Shown here one piece after another: positions 1-52,672 of a DNA stretch of 52,672 nucleotides. Position numbers and translations under genes: made by a program. Under the pieces are notes generated by a model. The model had not been told where the DNA came from, did no database searches, and saw only the letters and a list, made by a program, of their open reading frames with translations. The DNA comes from Roseburia sp. (GTDB lineage Bacteria > Bacillota > Clostridia > Lachnospirales > Lachnospiraceae), in NCBI GenBank assembly GCA_017549185.1, contig JAFYVJ010000071.1:1-52672 (forward strand), written 5' to 3'. Position 1 is the first letter of the stretch. Each line of letters begins with the position of its first letter.

Positions 1-26
1 AAAAAGGGAAGGTTATGCCCTTTTTT
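1..26. terminator. Terminator-like hairpin at window start
   Basis: AAAAAGGG at 1-8 pairs with CCCTTTTT at 18-25 around a 9-nt loop, followed by more T residues. It looks like an intrinsic terminator of a gene to the left of the window. It forms the apparent 5' exon of the group II intron that starts at 43. Confidence 0.5.
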
Positions 27-513
27 AAGTGGTTTTTTTATTGTGTGCCAAGCATGGCACTAATCTAGCTAGTGAAAGTCTAGGCACGGGTATTTACCAC
101 CAAGTGTAGTGAACCACAAGTCGGTATCAGTAATGGTATGGATGAGGGAAGTGGTGTAGCAAAGTTCTTGAGCCTACGAACAGAAACTTGATAAGGTGAT
201 TAGGTGGGTAAGATTGCAATACAAATCGAAGCCCTAATGGTAAACGTAAACCGAAGTTGTAAATCAAGAGGTTGTGGAACGAAAGATTAGTGTCTTACCT
301 TGGGAGACCCTACCCACATATCGTAAGATATGGTCGAAAAAGGTTTAGGGAGGGAGTCGGATGAAGTCATAGTAGGGATAATAACTGAAGGACTGAAACG
401 ATTTATAGTATGAATCGTTACTGAGAAAATCGTACATTAGCTAGAAATCAGGTGGATAAAAAGAGCAGGAACGTAACCGAGGGATATTATCTATACCGAG
501 AGGGGCGTCGTGT

Positions 514-1694
514 ATGAATATTACAGTAAACAGAGGAGTAACAAGAATGGAATTAATTGATGTGATTACGTCAAAAGAAAACCTGAACAGAACCTATATG
601 CCCAAACCGGTACGAAGAGTATATATACCCAAAAGTAATGGTAAAAAGAGACCGTTAGGGATACCAACAGTATTGGACAGAACAATTCAGCAAGCCATAG
701 CACAGCCGATAACAGATATTTATGAGGAAGTATTCAGTGAATACAGTTATGGATTTAGACCAAACAGAAACTGTCATGATGCCATAAAACAAGCATTGGA
801 ATATTTGAATGAAGGCTATGAATGGGTGATAGATATTGATATAGAACAATTCTTTGATAAAGTAAATCATGATAAATTAATTCAAATACTTAGGAAACAA
901 GTAAATGACAGTACGACATTAAATCTGATACGCAAATATCTGCGAGCAGGAGTAATGGAGAACGGATTGGAAAAAGCAACAAAAACAGGAGTACCACAGG
1001 GCGGATTATGTCGAGCTCGTCATAAGGCGGAGTAATCAGTCCGGTACTTGCAAATCTGTTTCTACATTATGTATTTGATGATTTTATGGTTAAAGAATTT
1101 CCGAGCATTTCGTGGGCAAGATATGCGGATGATGGAATTGCACATTGTGTATCTCTTAAACAGGCAAAATATCTGAAGCGCAGACTACAGGAACAGTTTG
1201 CAACCTATGGGTTAGAATTAAATTTGGAGAAAACAAGAATAGTGTATTGTAAAGATGATGACCGAAAAGGGAATCATGAGCATACCTCGTTTGATTTTCT
1301 GGGATATACATTCAGACCAAGGCTTGCAAAGAATAAGTATGGAAAGTTCTTTGTCAGCTTTCTGCCAGCAATGGGAGGAAAAGCAAAGAAAGCTATACGA
1401 AAAGAAGTCCGTAGTTGGAAGTTACAGTTCAAAACAGATAAAGACCTGTGGGATATAGCAAATATGTTTAATAATAAGATACAGGGATGGATTAATTACT
1501 ATACGCATTTCTACAAATCAGAGATATATGATGCTTTAAGATATATCAACAGTCGGCTGATATACTGGGTAAGGAGAAAATATAAGAAACGGAACTCAAG
1601 GAAGAGAGCTGAACATTGGTTAGGAGAAATAGCGACAAGAGAAAGAAACCTGTTTGCACATTGGAAGTTTGGAATACTGCCAACGGCTGGATAA
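514..1694 (+). pseudogene. Group II intron reverse transcriptase/maturase, frameshifted
   Basis: This would be the intron-encoded reverse transcriptase and maturase. The first part (514-1035) carries RT blocks 1-4: [33 protein letters not shown], the DIDIEQFFD motif, and GVPQGG. The second part (1086-1694) carries the catalytic YADD box (ARYADDG), the FLGYTFRPR block and a maturase/thumb segment with GWINYYTHFYKS. Between them a 26-bp insertion (1005-1030) shifts the frame just after GVPQGG and leads to a stop at 1033-1035. Removing it restores [12 protein letters not shown]. The N-terminus also looks short: residues after ENLNR jump to TYMPKPVRR, apparently lacking the usual RT-0 region of roughly 45-50 residues. 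Both lesions suggest a decayed gene. The split into two reading frames is seen directly; the domain-0 loss is inferred from general knowledge of the family. Confidence 0.85.
1005..1030. repeat. 26-bp palindromic insertion with 5-bp direct repeat
   Basis: The inserted 21 nt (1005-1025) contain a 20-bp near-perfect palindrome with arms TTATGTCGAG and CTCGTCATAA (9 of 10 pairs) centred on GAGCTC. It is followed by GGCGG (1026-1030), a copy of GGCGG at 1000-1004. The layout is that of a tiny insertion or excision footprint with a 5-bp target duplication. It disrupts the reverse transcriptase exactly at the conserved PQGG motif. Confidence 0.75.
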
Positions 1695-1770
1695 TGGGAG
1701 CTGTATGAGCTGAGAGGTTCACGTACAGTTCTGAGAGGGACTTAGGGGGAAGTTCCCTAGGTCTACTTAC

Positions 1771-2352
1771 TTGCTGATATTTACAAAAAGTGAAATGTCA
1801 GCAAACAGAGTTATGAAATCCATATCAGACTGGTTGGAAAGAAAGCTGTTCCTAAAAGTAAATGCCACAAAAACAAAAGTGGTAAGACCGACAAGAAGCA
1901 AATATCTAGGGTTCACCTTTTTGAAGAATGGTGGAAAATGGAAAGTAAAACCAACAAATGAGAAGAAAAAGGCACTGAAAGCAAAACTGTCAGAATATCT
2001 AAAGAGAAACAAAGCAGTGGCAAGACCATTAGCAGTTACGATAAAGCGAGTAAATGAGATTGTAAGAGGATGGATTAACTACTTTAGGATAGGCATGATG
2101 AAACAGTACATGGAAGAGTTTGGTCAGTGGCTCAGACATAAGATAAGAGTTATCGTAATGAAACAATGGAAAACAAATAAAACGATATACAGAAATCTGA
2201 GTTATTTAAACAGAAAATATAAGAATGGAATTAGTCAGGAAGATATATATAAAGTGGCTAATTCAAGACTTGGGTGGTACCGAAGAAGTGGAATGAACGT
2301 TGTAAATTTCATAATAAGCAAAGAGTTGCTCGAAACGAAAATAAAGGACTAA
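1771..2352 (+). pseudogene. 3' half of a second group II intron reverse transcriptase
   Basis: This frame opens directly after the first intron and reads LLIFTKSEMSANRVM, the sequence that normally follows the YADD catalytic box. FLKVNATKT, YLGFTF and the maturase helices (VRGWINYFRIGMMKQYMEEF, then WLRHKIRV) follow, ending in the C-terminal block near SRLGWYRRSG. It belongs to a different subgroup from the reverse transcriptase at 514-1694. RT blocks 0-5, including YADD, are absent from the window, so it is a remnant. The first intron appears to have inserted right after the YADD codons of this host intron gene, and the 5' half was later lost or exchanged. Confidence 0.8.
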
Positions 2353-2409
2353 GCAGGTTTGCTAAATCCTTTATCGTACTACCTAAGTAATATTGGAATA
2401 TAAATTGTA

Positions 2410-2481
2410 GAGCCGTATACGAGACCCGTATGTACGGTTCAATGAGAGGGAAATACATTAGCTGTTATTTCTCTACTCTAT
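2410..2481 (+). ncRNA. Domain V/VI of the outer group II intron
   Basis: A 31-nt domain V-like helix at 2410-2440 starts GAGCCGTATACG and ends GTACGGTTC. A domain VI hairpin follows (GAGGGAAATA with TATTTCTCTAC) and carries a bulged-A candidate in CTACTCTAT. It marks the 3' end of the intron that hosts the fragment at 1771-2352. The end coordinate is approximate. Confidence 0.65.
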
Positions 2482-2513
2482 TGGAAAATGCTAAATAAGG
2501 AGATAAATTAGTT

Positions 2514-3062
2514 ATGAAAAAATGTTTAAATTGTTACTGGTGTACGCAAGAGGATAAATTATATTGTGAGAAGTGCGGTACTAAATTAACGGAAGTGAAA
2601 GAAACAGTTAATACAAGTACAACTGGGAATACAAACCAGAGTACGAGTACGAATCCGGATAATGGCTTTAATGAGGAACTGAAAAAAAAGAATCTTGTGT
2701 GGAAAGTGTGTAGTGTGATTTTAATTGTTATTATGTTTTGCATTAGAATTAATGCTACAGAAGAAGTAGATTATTGGGAAGATATATGTAATCAACGTAA
2801 TGAAAAAATTAGTAGTTTGCAATATCAGTTAGATAATGCAAATGAGGAATTAAATGTTTTAAAGGAAACAGAATTATATTTAAAAGAGCAGACCAATTTT
2901 ATGGATAACCATATAGGAATCATCGATGCAAATAGTGATTCAAATCTATATCATAAATATTTTTGCGAAGAGTTGGATTGGGATAGTGACTGGAGTATAC
3001 TTGTTTTTAATATAAAGCGAGCAGAAAAAGAAGGATATTCGCCATGTAGTAAATGTTACTAA
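2514..3062 (+). CDS. Zinc-ribbon membrane protein with coiled coil
   Basis: A 182-aa protein of unknown function. The N-terminus is a double-CxxC zinc ribbon (CLNCYWC, then CEKCG, about residues 4-22). A Thr/Asn/Ser-rich linker follows, then one transmembrane helix (about 63-80, VWKVCSVILIVIMFCI) and a predicted coiled coil (about 95-125). The C-terminal module has the pattern YHKYFC, then AEKEGYSPCSKC. That resembles the small His/Cys domain (H-x-x-C, GY-x-PC-x-x-C) found at the ends of many Firmicute proteins. The start is supported by AAGGAGA about 12 nt upstream. It lies between the intron block and the first dynamin gene. Two further zinc-ribbon membrane-type proteins sit at the other end of the dynamin island, so it may belong to that system. 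That link is inference from position. Confidence 0.75.
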   Translation: MKKCLNCYWCTQEDKLYCEKCGTKLTEVKETVNTSTTGNTNQSTSTNPDNGFNEELKKKNLVWKVCSVILIVIMFCIRINATEEVDYWEDICNQRNEKISSLQYQLDNANEELNVLKETELYLKEQTNFMDNHIGIIDANSDSNLYHKYFCEELDWDSDWSILVFNIKRAEKEGYSPCSKCY

Positions 3063-3136
3063 ATGGCTATATGAAAGGATTTGTAATGATATCCGAATCA
3101 TAAGCGGGAATGTAATAAATAGTTAAGACTGAGAAG

Positions 3137-4903
3137 ATGATGCAGGAGGATTTGCTTGTGGAGGATGGAAAAATAACGCAAAATGAGTATGTTTGGCATA
3201 AAAAGTTGTATGAATTAGAAACTATTTCTTCGGAATATAGCCAGGGAAAAGAATATGCAAAAAAAATTGAAGAAGCAATGCACATGATTGAAACACGGAG
3301 ATATCGGGTTGCGGTAATTGGAGAGTTTAAAAGGGGAAAATCCAGCATGATAAATGCACTTCTTGGGTCAGAGGTTTTGCCGACAGATATTTTACCGATG
3401 ACAGCAGTTGTTAATCGAATTGTTTATGGAAATCAAAAGGAGATATTGATTCAATATAAAGATGGACGTATGGAGAGGGCAGGGGTAGAAGATTTGATTT
3501 CCTATGCGACAAAGTATGACGAAGAAAAGGCATATCGTGCAGAAAAAGTAAAGGAAATAGTTGTCAGCTATCCATCCGTATTTTGTAGGAATCATGTTGA
3601 AATTTATGATACCCCGGGGTTGAATGATGATGAACCGATGACAGAAACAACGCTAGGGATTTTAAAAGATGTGAATGCGGCAATCGTTGTCATATCCGCG
3701 GTAATGCCGCTTAGTATGACAGAACAGAATTTAATCATTCAATTACTTGAATGCAAGGAAATACATAATATTATATTTGTTATTACATTTATTGATGCAG
3801 TTTCATCTAGAAGAAGTGAGCAGGATAAAGTGATTAACTTTATGAAAAACAGAATTATGGAATCTGTATTGCCGCGGGCGTTATCTTTGCATAAGGAAGA
3901 TAAAAAATTTCAGGAAAAGGCGCGAAGAATTTTAGAATGTCCGGTTACATTTGCAGTATCCTCCTTACTGGCGATGAAAGGATTTTTACAGGACGATGAA
4001 GAATTATTGGAAAAAAGTCGTTTTCCGGAATTTAAACATTCGTTATTAGACGTTTTGACAGCTGGACAGAGTCTTGAAATGGAAGAACGGGTTTCAGATA
4101 TGGTGGAGCAAATTTCAAAGGCAATTCAAAACTGGTATGTACTGGAAGATAAGGCATTAAAGGAAGAAGAATTGTTCAATGAAACTGCTTATCAAAAATG
4201 TATGGCTTATTTTAATGAAAAAGATAAGGAATTAGAAAAAATATTTATAGAAACGGATGCTGATTTAAAAAGGAAAGGGTTGGATTTTTCGGAATTAGAA
4301 AAAAAAGTATCAATTGCAGCAGAATTTCGTAAGATTTTTATTAGGGCACTAAGTAGGTTGAGAGTTGGAGCGACTGCAAAGGAGATAGAGCAGACAATTC
4401 ATAATGCAGCACAGGATGGACTAATATGGATCAGAAGGGAAATGAATATATGGAACCAGGATACGGTAAATTGCTTAATGCAGAGCAGTCAAAAATTTAT
4501 GAAAATACGTCAGGATGCATTATTCAGAGTGATAGAAGATGCATGGGGACGGACTATTTCAGAAAATTATAATGAGGAACATATGACATTTCCTGAATTT
4601 AACTGGAACGATGAGCTTTATCCGGTGACATTAAATCTACTACAGGAAGATGTGATGCCGTTTATCAATAAAAGAATTGAGGAATCGTTGGATGCTTATG
4701 AGATGAAATGTGGTGTTTTTATTGCAAATTGGAGAAAAATGCTGATTCAGAGAAATAAGAATGGTGATGTATATGAAGCAATACAGAAAGATTATGAAGA
4801 AAAGAAAAATGCATTGCAGATGCAAAGAGAGATAAAACGACGTCAGTACAGTAAACATGAAGAACTGTTAACTCAGCTTGTCTCAAAAGAGAATAGAAAG
4901 TAG
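3137..4903 (+). CDS. Dynamin-like GTPase 1 (soluble)
   Basis: A 588-aa bacterial dynamin-family GTPase. The P-loop GEFKRGKSS lies near residue 62. The switch-I region contains TDILPMTAVVNRI, and G3 is DTPGLND near 158. The G4 position reads TFID, not the usual N/TKxD, so guanine recognition may be weak or altered. The rest is a long helical stalk-like region rich in charged heptads with no obvious transmembrane segment, unlike the second dynamin. Family knowledge: bacterial dynamins often act as pairs of unequal GTPases that bind and remodel membranes. The start is uncertain because the ribosome-binding site before 3137 is weak; TTG or GTG codons a few residues on are alternatives. A 150-bp gap separates it from the second dynamin gene, so it may be transcribed with it or separately. 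Confidence 0.88.
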   Translation: MMQEDLLVEDGKITQNEYVWHKKLYELETISSEYSQGKEYAKKIEEAMHMIETRRYRVAVIGEFKRGKSSMINALLGSEVLPTDILPMTAVVNRIVYGNQKEILIQYKDGRMERAGVEDLISYATKYDEEKAYRAEKVKEIVVSYPSVFCRNHVEIYDTPGLNDDEPMTETTLGILKDVNAAIVVISAVMPLSMTEQNLIIQLLECKEIHNIIFVITFIDAVSSRRSEQDKVINFMKNRIMESVLPRALSLHKEDKKFQEKARRILECPVTFAVSSLLAMKGFLQDDEELLEKSRFPEFKHSLLDVLTAGQSLEMEERVSDMVEQISKAIQNWYVLEDKALKEEELFNETAYQKCMAYFNEKDKELEKIFIETDADLKRKGLDFSELEKKVSIAAEFRKIFIRALSRLRVGATAKEIEQTIHNAAQDGLIWIRREMNIWNQDTVNCLMQSSQKFMKIRQDALFRVIEDAWGRTISENYNEEHMTFPEFNWNDELYPVTLNLLQEDVMPFINKRIEESLDAYEMKCGVFIANWRKMLIQRNKNGDVYEAIQKDYEEKKNALQMQREIKRRQYSKHEELLTQLVSKENRK

Positions 4904-5053
4904 GAGAATAGAAAATACTTTGCCAAGTTCTGGTGTTGTAGATTAGATTCAGTGGAATGTAAAGCCTTATGCAGAACTAGCTTTAATGATAGCAGTATAA
5001 ATTATATGGCTTTTATTAGAAAATGTGAATTATAAACGAAGGAGGAACCAGTT

Positions 5054-7093
5054 ATGGAAACAGCTGCAAATAACGGATATGTTAATTATCAGGCAATGCT
5101 TTCCCAAATTAATTATGGAGCAATTGAACTGGAAAAGATATGCGTCGAGTTAGAGATGGAGGAACGAGCACAGGCTATTAGAGAGGTAAAAACAAAACTT
5201 CAGGATCATACGTTTTCCGTAGGAATTATGGGAGAATTTAAACGAGGTAAGAGTACAGTGATCAATGCCCTTTTGGGAAAAGAAGTTTTACCGGCAGATA
5301 TTTTACCATGTTCTGCTACATTAAATCAAATTAAGTGGGATGTAAAACCTCGTGCAGAAGTACGATTTAAAGGTGGCAGTGTCAAAGAAGTTGAAATTGA
5401 TGAATTAGCAAATTATGTAACTAAATTAACAACTGAGTCAGAGCAAAATGCAGCGAATGTAGAGGACGCTGTTGTATATTATCCTTGTCAGTTTTGTCAG
5501 AATGGTGTTCGCATTATTGATACGCCAGGCTTAAATGATGATGAACGAATGAATCAGGTGGCAGAAAGTGTTCTTCCGACACTGGATGCGATTATCATGG
5601 TAATTGTTCCGGATGCACCATTTAGTATCAGTGAGGCAGATTTTGTTCGTAATAAAGTTATGGTTAGTGATTTGGGACGTATTATTTTTGTAATTAATAA
5701 AATAGATATGGTTCGTGAACGTGATCGTCAGAGAGTGGTAGATTCTATTAAAGCCAAAATTCAAACTAGTGTTTTGGAAAAAGTAGAAACGCTTTATGGG
5801 GCGGATTCCAAGGAATATGCAGAATCCAAGGCAAAATTAGGCGGTATTCGTATATACCCGGTTTCTGCTATGAAAGCCTTAGATGGCAAACTTGATGGAG
5901 ATGAAGAATTGCTTAAAGAAAGTCAGATGCCGAAATTTGAAAAGGCATTGACACAGCTTCTGACCGAAGAAAGAGGACTTTTAGAATTGATTGGTCCGGT
6001 AAATGTGGTATTAGGTGCTGCAAAAGAAATAAGAGAAGTCATACAAATGAGAAAAAATGCTATGGATTTGGATAAAGCAGAATTTGAAAAAGTACAAAAA
6101 AAATCCATGGAAGAAATTCAGGTAATACGAAGAAGAAAAAAAGAGGAAGTAAAAAACTTAGAAGCAAAATCCCAAAATATTTATAGTGAATTAGTTCCAA
6201 TGGTGGACTGCATCTATGAACAGATGAAGGAAAGGTTATTAAAGTATGTGGATACCTGTACCATGAGTGATGATGATGTAAAATCAGAAGAAAGAAAGCA
6301 GGCGGCAGCAGAAAGAATCGGCAAAAAGTTAGATGAGCAGATGAAAGTCTGTCTGTCGGAGAATACAGAAGTCCTTCAGATGAGAATTATGGACAGGTTA
6401 GGCGATGAAATGTGCCGTATTGAAGAATTGAATCAGGATATTATGCAGAGTATGGGTAAAATACATGGCATGATTCCGAAAAAGACCGGAATGGATTCCG
6501 CAGATATTGCAGGTATTGTGGTGGATACGGTTACCAGTTACAGTGGAGTACTTGCAATTGGAGGTATTATTTCCGGTTGGAAAGTGAATGGAATAAAAGG
6601 TGCATTAGTTGGAGGAGGAGCAGGTTTTGCGGCAGGTTATTTGGCTATGACAGCGGCATTAAGTCTTGGAGTAGTAGGATTGCCGTTAGCATTAGTTGGT
6701 GGTGTTGTAAGTACGTTTGGTGGCAAAGCAATTACAAAGCTGGTATTTGGTAAACAGATTGCAGAACGAGAGAAAGAAAAGCTACGTTCCGAATTAAAGA
6801 GGAGTGTAGTTGCATCTGTTGATATGGTGAAACGACAGAGAATGTTAGAAAACTGGCTGAAAGAAACGACAGATAATGTATTTTATAGTTTATCAAAACA
6901 GTTGAATCAGGAAGTAGAGACGATGCTTTCGAGTACAGAAACGACATTAAGAAATATTCAGGTAGACTTAGAACGCAGTAAGGCAAATCAGGAAAGTGTT
7001 TTGAAACAGTTAGAAACGAAAGAAAACTTATTGGCAGAGGTATGTAAAGCACTTCTTCCGGTGAAAGAAAAATTGGATGAAGCCAGAGGATAG
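5054..7093 (+). CDS. Dynamin-like GTPase 2 with membrane hairpin
   Basis: A 679-aa dynamin-family GTPase with P-loop GEFKRGKST (near residue 60), ADILPCSATLNQI in switch I, DTPGLNDD (near 156) and a canonical G4 motif NKID (near 217). A long coiled-coil stalk follows. Residues about 486-570 form a Gly/Ala-rich hydrophobic stretch (for example LAIGGIISGW and GVVGLPLALVGGVV) that can form a membrane hairpin, as in bacterial dynamin-like proteins with a membrane-inserting paddle. The C-terminal 100 residues are again coiled coil. The ribosome-binding site GAAGGAGG is strong. It begins a tight run of genes: the M48 peptidase starts 12 bp after its stop. It is the only one of the three GTPases here with a clear membrane insert, so it is probably the membrane anchor of the set. 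Confidence 0.92.
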   Translation: METAANNGYVNYQAMLSQINYGAIELEKICVELEMEERAQAIREVKTKLQDHTFSVGIMGEFKRGKSTVINALLGKEVLPADILPCSATLNQIKWDVKPRAEVRFKGGSVKEVEIDELANYVTKLTTESEQNAANVEDAVVYYPCQFCQNGVRIIDTPGLNDDERMNQVAESVLPTLDAIIMVIVPDAPFSISEADFVRNKVMVSDLGRIIFVINKIDMVRERDRQRVVDSIKAKIQTSVLEKVETLYGADSKEYAESKAKLGGIRIYPVSAMKALDGKLDGDEELLKESQMPKFEKALTQLLTEERGLLELIGPVNVVLGAAKEIREVIQMRKNAMDLDKAEFEKVQKKSMEEIQVIRRRKKEEVKNLEAKSQNIYSELVPMVDCIYEQMKERLLKYVDTCTMSDDDVKSEERKQAAAERIGKKLDEQMKVCLSENTEVLQMRIMDRLGDEMCRIEELNQDIMQSMGKIHGMIPKKTGMDSADIAGIVVDTVTSYSGVLAIGGIISGWKVNGIKGALVGGGAGFAAGYLAMTAALSLGVVGLPLALVGGVVSTFGGKAITKLVFGKQIAEREKEKLRSELKRSVVASVDMVKRQRMLENWLKETTDNVFYSLSKQLNQEVETMLSSTETTLRNIQVDLERSKANQESVLKQLETKENLLAEVCKALLPVKEKLDEARG

Positions 7094-7105
7094 GAGACAA
7101 AGTAT

Positions 7106-8044
7106 ATGTTACAGGATATATCCCCATTAAATAGAATAGATGTAAGATTTTCGACTTATATTGCAAATCGAAAGGCAGATGAAAACGGACACATGGTAAA
7201 TGGTGTTCCGGATTATTCTTTTGACCTTGATAATGAATTGCGTCAGAAACTAAATAACATTCCGGGATTTGTATCGCTCAGTAAAAAAATTTGTGCAACA
7301 ATTGCAGCCAGACAGATACAACTTGTCAATCAGTCAGGACTTGCAGTAGGTCCGAATCAGTTTCCGGAAATCTATGAGATGGCAGTGGATTGTGCTAGAA
7401 AGTTAGGAATCGGTGTGCCAAATGTATTTGTGGAAAATAATCCGGTTATGAATGCATATACCATTGCCAGTGATGATGTAAGTCCAATTATTGTATTGTA
7501 CAGTGGTATTGTGGAACGTCTGACACCTGGAGAGTTGAAATGCGTTATTGCACACGAATGTGGTCACATACATAATCAGCATGCAATATATAAGGTAGTC
7601 ATTGATGAGATTTTAAATAGCGGCACAGGAACGCTTGGAACGATTCTTTCTGTTGCAAATATTGCTTTAATGCAGTTTTGGACAAGAGCAGGAGAAATTA
7701 CGGCAGACAGAGCAGCATTGATTTGTGCGGATAATGTGGAGGATGCAGAAAATGTTAATAAAAAACTGCTTTATGGAGCTATGATAAATACAGATTATAA
7801 GGTAAATGTTGAGGCTTTGAGAGAACAGTTAGAAGTAACATTGAACAATCCTACCAAAATTTACGAAGTGCTGTCCGACCACCCGAACAGTATTCGTCGT
7901 GTGCTGGCAGAAAAAGAATTTGAGGAGTGTGAAGTCTTTTATAAGTGGCGACCTGAGTTAAAACGTCCGGGAATGACAATGCGCACAAAAGAGGCAACAG
8001 AAATTCGTTGTAAGAAGTTAGTCAATATCTTGGATAATAAATAG
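7106..8044 (+). CDS. M48-family zinc metallopeptidase in dynamin operon
   Basis: A 312-aa M48-like peptidase. The zinc site HECGH lies at residues 150-154 inside IAHECGHIHNQH. The third ligand is supplied by GEITADRAAL (Glu near 197), the arrangement of HtpX/Ste24-type peptidases. Upstream, MNAYTIA and IIVLYSGIVERLTPGEL match the conserved M48 core. Unlike HtpX it lacks the N-terminal pair of membrane helices. Only one mildly hydrophobic stretch (about 175-190) is seen, so it is probably cytoplasmic or peripheral. It sits 12 bp after dynamin 2 and 9 bp before dynamin 3, which implies co-translation and a shared job. It might process one of the partner proteins, such as a zinc-ribbon membrane protein, or act as an effector; both are inference. 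Confidence 0.88.
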   Translation: MLQDISPLNRIDVRFSTYIANRKADENGHMVNGVPDYSFDLDNELRQKLNNIPGFVSLSKKICATIAARQIQLVNQSGLAVGPNQFPEIYEMAVDCARKLGIGVPNVFVENNPVMNAYTIASDDVSPIIVLYSGIVERLTPGELKCVIAHECGHIHNQHAIYKVVIDEILNSGTGTLGTILSVANIALMQFWTRAGEITADRAALICADNVEDAENVNKKLLYGAMINTDYKVNVEALREQLEVTLNNPTKIYEVLSDHPNSIRRVLAEKEFEECEVFYKWRPELKRPGMTMRTKEATEIRCKKLVNILDNK

Positions 8045-8053
8045 GAGAAGGTT

Positions 8054-9832
8054 ATGGAAGAAATGAAAAAACGTATTATTTACTCCCCGGAAGAAATGGT
8101 ACAGTCAGTAGAAAATGTACTGGATAAATTAAATGTACTTCGTTATGATGGACAATACCGAATTCTCTTAGGTGATGCTGTGTTAGAAAGATTGCATACA
8201 TGGGATACCAATATTAGAAAGAGGAAAGACGATCCTTTTACTGTTGTTGTAATTGGAGATTTTAAAAGGGGAAAATCAACATTTATCAATGCTTTGTTGG
8301 GAGAACAAGTAGTTCCTACAGATATAACGACAGAAACGGTGACTTTTAATCGTATCAGCTACGGTGCCGGAGGAAATGAGGCAGTGTTATCCGGTAGTCG
8401 AAGAATCCGTCTATCAGATAATGAGTTAAAAAGAGAAGAATTAGAAAAAATTATTGCAGAGACCGGTGAGCCGATTTCACGTATTGAATTGAAACGTCCA
8501 TGTGAGATATTAAAGACTGTAACTATTATTGATACGCCTGGAACAGGAGATGCGATGAAAGATTTTGGACCGCAGGTAGAAGAATATTTGTTGCAGGCAG
8601 ATGCAGTAATTTATCTTTATTCCGTAAAATATCCGCTTTCACAGACAGAACAGTTGTTTTTGAAGACGGCAGTACTTCCACAGAAGTATACAAAACTGTT
8701 TTTGATAGGAAATTATGCAGATACGGCAGGAAAAGAGGAAACGTACCAGCGTATAAGAACAGGTGTAGCTGAAAGAATACATGGACTGTTACCTGGAACA
8801 GAGATTATTACGGTAAGTGCCTTAGATGAATTGAGCCGCCAGTTAGGAGAAGCGAGACCGTGCAAGGCATTAGCACCTATTTTAGAGGAGCAGTTTTCTG
8901 TTTTTCGTACCATGTTAGAGAAGCTGATTGCTGACAAAAAAGATACAGTTATTATTGATCGTATGCAAAGACTGACCACTGCCATGTTGCAGGAATTAAA
9001 TGAAGAACTGGAGATTTTGGAAAAAGGTCTTGCCATGAGCAGTGATGAAGCAAAGAAGTGTTTGGAAGAATTACAGCAACAGAAGCAGGCAAGCGTTGAG
9101 ACTCAGAAAAAAACGATGGAGAATGTTGATAAAATGATTGAACACATGCGTGGAGAGGCAAATGTGTGGATGCAGGAGTTTTTGCAGAGAATGGAGAGTG
9201 AAACACGTTGTTTAAACAGTTTTTCAACTGATGATTTATTGAAATATTATAGTTTTTACTGTATTGATTTATTACAGGATGCAATGAACGCTTGTTTGGA
9301 ATACCACAGAGAAGAGATTTTTGAAAACCTGCAGGATATTTCAGAAGGATTAGCAAAAGAACTGGCAGGAAGTTTGAAAGAACAGAAGGGATACAATTTC
9401 CGTTTTAGAGTGGATAATAAAGTCTGGACCAAAGGTGACAATGTAAGCTTTGCAGTTTCTGTTTTGGGTAGCATGGGAACGCTTGGAAAACTGGCATCAT
9501 TAGTGGCAGATGGTTTCGCGGGAGCTATGCGACAAAATGAAATGGAAACGAAAAAGCCGGAAATTTTAAATCAGATTGCAACGCAGATGCCGGGTTTGGA
9601 AGCTTCGGTTGCAGCAACAATTACAGATTTATATACAAAACTCGGAGAAAATGCGAAAAAGCATATTTTGGATTTTTATCAGGAAGAACTGGAAAAAGCG
9701 GAACATTTGGTAAAACAGTCTGTAGCTGTGGCAAATAGTCAGGAAGAACAGAAAGAGAAAATTCGTGTTGCCGCAGAAAGCATGAGATTGATTTTAAAAG
9801 AAGCGGAAGCAATGATTGCAACGGAAATTTAA
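8054..9832 (+). CDS. Dynamin-like GTPase 3
   Basis: A 592-aa dynamin-family GTPase. The P-loop GDFKRGKST is near residue 68, switch I has TDITTETVTFNRI, G3 is DTPGTGD near 160, and the G4 position reads GNYAD near 220 (fits NxxD). The following 350 residues are largely coiled coil. A short, weakly hydrophobic stretch around 470-490 (VSFAVSVLGSMGTLGKLASLVADG) sits where dynamin 2 has its membrane hairpin but is much weaker. It begins 9 bp after the M48 gene, with AGGAG upstream. It is more divergent than the other two in switch I and G3, which suggests an asymmetric three-part assembly and not simple duplicates. Confidence 0.9.
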   Translation: MEEMKKRIIYSPEEMVQSVENVLDKLNVLRYDGQYRILLGDAVLERLHTWDTNIRKRKDDPFTVVVIGDFKRGKSTFINALLGEQVVPTDITTETVTFNRISYGAGGNEAVLSGSRRIRLSDNELKREELEKIIAETGEPISRIELKRPCEILKTVTIIDTPGTGDAMKDFGPQVEEYLLQADAVIYLYSVKYPLSQTEQLFLKTAVLPQKYTKLFLIGNYADTAGKEETYQRIRTGVAERIHGLLPGTEIITVSALDELSRQLGEARPCKALAPILEEQFSVFRTMLEKLIADKKDTVIIDRMQRLTTAMLQELNEELEILEKGLAMSSDEAKKCLEELQQQKQASVETQKKTMENVDKMIEHMRGEANVWMQEFLQRMESETRCLNSFSTDDLLKYYSFYCIDLLQDAMNACLEYHREEIFENLQDISEGLAKELAGSLKEQKGYNFRFRVDNKVWTKGDNVSFAVSVLGSMGTLGKLASLVADGFAGAMRQNEMETKKPEILNQIATQMPGLEASVAATITDLYTKLGENAKKHILDFYQEELEKAEHLVKQSVAVANSQEEQKEKIRVAAESMRLILKEAEAMIATEI

Positions 9833-9861
9833 TACTAAAAGGATAACAGGAGAAGTAAAAG

Positions 9862-10254
9862 ATGAGTGATTATGAAGTAGGATATACACTGGGTGTAGTG
9901 ATAGGATCGATTGTTATGGGGTTATTGATTGGATTAATTCCTTATTTTATGGCAAAAAAGAGAGGTCGTAAAAATTTTGGAATGATAAGCATAGTCATAT
10001 GTATATTAGCCAATTTCTTAGGAGGAGTTATCATTTCGATACCGGTGTGTTTAATTGTAATTGCTGTTCTATTAGGAACAGAGGGGAATAATAACAAAAC
10101 AACACAGACAAATTATGGGAATGATATTAATAATGGAAGTAATACAAACAGTTTTTCGCAGACAACACAGACGCAGGTTTATTGTATATACTGTGGTGCT
10201 GCTGTGAATAAGAATTCCATGTATTGTACGAGTTGTGGACATAAATTGCCGTAA
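9862..10254 (+). CDS. Two-helix membrane protein with C-terminal zinc ribbon
   Basis: A 130-aa protein. Two hydrophobic helices (about residues 8-28 and 40-70) are separated by a short basic loop (AKKRGRKNF). A polar Asn/Thr/Gln-rich linker leads to a C-terminal zinc ribbon with CIYCG and CTSCG. It follows dynamin 3 by 29 bp with AGGAG upstream and is probably the last intact gene of the dynamin operon. The architecture is the mirror image of the zinc-ribbon protein at 2514-3062, where the ribbon is N-terminal. The function is unknown; a membrane adaptor for the GTPases is a reasonable guess. Confidence 0.8.
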   Translation: MSDYEVGYTLGVVIGSIVMGLLIGLIPYFMAKKRGRKNFGMISIVICILANFLGGVIISIPVCLIVIAVLLGTEGNNNKTTQTNYGNDINNGSNTNSFSQTTQTQVYCIYCGAAVNKNSMYCTSCGHKLP

Positions 10255-10313
10255 TAAATTAGATGTGAAATAAGCTAATGTCATTATAGGTGGGGCTTTG
10301 AAAGGAGAGTTTT

Positions 10314-10628
10314 ATGATCGTATTTAAACTTAGTTGGTTGCCATATATGCTTGTGATTGCAGGTGTGAGTATATTAATTGAGGATGGAGATCCTTTGGGA
10401 TTGATACCGTTAATAATTGGTGGCGTTTGGTTATATTTTAAGTATTTTGGCGGAAATTCTAAAAATGAACCTTAAAAAAATGCACAAAAATCTACCAATA
10501 TAGTGCAAAAATCAGAAGCTGATATGCAAATTAGTTTAGGTTCTAAGGTGAAATTTTGCAGTTATTGTGGTGTAAAATTAAAAGAGGGACAGTTTTATTG
10601 TGCTGAGTGTGGAAAAAAAGTACAGTAA
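10314..10628 (+). pseudogene. Small membrane/zinc-ribbon gene with in-frame stop
   Basis: A 104-codon frame interrupted once by TAA at 10473-10475. The 53 codons before it encode a mostly hydrophobic protein (MIVFKLSWLPYMLVIAG, then LIPLIIGGVWLYFKYF). The codons after it encode a zinc ribbon (FCSYCG, then YCAECGKK) like the neighbour at 9862-10254. The ribosome-binding site GAAAGGAGAG is strong. It reads as a paralogue of the previous gene that has acquired a nonsense mutation, although a short membrane peptide may still be made. A sequencing error is possible but is not favoured by the sequence itself. Confidence 0.6.
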
Positions 10629-10705
10629 AATTTGAAAAATATTAGAGAATGTTTCGAGTTTCGTGTAAACTAAAAAATGGATTATAAGATATTGGTTAAT
10701 AAGTA

Positions 10706-10743
10706 ATGAAAGGTGAGGATACTTAGGTGTCTTCACCTTTCAT
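10706..10743 (+). terminator. Hairpin after the dynamin island
   Basis: ATGAAAGGTGA (10706-10716) pairs with TCACCTTTCAT (10733-10743); the inner bases GATAC and GTGTC extend the stem. There is no clean T-run, so it could be a weak terminator or a processed 3' end for the dynamin operon. Confidence 0.45.
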
Positions 10744-11118
10744 GTATATTATGTTGGCATATGGGTGTATATTGGTGAGTATCCTAATTTATCGTTTAGG
10801 GTATTAACAGTTATATAAATAAAGTTATGAACAAAATACCTATTTTGATAGCAATTTAAAGGTAAGTATGTTACATTGATGAATAGAAAAAGCAAGGGGA
10901 ATAATTGTAAGTCAGAAATTTAGTTCAAGATAGTATTATAGAAGTGACTGCTGAACCAATTATCCGTTATTTTAAAAAGAAGTATACTGAGGTATATGAT
11001 TTAGCATAGTAATCATAAATACGAGTTGAAGTTTTGTTTCATCGAATATGATAGAATAGGGAATGAATTAGGCTATAGGGTGTTACTATAGATGGAGAAA
11101 ATTTAGAGGAAAGACGAG
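10744..11118. other. Intergenic stretch without a clear gene
   Basis: This AT-rich stretch has no gene with a start codon and ribosome-binding site. One frame at about 10918-11010 is open for 28 codons (it includes EVTAEPIIRYFKKKYTEVYDLA) but has a stop directly upstream and no start. It may be a fragment of a lost gene. TTGAAG near 11025 and a TATGATAGAAT box near 11047 could be the promoter of the HAD gene, with low confidence. Confidence 0.4.
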
Positions 11119-11775
11119 ATGAAAAAAGGAATCATTTTTGATATGGATGGTACGCTTTGGGATGCAGGAGAAAGCATCGCACAAGCGTGGAATATTGTAA
11201 TGAAAAGGCATGGTTTGAAAAAGAATGATTTTACTGCGGACGACATCCATGGGATTATGGGAAAAACGATTGACGGTATAGCCGATGCACTTTTTGGAGA
11301 ATACTCGAAAGAGGAACGTATGGATATTACCAAAGAATGTCTTATTTATGAGAATGAATATCTAGAAGAACATGGTGGAGAACTGTATGATAAATTAGAG
11401 GATGTGTTGATAGAACTGTCAAAGAATTATCCATTATATATCGTAAGTAATTGCGAAAAAGGGTATATTGAAGGATTTTTGAAATATTACGGATTTGAAA
11501 AATATTTTGAAGATTTTGAGAGTCATGGGAATACTTCTTTGCCAAAAGGACAGAATATAAGATTAGTAGCAGAACGAAATCATTTGACGGAAGTAGTATA
11601 CATAGGTGATATTCAAAGTGACTATAATGCAAGCAGGGAAGCAGGTGTCGGATTTATTCATGCGGCATATGGATTTGGTACAATAGAAGAAGAGGTGTTG
11701 GCAATCTCTTGCATAGAAGAGGTTCCGGCGGCTATTAAAAAATATTTTAAAACGGATTCGGATGAGTGCTTGTAA
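11119..11775 (+). CDS. HAD-family hydrolase
   Basis: A 218-aa haloacid-dehalogenase superfamily phosphatase of the phosphoglycolate-phosphatase-like group. Motif I is DMDGT (residues 8-12) with the nucleophile and acid Asp pair. Motif II is IVSNCEKG (the Ser/Thr region near 110), a Lys lies in SLPKGQ, and motif III/IV is VYIGDIQSDYNASREAG near 157. The helical cap lies between motifs I and II, as in subclass I. The natural substrate cannot be told from the sequence. The following DHH phosphoesterase gene is about 85 bp away, so co-transcription is possible. Confidence 0.85.
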   Translation: MKKGIIFDMDGTLWDAGESIAQAWNIVMKRHGLKKNDFTADDIHGIMGKTIDGIADALFGEYSKEERMDITKECLIYENEYLEEHGGELYDKLEDVLIELSKNYPLYIVSNCEKGYIEGFLKYYGFEKYFEDFESHGNTSLPKGQNIRLVAERNHLTEVVYIGDIQSDYNASREAGVGFIHAAYGFGTIEEEVLAISCIEEVPAAIKKYFKTDSDECL

Positions 11776-11859
11776 GAAAAATAGCCTGCATGAATCACAC
11801 GAGAGAGACAGATATGGAATAGTTATAAAGTGTGTGTGCTTTATAATAAGGTGAATAAG

Positions 11860-12831
11860 ATGACAAAATTAGAACAACTAATTGCAAAAATCAACAGAAA
11901 ACATGTGTATATTCAGATGCATAATTTCCCGGATCCGGATGCGATTGCAAGTGCATTTGGATTGCAGGAATTATTAAAATATAAAGGTTTTTTGGCAACA
12001 ATCTGTTATAAGGGGAAAATTGAACGGTACAGTACAGAGAAAATGTGCCAAATCTTAGAGATTGAGATAGAAAATATTGAAGATATTATGGAACAACTTT
12101 CTGAAAAGGATGAGATCATTTTAGTAGATGCCCAGAAGGGAAATTCTAATATCATTAATATTACAGGGGAAGAAATTATCTGTATCGACCATCATCCTAC
12201 ATTTGATAAGAGAGAATATCATTTCGAAGATATCAGACCGGAAGTAGGAGCTTGTGCTACTATTATTGCACAATATTTTTTTGAAAATGATATTCCTATG
12301 AATAGTAAAGTGGCTACGGCTTTAAGTTTTGGAATTCGTATGGATACAAAAAACTTATCAAGGGGTGTTTCCAAGTTAGACATGGAGATGTTATATCAGA
12401 TGTTTGACAAATGTGACCAGGAAATTATTTATAGTTTAGAGAATAGTCATCTTTATTTTGAAGATTTAGTGGCATATTCAAAAGCAATATATAGTATACA
12501 AGTGTATGATAATGTTAGTTTTGCAGACACTGGGAGAGATTGTCCGGAAGGATTGATTGCCAGTGTGTCGGATTTTATGCTGGCACTAGTGGAAGTAACC
12601 TTTTCTATCGTTTATTCCAGAAAGAAAGAAGGGATAAAACTTTCTGTTCGTAGTGAAGTTGCAAAGCATGATGCAGGAAGAATTACCAAAGAAGCATTAG
12701 CAGGTATTGGAAATGGTGGAGGGCACGCAGCGATGGCGGGTGGTTTTGTTCCTTTTGAGGGAGATGATGAACAGGTAGAGCTATTAGTCAGAGAAATACA
12801 GGAGCGCTTTTTGCGAGTGATAAAACCTTGA
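11860..12831 (+). CDS. DHH-family phosphoesterase
   Basis: A 323-aa DHH/DHHA1 phosphoesterase, the superfamily of NrnA-type oligoribonucleases and RecJ. Motifs seen: NFPDPDAIASAFGL (motif I Asp cluster), VDAQKG (motif II), the IDHHP signature (motif III) and a MDTK motif IV. The C-terminal DHHA1 substrate-binding loop is GIGNGGGHAAMAGG. Likely activity is hydrolysis of short oligonucleotides or cyclic-dinucleotide products, but the substrate is not fixed by sequence. The reading frame extends back to GTG at 11830. ATG at 11860 (MTKLEQLI) was chosen because the family begins there and AAGGTG lies upstream. Confidence 0.85.
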   Translation: MTKLEQLIAKINRKHVYIQMHNFPDPDAIASAFGLQELLKYKGFLATICYKGKIERYSTEKMCQILEIEIENIEDIMEQLSEKDEIILVDAQKGNSNIINITGEEIICIDHHPTFDKREYHFEDIRPEVGACATIIAQYFFENDIPMNSKVATALSFGIRMDTKNLSRGVSKLDMEMLYQMFDKCDQEIIYSLENSHLYFEDLVAYSKAIYSIQVYDNVSFADTGRDCPEGLIASVSDFMLALVEVTFSIVYSRKKEGIKLSVRSEVAKHDAGRITKEALAGIGNGGGHAAMAGGFVPFEGDDEQVELLVREIQERFLRVIKP

Positions 12832-12929
12832 CATAATTGACAAAATGTGGCATAATATCGCAAGATGTTGTGTTTTAGAACAGCATAAGACATAACGAAA
12901 AGGCAATGACGAAGACAGTATTTCATTGA

Positions 12930-13183
12930 AAAAAGTTTCAGAGAGCCGGGGATGGTGGAAGCCCGGTACGAGTATTCTTTGAAAGAATATCCCTTCCAAG
13001 CCGCAGTTCGAAATAGTGAAATTTTGGGGATTTTTTTGCTTAGAGTAGGTACTGACGTATTTCCAGCGTTAAGGGAACGTGGTATGAATGTTTATGTTCA
13101 GACATAAGCAGAGTACGATTGTATTTAGGTGGTATAACGATGATAAGACCCTCGTCCTATTTACATAGGATAGGGTCTTTTTT
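12930..13183 (+). promoter_or_regulatory. T-box riboswitch controlling ileS
   Basis: This T-box leader regulates ileS by sensing uncharged tRNA-Ile. Stem I begins with AGAGAGCCGGGGATGGTGGAAGCCCGGT. ATC at 12989-12991 in the lower internal loop is the likely isoleucine specifier codon, just before CCTTCCAAGCCGCAG. The conserved T-box (AGGTGGTATAACG, about 13127-13139) carries TGGT complementary to a tRNA ACCA end. The intrinsic terminator at 13145-13183 has AAGACCCT pairing with AGGGTCTT, an inner CCTAT/ATAGG stem and a T-run. Uncharged tRNA should favour the antiterminator and ileS expression. Confidence 0.88.
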
Positions 13184-13458
13184 GTGCTTACGCACAAAAC
13201 ACTCCGTGAGGATGCGCAGCTCGCAGAGAAGAAATTAGTCCTACGGACACTGCTCACGCGCACAGAATTTGCAGGCAAATTCTGAATGTAAGCGATGAAA
13301 AGTCAGCGGGCAAAGCAGGCGCAAATTTATTTGCAGAATGCTTTGGAACGGTGAGTTTGAGGAGCTTCGCGACAATCACGGAACGCTTGCGTTCTGTGAT
13401 TATTGCTTAAATCGAGCAACGAAATTTGTTATATCACAATTAGAAATGGAGGAGAATT
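13184..13458 (+). other. Long hairpin-rich leader between T-box terminator and ileS
   Basis: About 260 nt separate the T-box terminator from the ileS ribosome-binding site and hold no convincing gene. Several inverted repeats are visible: TGTGCTTACGCACA (13184-13197), AGAATTTGC/GCAAATTCT (around 13262-13286) and AATCACGGAACGC/GCGTTCTGTGATT (around 13373-13402). The 5' part (ACTCCGTGAGGATGCGCAG) and the 3' part (ATCGAGCAACGAAATTTGTT) resemble the short intergenic stretch in front of the Zn/Cd ATPase gene (26009-26060). It may be a dispersed intergenic element. Confidence 0.5.
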
Positions 13459-16400
13459 ATGTACAACAAAGTTGAAACGAATATGAACTTCGTTGAGAGA
13501 GAAAAACAGACTGAACAGTTCTGGAGAGAAAACGATATTTTCCGCAAATCCATGGAAAGCCGCAAAGAAGGAGAGACTTACACATTTTATGATGGTCCGC
13601 CAACTGCGAATGGTAAGCCACACATCGGACACGTATTAACTCGTGTTATCAAAGATATGATTCCAAGATACCAGACTATGAAGGGTAAATATGTGCCTCG
13701 TAAAGCTGGTTGGGATACACACGGTCTTCCTGTTGAGTTAGAAGTGGAAAAACTTCTTGGCTTAAACGGAAAAGAACAGATCGAAGAATATGGTATGGAA
13801 CCTTTCATTGGTAAGTGTAAAGAATCTGTTTGGAAATACAAAGGTATGTGGGAAGATTTCTCAAATACCGTAGGTTTCTGGGTAGATATGGATAATCCAT
13901 ACGTTACTTACGATGATAATTTCATCGAATCAGAATGGTGGGCATTAAATGAAATCTGGAACAAGAAATTGTTATATAAAGGTTTCAAAATCGTTCCTTA
14001 CTGTCCACGTTGTGGAACACCACTTTCATCACAGGAAGTAGCACAGGGCTACAAGACTGTAAAAGAACGTTCTGCAATCGTAAGATTCAAAGTAGTTGGT
14101 GAAGATGCATGGTTCTTAGCATGGACCACAACCCCATGGACTTTACCGTCTAACGTAGCACTTTGTGTGAATCCTAATGATACTTACTGTAAAGTAAAAG
14201 CTGGTGATGGTCAGACATATTATATGGCAGAAGCACTTCTTGATAAAGTGTTAGGAAAGCTTGCTAACGAAGAAGAAGGTGTGAAAGCATACGAAGTATT
14301 AGAGTCTTACAAAGGTCGTGACTTAGAACACAAAGAATACGAACCATTGTTTGAATGTGCGAAGAAGGTTGCTGACAAACAGCACAAAAAAGGTTTCTTC
14401 GTAACATGTGATGATTATGTAACTATGACAGATGGTACAGGTATCGTTCATATTGCACCTGCATTTGGTGAAGATGATGCGAACGTAGGCCGTGCTTACG
14501 AACTTCCATTTGTACAGTTTGTAAATGAAAAGGGTGAACTTACAGAGGATACACCATTTGGCGGTTTATTCTGTAAAAAAGCTGACCCTGAAGTATTAAA
14601 AGATTTAGATGCAAGAGGACAGCTCTTTGATGCTCCAAAATTTGAACATGAATACCCACACTGTTGGAGATGTGATACACCACTCATCTACTACGCACGT
14701 GAATCATGGTTCATCAAGATGACTGCTGTAAAAGATGACCTTGTTGCTAACAATAAAACTGTTAACTGGATTCCAAAGTCAATTGGTGAAGGTCGTTTTG
14801 GTAATTGGTTAGAGAACATTCAGGATTGGGGTATCTCACGTAACCGTTACTGGGGAACTCCACTTAATATTTGGGAATGTGAAGACTGTGGTGCACAGGA
14901 ATCTATTGGAAGCCGTGCTGCATTAGCAGAACGTACAGGTAATCCTGAAACAGCAAAAGTAGAACTTCACAGACCATATATTGATGAAGTGACATTTAAG
15001 TGTAGCTGTGGCGGCTGCATGAAGCGTGTACCGGAAGTTATCGACTGCTGGTTCGACTCAGGTGCAATGCCATTTGCACAGCATCACTATCCATTTGAAA
15101 ATAAAGAAGTATTTGAGCAGCAGTTCCCTGCAAAATTCATCTCAGAAGGTGTTGACCAGACTCGTGGTTGGTTCTATTCTTTGATGGCAGAATCTACTTT
15201 ATTATTCAATAAAGCTCCATATGAAAACGTAATCGTATTAGGTCACGTTCAGGATGAGCACGGACAGAAAATGTCTAAATCAAAAGGCAATACCGTTGAT
15301 CCGTTCGAAGCATTAGAACAGTATGGTGCAGATGCAATCCGTTGGTATTTCTATATCAACAGTGCTCCATGGCTTCCAAACCGTTTCTCAGGTAAAGCCG
15401 TACAGGAAGGACAGCGTAAGTTCTTAAGTACATTATGGAATACGTATGCATTCTTTGTACTTTACGCGAATATTGATGATTTTGATGCAACTAAATATGC
15501 ATTAGAATATAATAAATTATCCGTTATGGATAAATGGCTCTTATCAAAATTGAATACCGTAATCAAGATAGTAGATAATAACCTTGATAACTACCGTATT
15601 CCGGAAGCTGCAAGAGCATTAGATGAATTTGTAGACGATATGAGTAACTGGTACGTAAGACGTTCACGCGAACGTTTCTGGGCAAAGGGCATGGAGCAGG
15701 ATAAGATCAATGCGTACATGACACTTTATACAGCACTTGTTACAATCGCAAAATGTGCGGCACCAATGGTTCCGTTCATGGCAGAAGACATCTACCGCAA
15801 CCTTGTATGTTCTGTAGATAAGGACGCACTTGAAAGCGTACATTTATGTGATTTCCCAACTGCAAACGAAGAATTCATCGATGTTGAGTTAGAGAAAAAC
15901 ATGGATGCAGTTCTTAAAATCGTTGTTATGGGTCGTGCATGCCGTAACGCAGCAAATATCAAGAACCGTCAGCCAATCGGTAATATGTTTGTGAAAGCTC
16001 CAGAAGTTTTACCGGAGTTCTTTACAGAGATTATCGAAGAAGAATTAAATGTGAAGAAAGTAACATTTAGTGATGATGTGAGTGCATATACAAGCTACAC
16101 ATTCAAACCACAGCTTCGTACTGTAGGACCAAAATACGGTAAGTTCTTAGGTCAGATTCAAAAAGCTTTGGCTGAATTAGATGGTAACGCAGCAATGGCT
16201 GAATTGAAAGCAAACGGCGTACTTGTACTTTCAAGTGTAAGTGACGAAGTAAAACTTGCAGAAGAAGATTTACTTATCACAATGGTTCAGGCAGAAGGCT
16301 ATGTAACAGATGGTGACAACACTGTGACAGTTGTATTAGACACTAATCTGACAGAAGAATTGTTAGAAGAAGGTTTCGTTCGTGAAATTATCAGTAAGAT

Positions 16401-16617
16401 TCAGACAATGCGTAAAGAAGCCGGATTCGAAGTAATGGATAAGATTACCATTTACTACAATGCAGATAAGAAAGTATCTGATATTTTTGCTAAGTATGGC
16501 GAAGAGATCAAAGGCGACGTACTTGGTTTAGATATAGTATCTGATAACATGGATGGTTATCAGAAAGAGTGGAACATCAATGGAGAGACAGTGCTTCTTG
16601 GTGTGAAACGTAATTAA
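13459..16617 (+). CDS. ileS: Isoleucyl-tRNA synthetase
   Basis: A 1,052-aa class I synthetase that charges tRNA-Ile with isoleucine. The HIGH motif is PHIGH (residues 55-58) within GPPTANGKPHIGH, and KMSKS lies at 604-608. Zinc-type Cys pairs are seen in PYCPRCGTP and HCWRCDTP. The editing (CP1) domain contains TTTPWTLPSN and DGTGIVHIAPAFGEDD. The length and the YDGPPTANG context match the eukaryotic-like (type 2) bacterial IleS; the C-terminal zinc finger of type 1 enzymes is not seen. From family knowledge, type 2 enzymes are usually poorly inhibited by mupirocin; for this protein that is inference. GGAGGAGAA lies before the ATG. Expression is controlled by the T-box upstream. Confidence 0.97.
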   Translation: MYNKVETNMNFVEREKQTEQFWRENDIFRKSMESRKEGETYTFYDGPPTANGKPHIGHVLTRVIKDMIPRYQTMKGKYVPRKAGWDTHGLPVELEVEKLLGLNGKEQIEEYGMEPFIGKCKESVWKYKGMWEDFSNTVGFWVDMDNPYVTYDDNFIESEWWALNEIWNKKLLYKGFKIVPYCPRCGTPLSSQEVAQGYKTVKERSAIVRFKVVGEDAWFLAWTTTPWTLPSNVALCVNPNDTYCKVKAGDGQTYYMAEALLDKVLGKLANEEEGVKAYEVLESYKGRDLEHKEYEPLFECAKKVADKQHKKGFFVTCDDYVTMTDGTGIVHIAPAFGEDDANVGRAYELPFVQFVNEKGELTEDTPFGGLFCKKADPEVLKDLDARGQLFDAPKFEHEYPHCWRCDTPLIYYARESWFIKMTAVKDDLVANNKTVNWIPKSIGEGRFGNWLENIQDWGISRNRYWGTPLNIWECEDCGAQESIGSRAALAERTGNPETAKVELHRPYIDEVTFKCSCGGCMKRVPEVIDCWFDSGAMPFAQHHYPFENKEVFEQQFPAKFISEGVDQTRGWFYSLMAESTLLFNKAPYENVIVLGHVQDEHGQKMSKSKGNTVDPFEALEQYGADAIRWYFYINSAPWLPNRFSGKAVQEGQRKFLSTLWNTYAFFVLYANIDDFDATKYALEYNKLSVMDKWLLSKLNTVIKIVDNNLDNYRIPEAARALDEFVDDMSNWYVRRSRERFWAKGMEQDKINAYMTLYTALVTIAKCAAPMVPFMAEDIYRNLVCSVDKDALESVHLCDFPTANEEFIDVELEKNMDAVLKIVVMGRACRNAANIKNRQPIGNMFVKAPEVLPEFFTEIIEEELNVKKVTFSDDVSAYTSYTFKPQLRTVGPKYGKFLGQIQKALAELDGNAAMAELKANGVLVLSSVSDEVKLAEEDLLITMVQAEGYVTDGDNTVTVVLDTNLTEELLEEGFVREIISKIQTMRKEAGFEVMDKITIYYNADKKVSDIFAKYGEEIKGDVLGLDIVSDNMDGYQKEWNINGETVLLGVKRN

Positions 16618-16686
16618 TGTGACTATAGGAAAACTAAAATGTTACAAGTATTATTTAATAGGTGGAAGAAGAAATACGGAGGAAGT

Positions 16687-19151
16687 ATGAAAAAGAATGG
16701 TTTTAACAAAGCGGAATTATCGAAAAAGTAGAAGACTTTGTTCGTTTTATGTACCGCAAAGAATTAAAAGAGGCAAACCAGCAGGAAATTTTCCAGGCAG
16801 TATCCGGTGTTGTAAAAGATGTTGTTATGGATGACTGGATGGCAACACAGAAAGCATTTGATAAACAGGATCCAAAGATTGTGTACTACATGTCTATGGA
16901 ATTCTTAATGGGTCGTGCATTAGGTAACAACTTAATCAACATGAAATCATACAAAGAGGTGAAGGAAGCTTTAGAAGAAATCGGTTTAGATATCGATTTA
17001 ATTGAAGATCAGGAACCAGATCCAGCTCTTGGTAATGGTGGTCTTGGACGTCTTGCAGCTTGTTTCATGGAATCATTAGCAACATTAGGATATGCAGCAT
17101 ATGGTTGTGGTATCCGTTACCGTTATGGTATGTTCAAACAGCAGATTTCTGATGGTTTCCAGATTGAAGTACCAGATAACTGGTTAAAGAATGGCTATCC
17201 ATTTGAACTTCGCAGACCAGAATACACATACCCTGTAAAATTTGGCGGTAATGTACGTCAGATGACAGATGAAAATGGCAATGCTAAGTGGGTACACGAA
17301 AACTATCAGGCAGTTAATGCAGTTGCATACGATATGCCTATCGTAGGTTACGGTAACCATATGGTAGATACTTTAATCATTTGGGATGCTGAACCGGTTA
17401 ACGGCTTTGCATTAGACCAGTTTGATAAGGGTGATTACGAAAGTGCTGTTGCAGAAGAAAATCTTGCACGTAACTTAGTAGAAGTATTATATCCAAACGA
17501 TAACCACAGAAAAGGTAAAGAACTTCGTTTGAAACAGCAGTATTTCTTTGTATCTGCAAGCTTACAGCGTGCAATCGAAAGATACAAAAAGAACCATGAT
17601 GATCTTCATAAATTACCAGAAAAAGTTACATTCCAGATGAACGATACACATCCAACAGTAGCTGTTGCAGAATTAATGCGTATCTTAATCGACGAAGAAG
17701 GCTTAAGCTGGGATGAAGCATGGGATATTACAACACGTGCCTGTGCATACACAAACCACACAATCATGGCAGAAGCATTGGAAAAATGGCCAATCGAAAT
17801 TTTCCAGAGCTTATTACCACGTGTATACCAGATTGTAGAAGAAATCGCACGTAGATTTGAATACCAGATTCGTGAGAAATATCCATTCAACGAAGATAAA
17901 GTAAAAGCAATGGGTATTCTTTACGATGGTCAGGTTCGTATGGCAAATCTTGCAATCGCAGCAGGCTACTCTGTAAACGGTGTAGCAAGACTTCATACAG
18001 AAATCTTAAAGAACGAATCTTTAAAAGACTTCTATGAATTAATGCCAGAGAAGTTCAACAACAAGACAAACGGTATCACACAGAGACGTTTCCTTGCTCA
18101 CGCTAACCCATTATTAGCTGATTGGGTAACAAAGCGTATCGGAAGCGATGCATGGATTACTGATCTTTCACAGATTAAGAAACTTGCAAAATATGCTGAT
18201 GATAAGAAAGCACAGGAAGAATTCCGTAAGATTAAACATGCAAACAAAGTACGTCTTGCAAATTACATCAAAGAACATAACGGTATCGAAGTAGATCCTA
18301 ACTCAATCTTTGACGTACAGGTAAAACGTCTCCATGAGTACAAACGTCAGTTACTTAACATTATGCATGTTATGTATTTATACAACAACTTAAAATCAAA
18401 CCCAGGTATGGATTTTGTTCCAAGAACATTTATCTTTGGTGCAAAAGCAGCAGCTGGTTACAAAAATGCAAAAGCTACAATTAAGTTAATTAACAGCGTT
18501 GCAGAGGTAATCAACAACGATGCAAGCATTAACGGCAAGATTAAAGTTGTATTTATCGAAGATTATCGTGTATCTAACGCTGAATGGATTTTTGCAGCAG
18601 CAGATGTCAGCGAACAGATTTCTACAGCTTCTAAAGAAGCATCCGGTACAGGTAACATGAAGTTTATGTTAAATGGTGCTATTACAATCGGTACAATGGA
18701 TGGTGCAAACGTAGAAATGCATGAAGAAGTTGGTGATGAAAATATCGTAATCTTTGGTATGAGCTCTGACGAAGTAATCGAGCATGAGCACAAACGTGAT
18801 TACAACCCAATGGAAATTTACAATAACGATGATGCAATTCGTCGTGTATTAACACAGATGGTAGATGGCACATACTCAGCTGGTGACCACGAATTATTCC
18901 GTGTACTTTATAACTCATTATTAAATACACAGTCATCACAGTATGCAGATACTTACTTCATCTTAAAAGACTTCCGCTCTTATGCAGCAGCACAGGAGAA
19001 GATTATGAATCTTTACAAAGATGAAGCAGCATGGGCTAAGAGTGCTATTTTAAACATCGCTTGTTCAGGTAAGTTCTCATCAGACAGAACAATCCAGGAA
19101 TATGTAGATGATATTTGGAAACTTGAAAAAGTTACTGTAAAAACAAAATAA
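16687..19151 (+). CDS. glgP: Glycogen/maltodextrin phosphorylase with N-terminal frameshift
   Basis: A GT35 alpha-glucan phosphorylase that releases glucose-1-phosphate from glycogen or maltodextrins using pyridoxal phosphate. The main frame runs from ATG 16749 (800 aa) and contains MSMEFLMGRALGNNL, EDQEPDPALGNGGLGRLAACF, and the PLP-lysine motif EASGTGNMKFMLNG. A better start lies at ATG 16687, with GGAGG upstream, giving MKKNGFNKAELSKK before TAG at 16729-16731. Adding one A to the five-A run at 16723-16727 joins it to KVEDFVRFMYRKEL, matching the usual N-terminus. So either a -1 indel or sequencing error lies in the A-run, or the protein starts at 16749 without a good ribosome-binding site. 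The catalytic core is intact in either case. Confidence 0.93.
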
Positions 19152-19187
19152 TTAAATGTAAATATGATTTTGAATTAAGTAGGTTAT

Positions 19188-19233
19188 AAAAAACCGCGAT
19201 TCGCGTCGGGATGACGCGTTTCGCGGTTTTTCT
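19188..19233 (+). terminator. Terminator of glgP
   Basis: AAAAACCGCGA pairs with TCGCGGTTTTT, extended by an inner CGCGTC/GACGCG stem, and ends in a T-rich run. It is a strong intrinsic terminator about 40 bp after the glgP stop. Confidence 0.85.
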
Positions 19234-19383
19234 TTTACATATAAGAGATGATAGAATTGATGTACATGCATAAAGCAATCAATTAAAGTTGCATGAAGGA
19301 TATCGCCAATGCGGCGCTTTTGTGTTGCGCGAATGTGTAATGCACATTCTATGAGAAAATAGGAAACAGAGAGGAGTCAGAGG

Positions 19384-20466
19384 ATGGAGAAAGGTAATTT
19401 GATACAGGGAAAATATGAAGTGTTAGAACTTTTAGGGCAGGGGGGAATGTCTAAGGTTTATTTGGTTTTGGATTTGAAATTAGGAAAAAAGTGGGCAGCG
19501 AAAGAAATAGTCAGACCACAGAATGACAGGGAAGAGCACATCTACGTGCAAAGTGCAATGACAGAAGTTGCTACCATGAAAAGACTGGACCATCCTGCTC
19601 TGCCTCGAATTGTAGATGTGGTAGAGGAAAGGAATGGTATCTATGTAATTATGGATTATATTGAAGGGGAAAGTTTGGAAAGTATGCTTAAAAGAGAAGA
19701 ACACTTAGAGATAGAGACTGTGCTAAAATGGGCAAAGGAACTGTGTGAGGTGCTAGATTATCTGCACAGACAGGAACCGCCGATTATTTATCGGGATATG
19801 AAGCCGGGCAATATTATGGTTTCACATAACGGAAATATAAAATTAATAGATTTTGGAAGTGTCAGAGAATACAAAGGGCAGAGTAAAGAAGATACAGTTT
19901 GCCTTGGAACGAGAGGATATGCGGCACCGGAGCAGTTTGGCGGTAAGGGACAAAGTGATGTCAGGACAGATATTTATAGTCTTGGAATGACACTCTATCA
20001 TTTACTGACCGGTGAAGAACCGTGGGAAAATGCGGCGGAGTTGCTGCTAGAGGGAGACAGGCAGACGAAATTAACGGATGGATGGAAATATATTATCAGA
20101 AAATGTATTTGGAGAAATCCTAACCTGAGATATCAAACTTGTCCGGAATTATTACGAGACCTTAATCATTATGAGAAACTAAATAAAAAATGTCGTCAAA
20201 AAAGCAGGAGAAGGAAAAGCATAATCGAAAGAGGTGGAAAAGTCATAAGAGTGACAATACTAGTATTTATATTATTGGTAATTATCCAAGAAACAGAATT
20301 TGGTCCAATTCTAAAAGAGAAAATGACGGATTGCTTTGATAAAATAAAAAAAGCAGAAAAACCGGAATGGCTTTCTGCTTTTATAGATATGTTAGATTTT
20401 TCTCTTCAAAAAATTTACCACTTTTTCAATTTGCAAAGAAGCTCCCTGAATTTCTTGGGACTTTAA
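19384..20466 (+). CDS. Membrane-anchored Ser/Thr protein kinase
   Basis: A 360-aa Hanks-type kinase. The Gly-rich loop is LGQGGMSKVY, the ATP-binding Lys is K40 (AAKEI), the catalytic loop is YRDMKPGNIM (Asp near 138), DFGS lies near 156, and the activation segment ends in GTRGYAAPEQ. A single transmembrane helix (about 282-300, ILVFILLVII) follows a basic stretch (KKCRQKSRRRKS). The remaining 60 residues have no PASTA repeats, so this is not a PrkC-type receptor. The last 75 bp overlap the 3' end of the gene on the other strand, and a bidirectional terminator (20342-20384) lies inside the coding sequence. The tail after about residue 320 may therefore be a late extension. Confidence 0.9.
   Translation: MEKGNLIQGKYEVLELLGQGGMSKVYLVLDLKLGKKWAAKEIVRPQNDREEHIYVQSAMTEVATMKRLDHPALPRIVDVVEERNGIYVIMDYIEGESLESMLKREEHLEIETVLKWAKELCEVLDYLHRQEPPIIYRDMKPGNIMVSHNGNIKLIDFGSVREYKGQSKEDTVCLGTRGYAAPEQFGGKGQSDVRTDIYSLGMTLYHLLTGEEPWENAAELLLEGDRQTKLTDGWKYIIRKCIWRNPNLRYQTCPELLRDLNHYEKLNKKCRQKSRRRKSIIERGGKVIRVTILVFILLVIIQETEFGPILKEKMTDCFDKIKKAEKPEWLSAFIDMLDFSLQKIYHFFNLQRSSLNFLGL
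20342..20384. terminator. Bidirectional terminator hairpin inside kinase gene
   Basis: AAAAGCAGAAA (20349-20359) pairs perfectly with TTTCTGCTTTT (20372-20382), with A-runs on the left and T-runs on the right. It lies just past the stop of the minus-strand gene at 20392-21435, so it should end that transcript. On the plus strand it falls within the kinase coding sequence. Confidence 0.7.
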
Positions 20467-21435
20467 TCTATTCTCTTCACTAAATCCTACTAAAATATCA
20501 TGATTAGCTTCAGACAGATATTCTATAATACCATCGATATCAAACTTGACATTTTTAGGACACTGCAGGTAGAGGTGCTTTTTAGCACTGATATGCAGGG
20601 TGTAGGAAATGCTAAAATGATACCAGAAGAATTTCTGTAGGGTGGAATATTTATAAATCCAAATAATCTGGTCAATCGGTATAATGGCATTCCCATAGTA
20701 AGAAGTCATAATGAAAAAATGCTCCGTAATAAAAATTTCTTCCGTAGCCAGCTGTGGCAGTGTGGCAAGTTCCTCTTCTGCCCATTCCAGTAAATCTTTT
20801 GCGTCTCCATATAGACCAAGATTTTGACAAGGCGGTGATAAATGTGGAAAACGAATATACAACAAAGATAAACATATGGAAATCATTGCATAGATTCCTG
20901 TTATAAATACGAAACCAAAAAGAATGGTATTTCCATTCTGATTATAATCGGGTTCACTTAAATAGTAAGCAGAAACTTTGCTGCGAATGCCATTTCCGGT
21001 CCAGTTTAAATCTTTTGCGACATTATCAAGTAATGTCTGATAGCTTTGGCTGCTATGGGATAAAACCGCGGAAATAGAGATTTTCGGAATATGTGGCAAA
21101 CCTTCTTCGCATGATTTGGGAGTAAGTAAAACGAAAAAACATTCATCATTGTGCAAGGTATAATAGTAATACCCAGTGGTATTTCCTAAAAAAGTTCTAG
21201 TATATCCTGTAAAATGTAAATCTGTAAGTTGTGCGTTTACATACTCAGCTTTGTTACGATACATATTTTCCAAAGTGTCATTATCTTGTAACGGGATTGG
21301 AAAAAGTAATTCTGTTAAGGAAAAGATATTCCAGGCTGTTAGTAAAAGCACCAGATAAAAAGCAGGAGAAAAAAGTTTGCGTTTATAAAAAGCTTTTATA
21401 TTTCGCGAGATATAATGGTCAAAATTTTCTTGCAT
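20392..21435 (-). CDS. Uncharacterised two-helix membrane protein
   Basis: A 347-aa protein of unknown function. One transmembrane helix lies near the N-terminus (about 24-44, SPAFYLVLLLTAWNIFSLTELLF). An outside domain of about 130 residues rich in Tyr follows, then a second helix (about 171-195, ILFGFVFITGIYAMISICLSLLYI). The cytoplasmic C-terminal domain has a beta-rich pattern ending in DILVGFSEENRL, which resembles membrane-associated PH-like folds; that is a guess. It is convergent with the kinase gene and overlaps its last 75 bp. No ribosome-binding-site problem is seen. The only neighbour relation is antisense overlap, which could let the two transcripts interfere. Confidence 0.75.
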   Translation of the reverse strand: MQENFDHYISRNIKAFYKRKLFSPAFYLVLLLTAWNIFSLTELLFPIPLQDNDTLENMYRNKAEYVNAQLTDLHFTGYTRTFLGNTTGYYYYTLHNDECFFVLLTPKSCEEGLPHIPKISISAVLSHSSQSYQTLLDNVAKDLNWTGNGIRSKVSAYYLSEPDYNQNGNTILFGFVFITGIYAMISICLSLLYIRFPHLSPPCQNLGLYGDAKDLLEWAEEELATLPQLATEEIFITEHFFIMTSYYGNAIIPIDQIIWIYKYSTLQKFFWYHFSISYTLHISAKKHLYLQCPKNVKFDIDGIIEYLSEANHDILVGFSEENRLKSQEIQGASLQIEKVVNFLKRKI

Positions 21436-21464
21436 AGAACGTCTGTGCCTTTCAAAAAATAAGT

Positions 21465-21491
21465 GTAACTATTCACTACCTTCATAGTTAC
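21465..21491. promoter_or_regulatory. Inverted repeat between divergent genes
   Basis: GTAACTAT (21465-21472) and ATAGTTAC (21484-21491) form an 8-bp inverted repeat with an 11-bp spacer. It lies 30 bp upstream of the minus-strand membrane-protein gene and 135 bp before the methyltransferase gene. A direct repeat of GTTAC-GAATAA follows. It could be a regulator-binding site; no cognate regulator is evident. Confidence 0.35.
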
Positions 21492-21626
21492 GAATAAGTT
21501 ACAGAATAAGTATAATCGTTGAGAAAAAAATAATCAAGCAAAGTATAGCCAAACTTGCTTTTCTTAAGGAAAATTGATAGACTATTAGAAGATAAAAAGG
21601 AACAATAACTTAGTGGGCGGTGAAGG

Positions 21627-22496
21627 ATGGAAGCATATACAAGTTTTGCACAAGTCTATGATTTATTTATGGACAACGTGCCATATGAAGAGTGGAGTGA
21701 ATATATAATAGCTCTGCTAAAAGAGGAAAAAATAGAAAATGGACTGGTGCTGGATTTGGGTTGTGGAACTGGTAAGATGACAAGACTTCTTGCGAAAGCT
21801 GGTTTCGACATGATAGGGATTGATTATTCTGAGGATATGCTTGAAATCGCCAGAGAGTATCAATATCATAATCAGGCAGTTGAAACGGAGCAAGTTCATG
21901 TTGGAGAAGAATTAGAGCCATTGTCTGAAGCGGTTCTGAGATCAGATGAAGATGCGGTGAAGATAGAAGAGATGGCACAAGAAGAAAACGCAAGCAATAT
22001 TCTCTATCTTCTTCAGGATATGCGGGAATTTGAACTATATGGAACAGTCCGTGCCATTATCAGCATTTGTGACTCTATGAACTATATTTTGGAAGAGGAA
22101 GATTTGTTACAGGTGTTTAGATTAGTAAATAACTATCTTGATCCAAATGGGGTTTTTATTTTTGATATGAATACCCGGTATAAATATGCCAGTATGCTAG
22201 GTGAGACTACGATTACGGAGAATCGGGAAGAAGGCAGTTTTATCTGGGAGAATTATTTTGATGAGGAAGAGGATATTAATCAGTATGATTTAACTCTTTT
22301 TATCCGAGAAGAAGGAGATTTATACCGTAAATATGAGGAGACTCATTACCAAAGAGTGTATGATTTAGATACGGTAAAATGTTTGCTAAAAGAAGCCGGT
22401 ATGGAGTTTGTTGCAGCGTATGATGCATTTACAAAAGAGCCGGTCAGAGAAGACAGCGAGCGTATATATATTATTGCCCGTGAACATGGCAAGTAA
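21627..22496 (+). CDS. Class I SAM-dependent methyltransferase
   Basis: A 289-aa methyltransferase. The SAM-binding motif I is VLDLGCGTGKMTRLLA (residues about 41-56), followed by GIDYSEDMLEIA (motif II, acidic residue after strand 2). After motif II comes an unusual acidic insert of about 40 residues (VETEQVHVGEELEPLSEAV and on, rich in Glu) before LLQDMREFEL, the usual motif III region. The downstream ISICDSMNYIL and GVFIFDMNTRYK fit the family of small-molecule methyltransferases found in many Firmicutes. The substrate is unknown. The stop codon lies inside the first unit of a 17-bp tandem repeat. hslO follows after about 190 bp. Confidence 0.85.
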   Translation: MEAYTSFAQVYDLFMDNVPYEEWSEYIIALLKEEKIENGLVLDLGCGTGKMTRLLAKAGFDMIGIDYSEDMLEIAREYQYHNQAVETEQVHVGEELEPLSEAVLRSDEDAVKIEEMAQEENASNILYLLQDMREFELYGTVRAIISICDSMNYILEEEDLLQVFRLVNNYLDPNGVFIFDMNTRYKYASMLGETTITENREEGSFIWENYFDEEEDINQYDLTLFIREEGDLYRKYEETHYQRVYDLDTVKCLLKEAGMEFVAAYDAFTKEPVREDSERIYIIAREHGK

Positions 22497-22585
22497 ACTA
22501 GCCAGGCAAGTAGACAAGCCAGGCAAGTAAACAAGCCAGGCAAGTAAACTAGCATGTAAGTAAATTAGCTAGGCAAGTAAAAAAG
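22488..22585 (+). repeat. 17-bp tandem repeat array
   Basis: Units starting GGCAAGTAAAC-AGCCA repeat head to tail at 22488, 22505, 22522 and 22539, then a 16-bp diverged unit at 22556 and a partial unit at 22572. The first unit includes the last two codons and stop (GGC AAG TAA) of the methyltransferase gene. No spacers separate the units, so this is not a CRISPR array. Confidence 0.9.
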
Positions 22586-22688
22586 ATTCAGATAGATGAG
22601 GTGAAGTTTTTTGCCAAATCGATAGAATAGAAAAGATGTCCGGCAGATGGGTGTCGGCTGCAATAGAAATAAGGAGAAAAGATATAGT

Positions 22689-23558
22689 ATGAACGATTAT
22701 ATTGTTAGAGCAACTGCTGCGGATAGTTCCATTCGTGCATTTGCAATCACATCAAAAAATATGGTAGAGGAAGCGAGAGTGCACCATGATACTTCCCCGG
22801 TTATTACCGCAGCTTTAGGTCGTTTGCTTTCAGGAGCATCAATGATGGGGAGTATGATGAAAGGTGAGAAAGACTTGCTTACCATTCAGATTGAATGTAG
22901 TGGTCCGGCAAAAGGATTTACTGTAACAGCAGATTCTACTGGTCATGTAAAAGGTTTTCCGAAAGTACCAGTTGTAGATTTGCCACTAAACAAAAATGGT
23001 AAATTAGATGTTGGTGGAGCACTTGACCTTGGCGTTATGAGTGTAATCAAAGATTTAGGATTAAAAGAACCTTATGTGGGACAGACCGTGTTACAGACCG
23101 GTGAAATCGCAGAAGATTTGACCTATTATTTTGCAACATCTGAGCAGGTTCCGTCAGCAGTGGGCTTAGGTGTATTGGTAGAGAGAGATGGTTCTGTAAA
23201 GCAGGCAGGAGGTTTTATCATCCAGTTAATGCCGTTTACACCGGACGATGTCATTGATAAATTAGAGAAAAAAATCAGCGAGATTAAATCTGTGACAGAA
23301 ATGTTAGAAGAAGGTAATACACCGGAGCAGATTTTAGATATTGTGTTGGGTGAATTTGGTGTAGAGATTACAGATACGATTCCAACAGCATTCCGTTGTG
23401 ATTGTTCCAAAGAACGTGTATCAAGAGCATTAGCGACTTTGAATCGTAAGGATATGGATGACCTTATCAAAGATGACGAGCCGATTGAAGTCAAATGCCA
23501 GTTCTGTAATCAGGCTTATGAATTTACAGTAGATGATTTAAAAGCATTAAGAAAGTAA
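22689..23558 (+). CDS. hslO: Redox-regulated chaperone Hsp33
   Basis: A 289-aa Hsp33-family holdase that protects unfolded proteins under oxidative stress. The N-terminal fold is marked by MNDYIVRATAADSSIRAF and GRLLSGASMM. The C-terminal redox switch has four Cys as CDC (FRCDCSKER) and CQFC, which bind zinc when reduced. The frame is open from 22647, but ATG 22689 with AAGGAGAAAAG upstream matches the family start. nadE follows 74 bp downstream. Confidence 0.95.
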   Translation: MNDYIVRATAADSSIRAFAITSKNMVEEARVHHDTSPVITAALGRLLSGASMMGSMMKGEKDLLTIQIECSGPAKGFTVTADSTGHVKGFPKVPVVDLPLNKNGKLDVGGALDLGVMSVIKDLGLKEPYVGQTVLQTGEIAEDLTYYFATSEQVPSAVGLGVLVERDGSVKQAGGFIIQLMPFTPDDVIDKLEKKISEIKSVTEMLEEGNTPEQILDIVLGEFGVEITDTIPTAFRCDCSKERVSRALATLNRKDMDDLIKDDEPIEVKCQFCNQAYEFTVDDLKALRK

Positions 23559-23632
23559 GACGATTTTCGAATGGTGTGTGGATTAGTTTCGAGAAAATAA
23601 CAGTGCCGATGGGCAGAAGGTGAGGAAATATC

Positions 23633-25549
23633 ATGAAACATGGATTTGTAAAAGTGGCAGCAGTGACACCTAAGATTGTAGTAGCGGATACAGCCTATAA
23701 CGCAGACATGATCTGCGATTGTATTGCGGAGGCATCTGCAGCTGGAGCAAAAGTGATTGTACTTCCAGAACTTTGTATTACAGGATATACTTGTGGAGAT
23801 TTGTTTTTACAAGAAAAGTTACTGCGTGAAGCAAAAAATGCACTTTTAAAAATTGCAGGGTTTACCAGATTTATGGATTGCCTGATTTTTGTGGGATTGC
23901 CTTATGCTTATCATGGCAAACTTTACAATGTAGCAGCTGCCATTTCCGAGGGGAAAATCCTTGGATTTGTGCCGAAAACATGTATACCAAATTACAATGA
24001 ATTTTACGAAAGTCGATATTTTGCAGCAGGCATGGAAGATCCTGTTTTAGTTGAGTTTACAGAGGATATTGTGGTTCCGATGGGAGCAAAATTATTATTT
24101 GCCTGCAAAGAAATGCCGGAATTGAAAGTAGGAGTGGAAATCTGTGAGGACTTGTGGACTCCACAGCCTCCAAGCATTAGTCATGCATTAAATGGTGCAA
24201 CTTTAATTGTAAATCTTTCGGCATCAGATGAAGTGACGGGCAAAGATATTTACCGTAAGGAGTTAGTGAAAGGTCAGTCAGCACGATTGTTATGTGGTTA
24301 TGTATTTGCGAGTGCAGGAGAAGGTGAATCTACCACAGATGTAGTGTATTCTGCACATAACCTGATAGCAGAAGATGGTCATATTTTAGCAGAAGCAAAA
24401 AGATTTGCGAATGAAACCATATATTCAGAAATTGATTTTTGTCGTATGGACGCAGAACGCCGTAGAATGTCTACTTTTGTGGCACGATATGATGGCTATA
24501 CAGAGGTTCCGTTTTCATTAGAGAGAACAGCAACAGTGCTCACACGTAAAGTAGAGAAAATGCCTTTTGTGCCACAAGATGAACAGGTTAGAGAAAAACG
24601 CTGTGAAGAAATTCTTCATATGCAGGCAATGGGGCTTAAGAAACGTTTAGAGCATACCCATTGTAAGAATGCAGTTATCGGTATTTCTGGTGGATTGGAT
24701 TCTACATTAGCGTTATTAGTGACAGTGAAGGCTTTTGATTTACTTGGACTACCACGTGAAAATATTAAGGCGGTAACAATGCCTGGATTCGGCACTACAG
24801 ACCGTACTTATGAAAATGCAGTGAATATGATTAAATGTGTAGGAGCAGAGTTCTCCGAGGTGAGTATTAAAGAGGCTGTGATTTTACATTTTAAGGATAT
24901 TGGGCATGATATCAATGTGCATGATGTAACTTATGAAAATAGTCAGGCTAGAGAACGTACCCAGATATTGATGGATATCGCCAACAGAGTGAATGGTATG
25001 GTAGTTGGTACCGGTGACTTGTCAGAACTGGCATTAGGCTGGGCGACATACAATGGTGACCATATGTCTATGTATGCAGTAAATGGTTCCGTTCCAAAGA
25101 CGCTGGTACGTCATTTAGTACGTTATTATGCCAAGGAGTGTGGTGATGAAACATTAAAAGCAATCCTGTTGGATGTATTGGATACACCGGTTTCACCGGA
25201 ATTGTTACCACCAACAGATGGAGAGATTTCGCAGAAAACAGAGGATTTGGTGGGACCATACGAATTGCATGATTTCTTCTTGTATTATATGTTGCGAATG
25301 GGTTATGCACCAGAAAAAATCTATCGTTTGGCAAAATATGCCTTCGAGGGTGCATACGATCATGAGACACTTTTAAAATGGTTGAAAAATTATTATCGCA
25401 GATTTTTCAGTCAGCAGTTTAAACGTTCCTGCTTACCGGATGGACCAAAGGTGGGAAGCGTGGATGTTTCGCCACGAGGTGGTCTTAGAATGCCGTCTGA
25501 TGCGAGTGCAGCTATATGGTTGGCTGAGTTAGAGAAGATAGAGTGTTAA
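23633..25549 (+). CDS. nadE: Glutamine-dependent NAD+ synthetase
   Basis: A 638-aa enzyme that makes NAD+ from deamido-NAD+, ATP and glutamine. The N-terminal glutaminase (nitrilase fold) has the Glu (LPELCITGY), Lys (VPKTCIPNYNEFYE) and Cys (VEICEDLW, C171) triad. The C-terminal synthetase has the PP-loop SGGLDST (residues 352-358) and GTGDLSELALGW. The length matches the two-domain type common in Clostridia. AAGGTGAGG lies before the ATG. A strong terminator follows at 25577. Confidence 0.96.
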   Translation: MKHGFVKVAAVTPKIVVADTAYNADMICDCIAEASAAGAKVIVLPELCITGYTCGDLFLQEKLLREAKNALLKIAGFTRFMDCLIFVGLPYAYHGKLYNVAAAISEGKILGFVPKTCIPNYNEFYESRYFAAGMEDPVLVEFTEDIVVPMGAKLLFACKEMPELKVGVEICEDLWTPQPPSISHALNGATLIVNLSASDEVTGKDIYRKELVKGQSARLLCGYVFASAGEGESTTDVVYSAHNLIAEDGHILAEAKRFANETIYSEIDFCRMDAERRRMSTFVARYDGYTEVPFSLERTATVLTRKVEKMPFVPQDEQVREKRCEEILHMQAMGLKKRLEHTHCKNAVIGISGGLDSTLALLVTVKAFDLLGLPRENIKAVTMPGFGTTDRTYENAVNMIKCVGAEFSEVSIKEAVILHFKDIGHDINVHDVTYENSQARERTQILMDIANRVNGMVVGTGDLSELALGWATYNGDHMSMYAVNGSVPKTLVRHLVRYYAKECGDETLKAILLDVLDTPVSPELLPPTDGEISQKTEDLVGPYELHDFFLYYMLRMGYAPEKIYRLAKYAFEGAYDHETLLKWLKNYYRRFFSQQFKRSCLPDGPKVGSVDVSPRGGLRMPSDASAAIWLAELEKIEC

Positions 25550-25576
25550 TTTAGAAATTGTTTTTGTGTAGTCATA

Positions 25577-25616
25577 GTGTGCTCATCCGAAGATGTGTTT
25601 GGATGAGCACACTTTT
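25577..25616 (+). terminator. Terminator of nadE
   Basis: GTGTGCTCATCC (25577-25588) pairs perfectly with GGATGAGCACAC (25601-25612) around a 12-nt loop, followed by TTTT. It is a classic intrinsic terminator. Confidence 0.9.
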
Positions 25617-25620
25617 GTTA

Positions 25621-25642
25621 ATTCATAGAAATTCCTATGAAT
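25621..25642. promoter_or_regulatory. Second palindrome upstream of metal operon promoter
   Basis: ATTCATAG and CTATGAAT form an 8-bp inverted repeat with a 6-bp spacer, ending 9 bp before the -35 box. The half-sites ATTCATA and TATGAAT are the same as those in the operator at 25689-25710 but in the opposite order. It could be an accessory operator or part of the nadE terminator region. Confidence 0.4.
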
Positions 25643-25651
25643 GAAAAGCTA

Positions 25652-25679
25652 TTGACTTATGGTGTATTGGTGTTATAAT
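25652..25679 (+). promoter_or_regulatory. Promoter of the Zn/Cd operon
   Basis: -35 TTGACT (25652-25657), a 16-bp spacer and a perfect -10 TATAAT (25674-25679). The ArsR-type palindrome begins 10 bp downstream of the -10, at the expected transcription start. Confidence 0.85.
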
Positions 25680-25688
25680 ACAATTAAA

Positions 25689-25710
25689 CATATGAATAAT
25701 CATTCATATG
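25689..25710. promoter_or_regulatory. ArsR/SmtB-type operator palindrome
   Basis: A perfect inverted repeat, CATATGAAT and ATTCATATG with a 4-bp centre. It fits the AT-rich TGAA-N-TTCA operators bound by metal-sensing ArsR/SmtB/CzrA repressors. It overlaps the likely transcription start, so binding by the ArsR protein at 28042-28404 should block the operon until Zn or Cd is present. The binding is inferred from family knowledge. Confidence 0.75.
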
Positions 25711-25767
25711 ACGGAACGAAAATATAGAACGAAAGAGAGCGATAAGTGCTCTAGAAGGGTGGAACTT

Positions 25768-25986
25768 ATGAAAAAAACTTACAAAATTGAAGTAGACTGT
25801 GCAAATTGTGCAAACAAAATGGAAGAAGCGACTAAGAAAACAGCAGGTGTAAAAGATGCAACCGTAAACTTTATGGCGTTGAAATTAATCGTAGAATTTG
25901 AAGATGGTGCAGATGTAGATGCTGTTATGAAAGAAGTTGTGAAGAATTGTAAAATCGTAGAAGACGATTGTGAGATTTACGTATAA
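25768..25986 (+). CDS. Stand-alone HMA metal-binding protein
   Basis: A 72-aa heavy-metal-associated domain with the metal motif CANC (DCANCANKMEE). It has the usual HMA fold (KTYKIEVDC, then VNFMALKLIVEF) and a C-terminal DDCEIYV tail that supplies one more Cys. The DCxxC context is typical of Zn/Cd-type domains and not Cu chaperones. ATG 25768 with AAGGGTGG upstream was chosen over the in-frame ATG at 25708, which overlaps the operator. The downstream ATPase lacks its own N-terminal HMA domain, so this small protein looks like that domain encoded as a separate polypeptide. Confidence 0.88.
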   Translation: MKKTYKIEVDCANCANKMEEATKKTAGVKDATVNFMALKLIVEFEDGADVDAVMKEVVKNCKIVEDDCEIYV

Positions 25987-26091
25987 TCTTCTGATTATAT
26001 TATATGTAGACGCTCCGCGTGGATGCACAGATCAGCAATCAAGTAACGAAAGTTGTTGAAAAGTTCATTGCAAAGCAATGTTGGGAGGATT

Positions 26092-27975
26092 ATGACAAAG
26101 AAACAGAAAAAGGTTTTACATCGTATCATTATCGCAGCGGTTCTTATGGTTGTACTCGGATTTTTGCCGGTGCAAGGCTTACTTCGCTTGGTGATGTATC
26201 TGGTGCCGTATTTAATTATCGGTCATGATATTTTAAGAAAAGCTTTTAAAGGTATTCGAAATAAGCAGGTTTTTGACGAGAATTTCTTGATGGCGGTGGC
26301 GACAATTGGTGCAATGATTATTGGTGTAACTGGGGATGGTGATTATACGGAAGCGATTGCGGTTATGCTTTTTTACCAGATAGGAGAGTTGTTCCAAAGT
26401 TATGCGGTAGGAAAGAGTCGTAAGAATATCAGCGAATTGATGGACATCAGACCGGACTATGCGAATATTGAGGTAGATGGTGAAATAGAGCAGGTAGACC
26501 CGGATGAGGTGGCAGTTGGAAGTGTGATTCTTGTACAACCGGGCGAAAAAGTGCCAATCGACGGTGTAGTTGTAGAAGGTAATTCTACATTGAATACCAG
26601 TGCATTAACCGGAGAGAGTGTTCCTAGAGATGTGAGAGTGGGAGAAGAAGTATTTAGTGGTTGTATTAATATGACAGGTGTGCTTCGTATTCAGACGATA
26701 AAAGAATTTGGGGAATCAACGGTTTCTAAGATTTTGGATTTGGTGGAAAATGCAAGTTCAAAAAAGGCAAAATCAGAGAACTTTATTTCGAAATTTGCAA
26801 AATACTATACCCCTATCGTGTGTTATAGTGCGTTGGCACTGGCGGTGATTCCACCGATTGTAAGTATCATCATGCAGATAGAACCAAATTGGAGCGACTG
26901 GCTGTATCGTGCATTGTCATTTTTAGTAACAAGTTGTCCGTGTGCATTGGTTATCAGTATTCCATTAAGCTTTTTTGGTGGGATCGGTGGAGCAAGTAAA
27001 GATGGTATCCTAATTAAAGGTTCGAATTATATCGAGACATTAGCTGCAACGAAATATGTGGTATTTGATAAAACGGGAACGGTAACACAGGGAGTATTTG
27101 AAGTAACAAAAGTCAGTCCAAACGGCATCACAGAAGATGCATTATTAGAATACGCAGCTTTAGCCGAGTGTTATTCGACACATCCAATCAGTAAAAGTTT
27201 GAAGAATGCTTATGGAAAAGTATTGGATATGACGAAAGTTTCCGATGTGCAGGAAATCAGCGGAAATGGTGTGACTGCTACTGTAATAGGGAAAAGTGTA
27301 GCAGTAGGTAATGAAAAATTAATGAAAAATCTCGATGTGTCCTATGTAAAAGCAGAGTCTTCTGGTACATTGGTTTATGTGGCAGTGGATGGTAACTTCG
27401 TAGGTAGCATCGTAATTTCTGATAAGATAAAACCAAGTGCAAAAACAGCTATGAAAGACTTGAAAAAGGCAGGTGTCAAAAAGTTGGTTATGCTCACTGG
27501 TGATGCCAAACAGGTGGCAGAACAGGTAGCAGCTGAACTTGGCATTGATGAAGTACATAGTGAACTTCTACCGGCAGATAAGGTAGCCATTGTAGAGAAG
27601 ATGATTGCTGTAAAAGGAGAGAATGAAAAGCTTGTATTCGTCGGTGATGGTGTAAACGATGCACCGGTATTATCGCGAGCAGATGTGGGAATTGCTATGG
27701 GAGCGATTGGTTCTGACGCAGCCATTGAAGCGGCAGATATTGTTTTGATGGATGATGACCCTGCTAAGATTGCTAAGGCAATGAAGCATTCGAAAAAGTG
27801 TATGCGCATTGTATACCAAAATATTTATTTTGCTATCGGAGTTAAAGTGTTGTGTCTCGTTTTAGTAGCGATTGGTATTGCAAACATGTGGCTGGCGATT
27901 TTTGCAGACGTTGGTGTTATGGTGATTGCAGTTATTAATGCTACGAGGACATTAGGAATTTTTGGAAAAAGATAA
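26092..27975 (+). CDS. cadA: Zn2+/Cd2+-exporting P-type ATPase
   Basis: A 627-aa P1B-type ATPase for divalent metal efflux. The transmembrane metal motif is CPC (residues 282-284) in SCPCALVISIPLSFFGG, which fits the Zn/Cd/Pb subgroup. DKTGT (D326) is phosphorylated. TGES, ECYSTHPIS (HP motif), TGDAKQ and GDGVNDAPVLS are present. There is no N-terminal HMA domain; the protein starts MTKKQKKVLHR and goes directly into the first helices. The frame extends to 26053, but ATG 26092 has GGGAGGAT upstream. It follows the stand-alone HMA gene by 105 bp and precedes the ArsR regulator. Confidence 0.93.
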   Translation: MTKKQKKVLHRIIIAAVLMVVLGFLPVQGLLRLVMYLVPYLIIGHDILRKAFKGIRNKQVFDENFLMAVATIGAMIIGVTGDGDYTEAIAVMLFYQIGELFQSYAVGKSRKNISELMDIRPDYANIEVDGEIEQVDPDEVAVGSVILVQPGEKVPIDGVVVEGNSTLNTSALTGESVPRDVRVGEEVFSGCINMTGVLRIQTIKEFGESTVSKILDLVENASSKKAKSENFISKFAKYYTPIVCYSALALAVIPPIVSIIMQIEPNWSDWLYRALSFLVTSCPCALVISIPLSFFGGIGGASKDGILIKGSNYIETLAATKYVVFDKTGTVTQGVFEVTKVSPNGITEDALLEYAALAECYSTHPISKSLKNAYGKVLDMTKVSDVQEISGNGVTATVIGKSVAVGNEKLMKNLDVSYVKAESSGTLVYVAVDGNFVGSIVISDKIKPSAKTAMKDLKKAGVKKLVMLTGDAKQVAEQVAAELGIDEVHSELLPADKVAIVEKMIAVKGENEKLVFVGDGVNDAPVLSRADVGIAMGAIGSDAAIEAADIVLMDDDPAKIAKAMKHSKKCMRIVYQNIYFAIGVKVLCLVLVAIGIANMWLAIFADVGVMVIAVINATRTLGIFGKR

Positions 27976-28041
27976 AAGTGTGTTTTTGAATGATCTGGTG
28001 TAGGTCAGACAATTAGTTATAGGTATTAAAGGAAAGTAGAT

Positions 28042-28404
28042 ATGATTGAAAAACCAATTGAAATCTGTGATGGAGAAGAAGTACACGAAGAACTTTTGAA
28101 TATCGTGCAAGAAAAAATGCTGGAAGAAACGGAATTATATGATTTGGCAGAATTATTCAAGGTGTTTGGAGATTCTACCAGAATTCGGATTTTATTTGTG
28201 CTTTTTGAAACAGAAGTGTGCGTATGTGATTTGGCACAGGCATTAAATATGACGCAGTCTGCCATTTCTCATCAGCTTAAAATTCTAAAGCAGAATAAAT
28301 TAGTAAAAAGTCGTAGAGATGGTAAATCCATTTTTTATTCACTGGCAGATGATCATGTGAGAACGATTATCGCACAGGGAAGAGAACATATCGAGGAAGG
28401 ATAA
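28042..28404 (+). CDS. ArsR/SmtB-family metal-sensing repressor
   Basis: A 120-aa winged-helix repressor. The helix-turn-helix is CDLAQALNMTQSAISHQLKILKQ, and the wing is KSRRDGKSIFYSL. Two metal-site signatures are visible. One is an alpha3N-type CVC (ETEVCVCDLA). The other is a complete alpha5 pattern, D-x-H then 10 residues, H-x-x-E (DDHVRTIIAQGREHIEE), as in CzrA/SmtB Zn sensors. It most likely represses the operon through the palindrome at 25689-25710. It lies between the Zn/Cd and Cu ATPase genes, so it could control both by readthrough. Confidence 0.92.
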   Translation: MIEKPIEICDGEEVHEELLNIVQEKMLEETELYDLAELFKVFGDSTRIRILFVLFETEVCVCDLAQALNMTQSAISHQLKILKQNKLVKSRRDGKSIFYSLADDHVRTIIAQGREHIEEG

Positions 28405-28485
28405 GTATTTAGCAGGTCGAAGCATTTACTGCGAAGGCCGTAAGAATATGATACGAAGAAGATATGTAGAAGGTGATTAAAAACA

Positions 28486-31011
28486 ATGAAACAGTATAAT
28501 GTAACAGGTATGAGTTGTGCCGCCTGCAGTGCCAGAGTAGAAAAGGCTGTAAACGGAGTGGAGGGTGTAACCTCCTGTTCAGTCAGCCTTTTGACCAATT
28601 CTATGGGAGTGGAAGGTACTGCAAGTGAAGCAGAGATTATAAAAGCGGTAGAAGCAGCAGGATATGGAGCAGAAGTAAAAGGAAGTAATACGGCTAAGGG
28701 TACGGGAAAAGCTTCTGTAAATAGCGGAGCTTCTGAAGAAATGTTAAAAGACAGAGAAACACCGGTGATGAAACGTAGATTGTTTTCTTCATTGGGATTT
28801 TTAATTGTTTTAATGTATGTGTCCATGGGGCATATGATGTGGAACTGGCCTCTGCCAGAAGTGTTAGAAAGGAATCCAATTGCCATTGGTTTGGTGCAAC
28901 TGCTATTAACAGTGATTGTCATGGTGATTAACCAGAAGTTTTTTATCAATGGTTTTAAGGGGTTATTGCATGGTGCACCGAATATGGACACGTTAGTGGC
29001 ATTGGGCTCCGGTGCTTCGTTTGTATGGAGTACGTATGCATTATTTGCCATGACAGACGCACAAGTAAATGGTGATATGGCAGGTGTCCATTCGTATATG
29101 CATGAGTTTTATTTTGAATCTGCGGCGATGATTCTAACCTTGATTACAGTTGGAAAAATGTTAGAAGCCCGTTCCAAAGGAAAAACAACGGATGCATTAA
29201 AAGGTTTGATGAAACTGGCACCGAAGACAGCAGTTTTACTAGTAAACGGTGTCGAGACAGAGGTAGCAATAGAGCAGGTGGCAAAAGATGATATTTTTGT
29301 CGTAAGGCCGGGAGAGAATATTCCGGTGGATGGCGTGGTTATCGAAGGTCATAGTGCGGTAAATGAGGCTGCGCTAACTGGAGAAAGCATTCCGGTTGAT
29401 AAAGAGCTTGGTTCGCATGTGTCAGCGGCAACCGTAAATCAATCTGGTTATTTGAAGTGCCGTGCCACAAGAGTAGGGGAAGATACGACACTTTCTCAGA
29501 TTATCCAGATGGTAAGTGATGCTGCGGCAACGAAAGCACCGATAGCCAAAATTGCTGATAAAGTCTCCGGTGTGTTTGTGCCGATTGTTATCTCGATTGC
29601 AGTAGTTACGATTTTTGTATGGCTGCTTTGCGGGGAAACAGTAGGATTTGCTTTGGCACGTGGTATTTCGGTACTGGTAATCAGCTGTCCATGCGCATTA
29701 GGACTTGCTACTCCGGTTGCGATTATGGTAGGTAATGGTGTGGGTGCAAAAAGCGGTATTATGTTTAAAACAGCAGTATCGTTAGAAGAAACCGGAAAAA
29801 TTGATGTTGTAGCATTGGATAAGACAGGTACGATTACAGCAGGTGAACCAAAGGTTACAGATATTATTCCGGCAGAAGGTATTACAGAAGAGGAATTATT
29901 TGTATATGCCGCTTCTTTAGAGCAGAAGAGTGAGCATCCATTAGCAAAAGCGATTTTAGAATATGCGGTTTCGCATGCAGTAAAAACAATGGAGGTAGCT
30001 GATTTTACGGCACTTCCGGGCAATGGGCTTACCGCTAATATTAATGGTGAAAAAGTAACAGGTGGGCATTTCACTTTTATACAAAAAAGTGTTATAATAG
30101 AAAATGCCGTTGAGAAATCTGCGGAGCAGTTTGCAATGCAGGGGAAGACACCGTTGTTTTTTGCAAAAGGAAGCACATACCTTGGTATGATTGCAGTTGC
30201 AGATATTATCAAACCGGATAGTCCACAGGCAGTAAAAGAGTTGCAGAACATGGGAATCCGTGTGGTGATGTTGACGGGTGATAATGAACGGACCGCCAAA
30301 GCCATTGGAGCGGAAGCAGGCGTAGACGAAGTAATCGCAGGCGTTCTTCCGGATGGAAAAGAAGCAGTCATCCGCTCGTTACAAAAGCAGGGAAAGGTTG
30401 CTATGGTAGGCGATGGGATTAACGATGCTCCGGCACTTACTAGAGCAGATATCGGTATCGCGATTGGTGCAGGTACAGATATTGCGATTGATGCAGCAGA
30501 TGTTGTATTGATGAAGAGTCGTTTGAGCGATGTACCGGCGGCGATTCGTTTAAGCCGTGCGACATTGCGTAATATTCATCAGAATTTGTTCTGGGCATTC
30601 TTCTATAACATGCTTGGAATACCGCTGGCAGCGGGCGTATTCATTCCGTTGTTACAGTGGCAGTTGAATCCGATGTTTGGAGCAGCGGCTATGAGTTTGT
30701 CAAGTTTTTGTGTAGTAAGTAATGCATTGCGATTGAATCTAATTGACATTCATAATGCATCTAGAGATAAAAAAAGAAAGCAAAAAGAGAGAAAGGAAGA
30801 TATCCCTATGGAAAAGACATTAAAAATTGAAGGCATGATGTGTCCACACTGTGAGGCAAATGTAAAAGCGACTTTAGAAGCAATTGAAGGTGTAGCAAGT
30901 GCAGAAGTAAGCCATGTTGCAGGAACAGCTATTGTAACACTTGAAAAAGAAGTGGCTGATACTGTATTAAAAGAAGCAGTAGAAGGCAAAGGATATAAAG
31001 TGTTGGCGTAA
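28486..31011 (+). CDS. copA: Cu+-exporting P-type ATPase with HMA domains at both ends
   Basis: An 841-aa P1B-1 ATPase for Cu+ efflux. The N-terminal HMA has CAAC (C11, C14). The core has CPC (401-403) in SCPCALGLATPVAIMVG, DKTGT (D445), SEHPL, TGDNERT and GDGINDAPAL. After the last helix and a basic linker (KKRKQKERKED) a second HMA domain (GMMCPHCEANVKA, C786 and C789) closes the protein. Inside the linker, ATG 30808 is preceded by GAAAGGAAGA and starts MEKTLKIEGMMCPHC. Internal initiation could therefore also make a free 67-aa CopZ-like chaperone from the same mRNA. That is inference. Confidence 0.94.
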   Translation: MKQYNVTGMSCAACSARVEKAVNGVEGVTSCSVSLLTNSMGVEGTASEAEIIKAVEAAGYGAEVKGSNTAKGTGKASVNSGASEEMLKDRETPVMKRRLFSSLGFLIVLMYVSMGHMMWNWPLPEVLERNPIAIGLVQLLLTVIVMVINQKFFINGFKGLLHGAPNMDTLVALGSGASFVWSTYALFAMTDAQVNGDMAGVHSYMHEFYFESAAMILTLITVGKMLEARSKGKTTDALKGLMKLAPKTAVLLVNGVETEVAIEQVAKDDIFVVRPGENIPVDGVVIEGHSAVNEAALTGESIPVDKELGSHVSAATVNQSGYLKCRATRVGEDTTLSQIIQMVSDAAATKAPIAKIADKVSGVFVPIVISIAVVTIFVWLLCGETVGFALARGISVLVISCPCALGLATPVAIMVGNGVGAKSGIMFKTAVSLEETGKIDVVALDKTGTITAGEPKVTDIIPAEGITEEELFVYAASLEQKSEHPLAKAILEYAVSHAVKTMEVADFTALPGNGLTANINGEKVTGGHFTFIQKSVIIENAVEKSAEQFAMQGKTPLFFAKGSTYLGMIAVADIIKPDSPQAVKELQNMGIRVVMLTGDNERTAKAIGAEAGVDEVIAGVLPDGKEAVIRSLQKQGKVAMVGDGINDAPALTRADIGIAIGAGTDIAIDAADVVLMKSRLSDVPAAIRLSRATLRNIHQNLFWAFFYNMLGIPLAAGVFIPLLQWQLNPMFGAAAMSLSSFCVVSNALRLNLIDIHNASRDKKRKQKERKEDIPMEKTLKIEGMMCPHCEANVKATLEAIEGVASAEVSHVAGTAIVTLEKEVADTVLKEAVEGKGYKVLA

Positions 31012-31079
31012 ATTCTATCGACAAAATCAAGTGTAAGAATTATTTTTTGAAAAAATATTTTGAGAAAGGAAGCTTTATT

Positions 31080-31187
31080 ATGTTAGTATTCGTAATCGAA
31101 AATACATACGAAAATAATGAGACAATGCAGATGGATATGCAGGGTCTTAATGTTGTATGTAAATATTCGAGTTACGAAGAAAAATAA
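31080..31187 (+). CDS. 35-aa Met-rich small ORF after copA
   Basis: A short frame with a good ribosome-binding site (AGAAAGGAAG) 68 bp after copA, encoding 35 residues. The middle reads TMQMDMQG and is followed by one Cys (VVCKY). Such Met/Cys clusters can bind Cu+, and the position after copA suggests a copper link. No family is recognised. A terminator follows, so it is the last gene of the metal block. Confidence 0.55.
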   Translation: MLVFVIENTYENNETMQMDMQGLNVVCKYSSYEEK

Positions 31188-31225
31188 GCTTTCAGAGACA
31201 TAATATTTTAATATCGATGTTTTTG

Positions 31226-31257
31226 ACCACTTATCTTTCGGGTAGGTGGTTTTTTTT
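31226..31257 (+). terminator. Terminator of the metal block
   Basis: ACCAC(T)TA pairs with TA(G)GTGGT around a TCTTTCGGG loop and is followed by seven T residues. Confidence 0.75.
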
Positions 31258-31326
31258 ATTCATCAAAGCCCGATGAAGCAACGAAATGTATCAAAAGGAA
31301 TTGTATTGTTAAGAAGGGAGAACATT

Positions 31327-31929
31327 ATGGCAAATTTAATCGTAGTATGTGGTCCACAGGCAGTGGGGAAAATGACCGTTGCAGAAAGTTTAAGAGACAA
31401 ATTAAAGTACAATATGATGATGAATCATGATAGTATCGAAATGTCTGACAAAATATTTGGCTTTGGAACTCCGGTGCAAAAAGAATTCAATGCTATTTTT
31501 CGGGAAAAAGCATTTGAACTTGCAGTGAAACATAATGTAGATTTGATTTTTACTTATGTATGTGCATTTGAAATGCCAGAAGAGCGGGAGTATTTGACAA
31601 ATCTTGCAGAGTTATTTACCGCAGAAGGTGGAGAATTCTATTTTGTGGAATTAAGAGCTGACCTTGAAACAAGACTTGCAAGAAATGAAACACCACATAG
31701 GATGGAGAAAAAGGCATCCAAAAGAGATGTAGCATGGAGCAAAGCAAATCTTTTACATGATGCAGAGAATCATAGACTGAATTCTAATGAGGGAGAACTA
31801 TGGTTTACAAATCATATAAAGGTCGATAATACAAATCTCTGCCCGGATGAGGTGTCAGATACCGTTATAAAAGAATTCAAATTGACTGCCAATGAAAAGG
31901 AAGAGCACGAATATCGCTTTGGTGTATAA
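31327..31929 (+). CDS. P-loop kinase-like ATPase
   Basis: A 200-aa protein with a Walker A motif GPQAVGKMTVAE near the N-terminus (residues about 8-19). LIFTYVCAFEMPEE is in the Walker B position and an Arg-rich lid (RLARNETPHRMEKKASKRD) follows, the layout of shikimate- or nucleotide-kinase-like AAA_18/AAA_33 proteins. The substrate is not evident; small-molecule kinase is likely. ATG 31327 follows GAAGGGAG and matches the family start, although the frame is open from 31246. It stands alone between two terminators. Confidence 0.8.
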   Translation: MANLIVVCGPQAVGKMTVAESLRDKLKYNMMMNHDSIEMSDKIFGFGTPVQKEFNAIFREKAFELAVKHNVDLIFTYVCAFEMPEEREYLTNLAELFTAEGGEFYFVELRADLETRLARNETPHRMEKKASKRDVAWSKANLLHDAENHRLNSNEGELWFTNHIKVDNTNLCPDEVSDTVIKEFKLTANEKEEHEYRFGV

Positions 31930-32257
31930 GAATAAGTGAAAGAATCGTTGTAAAATGTCTCTTGTATAATGAGATAAACTTTCGTTTAGCGACACTTTTC
32001 GGTCTGATTAGATACCACATGGCAATTGGGTCATAAGTTACAGAAATAACAATTAACGCCCAAATTCTATCATTATTTGGGCGTTAAAATCATAAAAAAG
32101 CAATTGCTACCCAAATTTCAACAACTATTGGATGATAAAATAGTAAAATGAGTAATTATTGGGTAGTAATGTTGAAAAAACAATTAAAACCACCCAATTG
32201 TCATCATAACAGTTTTAATATCCCAATTTAACATATAAATGATTTGTGTTATCATGT
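31930..32257. other. Intergenic region of nested CCCAAT/ATTGGG palindromes
   Basis: Between two convergent genes. A 13-bp perfect inverted repeat (TTAACGCCCAAAT at 32053-32065 with ATTTGGGCGTTAA at 32075-32087, followed by A/T runs) should work as a bidirectional terminator. A second pair, CTACCCAA (32107-32114) and TTGGGTAG (32159-32166), encloses it loosely. Further single copies ATTGGG, ACCCAATTG and TCCCAATTT occur nearby. No gene is seen. Confidence 0.6.
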
Positions 32258-32827
32258 CTATTCCGGTAGTAATGCAGGCAGTCCATCGAATACCATACGA
32301 CTGGTAAGACGTGCCATTTCTTCGATAGAAGTCGGATTTTCGGATTCCAGCCAACTGGAAACAAGCCCAGTAAAACCTGCGGAGATAAAGTCATACGCAT
32401 ATTCTAGATTCTGAGTAGTGTTTCTTGTGTCTCCTTGAAGAAGAATCGAAAGATAATAGTCCTTAAAAAGAGTTTTCAGGTCTGTTAAGAAAGAAATATC
32501 TCCGTTTGGACCGAGAAAAGCCTGAAATAAAGCTTCATTTTTGGTGGTAAAAGTAAACAAAGTGTAAAAAAGCTCGTAGGAGTTAATGGTTTTGACCTTT
32601 GTGAAAGGGTTGATTAGGTTAGCTAATTCTTCATACAGGTCTGTCTGAATCTGCTGTTTCAAAGCATAAATATCCTGATAATGCAGATAAAAAGTACCGC
32701 GGTTAATATCAGCTTTTTCACATAAATCTTTAATGGTAATTTCATTTAATTTTTTGTCAGAGAGTAGTTCAATAAATGCCTCTGTTAAAAGTTTCTTAGT
32801 GCGTCTGGTTCTGCGATCCTGTTTCAT
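32258..32827 (-). CDS. TetR-family transcriptional regulator
   Basis: A 189-aa TetR-type repressor. The N-terminal helix-turn-helix is ITIKDLCEKADINRGTFYLHYQD (residues about 30-52), preceded by RRTKKLLTEAFIELL. The C-terminal ligand-binding region (about 70-189) is helical and not assigned. It is divergent from the MMPL exporter gene, with 229 bp between them, so it probably represses that operon and itself. GGAGC lies before the start. Confidence 0.92.
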   Translation of the reverse strand: MKQDRRTRRTKKLLTEAFIELLSDKKLNEITIKDLCEKADINRGTFYLHYQDIYALKQQIQTDLYEELANLINPFTKVKTINSYELFYTLFTFTTKNEALFQAFLGPNGDISFLTDLKTLFKDYYLSILLQGDTRNTTQNLEYAYDFISAGFTGLVSSWLESENPTSIEEMARLTSRMVFDGLPALLPE

Positions 32828-32858
32828 GGAAAAGCTCCTTTGGGTATTTTTGTCGAAA

Positions 32859-32993
32859 TTGTATTACAAATGTACAAAAAGACAAAATAATAGTTTTTAT
32901 TTCGTTTATTTTATAACTTTTTAATAAGAAAATCAACAAAAATAGACAAAATGTTCATTAATATACAGAGTGAAAAACATTGATGATTGAACA
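32859..32993. promoter_or_regulatory. TetR/MMPL divergent control region
   Basis: Two inverted repeats are candidate TetR operators. TTGTA and TACAA (32859-32877) lie just upstream of the tetR start. TGTTCA (32952-32957) and TGAACA (32988-32993) form a widely spaced pair whose right half overlaps the -35 box of the MMPL promoter. Assignment is by position only. Confidence 0.4.
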
Positions 32994-33015
32994 AAAAAAG
33001 TGATTTTTATATAAT
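32987..33015 (+). promoter_or_regulatory. Promoter of MMPL operon
   Basis: -35 TTGAAC (32987-32992), a 17-bp spacer and a perfect -10 TATAAT (33010-33015), about 40 bp before the ATG. Confidence 0.75.
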
Positions 33016-33056
33016 TTTTCCATAGGAAAAAAAGTAACAAGAAAAAGGAGAATGAT

Positions 33057-35561
33057 ATGCAGGAGAAGGAGAAAAAGTCTGGGAATATATGGTTGACCGT
33101 GGCGAGCTTTGTGGTTGACAAACGAAAAGCCATTTTAGTTTTGTTTATCTTTGCCATTATCCACAGCGTATTATCTGTTGGCAGGACACAGGTAAATTCG
33201 GATTTGACCAAATATCTGCCGGAAGAGAGTGAGACTAGAATCGGTCTGGTTACCATGCAGGAGGAGTTTGTTACTTATGGTATGGCATCTGTCATGATTG
33301 GTAATGTGACATATGAAGAGGCACTGGATGTAGTAGAGATTATTAAAAAAGTAGACGGTGTCACTTCGGTTATGTTTGATAATACAGAGGCAAGTTACGT
33401 GGGAACGAACGCTTTGATGACGATAAATGTAGATGGTCTTGATGGTGATGTAAAAAATATTGAGACGATGAACAGTGTGAAAGAGGCATTGGCGGGTTAT
33501 GACTATTACATAAATACGACCATTGGACAGAACGAAGCAATGTTGGCACAGATTCAAAGTGATATTTCTGTTATCATGGTATTGGCGGTTGTTATTATTA
33601 TCGGTGTATTGCTTTTTACAAGTACATCTTATGCCGCAGTAATGGTTTTGATGATGACGTTTGGTGTGGCCGCTATCCTAAACATGGGAACGAATTATCT
33701 GATGGGAGAGATTTCTACGGTAACGGATTCTATCGCAGTAATATTGCAACTTGCCTTGGCAATTGACTATGCAATTATTTTGCTGGAACGATTCCTTGAA
33801 GAAAAACATGAGATGAATAGTGAGATGGCGTTAAAAGTTGCGTTATCTAAGGCGATTCCGGAAATCAGTTCTTCTTCACTAACAACGGTATCTGGAATGC
33901 TGGCACTTTGTTTTATGCAGTTTAGAATCGGTGCAGATATGGGTAGAGTATTAATTAAAGCAATTTTATTAAGCTTAATATCAGTTTTTTTATTTATGCC
34001 GAGTCTATTAATGATATTTGAAAAATGGATTGACAAAACAATGCATAAGAGTCTTGTTCCGAATGTTTCTTTTATTGGAAAATTTGCGAATAAGACAAAA
34101 TATATCATTCCACCAATCTTTTTTGTGGCGATTATTGCAGGCTGTATTATTTCAGGTAAGAGCAGATTTGTTTATGATATGAATAATGTAGAAAGTAATA
34201 AGAAAAGTGAGGCCACAATTCACAGAGAAAAAATTGAGTCTGTTTTCGGAAAAAACAATCAGCTTGTAGTGATGGTGCCAAGTGGAGATTATAAAAAGGA
34301 AGCAGAGACATTAGCACGATTAGAGCGTTTGGATTATGTATCAAGTGCGCTTGGTCTGGCGAATCAGGAACTGATGGATGGCATCTATCTGACAGGAGAG
34401 ATTACGCCGCGAGAGTTATCGGAAATGTTAGACATGGATATTGAAGTGGTGCAGCTTTTGTATACCGGATATGCATTTGAGCATGGAGAATATGGTCCGA
34501 TGTTAATGGGGATTGATGACTATGGTGTACCACTTTTGGACATGTTTGTCTTTTTATTGGAGATGGTAGATGAGAGCAATATCAATCTTGGTAATGATAT
34601 GGGCAGGATGATGGACGAGATGAAGGATATGCTTTTTGCAGCAAAAGACCAGCTTCAGGGCGAGAACTATAGCCGATTTATTCTGAATTTAGATAAACCT
34701 GCTGAAGGCGAAGAAACATATGCTGCTTTGGAGGAGATTCGTGAGATTGCAGAAGAAGTATATGGAAAAGATAGCGTTATTTTAGCAGGTGGTTCTACAA
34801 GCTGTAAGGATTTGTCGGATTCTTTTGTAGTTGATAATACAGTCATTACGGTGTTGACAATTTTATTCGTATTGGTAATTTTATTTTTTACTTTCCAGTC
34901 GGCGGGATTACCGGTTCTTTTAGTTGCGACAATTCAGGGAAGTATTTGGATTAACTTTAGTATTCCTGTATTAGAGGGCAATTCTATGTACTTTATTGCT
35001 TACTTAATTGGTACAGCGATTCAGATGGGAGCCTGTATCGACTATGCGATTGTCATTGCAAGCCGTTATATGGACTTGAAAACGAAAATGCCGCTTAAGG
35101 ATGCAGTTGGAGAAACGATTAATCAGGCTTTTCCAACGATTTTAACATCAGGTTCAATTATGGCATCAGCAGGTTTTATTATTGGCGGTATTTCATCGGA
35201 TGCAACAACTGCAGCTATGGGTACGGTGTTAGGTCGTGGTGCTGTTGTTTCTATTATATTAGTTGTGTTTGTATTACCGCAGATTTTATTGTTGGGTGAT
35301 ACAATTATTGAGAAGACAGCACTAAATATTAGTATTGATAGAAAAGAAAAAGAGCTGGTTGGAAAAATTGGTATTTCCGGTCACATCAGGGGTTATGTGC
35401 AGGGTGAAATTGATGCAGATGTACAGGGTATTTTGATCGGGGATGCGGATATATCGTTAAAGGCCATTATTCCGGGAAGAGACGCCACAGCAGAAATTGT
35501 GGATGAAGATGGAGATGCTATAGAGCAGGCTGGAAAGGAGGGAGAAAGCAATGAAGCGTAA
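33057..35561 (+). CDS. MMPL/RND-family exporter
   Basis: An 834-aa RND-superfamily transporter of the MMPL type, with two sterol-sensing-like halves. Each half has one helix, an external loop and five clustered helices. The first cluster includes LALAIDYAIILLERFLEE and the second ACIDYAIVIASRYMD; the conserved Asp-Tyr pairs (IDYA) are the usual proton-relay positions. Substrates of the family are lipids or hydrophobic compounds. The C-terminal cytoplasmic tail (about 60 residues) is unusual: short repeats such as GYVQGEIDADVQG and GILIGDADISL look beta-helical. TetR is divergent. The next gene overlaps by 11 bp, so the two proteins are translationally coupled and probably act together. Confidence 0.92.
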   Translation: MQEKEKKSGNIWLTVASFVVDKRKAILVLFIFAIIHSVLSVGRTQVNSDLTKYLPEESETRIGLVTMQEEFVTYGMASVMIGNVTYEEALDVVEIIKKVDGVTSVMFDNTEASYVGTNALMTINVDGLDGDVKNIETMNSVKEALAGYDYYINTTIGQNEAMLAQIQSDISVIMVLAVVIIIGVLLFTSTSYAAVMVLMMTFGVAAILNMGTNYLMGEISTVTDSIAVILQLALAIDYAIILLERFLEEKHEMNSEMALKVALSKAIPEISSSSLTTVSGMLALCFMQFRIGADMGRVLIKAILLSLISVFLFMPSLLMIFEKWIDKTMHKSLVPNVSFIGKFANKTKYIIPPIFFVAIIAGCIISGKSRFVYDMNNVESNKKSEATIHREKIESVFGKNNQLVVMVPSGDYKKEAETLARLERLDYVSSALGLANQELMDGIYLTGEITPRELSEMLDMDIEVVQLLYTGYAFEHGEYGPMLMGIDDYGVPLLDMFVFLLEMVDESNINLGNDMGRMMDEMKDMLFAAKDQLQGENYSRFILNLDKPAEGEETYAALEEIREIAEEVYGKDSVILAGGSTSCKDLSDSFVVDNTVITVLTILFVLVILFFTFQSAGLPVLLVATIQGSIWINFSIPVLEGNSMYFIAYLIGTAIQMGACIDYAIVIASRYMDLKTKMPLKDAVGETINQAFPTILTSGSIMASAGFIIGGISSDATTAAMGTVLGRGAVVSIILVVFVLPQILLLGDTIIEKTALNISIDRKEKELVGKIGISGHIRGYVQGEIDADVQGILIGDADISLKAIIPGRDATAEIVDEDGDAIEQAGKEGESNEA

Positions 35562-38451
35562 ATTGTTGATTTTTTCCTTAGTATTTGCAATGTTTGTTTG
35601 CCGGATGAGTATGGTATATGCCGATAATACTACAAATGAAACAGCAGACGAAGTGATGTCAGAAAATGTAATCGAAATTTACACTACAGAAGATTTTTTG
35701 TCATTTGCAGAGAACTGCAAACTAGATACCTATAGTCTGGGAAAAGTGTTCGAGTTAAAGGCAGATATTAGTTTGAGTGATACGGAGTTTGCGTCAGTTC
35801 CATATTTTGATGGTATTTTTTATGGGAATGGACATACGATTAGTGGCATGTATTTGGATGGAATAGGTTCACAGTTAGGATTATTCCGTTATATTGGTGT
35901 GTTAGGTGAGGTTTATGATTTAAATGTAAAGGGATACATTATTCCATCAGGTTCAAAAACACAAATCGGTGGTATTGCAGGTGTAAACTATGGAATGATT
36001 CATAATTGTACTTTCAAGGGAACGATTTGTGGGGAAGATACGATAGGAGGAATTGTAGGTTTAAATACGCTGTATGGTCAGATAATCAATTGTGGTTCCG
36101 ATGCGATTGTGGTAGCGACCAATAATGCGGGAGGTATTGTAGGTATAAATAAAGGAACCATAAGTAAGTGTCTTAGCAAGAGTAAAGTGAATATAGAAGA
36201 GCTTGAGCCTGCATTAGAGATTGAAGGTATGGATGTGGGAGAGTTAAACATTGTCCAGACTGTGATTACACGAAATAATTCGGGTGGCATTGCTGGAAGT
36301 TCGAGTGGCCTTATTAGTGAATGTTATAATACCGGAATAGTAGGATATCAGCATGTAGGCTATAATTCGGGCGGTATTGCAGGGTATCAGGATGGTGTGA
36401 TAGAAAATTGTATTAATTATGGTGAAATCTATGGTCGTAAAGATGTGGGTGGAATTGTAGGTCAGGCGGCACCATATGTGGAATCAGATGATTACTTGAG
36501 TGAGACTATCAATGAGATGGAACATAGCATGAATCGCATAGAAAGTACAATAAATCATTTGAAAAATACAATGAATGAGATTTCATCAGAAGTTGAGGAA
36601 ACTACGGATGAGTTCAATGGTATGGTAAGTGATAGGCTGAATAGGTTGAGGCAGACTGGGAATGCAGAGGGAAACGCTGACAATTCAACTGGCGGAGATG
36701 GTGCAGAAAGTGGAGATTCGCAGGGAAACGGAAGTCATACAGAAAACGAAAGTCCGACAGAAAACGAAGGCTCAACGGGAAACGGAAGCTCGACAGAAAA
36801 TGAAAACTCGACAGAAAATGAAAATTCGACGGAAAACGAAGGTTCGACAGAAAACGGAGGTTCGACAGAAAACGGAGGTTCCAATGGAAATGGAGATTCG
36901 AATAATTCGGGAAATATTGGAGATTTAGACAAACTTCCACAATTACCGGATTTTAGTGGACTGGGTAACCGGTTAAATAATATGCAAGATGCTGTCGATA
37001 AGACTGTGACTGATATGCAGGAAAAAGCAAATGCAATGGAACAGAAAATCGACAATATTGAAGCAGATATGAATAGTATTACAGACCAGATGCAAAAACT
37101 GGGAGATACAATGAAAGAAGCAACAGAGATAACGATTGAAGATGTGTCCTCTGTTGCTACGGCAGATTCAATGAAGGGTGTTATCAGGGGCTGCAGTAAT
37201 TATGGAATTATTAACGGGGATATTAATGTAGGTGGTATCGCGGGAACTATGAATGTCGAGAATACAAAAGACCCGGAGGAAGATATTACTATCTCTACAG
37301 ATATAGCAAGAACTACGCGAATTAATGCGGTAATTCTTTCTGCTATCAATTACGGCAAGATTAATGGTAAAAAAGATTGCATGGGTGGTATAGTAGGTTT
37401 GCAGTCATTAGGACTTCTTCATGGATGTGAAGGTTATGGTTCAATTTCTTCGAGTGCTGGAAATTATGTGGGAGGTATTGTGGGACGGAGTGTTGCCACA
37501 GTTGAAAAATCATATACGGTATCGGATTTGAGTGGAAAAGATTATATTGGAGGCATTGCAGGAGAAGGTACAACGGTCAAAGATTCTTTCAGTGTAGCGT
37601 ACATAGATAGTAAAGGGGAGAGTCTTGGTGCTATTGCAGGCAATGCTACTAAAGATAAATCTTTTAAAGGTAATTATTTTGTAAAAAATGGATTTGATGG
37701 AATTGATAATATTAGTTATGCCGGAGAAGCGGAACCGGTTACGTTTGAGGAAATTATGCTTATGGCGGAGATTCCAGAAGGTTTTAAACAGGTAAAAGTG
37801 TCTTTTGTGTCAGATGGAGAGGTGATTGCTGAAGAGTATGTACCATATGGTGCGACTTTAAAAAAAGAGAATTTCCCACAGTTAAAGGATACAGAGTTGG
37901 CATATGCAGATTGGCCAGATCCAACAGAATATACAAATATTATCAGCAATATTACCTTGGAGGCAGAATATATTCCGTGGGTACAGAGTGTAGCTGTCTA
38001 TACAGAAACCGAAGAAAGACCGATATTTATTGCAGTAGACAAATTCTATGAGAGAACTGAGATTCAATTAAATCCGGTAGAAAAGGATTTCCCAATTACT
38101 ATAGAGGGAATGAAACTATTATATAGCCATGGATGGACGCTTCTTTCAGAACGTGAAAAAACTTTTGAATCGATAGAAGGACACTTTCTTGTGCCAGAGA
38201 ATATAGAAGGAGAGATTCAGGTATATATAAAAGAGGGAGAAGGATGGATACCGGTTGCTACAACGATAGATGGTAGTTATGTAGTGGCAGAACTTCCATA
38301 TGAAGCAGATTTTGCAGTAGTAGAAATGGAAACAGATAATGCTGCATTGTATCGGATAATTGTGGTAGCTGTTATCGTTTTGATACTTGTAATTTCTATT
38401 ATTATCGTTCATAATAAACGCAAGAAAAAAGCGAAGGATGATAATAAATAA
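35551..38451 (+). CDS. GLUG-repeat surface protein with C-terminal anchor
   Basis: A 966-aa membrane-anchored surface protein. A signal peptide (MKRKLLIFSLVFAMFVCRMSMVYA) is followed by several GLUG-type repeats (for example GGIAGVNYGMIHNC and GGIVGLNTLYG, about residues 130-310). Next comes a coiled coil (about 315-365) and a low-complexity Ser-Thr-Glu-Asn-Gly linker of tandem hexapeptides (about 370-450). A second coiled coil and GLUG repeats (about 460-720) come next. An InlB-like beta repeat (FVSDGEVIAEEYVPYGATL), a beta domain and a C-terminal transmembrane helix (about 930-955) with a basic tail complete the protein. It overlaps the MMPL gene, suggesting a partner that captures or passes exported substrate. 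TatD follows after 2 bp. Confidence 0.88.
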   Translation: MKRKLLIFSLVFAMFVCRMSMVYADNTTNETADEVMSENVIEIYTTEDFLSFAENCKLDTYSLGKVFELKADISLSDTEFASVPYFDGIFYGNGHTISGMYLDGIGSQLGLFRYIGVLGEVYDLNVKGYIIPSGSKTQIGGIAGVNYGMIHNCTFKGTICGEDTIGGIVGLNTLYGQIINCGSDAIVVATNNAGGIVGINKGTISKCLSKSKVNIEELEPALEIEGMDVGELNIVQTVITRNNSGGIAGSSSGLISECYNTGIVGYQHVGYNSGGIAGYQDGVIENCINYGEIYGRKDVGGIVGQAAPYVESDDYLSETINEMEHSMNRIESTINHLKNTMNEISSEVEETTDEFNGMVSDRLNRLRQTGNAEGNADNSTGGDGAESGDSQGNGSHTENESPTENEGSTGNGSSTENENSTENENSTENEGSTENGGSTENGGSNGNGDSNNSGNIGDLDKLPQLPDFSGLGNRLNNMQDAVDKTVTDMQEKANAMEQKIDNIEADMNSITDQMQKLGDTMKEATEITIEDVSSVATADSMKGVIRGCSNYGIINGDINVGGIAGTMNVENTKDPEEDITISTDIARTTRINAVILSAINYGKINGKKDCMGGIVGLQSLGLLHGCEGYGSISSSAGNYVGGIVGRSVATVEKSYTVSDLSGKDYIGGIAGEGTTVKDSFSVAYIDSKGESLGAIAGNATKDKSFKGNYFVKNGFDGIDNISYAGEAEPVTFEEIMLMAEIPEGFKQVKVSFVSDGEVIAEEYVPYGATLKKENFPQLKDTELAYADWPDPTEYTNIISNITLEAEYIPWVQSVAVYTETEERPIFIAVDKFYERTEIQLNPVEKDFPITIEGMKLLYSHGWTLLSEREKTFESIEGHFLVPENIEGEIQVYIKEGEGWIPVATTIDGSYVVAELPYEADFAVVEMETDNAALYRIIVVAVIVLILVISIIIVHNKRKKKAKDDNK
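36736..36900 (+). repeat. 18-bp coding tandem repeats
   Basis: Degenerate 18-bp units such as TCGACAGAAAACGAAGGT encode tandem STENEG/STENGG hexapeptides in the linker of the GLUG protein. The number of units is likely to vary between strains, which would change the distance between the two coiled coils. Confidence 0.75.
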
Positions 38452-38453
38452 TT

Positions 38454-39236
38454 ATGATATTTGAAACACATGCACATTATGATGATGAACAATTTGATTC
38501 AGACAGAGAAGCGTTATTAGCTTCTCTGTCTGATTGTGGTATTAAGAGTGTTGTAAATGTGGGAGCATCGATTGCTTCTACCAGAAAGTCTGTAGAATTA
38601 GCAGGGAAATATGATTTCATTTATGCAACAGTAGGGGTACATCCGAGCGAGATAGATGAGTTAAATGAGGAGCGTTTTGCATGGCTTAGAGAGTTGACGA
38701 AACTGGAAAAAGTTGTGGCAGTTGGGGAAATTGGTTTAGATTATTATTGGGATAAAGAGCCGGAGGTGCAGGAACGTCAGCGTTACTGGTTTAAACGCCA
38801 AATGCAGTTGGCTAGAGAGGCAAAATTGCCGATTGTAGTACATTCTAGAGATGCAGCAGCAGATACTTTGCAGATTATGAAAGAAGCTCATGCAGAGGAG
38901 ATTCCGGGGGTTATTCATTGTTATTCGTATTCGCCGGAAATGGCACAGGAATTCATAAAAATGGGCTATTATATCGGTGTAGGAGGCGTTGTAACCTTTA
39001 AAAAGGCTAAAAAATTAAAGGAAACCGTAGAACATATCCCATTGGAGCGGATTTTATTGGAAACGGATTGTCCTTATATGGCACCGGAGCCATATCGTGG
39101 AAAACGGAATGATTCCCGTTATATTCCATATATCATAGAGAAAATTGCGGAATTGAAGCAGGTATCGATAGAAGAAGTAGAAGAAATTACATGGGAAAAT
39201 GCTATGAAATTTTATCAGTTTGTAACAAAGTTGTAA
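38454..39236 (+). CDS. tatD: TatD-family metal-dependent DNase
   Basis: A 260-aa TIM-barrel hydrolase. Metal ligands are seen as THAHYD near the N-terminus (HxH), GEIGLDYYWD (Glu), PIVVHSRDA (His), GVIHCYSYS (His) and LLETDCPYMAPEPYRGKRN (Asp). TatD enzymes act as 3'-5' exonucleases or tRNA/DNA quality enzymes. The start is 2 bp after the GLUG gene stop with no strong ribosome-binding site, so translation is probably coupled, although the function looks housekeeping and unrelated. Confidence 0.93.
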   Translation: MIFETHAHYDDEQFDSDREALLASLSDCGIKSVVNVGASIASTRKSVELAGKYDFIYATVGVHPSEIDELNEERFAWLRELTKLEKVVAVGEIGLDYYWDKEPEVQERQRYWFKRQMQLAREAKLPIVVHSRDAAADTLQIMKEAHAEEIPGVIHCYSYSPEMAQEFIKMGYYIGVGGVVTFKKAKKLKETVEHIPLERILLETDCPYMAPEPYRGKRNDSRYIPYIIEKIAELKQVSIEEVEEITWENAMKFYQFVTKL

Positions 39237-39293
39237 TAAATTTGTGCAAACTATACAAAAACGAGATAGTTAAATTGTGCAAAAATTAGCTTC

Positions 39294-39500
39294 TTTACAC
39301 TGTGAAACTTTAGTGTGATAAAATTAGAACTAGCTTTTTTGTAGAGAATTTATTCGTTTTAGGTGCTAATTATGGTAAAATGGCAGTAAAAATTTACATT
39401 TTCTTCCAAAACGTAAAATTTGACTTTTAAGAAAAAATAAGTAAGATGTAGCATTGTAGTTAGGCGGCAGATAAATGAAAAGTTTATTTGCCGCCTTTTA
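39294..39500 (+). ncRNA. Candidate intergenic small RNA
   Basis: A promoter-like pair, TTTACA (39294-39299), a 17-bp spacer and GATAAA (39317-39322), is followed about 140 bp later by a strong hairpin: AGGCGGCA (39462-39469) with TGCCGCCT (39489-39496) and T residues. No reading frame lies between. It could be a small RNA of roughly 170 nt or an attenuator for the cell-wall hydrolase that starts 40 bp after the hairpin. No known riboswitch class is recognised. Confidence 0.4.
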
Positions 39501-39537
39501 AAAGGTCTTTTTAATTAGTGGAAGGAGAAAATGAACT

Positions 39538-40170
39538 ATGACAATGAACGTAGCAGGTGCGTTAGCGATGGTGCTTTGCTTAACAGTTACGTCCGGCCAG
39601 CAGGAATTAGGTGGAAGTAAAACAGCTTTACCAATTTCTGAGTTATCATTTGCGACAGAGGAAGAAAATGTAGTATCATTCGAAAAAAATGATACCAATT
39701 TAGTGAAATTATATAACAGTGAGACAGAAGCTATTGAAGTAAAGGTAGACTTTGAAGAGACAGAAGAACAGGAAGAACAGGAAGAACAGGAAGAGCAGGA
39801 ATATCAGAATCGTTGGGGAATACAATTAACCGAAGAAGAAATTGATTTGCTCGCGAAGATTTTATGGGTAGAAGCTAGGGGAGAATCCGAGGCTGGACAG
39901 AAGGCAGTAGTAGAGGTTGTTTTTAATCGAATGCTTTCAGAAGAATTTCCGGATACATTACATGATGTATTAAGCCAGAAAAAACCGGTGCAGTTTGCAT
40001 CGTGGAAGTTAAGGGATAAAGCAGAACCTACCGAAAAGGAATATTCAACCATTTACGCAGTACTAAATGGAGAAACAAATATTGTAAGAGAGGATACAGT
40101 ATATTTTGCAACTAAAAAATTGACACGTAACTTAGATCTCAAAATTGGAGGACATTATTTCTGTTACTAA
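39538..40170 (+). CDS. SleB/CwlJ-type cell-wall hydrolase
   Basis: A 210-aa secreted protein. The start has a short hydrophobic signal (NVAGALAMVLCLTVTSG). A Glu/Gln-rich linker (EEQ repeats near residue 75-85) follows. The C-terminal hydrolase domain (about 95-210) begins LTEEEIDLLAKILWVEARGESEAGQKAV with the catalytic Glu in WVEARGE. VVEVVFNRM and PVQFASW are also typical of the spore-cortex lytic family. Such enzymes cut peptidoglycan in spore germination or wall turnover. AAGGAGAAAATG lies upstream. A hairpin just upstream may attenuate it. Confidence 0.88.
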   Translation: MTMNVAGALAMVLCLTVTSGQQELGGSKTALPISELSFATEEENVVSFEKNDTNLVKLYNSETEAIEVKVDFEETEEQEEQEEQEEQEYQNRWGIQLTEEEIDLLAKILWVEARGESEAGQKAVVEVVFNRMLSEEFPDTLHDVLSQKKPVQFASWKLRDKAEPTEKEYSTIYAVLNGETNIVREDTVYFATKKLTRNLDLKIGGHYFCY

Positions 40171-40188
40171 TTAAAGAAAATGTTGTTA

Positions 40189-40264
40189 CAAATGCAAGTA
40201 CCGGGTGGGATACACACTTCTTAATTATAAATTAGGTGTGTATTCCTCCCGGTACTTGCATTTG
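40189..40264. repeat. 76-bp long inverted repeat
   Basis: A 29-bp left arm (40189-40217, starting CAAATGCAAGTACCGGG) and right arm (40236-40264) match at 27 of 29 positions around an 18-nt loop. It lies just after the cell-wall hydrolase. It lacks a T-run, so it is more than a simple terminator; a MITE-like element or a structured RNA are alternatives. Confidence 0.85.
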
Positions 40265-40315
40265 TAAGAATCTACGTTTAGGTGAATATTGTTATATAGA
40301 ATCTCAAACTTCCGA

Positions 40316-40344
40316 TTGCTTGCTATGGAGGTTTGTGGTACAAT
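40316..40344 (+). promoter_or_regulatory. Promoter of the giant glycosidase gene
   Basis: -35 TTGCTT (40316-40321), a 17-bp spacer and -10 TACAAT (40339-40344), giving a leader of about 55 nt before ATG 40405. Confidence 0.6.
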
Positions 40345-40404
40345 CATAGTGATATTATGTGCGTAGTGTACAGAATAATTAAATTTAAAGAAAGGAACGA
40401 AGGA

Positions 40405-43400
40405 ATGAAAAACAAATTTTTCAAAAGAGCAGTAGCTGCCCTTATGGCAGCGGTTCTCGTTCTGTCAGACTTCGGAGGTATAGCTCCGGTTTCGGCAGAG
40501 GAGATTCAGGTTCGTACAGAGACGAACGCTCAGATGAGTTCTGATCCGGAATACGTATATGTAAATGCATATAGCGATCCAGCAATCCGTGAACAGAATT
40601 TTGATGAAAATTGGAAATTCTATCTGGGTGAAGCAAGTGGTGCAGAAAATGCTACCTACGATGACTCTAGATGGGAAAGTGTGAATCTGCCACACGACTA
40701 CAGCATTGAGCAGGAATATACTGCTGCAGGCGAAGCAGAAAGTGCATATCTGTTAGGTGGTACGGGATGGTACAGAAAGTACTTCACTTTGACAGAAGCA
40801 TTGAAAGACAAAGAAATCAGAATTGATTTCGGTGGTGTTTATATGAATTCCACTGTATGGATTAACGGTACTAAATTAGGTACACATCCATATGGTTACA
40901 CACCATTTTCATATGATATCACAGATTACGTAGAATTTGGAAAAGAAAACGTAATCACTGTAAAGGTAGACCATCAGACACCATCCAGCAGATGGTATTC
41001 CGGTAGTGGTATTTACAGAAGTGTAAATCTGACTATCATGGATAAGGTTCATGTAGACCTTTACGGAACTAAAATAGAGACACCAAATCTGGAGACGGAA
41101 AAAGGTGGAACAGTAAATATGTCTGTCGCTACAACAGTAGCCAATGCAGGAACAACTGCAGCAAACGTAGTATTGACACATACTATTTACGAAAAAGGTA
41201 CAACAAACAGCATCGGTACAGTAACAACAGAAGCTCAGACTGTTGAAGCAAATGCCAGTGCCAAAATTGATGCAACACTTCAGGCTTTAAATCCAAAGCT
41301 TTGGGGTATTGGTGAAGAAAATGCACACCTTTACACTGTGAAAACAGAAGTTAAAGTGGGTGAATACGTAGTTGATACCTATGAAACAGAATACGGATTC
41401 CGTTATATTGATTTTGATACACAGACAGGTTTCTCTTTGAATGGTCAGAATATGAAATTAAAAGGTGTATGTATGCACCATGACCAGGGTGCTCTTGGAG
41501 CAGAAGCATATTATCGTGCGATCGAGCGTCAGGTAGAAATCCTTCAGGAAATGGGATGTAACTCGATTCGAGTAACTCACAACCCAGCAGCAGATGAATT
41601 AATCGAAATCTGTAACGCAAAAGGTATGCTGGTAGTCGAAGAAGCATTCGACGGCTGGATGTACAACAAAAACGGTAACTCTAAAGATTACTCTAATTAT
41701 TTTGAAACTGCAATCGACAGTGGAAATAATTTAATCGGTGCTGATGCAGAACCAATGCCGGTAGATTCTACAGATGATATATTAGGCGCTGTAGAAGGTC
41801 TTTCATGGGCACAGTATGATTTAACAAGCATGATCAGACGTGGACAGAATGCACCATCAATCATTATGTGGTCTTTAGGTAATGAAGTTTGGGAAGGTGC
41901 ATGGGGTTCAGAAGACTTCCCGGAAGTTGCAAGAACATTAATCAGTTGGGCAACAGCATTAGACAGCAGCAGACCAAGTACAATCGGTGATAACAAATTA
42001 AAAGAATCTAATTCGAATTCTTTTGCGATGTCTGAAGCGCTTACAGCAGCAGGCGGTATTACAGGATCAAACTATTGTAGTGGTTCTAATTACGACAATG
42101 TTTATAACAGATATAAAAATGTAGAGAACTTTGCATTATATGGTTCTGAAACTGCGTCTCATACAAACAGCCGTGGTGTTTACGATACCAGAGCAAATAA
42201 CAGCTTGAATGAAGATAATGTATTAACAGCTTATGATGATTCAGCAGTAGGCTGGGGTGCAACTGCCAGCGGTGCATGGTACGATATTATCACAAGAGAC
42301 TATGTGGCTGGTGAATATGTATGGACAGGCTTTGACTACCTTGGTGAGCCGACTCCGGCAAACGGAACTGATTCCGGCTTTAAGCAGGAGAAAGCAACTG
42401 CAAAAGCTCCAAAGAACTCTTTCTTTGGTATTATCGATACAGCAGGTCTTCCAAAAGATAACTACTATTTCTACCAGAGTCAGTGGAACGATGAAGTGAC
42501 AACACTTCATGTACTTCCAGCATGGAATGAAGATGCGGTAGTATCAGGAGATGTGCCAATCGTAGTATATTCTGATGCAGCAGCAGTAGAACTTTTCTTT
42601 ACTGATGCAGAAGGTAACAGAGAATCTCTTGGCAAGAAAGAATTTACTGTTAAAACAAGTAAAAATGACCCGAGCGATACTACAGGCTCAGGTATTTACA
42701 CCTATCAGATTTATGAAGGTGAAGGAAAGAACAATACTACACATAAAAACTTATATCTTACATGGTATAAAGCATTCGAAGAAGGAACAATTGAAGCAGT
42801 TGCTTATGATAGAGAAGGCAACGTAATCAGTGATACAGAAGGTCGTTCTATGGTAACTACAACAGGTGCGGCAGCTAAATTAGTAGCAACTGTTGACCGT
42901 AACGAGATTAAAGCAGATGGAAAAGACCTTGCTTATATCAAAGTAGATGTGACAGATGCAGAAGGTAATATTGTACCAAATGCAGAAAATAACGTAAAAT
43001 TCGTAGTAGAAGGCAATGGTGTTTTAGTTGGTATCGATAATGGTAAACAGCCAGACCATCAGTCTTTCCAGGACGATAACAGAGATGCTTTCAGTGGCTC
43101 TTTAGTTGCAATTGTACAGTCTGAAAAAACAATGGAAGATGGATCTTTCACAGTGAAAATCACTTCAGAAGGATTAACACAGACAACCGTTACAGTAGCG
43201 ACAAAAGCAGTAGCAAATGAAAGTGCAGAAGCACAGATTCGCAGCTTCTATATGTCTAAAAACTACTATGTAAAGAAGGGAAGCACATTAAAACTTCCTA
43301 CCACAATGGAAGCATACTATACAGATGGTTCAACAAAGAATCTTTCCGTTGAATGGGATACAGTAGGAAATACTACACAGAATGGTACATTCATTCAGAC

Positions 43401-46400
43401 AGGTGTGGTTTCTGATGATACAAAATCTTATGGTGTAAGCGTAGTTGTAAACGTCATCGACGAAGTTGGTGGATTATTGAATTACTCTACTACAACAGCC
43501 GTAGGAAAAACACCGGTTCTTCCTGATACAAGACAGGCTGTTTTGGTTGATGGAACAATCTTAAACGCATCTTTCCCAGTAGAATGGGAGACTATATCAG
43601 AAGCCAGCTATGCACAGGCGGGTACATTTGTAGTAAACGGAAGTGCAAATGTTCTTGGTAAACCAATTGCAGTTACAGCATCTGTTCGAGTACAGGATGA
43701 GCAGATTGAAATTTCAGGAAGCATTGACAGATATCTTGACTTAGTACAGGATATTCCAACAGAAAAACAGTCAGATACATTAACAGCAATTTGGGATGGC
43801 AATACAGTAATTGATGCAAATACAAACGGTGGTTCGAATGAATCCTTGTGGACTAATTACACAAATTCACAGCCAACGGATACAGAAGCTGGAGATAACA
43901 CTGCAGAGATTACATTTAACTATGCAACAGAACAGAGAATTGGTGAAATCGTTATTCACTTTGCAAAAGACAGTTATGCAATGGAATATCCGGATGCAGG
44001 TACTACAGAGATTTATGTATCTCCGGACGGAGCAGATGGAAGCTGGGTAAAAGTTGCAGCGAAAGAGTCTATGGGCGAAGAAGTTGATAACGTAAAACCA
44101 TATACATATTCTTTTGCACCTGTTACAGCAGTATACGTAAAATTCTGTCTGACAAACAGCACAGCTGTTAAGACAGCAGCTACTTGTACAGGTATTACAG
44201 AAATCGAAATGAAGAAAGCAGTCGGAAGTTATACAACTTACACAACTGCAGAACTTGCTTCTTTAACTGTAAATGATAAAAAAGTAGGAGCATCCTCACT
44301 TGCAAATGGTGCTTACTATACATTAGATAAGAGTGCAGAAGTAGTAGCAGCCGGCAAAGATAATGCGGCAGTTACAGTTCTTCCTATCTATAATGAAACA
44401 ATTACAATGATTATTGAATCAGAAGATCACTTTACAAGAGAAAACTTTGTGATTTATCTGAATAAGGAGACACCTGTTGGTGCCGAAGACAGTAGCAAAG
44501 ATATTCCAGTATCTGTATTGTCAGCAACCGCAGGCGATCAACATAATGAAAGCGAAGGCGCTTCTAAAGTTCTTGATGGAGACACAGGAACAATTTGGCA
44601 TACAAATTGGTATGGCACAAGCAATGAAAATCACTATATTGATTTTGTATTGAGTGAAGATTATATTGTTAGCGGTTTACGTTACTTACCACGTAGTTCA
44701 GGTGGTACAAACGGAATCATTACTACATACGAAATTTTAGTAAGTAATGACGGAACAAATTGGGAATCAGTAGCAGAAGGTAACTGGGCAGAAGACAGAG
44801 CTTGGAAAGTAGCTAACTTTGACGGATATCAGACAAAATATGTGCGTCTGAGAGCTCACGAAGCCGTATCCAATAATGATGGTTATGTATTTGCTTCCGC
44901 ATCAGAGATTCGTTTGGTTGGTAGAAAACCAGAGCCGGAAGCACCAATGAGTGCAATTTCAGTAAAAACTGCACCAAAAACTTTATATTCCGTAGGAAGT
45001 ACATTTGACCCTACAGGACTTGTATTGAATCTGATCTACAAAGATGGACAGGTTCGCGAACTTGCTTATAGCGACGAAGCAGAAATTACATTCGATGTAA
45101 CAGGCGAGTTGACAGTAGAAAATACAGCAGTAGTAATTACATATGGTGAATTCACTGTAACATTACCGATTGCTGTAATGGATGTTGAGATACCAGAACC
45201 GACACCGGAAGTTGGACCGGATGAAGATGGACGAGATATTCCACGTGAAGGTCTCGAAGCAATTTCAGGAAGTGCATATCCGGGAGGAGGCAATGAAGGT
45301 CCTGCATCACTTGTATTAGATAATAATGCAAATACACACTGGCATACAAATTACAACACTAACGAGGGTTCAAATGTTGCTAACAGATGGATTGGAATCA
45401 GATTACCGGAAGTAACAACAATTGGCGGTATTCGTTTCTTACCTAGAACAAATGGTGGTTCTAATGGTACACCAACAACGTACCGTGTAGAATACCGTGC
45501 AACAGCAGATGGTGAATGGATAGCGGTTGCGACAGGAAGCTGGGATATAAGTGATGCTAGCTGGAAACGAGTAGAATTTGATGCAGTAGAGGCGAAGGAA
45601 GTTCGCGTGGTTGGTGTGAACACTTATGCAGATTCAGGAAATGATGCACATATGAGTGCTGCTGAATTACGTGTAATCAAACCACTCAATGTTTCAGATC
45701 CAGCAGAAAAGACATTAGCAGCAATTCTTATTACAGAAGCACCAGATACATTATATACAGTAGGTGATACATTTAATCCTACAGGACTTGTATTAACTCG
45801 TGTTTATAGCGATGGTACAAGTGATGTACTTGAGTATTCAGCAGAAGCAGGCATTACATTCAGTGTAACAGACGCATTTGCAGAAGCAGGTAATAAGACT
45901 GTAACAGTTACATATTTGGAAAAAACAACAACCTTAAATGTAGTAGTTCAGCCGGTTCCTACATTAACAGGTATTGAAGTTTCAAAAGAACCAAAAACAG
46001 TTTATACAGAAGGCGATACATTTAATCCTACAGGACTTAAAGTGAAGCTTTTGTATGATAACGAAGCAAAAGTAGAAGTTGCTTATGCAGGAAATGAGTC
46101 AGCATTTGCATTTGCTCCGAATGAAGCATTAGCTACAGAGGATACTTCTGTAACAATTACATATACAGTAGATGGAAAATCTTATACAACAGAGCTTCCA
46201 ATCGAAGTAAATGAACCACCAGTATTAGAACGTATTGAAGTTAAGACAGCACCAAACAAATTGGTATACAAAGCTGGAGAACAGTTAGAAGTTGCAGGAC
46301 TTGTTTTAACATTATACTATTCTGATACATCAACAACAGAAGTGGCATATAACAATGACACAGCAGCGAAATTTGGCTTTACACCTGCAGCAGGCAGTGT

Positions 46401-49400
46401 ATTACAGCCGAAGGGCGGTGATCAGGAAGTAACTGTTACTTACGAAGGTAAGACAACAGAATTCTTAATTACTGTAAATCAGAAACAGGTAGAAATTAAT
46501 CCTGATGATTCTGAGACTCCAGACGTACCTGGACAGCCGGATGTACCAAGCGTGGATGTTCCAAGTAATCCGGTAACAACACCTTCTGATGCATATGAAA
46601 TCTATCCGATTCCACATGATATGCAGTATTATGAAGGCTCATGGATTTTGGGTACACAGGCAAATGTGATTTATGAAGACGGTATTGACGAAGCTACAAA
46701 AGCTCGTCTTGAAGAAACGATGGCACTTAAGGGAATCAAAACTACTGAAGCAACAAGCATGTCAGATGGTAAAGTAAATGTTCTCGTAGGTATCTATGGT
46801 TCAGACGGATTTGTAGATCAGTATGTGAAGAAGAATTATAGCGTATCTAATGGATTATTTGAAAAGACAGATGCATACTTCTTTGCAACATCAGAAGATA
46901 CAATTGTTGTGCTTGGTAAAGATACAGATGCAGCATTCTATGGCTTAACAACCTTGTATCATATCTTTGCACAGACAGAAGGTAAAGCAATTTACAACTT
47001 TACGATAGAAGACTATGCAGACGTAGTCAGCCGAGGCTTCATCGAAGGTTATTATGGTAATCCATGGTCAGTAGAAGACAGAATCGAATTGATGAAATGG
47101 GGCGGTTATTACAAACTGAACTCTTACTTCTATGCACCAAAGGATGACCCGAAACATAATGCAAAATGGCGTGAACTTTATACACAGGAAGAAATTGACA
47201 GATTAATCAAACCATTAGCAGAAGCTGGAAACGCTTCAAAATGTCGATTTGTATTTGCATTACATCCATATATGAATAATGCAATCAGATATAATAGCGA
47301 AGCTAATTATCAGGCAGACCTTAAGATTATGCAGGCTAAATTTGCTCAGGTAATTGAAGCAGGTGTTCGCCAGATTTCAATTCTTGCAGATGATGCAGCA
47401 AATGTTGGTGGTGCTAATTATATCAAGACATTAGAAGATATGACTGCATGGATTAGAGAAATGCAGAAAACATATCCTGATTTGAAACTGACCCTTCCAT
47501 TCTGTACACAGGAATATATGTATAATGGTGAAAGTTATTATGCAAACTTCCCAGAAAACGTACAGATCGTTATGACAGGTGGTCGTATTTGGGGTGAAGT
47601 TTCTGAGAACTTTACAACAACATTTACAAATAATGTTGGACGTGGACCATACTTATGGGTAAACTGGCCATGTACAGATAACTCAAAACAGCACTTAATC
47701 ATGGGTGGATATTCAACATTCCTTCATCCGAATGTAGATCCTTCTAAGATTGAAGGTATCGTGCTCAACCCAATGCAGCAGTCTGAACCAAGTAAGGTTG
47801 CGATCTTTGGTAATGCCGCATATTCATGGAATATTTGGGATTCAGTAGAAGAAGCTGAAAATGCTTGGGAAGCTTCTTTTGCACATGTGGACCATATTTC
47901 AGCGGTAGAAACAAGAGCATCAGAAGCATTGAAAGAACTTTCATACCACATGATGAACCAGAATATGGATAGTCGTGTAACTGCTTTACAGGAATCTGTA
48001 GCGATTAAAGATACATTAAAATCTTTCAAAGATAAATTGACAGTAGGAAATGTAACAAAAGAAGAATGCGATGCAATTATTGCAATTTTTGAAAACTTAC
48101 AGAATGCAGCAGAGATTTATGCAACAAGCGGCAATAGCCGAATTAAGGAGCAGATTGTATATTGGTTGAATTGTTGGGAAGATACAACAAATGCAGCAAT
48201 TCTTCTTTTAGAAGCAATCAAAGCAGACATCGACGGAGATGCAAATACACTTCTTGCAAAATACAATGAAGGAAGTTCTGCATTTGCACAGTCTAAGACT
48301 TATGGATTCCACTATGTGGATCATACAGAATATGCAGAAGTTGGTGTTCAGCATATTGTACCATTTATCAGAGCAGCAGAAGATTATGCATCAAAACGTG
48401 CAGAACTTATTCTGAATCCGGATGCAATGATTACAACTTACATTACAAGTCGATCAGATTCACCGGCAGTAGGTAGTGTTGATAATATTGTGGATGGAAA
48501 CGAAGATACGAAAGTTATTTACAAATCTCCAAGTGCTATTTATCAGGGAGATTATGTAGGATTACTCTTTAGTAAAGTAATTGACATCACAAATGTAAAA
48601 TTCGTATTAGGTGCAGGAAAAGACCACTTTGATGCAGCCAAAGTAGAATACACCATGGACGGAAAAACATGGACAGCCCTTGAAGGAAACTATACAGGTG
48701 TTGTAGGTCAGGTTCAGAGAGTAGAATTGACAGAAGAAAATCTTCCAAGTGATTTCAAAGCAATGGGTATTCGTCTTATTGCAACAGTAGACAATGCAGC
48801 TGATGCATGGCTTGAAGTTCGTGAAATTGGTGTAAACGTTACTCAGGATGAACAGAACAATCCGAGTGATGTAGAAGTAAGCTACAACAATCTTTTGAAA
48901 CCAAGTACATGGTCAGTATATCAGGGACCTGAGTCAAATCTGTATGACGGAAATGACAATACTTTTGTTTGGTACAATCCTGGAAATGGAGATACTTACC
49001 AGGCAGGTGATTATCTTGGATACAACTTTGGTCAGGTACTTCAGTTAGCAAGTGCACATATTGTCGTTGGTAGTGGTGACGGCGATAAGATTGTAAACTA
49101 TGTGGTAGAAACCTCATTAAACGGAACTACATGGAATGTGATACCTGGTTATGAGAATTACTCAGGTAATAGTTCTGGAACTGATGTATTAAATATCGAG
49201 TTGAAAGGATTAGAGGCACAGTATATCCGACTCCGCACACTTGCTTCAGGACATAAATGGATTAAGTTCTCTGAATTCACAGTAACTCCTGGAACAGGAG
49301 AAGTAGAAGCATCTACTGAAAATGTTTATACAAACGTAAGCAATGCAAATGTTTACAGTGAAGCAGAAGGTGGAAGTGTTACATTAACAGGTGCAGCACT

Positions 49401-52170
49401 TACCTTAAATGCAGGCGACTATATTGGTATTGATTTGAAGAATATCAAAGGAATTAATGGCATTGAAACAAGTGCAGCTACCGGCGATGTGAAGTTAGAA
49501 ACTTCTATGAACGGAATCATCTGGGAAGAAGTAACGAACGGAACTTATCCGGATGCACGTTATATCCGCCTGGTTAACAAGGGAACAGCAGTAGCAAGTG
49601 TAGCTGTGGATGGATTTAATGTTTCATATGATTACATTGCTCCAAAATCTGTAACAAGTGATATGAGCAATCTTAGTTCAAGTGATGATATGAGAACAAA
49701 AGGTAATGTAGACGCTGTATTTGATGGAAAATTAGATACGTCTGCTAAACTTTGCAGTACTCAGATTGCAGGTAAGCATGTTACTTTTGACTTGGGTCAG
49801 ACAATTACATTAAATTCAATTCGTTACTATATTGTAGAAATGAACAACGATTATTTGAGACATGCGAAATTTGAAGCGTCTGCTAATGGTACTGATTGGA
49901 CAGAAGTGCTTATTGTCGGTAACGCAGATGCAGTGAATATGGAGGCTAGTACAGTTGCAAAAGATGCACCGTACCTGACACATGACTCTATGAATCCGGG
50001 TAACATGTACGCAGAAGCTACAGGACTTGATGTAAAAGCTCGTTATATCAGAGTGGTTCCTCAGACTACATATAGTGGAAGATGGATGGTATTTAGTGAA
50101 ATTCAGATCAATGGCGGAGCATACCAGTCTGTTGAAGATAATAAAGATATCATCAGTGATACAATGGAAGCACCATATCAGAATCCATCCAATGCGTTGG
50201 ATAAAGACTTTGGTACTTACTATGAGAACTCAGCAGCAAGTGGTTCTTTCACATATCGTTTATCTGAGCCACAGGATGTACAGTCAATTCGTATTATTCA
50301 GGTGAGAGATACATCAAATGCAACAGTTACAGCAGAATTTGAAGATATTTCAGGAGAAGCAAGCTTATTTACAAGAATTAAAGCGTTCGTTCTTGGCGAA
50401 GGTGTAGAAATTGGTAAATTAGATCAGAGCATTAATGAATTTAATGTACCTGATGGTAAGTGGCTGAAATCTATTACTGTTACATGGAACGGAAAGGCTC
50501 CTGTAATTTCAGAAATTATGACATTTAAGACGAAGTCTGATGCAACAGAAGTTCTTGCTGAAATGGAAGTACTTCTTGATACAGATGTAGATGTTGACAA
50601 ATGGACAAAAGTTACAAAGACTGCATACGAAACTGCAAAAGCAAATGCACAAGCAGCAGTAGATAATGAATACATTTCTAAGGTATCTGCACAGAACATT
50701 TTAGCTGCATTACAGAATGCAATTGATAATGGTGTAGTAAGATATACAAAGAATGAACTTCAAACTGCAGTGAATAATGCACTTTCTAACGCAGATGGAA
50801 TCTACACAGCAAAAACATATACTGCTTATGAAGAAGCTATTACAAATGCACAGATTGCATTAAATGATAAAGATAATTTATCAGCAGAAGATGGTGAAGC
50901 TCTTTACAATGCAATTGTAACTACTAAAGATGCACTTGTTTACACAACTGTAAATAAAGAAACAGCACAGTTACTTGTAAGCAATATCGGCAAGTACACA
51001 GAAGAAACTGTAGCTTCTGAAAAAGCTTGGAAAGCTTTAACAGATGCGAAGGCAGCATTGGAAGAATTACTTGCGACTGATACAGAAGAAAACAGAGTGA
51101 ATCCAAATGAATATGTAGATGTGATTGAAGACGCACAGGTAGCACTTGAGTTTGCAGAGAACCTTGCAGAGATAAGAGCAGAAGCAGAACGTATGGATTC
51201 AAAGAAACCATTTGAGTACATTGAAGCGACATGGAATGCTTATACAGAAGCTATAAAAGAAGCAGAAAAATGTCTCGCAGGTACAGCAAAAGAAGTTGCA
51301 GAAGCAATTGGTGTATTAAGAACTGCAAAAGATGCGTTAGCATCCAGTGGAGCTAAAATGTCAGGATATACCTTGAGCTTAGAAGGAAATATCGGTGTGA
51401 ACTTCTATGTGAAATTAAGTGAAGCAGTACTTGCAGATACAGAAGCATACATGAACTTTACTATTGGTGGTAAGGAAACATCGAAGGTTTCTGTTGCAGA
51501 TGCAGAGATGGAAGAAATGAATGGTATTACTTACTATGTATTCAAGTGTATGGTTCCTGTAAAAGACATGGATACAGAGATTGAAGCTCGAATCGTTTTA
51601 TCAGGAGATAGAGAAAGTTGCTCATACAAATATAAAGTTGAGAACTATGTAGATTATATTCTTGAAAATCCTAGCGAGTACTACGAAGAAACAATAGAAC
51701 TTGTAGAAGCAATGAGTACTTTTGGTGAATACGCAACAACATATTTTACAGAAGGAACAAATCCTGAACTTTCTGAAGAGATGCTTGCTATAACATCAGA
51801 CACATTAAAAGAATATCAGGCTACTATTACTGGCGATAATAATGATATCTATTACGGTTCAAGTTTATTATTAAAATCTGAAACTGTATTAAGACATTAT
51901 TTTACAGAAAAAGTAGAAGGCGCTAAGCAGAAAGGCGACTTGTATTATATCGAATACACCGGAATTGCAGCACATGAACTCGGTGACGATATCACAGTAA
52001 CTGTAGAAACAACAGCAGGAGATATCGAGATAACATACAGTCCGCTTAGTTATGCATATATCGCTCTTAGCAAGGGCAGTGATACTGATAACCTTACAAG
52101 TTTAATGCGTGCTATGTACTTGTATCATCAGGCAGCACAGAATTATCTTGAGGTAAATAAAAACAATTAA
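40405..52170 (+). CDS. Giant secreted GH2 + GH84 glycosidase
   Basis: A 3,921-aa secreted multi-enzyme. ATG 40405 was chosen because it starts a signal peptide (MKNKFFKRAVAALMAAVLVLS) and follows AAAGGAACGAAGG. Residues about 35-860 are a GH2 beta-galactosidase-type module. It has acid/base E494 (SLGNEVWE), likely nucleophile E582 (LYGSETAS) and YVAGEYVWTGFDYLGEP. Ig-like domains and discoidin-type (F5/8C, CBM32) domains follow (about 1106-1275, 1366-1509, 1612-1759), then repeated Ig-like domains (LYTVGDTFNPTGL). Residues about 2065-2490 are a GH84 N-acetylglucosaminidase with the catalytic pair D2329-D2330 (ILADDAANVG). Further discoidin domains (about 2673-3236), helical FIVAR-like repeats (about 3366-3646) and a C-terminal beta domain follow. 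No LPXTG anchor is seen. The two activities could trim Gal and then GlcNAc from mucin-type glycans; that is inference from families. Confidence 0.93.
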   Translation: MKNKFFKRAVAALMAAVLVLSDFGGIAPVSAEEIQVRTETNAQMSSDPEYVYVNAYSDPAIREQNFDENWKFYLGEASGAENATYDDSRWESVNLPHDYSIEQEYTAAGEAESAYLLGGTGWYRKYFTLTEALKDKEIRIDFGGVYMNSTVWINGTKLGTHPYGYTPFSYDITDYVEFGKENVITVKVDHQTPSSRWYSGSGIYRSVNLTIMDKVHVDLYGTKIETPNLETEKGGTVNMSVATTVANAGTTAANVVLTHTIYEKGTTNSIGTVTTEAQTVEANASAKIDATLQALNPKLWGIGEENAHLYTVKTEVKVGEYVVDTYETEYGFRYIDFDTQTGFSLNGQNMKLKGVCMHHDQGALGAEAYYRAIERQVEILQEMGCNSIRVTHNPAADELIEICNAKGMLVVEEAFDGWMYNKNGNSKDYSNYFETAIDSGNNLIGADAEPMPVDSTDDILGAVEGLSWAQYDLTSMIRRGQNAPSIIMWSLGNEVWEGAWGSEDFPEVARTLISWATALDSSRPSTIGDNKLKESNSNSFAMSEALTAAGGITGSNYCSGSNYDNVYNRYKNVENFALYGSETASHTNSRGVYDTRANNSLNEDNVLTAYDDSAVGWGATASGAWYDIITRDYVAGEYVWTGFDYLGEPTPANGTDSGFKQEKATAKAPKNSFFGIIDTAGLPKDNYYFYQSQWNDEVTTLHVLPAWNEDAVVSGDVPIVVYSDAAAVELFFTDAEGNRESLGKKEFTVKTSKNDPSDTTGSGIYTYQIYEGEGKNNTTHKNLYLTWYKAFEEGTIEAVAYDREGNVISDTEGRSMVTTTGAAAKLVATVDRNEIKADGKDLAYIKVDVTDAEGNIVPNAENNVKFVVEGNGVLVGIDNGKQPDHQSFQDDNRDAFSGSLVAIVQSEKTMEDGSFTVKITSEGLTQTTVTVATKAVANESAEAQIRSFYMSKNYYVKKGSTLKLPTTMEAYYTDGSTKNLSVEWDTVGNTTQNGTFIQTGVVSDDTKSYGVSVVVNVIDEVGGLLNYSTTTAVGKTPVLPDTRQAVLVDGTILNASFPVEWETISEASYAQAGTFVVNGSANVLGKPIAVTASVRVQDEQIEISGSIDRYLDLVQDIPTEKQSDTLTAIWDGNTVIDANTNGGSNESLWTNYTNSQPTDTEAGDNTAEITFNYATEQRIGEIVIHFAKDSYAMEYPDAGTTEIYVSPDGADGSWVKVAAKESMGEEVDNVKPYTYSFAPVTAVYVKFCLTNSTAVKTAATCTGITEIEMKKAVGSYTTYTTAELASLTVNDKKVGASSLANGAYYTLDKSAEVVAAGKDNAAVTVLPIYNETITMIIESEDHFTRENFVIYLNKETPVGAEDSSKDIPVSVLSATAGDQHNESEGASKVLDGDTGTIWHTNWYGTSNENHYIDFVLSEDYIVSGLRYLPRSSGGTNGIITTYEILVSNDGTNWESVAEGNWAEDRAWKVANFDGYQTKYVRLRAHEAVSNNDGYVFASASEIRLVGRKPEPEAPMSAISVKTAPKTLYSVGSTFDPTGLVLNLIYKDGQVRELAYSDEAEITFDVTGELTVENTAVVITYGEFTVTLPIAVMDVEIPEPTPEVGPDEDGRDIPREGLEAISGSAYPGGGNEGPASLVLDNNANTHWHTNYNTNEGSNVANRWIGIRLPEVTTIGGIRFLPRTNGGSNGTPTTYRVEYRATADGEWIAVATGSWDISDASWKRVEFDAVEAKEVRVVGVNTYADSGNDAHMSAAELRVIKPLNVSDPAEKTLAAILITEAPDTLYTVGDTFNPTGLVLTRVYSDGTSDVLEYSAEAGITFSVTDAFAEAGNKTVTVTYLEKTTTLNVVVQPVPTLTGIEVSKEPKTVYTEGDTFNPTGLKVKLLYDNEAKVEVAYAGNESAFAFAPNEALATEDTSVTITYTVDGKSYTTELPIEVNEPPVLERIEVKTAPNKLVYKAGEQLEVAGLVLTLYYSDTSTTEVAYNNDTAAKFGFTPAAGSVLQPKGGDQEVTVTYEGKTTEFLITVNQKQVEINPDDSETPDVPGQPDVPSVDVPSNPVTTPSDAYEIYPIPHDMQYYEGSWILGTQANVIYEDGIDEATKARLEETMALKGIKTTEATSMSDGKVNVLVGIYGSDGFVDQYVKKNYSVSNGLFEKTDAYFFATSEDTIVVLGKDTDAAFYGLTTLYHIFAQTEGKAIYNFTIEDYADVVSRGFIEGYYGNPWSVEDRIELMKWGGYYKLNSYFYAPKDDPKHNAKWRELYTQEEIDRLIKPLAEAGNASKCRFVFALHPYMNNAIRYNSEANYQADLKIMQAKFAQVIEAGVRQISILADDAANVGGANYIKTLEDMTAWIREMQKTYPDLKLTLPFCTQEYMYNGESYYANFPENVQIVMTGGRIWGEVSENFTTTFTNNVGRGPYLWVNWPCTDNSKQHLIMGGYSTFLHPNVDPSKIEGIVLNPMQQSEPSKVAIFGNAAYSWNIWDSVEEAENAWEASFAHVDHISAVETRASEALKELSYHMMNQNMDSRVTALQESVAIKDTLKSFKDKLTVGNVTKEECDAIIAIFENLQNAAEIYATSGNSRIKEQIVYWLNCWEDTTNAAILLLEAIKADIDGDANTLLAKYNEGSSAFAQSKTYGFHYVDHTEYAEVGVQHIVPFIRAAEDYASKRAELILNPDAMITTYITSRSDSPAVGSVDNIVDGNEDTKVIYKSPSAIYQGDYVGLLFSKVIDITNVKFVLGAGKDHFDAAKVEYTMDGKTWTALEGNYTGVVGQVQRVELTEENLPSDFKAMGIRLIATVDNAADAWLEVREIGVNVTQDEQNNPSDVEVSYNNLLKPSTWSVYQGPESNLYDGNDNTFVWYNPGNGDTYQAGDYLGYNFGQVLQLASAHIVVGSGDGDKIVNYVVETSLNGTTWNVIPGYENYSGNSSGTDVLNIELKGLEAQYIRLRTLASGHKWIKFSEFTVTPGTGEVEASTENVYTNVSNANVYSEAEGGSVTLTGAALTLNAGDYIGIDLKNIKGINGIETSAATGDVKLETSMNGIIWEEVTNGTYPDARYIRLVNKGTAVASVAVDGFNVSYDYIAPKSVTSDMSNLSSSDDMRTKGNVDAVFDGKLDTSAKLCSTQIAGKHVTFDLGQTITLNSIRYYIVEMNNDYLRHAKFEASANGTDWTEVLIVGNADAVNMEASTVAKDAPYLTHDSMNPGNMYAEATGLDVKARYIRVVPQTTYSGRWMVFSEIQINGGAYQSVEDNKDIISDTMEAPYQNPSNALDKDFGTYYENSAASGSFTYRLSEPQDVQSIRIIQVRDTSNATVTAEFEDISGEASLFTRIKAFVLGEGVEIGKLDQSINEFNVPDGKWLKSITVTWNGKAPVISEIMTFKTKSDATEVLAEMEVLLDTDVDVDKWTKVTKTAYETAKANAQAAVDNEYISKVSAQNILAALQNAIDNGVVRYTKNELQTAVNNALSNADGIYTAKTYTAYEEAITNAQIALNDKDNLSAEDGEALYNAIVTTKDALVYTTVNKETAQLLVSNIGKYTEETVASEKAWKALTDAKAALEELLATDTEENRVNPNEYVDVIEDAQVALEFAENLAEIRAEAERMDSKKPFEYIEATWNAYTEAIKEAEKCLAGTAKEVAEAIGVLRTAKDALASSGAKMSGYTLSLEGNIGVNFYVKLSEAVLADTEAYMNFTIGGKETSKVSVADAEMEEMNGITYYVFKCMVPVKDMDTEIEARIVLSGDRESCSYKYKVENYVDYILENPSEYYEETIELVEAMSTFGEYATTYFTEGTNPELSEEMLAITSDTLKEYQATITGDNNDIYYGSSLLLKSETVLRHYFTEKVEGAKQKGDLYYIEYTGIAAHELGDDITVTVETTAGDIEITYSPLSYAYIALSKGSDTDNLTSLMRAMYLYHQAAQNYLEVNKNN

Positions 52171-52192
52171 TTTTTGAAAGGAGGATGGGATC

Positions 52193-52309
52193 ATGAAAGA
52201 AAAATATACTACACCAGAGATGGAAGTTATCGAATTTGAAGTAGAGGACATTATTACTACTAGTGATGTTTGGACTCCAAGTGCTGATGAATTACCACCA
52301 ATGTACTAA
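52193..52309 (+). CDS. 38-aa peptide resembling a modified-peptide precursor
   Basis: A 38-residue peptide with an excellent ribosome-binding site (GAAAGGAGG), 22 bp after the giant gene. It has an acidic leader-like part (PEMEVIEFEVEDIITTS) and a short tail (DVWTPSADELPPMY). Small Lachnospiraceae proteins with the same EVIEFxxEDIITTS block and variable C-terminal ends are familiar to me, but no function is established. The conserved-leader, variable-tail design recalls ribosomally made, modified peptides (RiPPs). No modifying enzyme is visible in the window, so this is inference only. Confidence 0.7.
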   Translation: MKEKYTTPEMEVIEFEVEDIITTSDVWTPSADELPPMY

Positions 52310-52356
52310 TTAGTATTCCGATAACGGGAGAATGTGGTAAGAAGTAAATGATGTTA

Positions 52357-52384
52357 TAGGAGCTCGGCAAATGCCGGGCTCCTA
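52357..52384 (+). terminator. Hairpin after the small peptide gene
   Basis: TAGGAGC-CGGC pairs with GCCG-GCTCCTA around AAAT. The T-run is weak (TATAAAAT). It lies 47 bp after the peptide stop and probably ends the giant gene and peptide transcript or attenuates into the next gene. Confidence 0.65.
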
Positions 52385-52405
52385 TAAAATGAAAAAGGAA
52401 AAAAT

Positions 52406-52672
52406 ATGAGAAATAAAAAAATAATTGCAACGATTTTAGCATTTGCCATGATTTTTACATCCATTCAGTTTCCAACTGTGCAGGTAAAGGCAGAAGAAAA
52501 TACAGCGAATGTGAACCATGTGCGTACTGCAACAATGTCTGCATCTTCAGTAGAAGATGACAGTCCAACTTTGGCAGCAGACAAGGCAAACGATGGAAAT
52601 AATGGAACATGGTGGTCTAGTGCCAGTGCAACGGTGTCTAATCCAGCAGAATGGTTAAAGGCAGAATTTGCA
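52406..52672 (+). CDS. Secreted discoidin-domain protein, 5' part only
   Basis: The first 89 residues of a gene that runs off the window. A signal peptide (MRNKKIIATILAFAMIFTSIQF) is followed by the start of an F5/8C-like sugar-binding domain (LAADKANDGNNGTWWSS). AAAAAGGAAAAA lies upstream. It is probably another secreted glycosidase of the same locus as the giant enzyme, but the catalytic part is not visible. Confidence 0.8.
   Translation, partial: MRNKKIIATILAFAMIFTSIQFPTVQVKAEENTANVNHVRTATMSASSVEDDSPTLAADKANDGNNGTWWSSASATVSNPAEWLKAEFA

Follow-up and report, generated by a model that had tools for sequence, protein, structure and literature searches.

A recurring bacterial cassette of dynamin-like GTPases and an M48-fold protein, a candidate protease-linked membrane-remodelling system

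Background

Dynamin-like GTPases encoded side by side in operons are known from Cj-DLP1/2, Nostoc BDLP1 and its tandem partner, LeoABC, Streptomyces DynAB and Bacillus DynA. The available sections of one report describe DynAB and the fused DynA as well as heterotypic pairs formed by other bacterial dynamins (PMC6104087). In mitochondria the M48 metallopeptidase OMA1 acts on the dynamin OPA1, so that a peptidase of this family is functionally coupled to a membrane-remodelling GTPase of the dynamin family (PMC8027119, available sections). In the available sections of three reports on bacterial dynamins (PMC4159319, PMC6104087 and PMC5827413), peptidases or proteases appear as laboratory or control proteins only, or do not appear. 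Here we describe a gene cassette of Roseburia sp. that shares the fold and the G motifs of its dynamins with BDLP1, IniA and Cj-DLP, but differs from the known pairs in that an M48-fold protein is placed between two fixed dynamins, with a third dynamin being usual in Bacillota. No description of such a cassette was found in open-access PMC text.

Results

The window, by which we mean the whole analysed stretch of 52,672 nucleotides, contains the genes of DYN1, DYN2, an M48-fold peptidase and DYN3 between positions 3137 and 9832, all on the forward strand and with zinc-ribbon genes on either side (Table 1). The open reading frames are as given in a preliminary description of this DNA, which had drawn attention to three dynamin genes and an M48 gene in close spacing. 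The individual gaps are 74 bases for ZR1/DYN1, 150 for DYN1/DYN2, 12 for DYN2/M48, 9 for M48/DYN3 and 29 for DYN3/ZRM. Between positions 2300 and 11200 the hairpin listed in Table 1 is the sole terminator-like site on the forward strand, but since such sites are no commoner than in shuffled sequence (2 observed versus 3.2 expected, both strands), this gives weak support to the cassette being read as one transcript. The intron block reported beside the cassette indeed consists of group II intron sequence, in which the reverse transcriptase is interrupted.

Table 1. Features of the Roseburia sp. cassette and its right-hand border
Feature	Position	Strand	Properties
ZR1	2514-3062	+	182 aa; zinc-ribbon-like N-terminal cysteines, one transmembrane segment (residues 61-79), cysteine-containing tail
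DYN1	3137-4903	+	588 aa; soluble dynamin-like GTPase, P-loop GEFKRGKS (residues 62-69)
DYN2	5054-7093	+	679 aa; membrane-anchored dynamin-like GTPase, BDLP-like, hydrophobic hairpin at about residues 485-556
M48-fold peptidase	7106-8044	+	312 aa; HECGH 150-154, E197, D201; zero transmembrane segments
DYN3	8054-9832	+	592 aa; soluble dynamin-like GTPase; low-confidence tip 437-493, conserved WTxGD 458-462
ZRM	9862-10254	+	130 aa; two transmembrane segments, C-terminal zinc ribbon
Third zinc-ribbon frame	10314-10628	+	broken by one in-frame stop
Terminator-like hairpin	10706-10743	+	17-pair stem; possible transcript end
M32 carboxypeptidase remnant	10941-11006	+	last 22 codons; right edge of inserted segment

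All three GTPases scored well above the Pfam Dynamin_N cut-off of 27 bits (88, 93.9 and 80.6 bits for DYN1, DYN2 and DYN3, respectively), and their G motifs are conserved among relatives. The best PDB match of DYN1 is BDLP1 (2j68, E 2.8e-25), the sequence match being restricted to the G domain region, and DYN2 matches the same structure over its whole length (E 2.7e-38). A BDLP/mitofusin-type helical stalk is thus indicated for DYN2 by the full-length sequence match, and for DYN3 by a structure model (mean pLDDT 77.3; best Foldseek match 2j69, E 8.4e-19). Among the window proteins only DYN2 has a pair of hydrophobic segments in the stalk, in agreement with the earlier view of one hairpin dynamin and two apparently soluble ones; DYN1 has a single hydrophobic segment, located in the G domain, and DYN3 a weak one (residues 466–484), seen at a laxer limit only. 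As judged by a plain Kyte-Doolittle window, a hydrophobic segment is present in 7 of the 45 Bacillota DYN3 relatives and in all 21 myxobacterial partner dynamins. The NCBIfam models for LeoA/HP0731 (NF041922) and for dynamin GTPase DynA (NF052648) gave at best 35.4 and 59.8 bits against cut-offs of 325 and 1600, which places the dynamins of the window outside both families. The PADLOC models LeoA, LeoBC and LmuB, which come with no curated cut-offs, do match the dynamins (best, LeoBC with 97.2 bits for DYN2). Nostoc BDLP1 was rejected as an orthologue of a cassette protein: two cyanobacterial cassette dynamins, from two loci, match 2j68 with low identity (E 1.4e-32 and 1.7e-21), and the DYN2 of the window matches it likewise.

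The M48 protein of the window exceeds the Pfam Peptidase_M48 cut-off, possesses the HExxH motif and the downstream glutamate as zinc ligands, and was modelled with a pLDDT of 90.7. It lacks a transmembrane segment as judged by sequence, and a plain Kyte-Doolittle window detects a hydrophobic segment in 23 of 80 rows for the best 80 of at least 288 relatives. With 43.2 bits at best against cut-offs of 245–422, and without the membrane helices, it falls outside the NCBIfam HtpX models. In contrast to HtpX, BepA and Ste24, the window protein has no transmembrane segment, and the M48-fold proteins of the cassette have fixed dynamin partners and a pseudopeptidase branch. In the same best 80 of at least 288 relatives (79 loci and the window), E197 and D201 are invariant in 80/80 rows, as are the non-ligand residues N157, R194, R202, P260 and R265. 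It should be underlined that the scan pattern behind these loci included HECGH, so this motif is invariant in part by construction, and the scan passed over pseudopeptidases; E197 and D201 lay outside the pattern and are invariant nevertheless, which argues that catalysis is under selection in most of the sampled lineages. A 959-codon open frame (G1000) considered as an M48-dynamin fusion had no dynamin match and was rejected.

With regard to conservation of the gene set, a search with M48 only was evaluated for the best 80 of at least 288 relatives. DYN2 lies directly 5' and DYN3 directly 3' of M48, each in 54 of the 57 non-myxobacterial loci, and 22 of the 23 myxobacterial loci have M48 with one dynamin. 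In four of the six misses (L081, L086 and L092 for DYN2; L048, L088 and L089 for DYN3) the contig ends within less than 400 bases on the side concerned; the flank of L092 measures 2 kb but its M48 is partial, and L081, with 4.5 kb, is a true exception. DYN2, M48 and DYN3 are found together under four phylum labels (those of metagenome-assembled genomes may be wrong), and Myxococcota have a catalytic M48 and one dynamin only. M48 (E≤1e-70) and DYN3 (E≤1e-50) mark the identical 5 of 397 genomes of the family, and both at E≤1e-60 the identical 3 of 341 genomes of the class, with limits that were picked or read off once the scores were known; weaker M48 matches occur in 15/397 family genomes at 1e-6 and in 6/341 class genomes at 1e-30. 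The distance matrices of the partners correlate with r of 0.72–0.85, a level reached by none of 999 permutations. The profiles were built from four genomes inside the locus set (L040, L047, L072 and L076), and exact 60-mers are shared by L046/L047 and L043, by L052/L053, by L076/L093 and by L157/L212. Weaker M48 relatives (about 24–33% identity) were excluded from the counts. Among their 15 loci with wide flanks (L021–L024, L029–L036 and L153–L155; L018–L020 lie outside this set), dynamins were detected by similarity or profiles in two (L034 and L035), L154 has two GTPases, one of them over the Dynamin_N cut-off, and no dynamin was seen in 12. The genes therefore co-occur well beyond close relatives, so that the refuting condition attached to the earlier proposal of a candidate new system clearly fails, and the recurring set of dynamins and M48 is a good candidate for a protease-linked membrane-remodelling system, so far undescribed.

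The zinc ligands of M48 are intact in most cassettes found and lost in one clade. In the family f83, 7 of 8 cassettes read SECGR, CECGK, RECGC or CECGH where the others have HECGH, and their E197 is replaced by D or C, with the position between DYN2 and DYN3 kept. Together with L202 they form one clade of eight (support 100/100), all of which have lost zinc ligands; one search behind this result used two query proteins only, and two of the eight loci (L157 and L212) are congeners. One close pair of these pseudopeptidases gave a dN of 0.079 versus a dS of 1.58. The clade shows that proteolysis is dispensable in some lineages. The peptidase had been regarded as the distinctive part of the set; this holds for the retained M48-fold protein, but the idea that its activity is essential needs to be changed, because a whole clade retains M48 without an active site.

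The partner genes also vary. ZRM scored just over the Zn_Ribbon_1 cut-off (26.5 versus 25 bits), and the ribbon of ZR1 stayed below that of the NOB1 ribbon (16.9 versus 24.9 bits). A same-strand zinc ribbon, recognised by its cysteine pattern, accompanies 33 of the 37 distinct catalytic Bacillota loci with enough room, compared to 14 of 60 control stretches, which were strand windows from 20 other loci; several of these loci lie close to M48 relatives. A third dynamin is found in 34 of the same 37. L156 and L051 are one locus and enter both figures once. Pseudopeptidase loci with room have neither DYN1 (0/5) nor a same-strand zinc ribbon (0/5), although the pseudopeptidase locus L214 does have a zinc-ribbon gene 0.7 kb past DYN3, read from the other strand. 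Short flanks led to the exclusion of 12 of the 49 distinct catalytic loci and of three of the eight inactive ones; six of the former have a third dynamin (eight were flagged, but those of L068 and L079 are partial DYN2), and none of the latter. Three loci with a catalytic M48 (L059, L062 and L081) have neither partner in range, although L059 has a partial DYN1 about 9 kb downstream of M48, and L038 lacks the ribbon despite a catalytic M48. The proposed zinc-ribbon association stands for Bacillota; in other phyla a ribbon is near the cassette in just one of six loci with room, the other five having a catalytic M48 without it. Since the link of catalysis to DYN1 and the ribbon derives from a single clade, it may reflect one historical event.

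In Roseburia sp. the cassette sits at an insertion, adjoining the remnant of an M32 gene that is intact in 8 of 9 relatives, and no M48 match was obtained in 59 congeners. It is present in 8 of 66 genomes of family f83. M48 was found in 33 of 140 sampled Myxococcota genomes, a count that includes the centre genome and at least four loci of the first set (L173, L174, L176 and L201) and so overlaps with it, and in 1 of 146 cyanobacterial genomes, this one being the centre genome itself. Among the loci inspected, an integrase adjoins the cassette in L202 and L049 and a resolvase in L057. Patchiness, insertion and such neighbours fit mobility, with no particular pointer to defence. Carriage by phages or plasmids was considered and rejected: no M48 or DYN3 relative was confirmed in viral_contigs and no DYN3 was found on plasmids at E≤1e-30, so the cassette is atypical for a phage. 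One distant M48 lies on a Tsukamurella plasmid beside a 706-aa hypothetical protein without a Pfam match, with no dynamin annotated alongside. In an 8.8 kb record deposited as unverified 'Bacteriophage sp.' the cassette is accompanied by genes for a tyrosine integrase and a MazF-like protein; this record is perhaps bacterial DNA in a virome.

The gene neighbourhood was examined with 118 chosen neighbours (117 of 289 listed and one extra), nearly all on the same strand and near the core. PADLOC, run on these neighbours alone, gave matches in 51 families; the 25 listed each match 3–5 members and appear to be unspecific hits to kinases and radical-SAM proteins; PD-T4-6 and mad6 we take to be kinases and pVip a radical-SAM protein. 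Pfam identified five kinases and three radical-SAM proteins among the same neighbours. The suggested defence-island setting thus gained no support from these 118 neighbours and was set aside. Among individual loci, L074 has a kinase-NACHT protein as a neighbour, and in L065 there are sub-threshold matches to SLATT and SLOG. PspA was absent from the 25 commonest Pfam families listed (178 matched), and two-component genes lie beside several cassettes, confirmed by Pfam at L043, L046 and L218 and, for the kinase only, at L066.

Discussion

We consider the leading explanation, with a probability of about 0.45, to be that the dynamins form a heteromeric complex of which the M48-fold protein is a subunit. 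DYN2 would anchor this complex to the plasma membrane on its cytoplasmic side and pair with DYN3, like the heterotypic pairs of other bacterial dynamins, and M48 would bind the DYN2/DYN3 pair, which would need it even without catalysis. In the full version of this model, membrane or envelope stress would activate the peptidase, which would process DYN1 or a membrane partner of the zinc-ribbon type and thereby alter remodelling or sealing activity, by the logic of OMA1 and OPA1. A wider reading is more tentative, and somewhat doubtful as a whole: the cassette would represent an ancient dedicated system in which an M48-fold subunit controls dynamins. Its catalytic form would process the third dynamin or the zinc-ribbon partner, its derived form would have turned the peptidase into a purely structural regulator upon loss of these partners, and the system would be a bacterial counterpart of OMA1-OPA1. 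Unlike that pair, the cassette M48 is cytosolic by sequence and clustered with up to three dynamins, and cleavage in the cassette is a proposal.

Part of the evidence could be read as anti-phage defence or abortive infection, in which dynamins would sense the membrane disturbance at phage entry or lysis and then seal the membrane or trigger M48, whose peptidase activity would kill or arrest the cell. Rarity (5/397, 3/341, 0/59 and 8/66 genomes of the family, the class, the congeners and f83), the insertion at the broken M32 gene, the adjacent integrases and resolvase, and the kinase-NACHT and sub-threshold SLATT/SLOG neighbours all agree with it, as does the phage resistance reported for Bacillus subtilis DynA (PMC8844932). 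The dynamin domains give matches to the LeoABC and LmuB models of PADLOC, but differ from LeoABC in the low NF041922 score. We find this reading rather unlikely, since the 118 neighbours, scanned by themselves, did not look enriched in known defence genes, the occurrence of M48 in Myxococcota fits a stable function, and a clade with inactive M48 persists. That persistence between DYN2 and DYN3, the low dN/dS of the close pair and the five invariant non-ligand residues suit M48 as a scaffold or conformational clamp everywhere, its peptidase activity just maturing or turning over the dynamin complex; the invariance of E197 and D201 outside the search pattern speaks against this, and we judge it unlikely. 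An ordinary envelope-maintenance operon, with dynamins and an HtpX-like quality-control peptidase co-regulated by envelope stress and not acting on each other, would account for the weak match to HtpX models and for two-component genes adjoining several cassettes. This appears improbable given the HtpX scores and the missing transmembrane segment, and because a strict DYN2-M48-DYN3 order over distant phyla exceeds what shared regulation needs.

The function and control of bacterial dynamins are largely open, and a cassette found in four phyla offers a defined protein set with which to address control by a peptidase. The pseudopeptidase clade, lacking DYN1 and same-strand zinc ribbons, points to these proteins as candidate substrates. 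Should a partner of the dynamins turn out to be cleaved, stress-controlled dynamin processing would be no peculiarity of mitochondria.

The cluster and its probable insertion site

Pfam assigned three genes of the window to the dynamin family GTPases and one to the M48 peptidases. They belong to a 7.7-kb cluster of six forward-strand genes in the order ZR1, DYN1, DYN2, M48, DYN3 and ZRM (ZR1 and ZRM are zinc-ribbon membrane proteins, DYN1–3 the dynamins), followed by an interrupted zinc-ribbon frame. Gaps of 12 and 9 bases separate M48 from DYN2 and DYN3, respectively, which bears out the preliminary description of tightly spaced dynamins around a peptidase. A terminator-like stem lies downstream and no earlier forward-strand one was found within the cluster, such sites being no commoner in the region than in shuffles. 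As also described, one dynamin has a membrane hairpin and two look soluble: among the window proteins, a pair of hydrophobic segments in the stalk occurs in DYN2 only. Among relatives, every DYN2 row (53/53) shows one or more such segments, and none is present in DYN3 in 38/45 Bacillota and 5/5 cyanobacterial rows, or in M48 in 57/80 rows. By these features DYN2 is the predicted membrane anchor.

In eight of the nine congeners with upstream sequence, an intact gene related to M32 carboxypeptidases (Pfam was run on one of them) lies directly upstream of a HAD gene, which in the window comes after the cluster; in the ninth, L145, neither gene was found. DHH and ileS are kept in all ten congeners fetched, and no cassette genes were found in the stretch covered in these ten. 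The window has an M32 remnant, 59–76% identical to six relatives, and M32 was not found elsewhere in its genome, which at 70% completeness proves little. Since M32 is intact in the congeners and reduced to a remnant here, the cassette and the upstream group II intron sequence, the mobile intron block noted earlier, were most likely inserted in or over this gene; the left edge of the inserted segment lies beyond the contig. Positions 124–2481 may represent one group II intron inside another. Two other cassettes also show signs of mobility, with a resolvase directly 5' of DYN1 in L057 and a tyrosine integrase shortly 3' of DYN3 in L049. Elsewhere in the window, a frame with glycoside hydrolase family 2, NAGidase (beta-N-acetylglucosaminidase), F5/8 type C and Big domains is a predicted giant glycosidase.

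Positions of features in the window and in loci from other contigs
Feature	Locus	Position	Remark
Group II intron D1–D4	window	124–293	
Reverse transcriptase, split by stop	window	stop at about 1035	
Group II intron domain V matches	window	1696–1771 and 2408–2481	
Further maturase-like frame	window	1771–2352	by look only
Terminator-like stem	window	10706–10743 (+)	17 pairs
M32 remnant	window	10941–11006	last 22 codons only
Glycosidase frame	window	40333–52170	3945 residues
Second, distant M48	L023 (G000:C29)	7176–8783	about 25% identity
M48 and TIR-domain protein	L029	9210–14206	TIR by Pfam
M48 and TIR-domain protein	L030	5758–10151	TIR by sequence look only
Tyrosine integrase	L049	12084–13112	
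Resolvase	L057	4240–4857	
DYN2, pseudo-M48, DYN3, tyrosine integrase, PemK/MazF-like gene	L202 (MT836781.1)	175–8678	

Conservation of the cassette

Among 98 relatives a close M48 was found in the window's genome only (next best match 33% identical), and 59 congeners gave no match. Within 397 family genomes, M48 occurs in four other genera at 40–54% identity to that of the window, and at all four loci the genes run DYN1-DYN2-M48-DYN3 on one strand, as they do in the window. For L026, whose M48 frame is absent from the gene calls, the position was taken from the family-genome search. A genome-collection scan with an M48 alignment gave at least 288 relatives, the best 80 of which were used as loci. 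Among these 80, 57 are non-myxobacterial (47 Bacillota, including Clostridia and one Selenomonadaceae, five Cyanobacteria and five labelled Pseudomonadota); DYN2 is the 5' neighbour of M48 in 54, DYN3 the 3' neighbour in 54, and both are in place in 51. Of the six misses, four fall at contig ends, and in a fifth M48 is itself partial; the true exception, L081, is without DYN2 and has a broken-looking DYN3. The other 23 loci, labelled Myxococcota or deltaproteobacteria, have M48 followed by one dynamin in 22 cases, the last being at a contig end. In a Myxococcota phylum sample, 33/140 genomes have M48 and a dynamin adjoins it in 31; the two others are L169 and L198, the latter close to a contig end. 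Some loci of this sample are identical to loci among the best 80. The dynamin–M48 cassette is a conserved unit, and the co-occurrence outside close relatives raised in the preliminary description holds across several phyla.

A search with DYN3 matched 5/397 family genomes at E≤1e-50, and a limit of E≤1e-70 for M48 selects precisely these five. In the class, a limit of E≤1e-60 picks out three of 341 genomes, identical for DYN3 and for M48, and no cassette dynamin was found beside three further, weaker M48s. Under random spread the chance of such agreement is about 1e-11 (family) and 1.5e-7 (class), for limits set after the scores were seen. Pairwise distances of M48, DYN2 and DYN3 correlate (r 0.72–0.85), which fits co-function and shared descent alike. 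Because the M48 tree intermixes families within Bacillota, with the window beside loci labelled Selenomonadaceae, Ruminococcus and Lachnospiraceae, it suggests transfer of the cassette as a block, if the MAG labels hold. The label Klebsiella pneumoniae of one MAG contig (L087, 71% G+C) is probably wrong.

More distant M48s adjoin two (L034), three (L035) and two (L154) other dynamin-like GTPases, one of those in L154 passing the Dynamin_N cut-off, and the M48–dynamin link may be wider than the cassette. Two related M48s adjoin TIR-domain proteins, and the second M48 of the window's genome lies within a run of small membrane-protein-like genes. Beside the myxobacterial pair, eight loci (L095, L096, L098, L101, L108, L112, L113 and L115) share a gene family whose L101 member, by motif, is presumably an MglA-type small GTPase; Pfam gave no match for it.

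Loss of catalysis and of partners

The human faecal record L202, deposited as unverified 'Bacteriophage sp.', carries DYN2, M48 and DYN3 together with genes for a tyrosine integrase and a PemK/MazF-like protein, and its M48 has CECGR in place of the zinc-binding HECGH. A second M48 of this dead kind was found in one class genome. In its family (f83), 8/66 genomes have M48, between DYN2 and DYN3 in 8/8 cassettes, and seven of the eight have lost one or both ligand histidines and changed E197. The dead M48s of f83 and L202 form one long-stemmed clade inside Bacillota (support 100/100). A close dead pair (L204/L205: dN 0.079, dS 1.58) resembles a catalytic pair (L066/L070: dN 0.079, dS 1.43), with both dS values near saturation; selection therefore seems to keep the dead M48 without catalysis.

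For the partner counts, a Bacillota locus needed at least 3.5 kb 5' of DYN2 and at least 1 kb 3' of DYN3. Of the distinct catalytic loci, 34/37 have a third dynamin, against 0/5 of the dead ones (Fisher 7e-5); for zinc-ribbon frames on the same strand and no more than 4.5 kb away the counts are 33/37 and 0/5 (Fisher 1.5e-4). As all dead loci belong to a single clade, these values overstate independence. One dead locus, L214, does have a ribbon gene, but on the opposite strand. The zinc-ribbon pattern occurs in 14/60 control stretches of 9 kb (Fisher 1e-10 against the catalytic loci), and Pfam found Zn_Ribbon_1 in 44/118 chosen neighbours. The zinc-ribbon flanks described earlier are real in most catalytic Bacillota loci with room. 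In f83, the sole family with both forms, DYN1, ribbon genes and a two-component pair accompany the core genes in catalytic L218, and dead loci with room have DYN2-M48-DYN3 alone. This joint loss is the best hint to what the M48 substrate may be.

Pfam identified a histidine kinase and response regulator beside the cassette in L043, L046 and L218 and a kinase only in L066; in L040, L047, L070 and L072 such genes were recognised by sequence clusters only. These two-component genes are a possible stress input.

Novelty and proposed mechanism

Each part of the cassette is a member of a known family; what is new is the assembly of dynamins with M48, and the pseudopeptidase branch. No description of bacterial dynamins with an M48 partner was found in searches of open-access papers. 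In a review of the cyanobacterial dynamins, classification follows gene neighbourhood (KGK, HSR1, chaperone, tandem), and neither 'peptidase' nor 'protease' appears in the main text (PMC5827413).

The analysis establishes a set of genes that occur jointly, with a membrane anchor recognised by sequence, active sites that are intact or lost, and loss of partners; a complex, cleavage, and a substrate, trigger and benefit of the cassette are our inferences. Phage defence is a possible function, DynA having been reported to protect Bacillus against phage (PMC8844932). In the mechanism we propose, DYN2, M48 and DYN3 would form a membrane complex anchored by DYN2, by analogy with the Cj-DLP1/2 pair, described as a 2:2 tetramer (PMC6104087). 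For M48 the analogy is OMA1, reported to cleave OPA1 upon loss of membrane potential (PMC8027119); in the full form of the cassette, the peptidase would control DYN1 or a ribbon protein.
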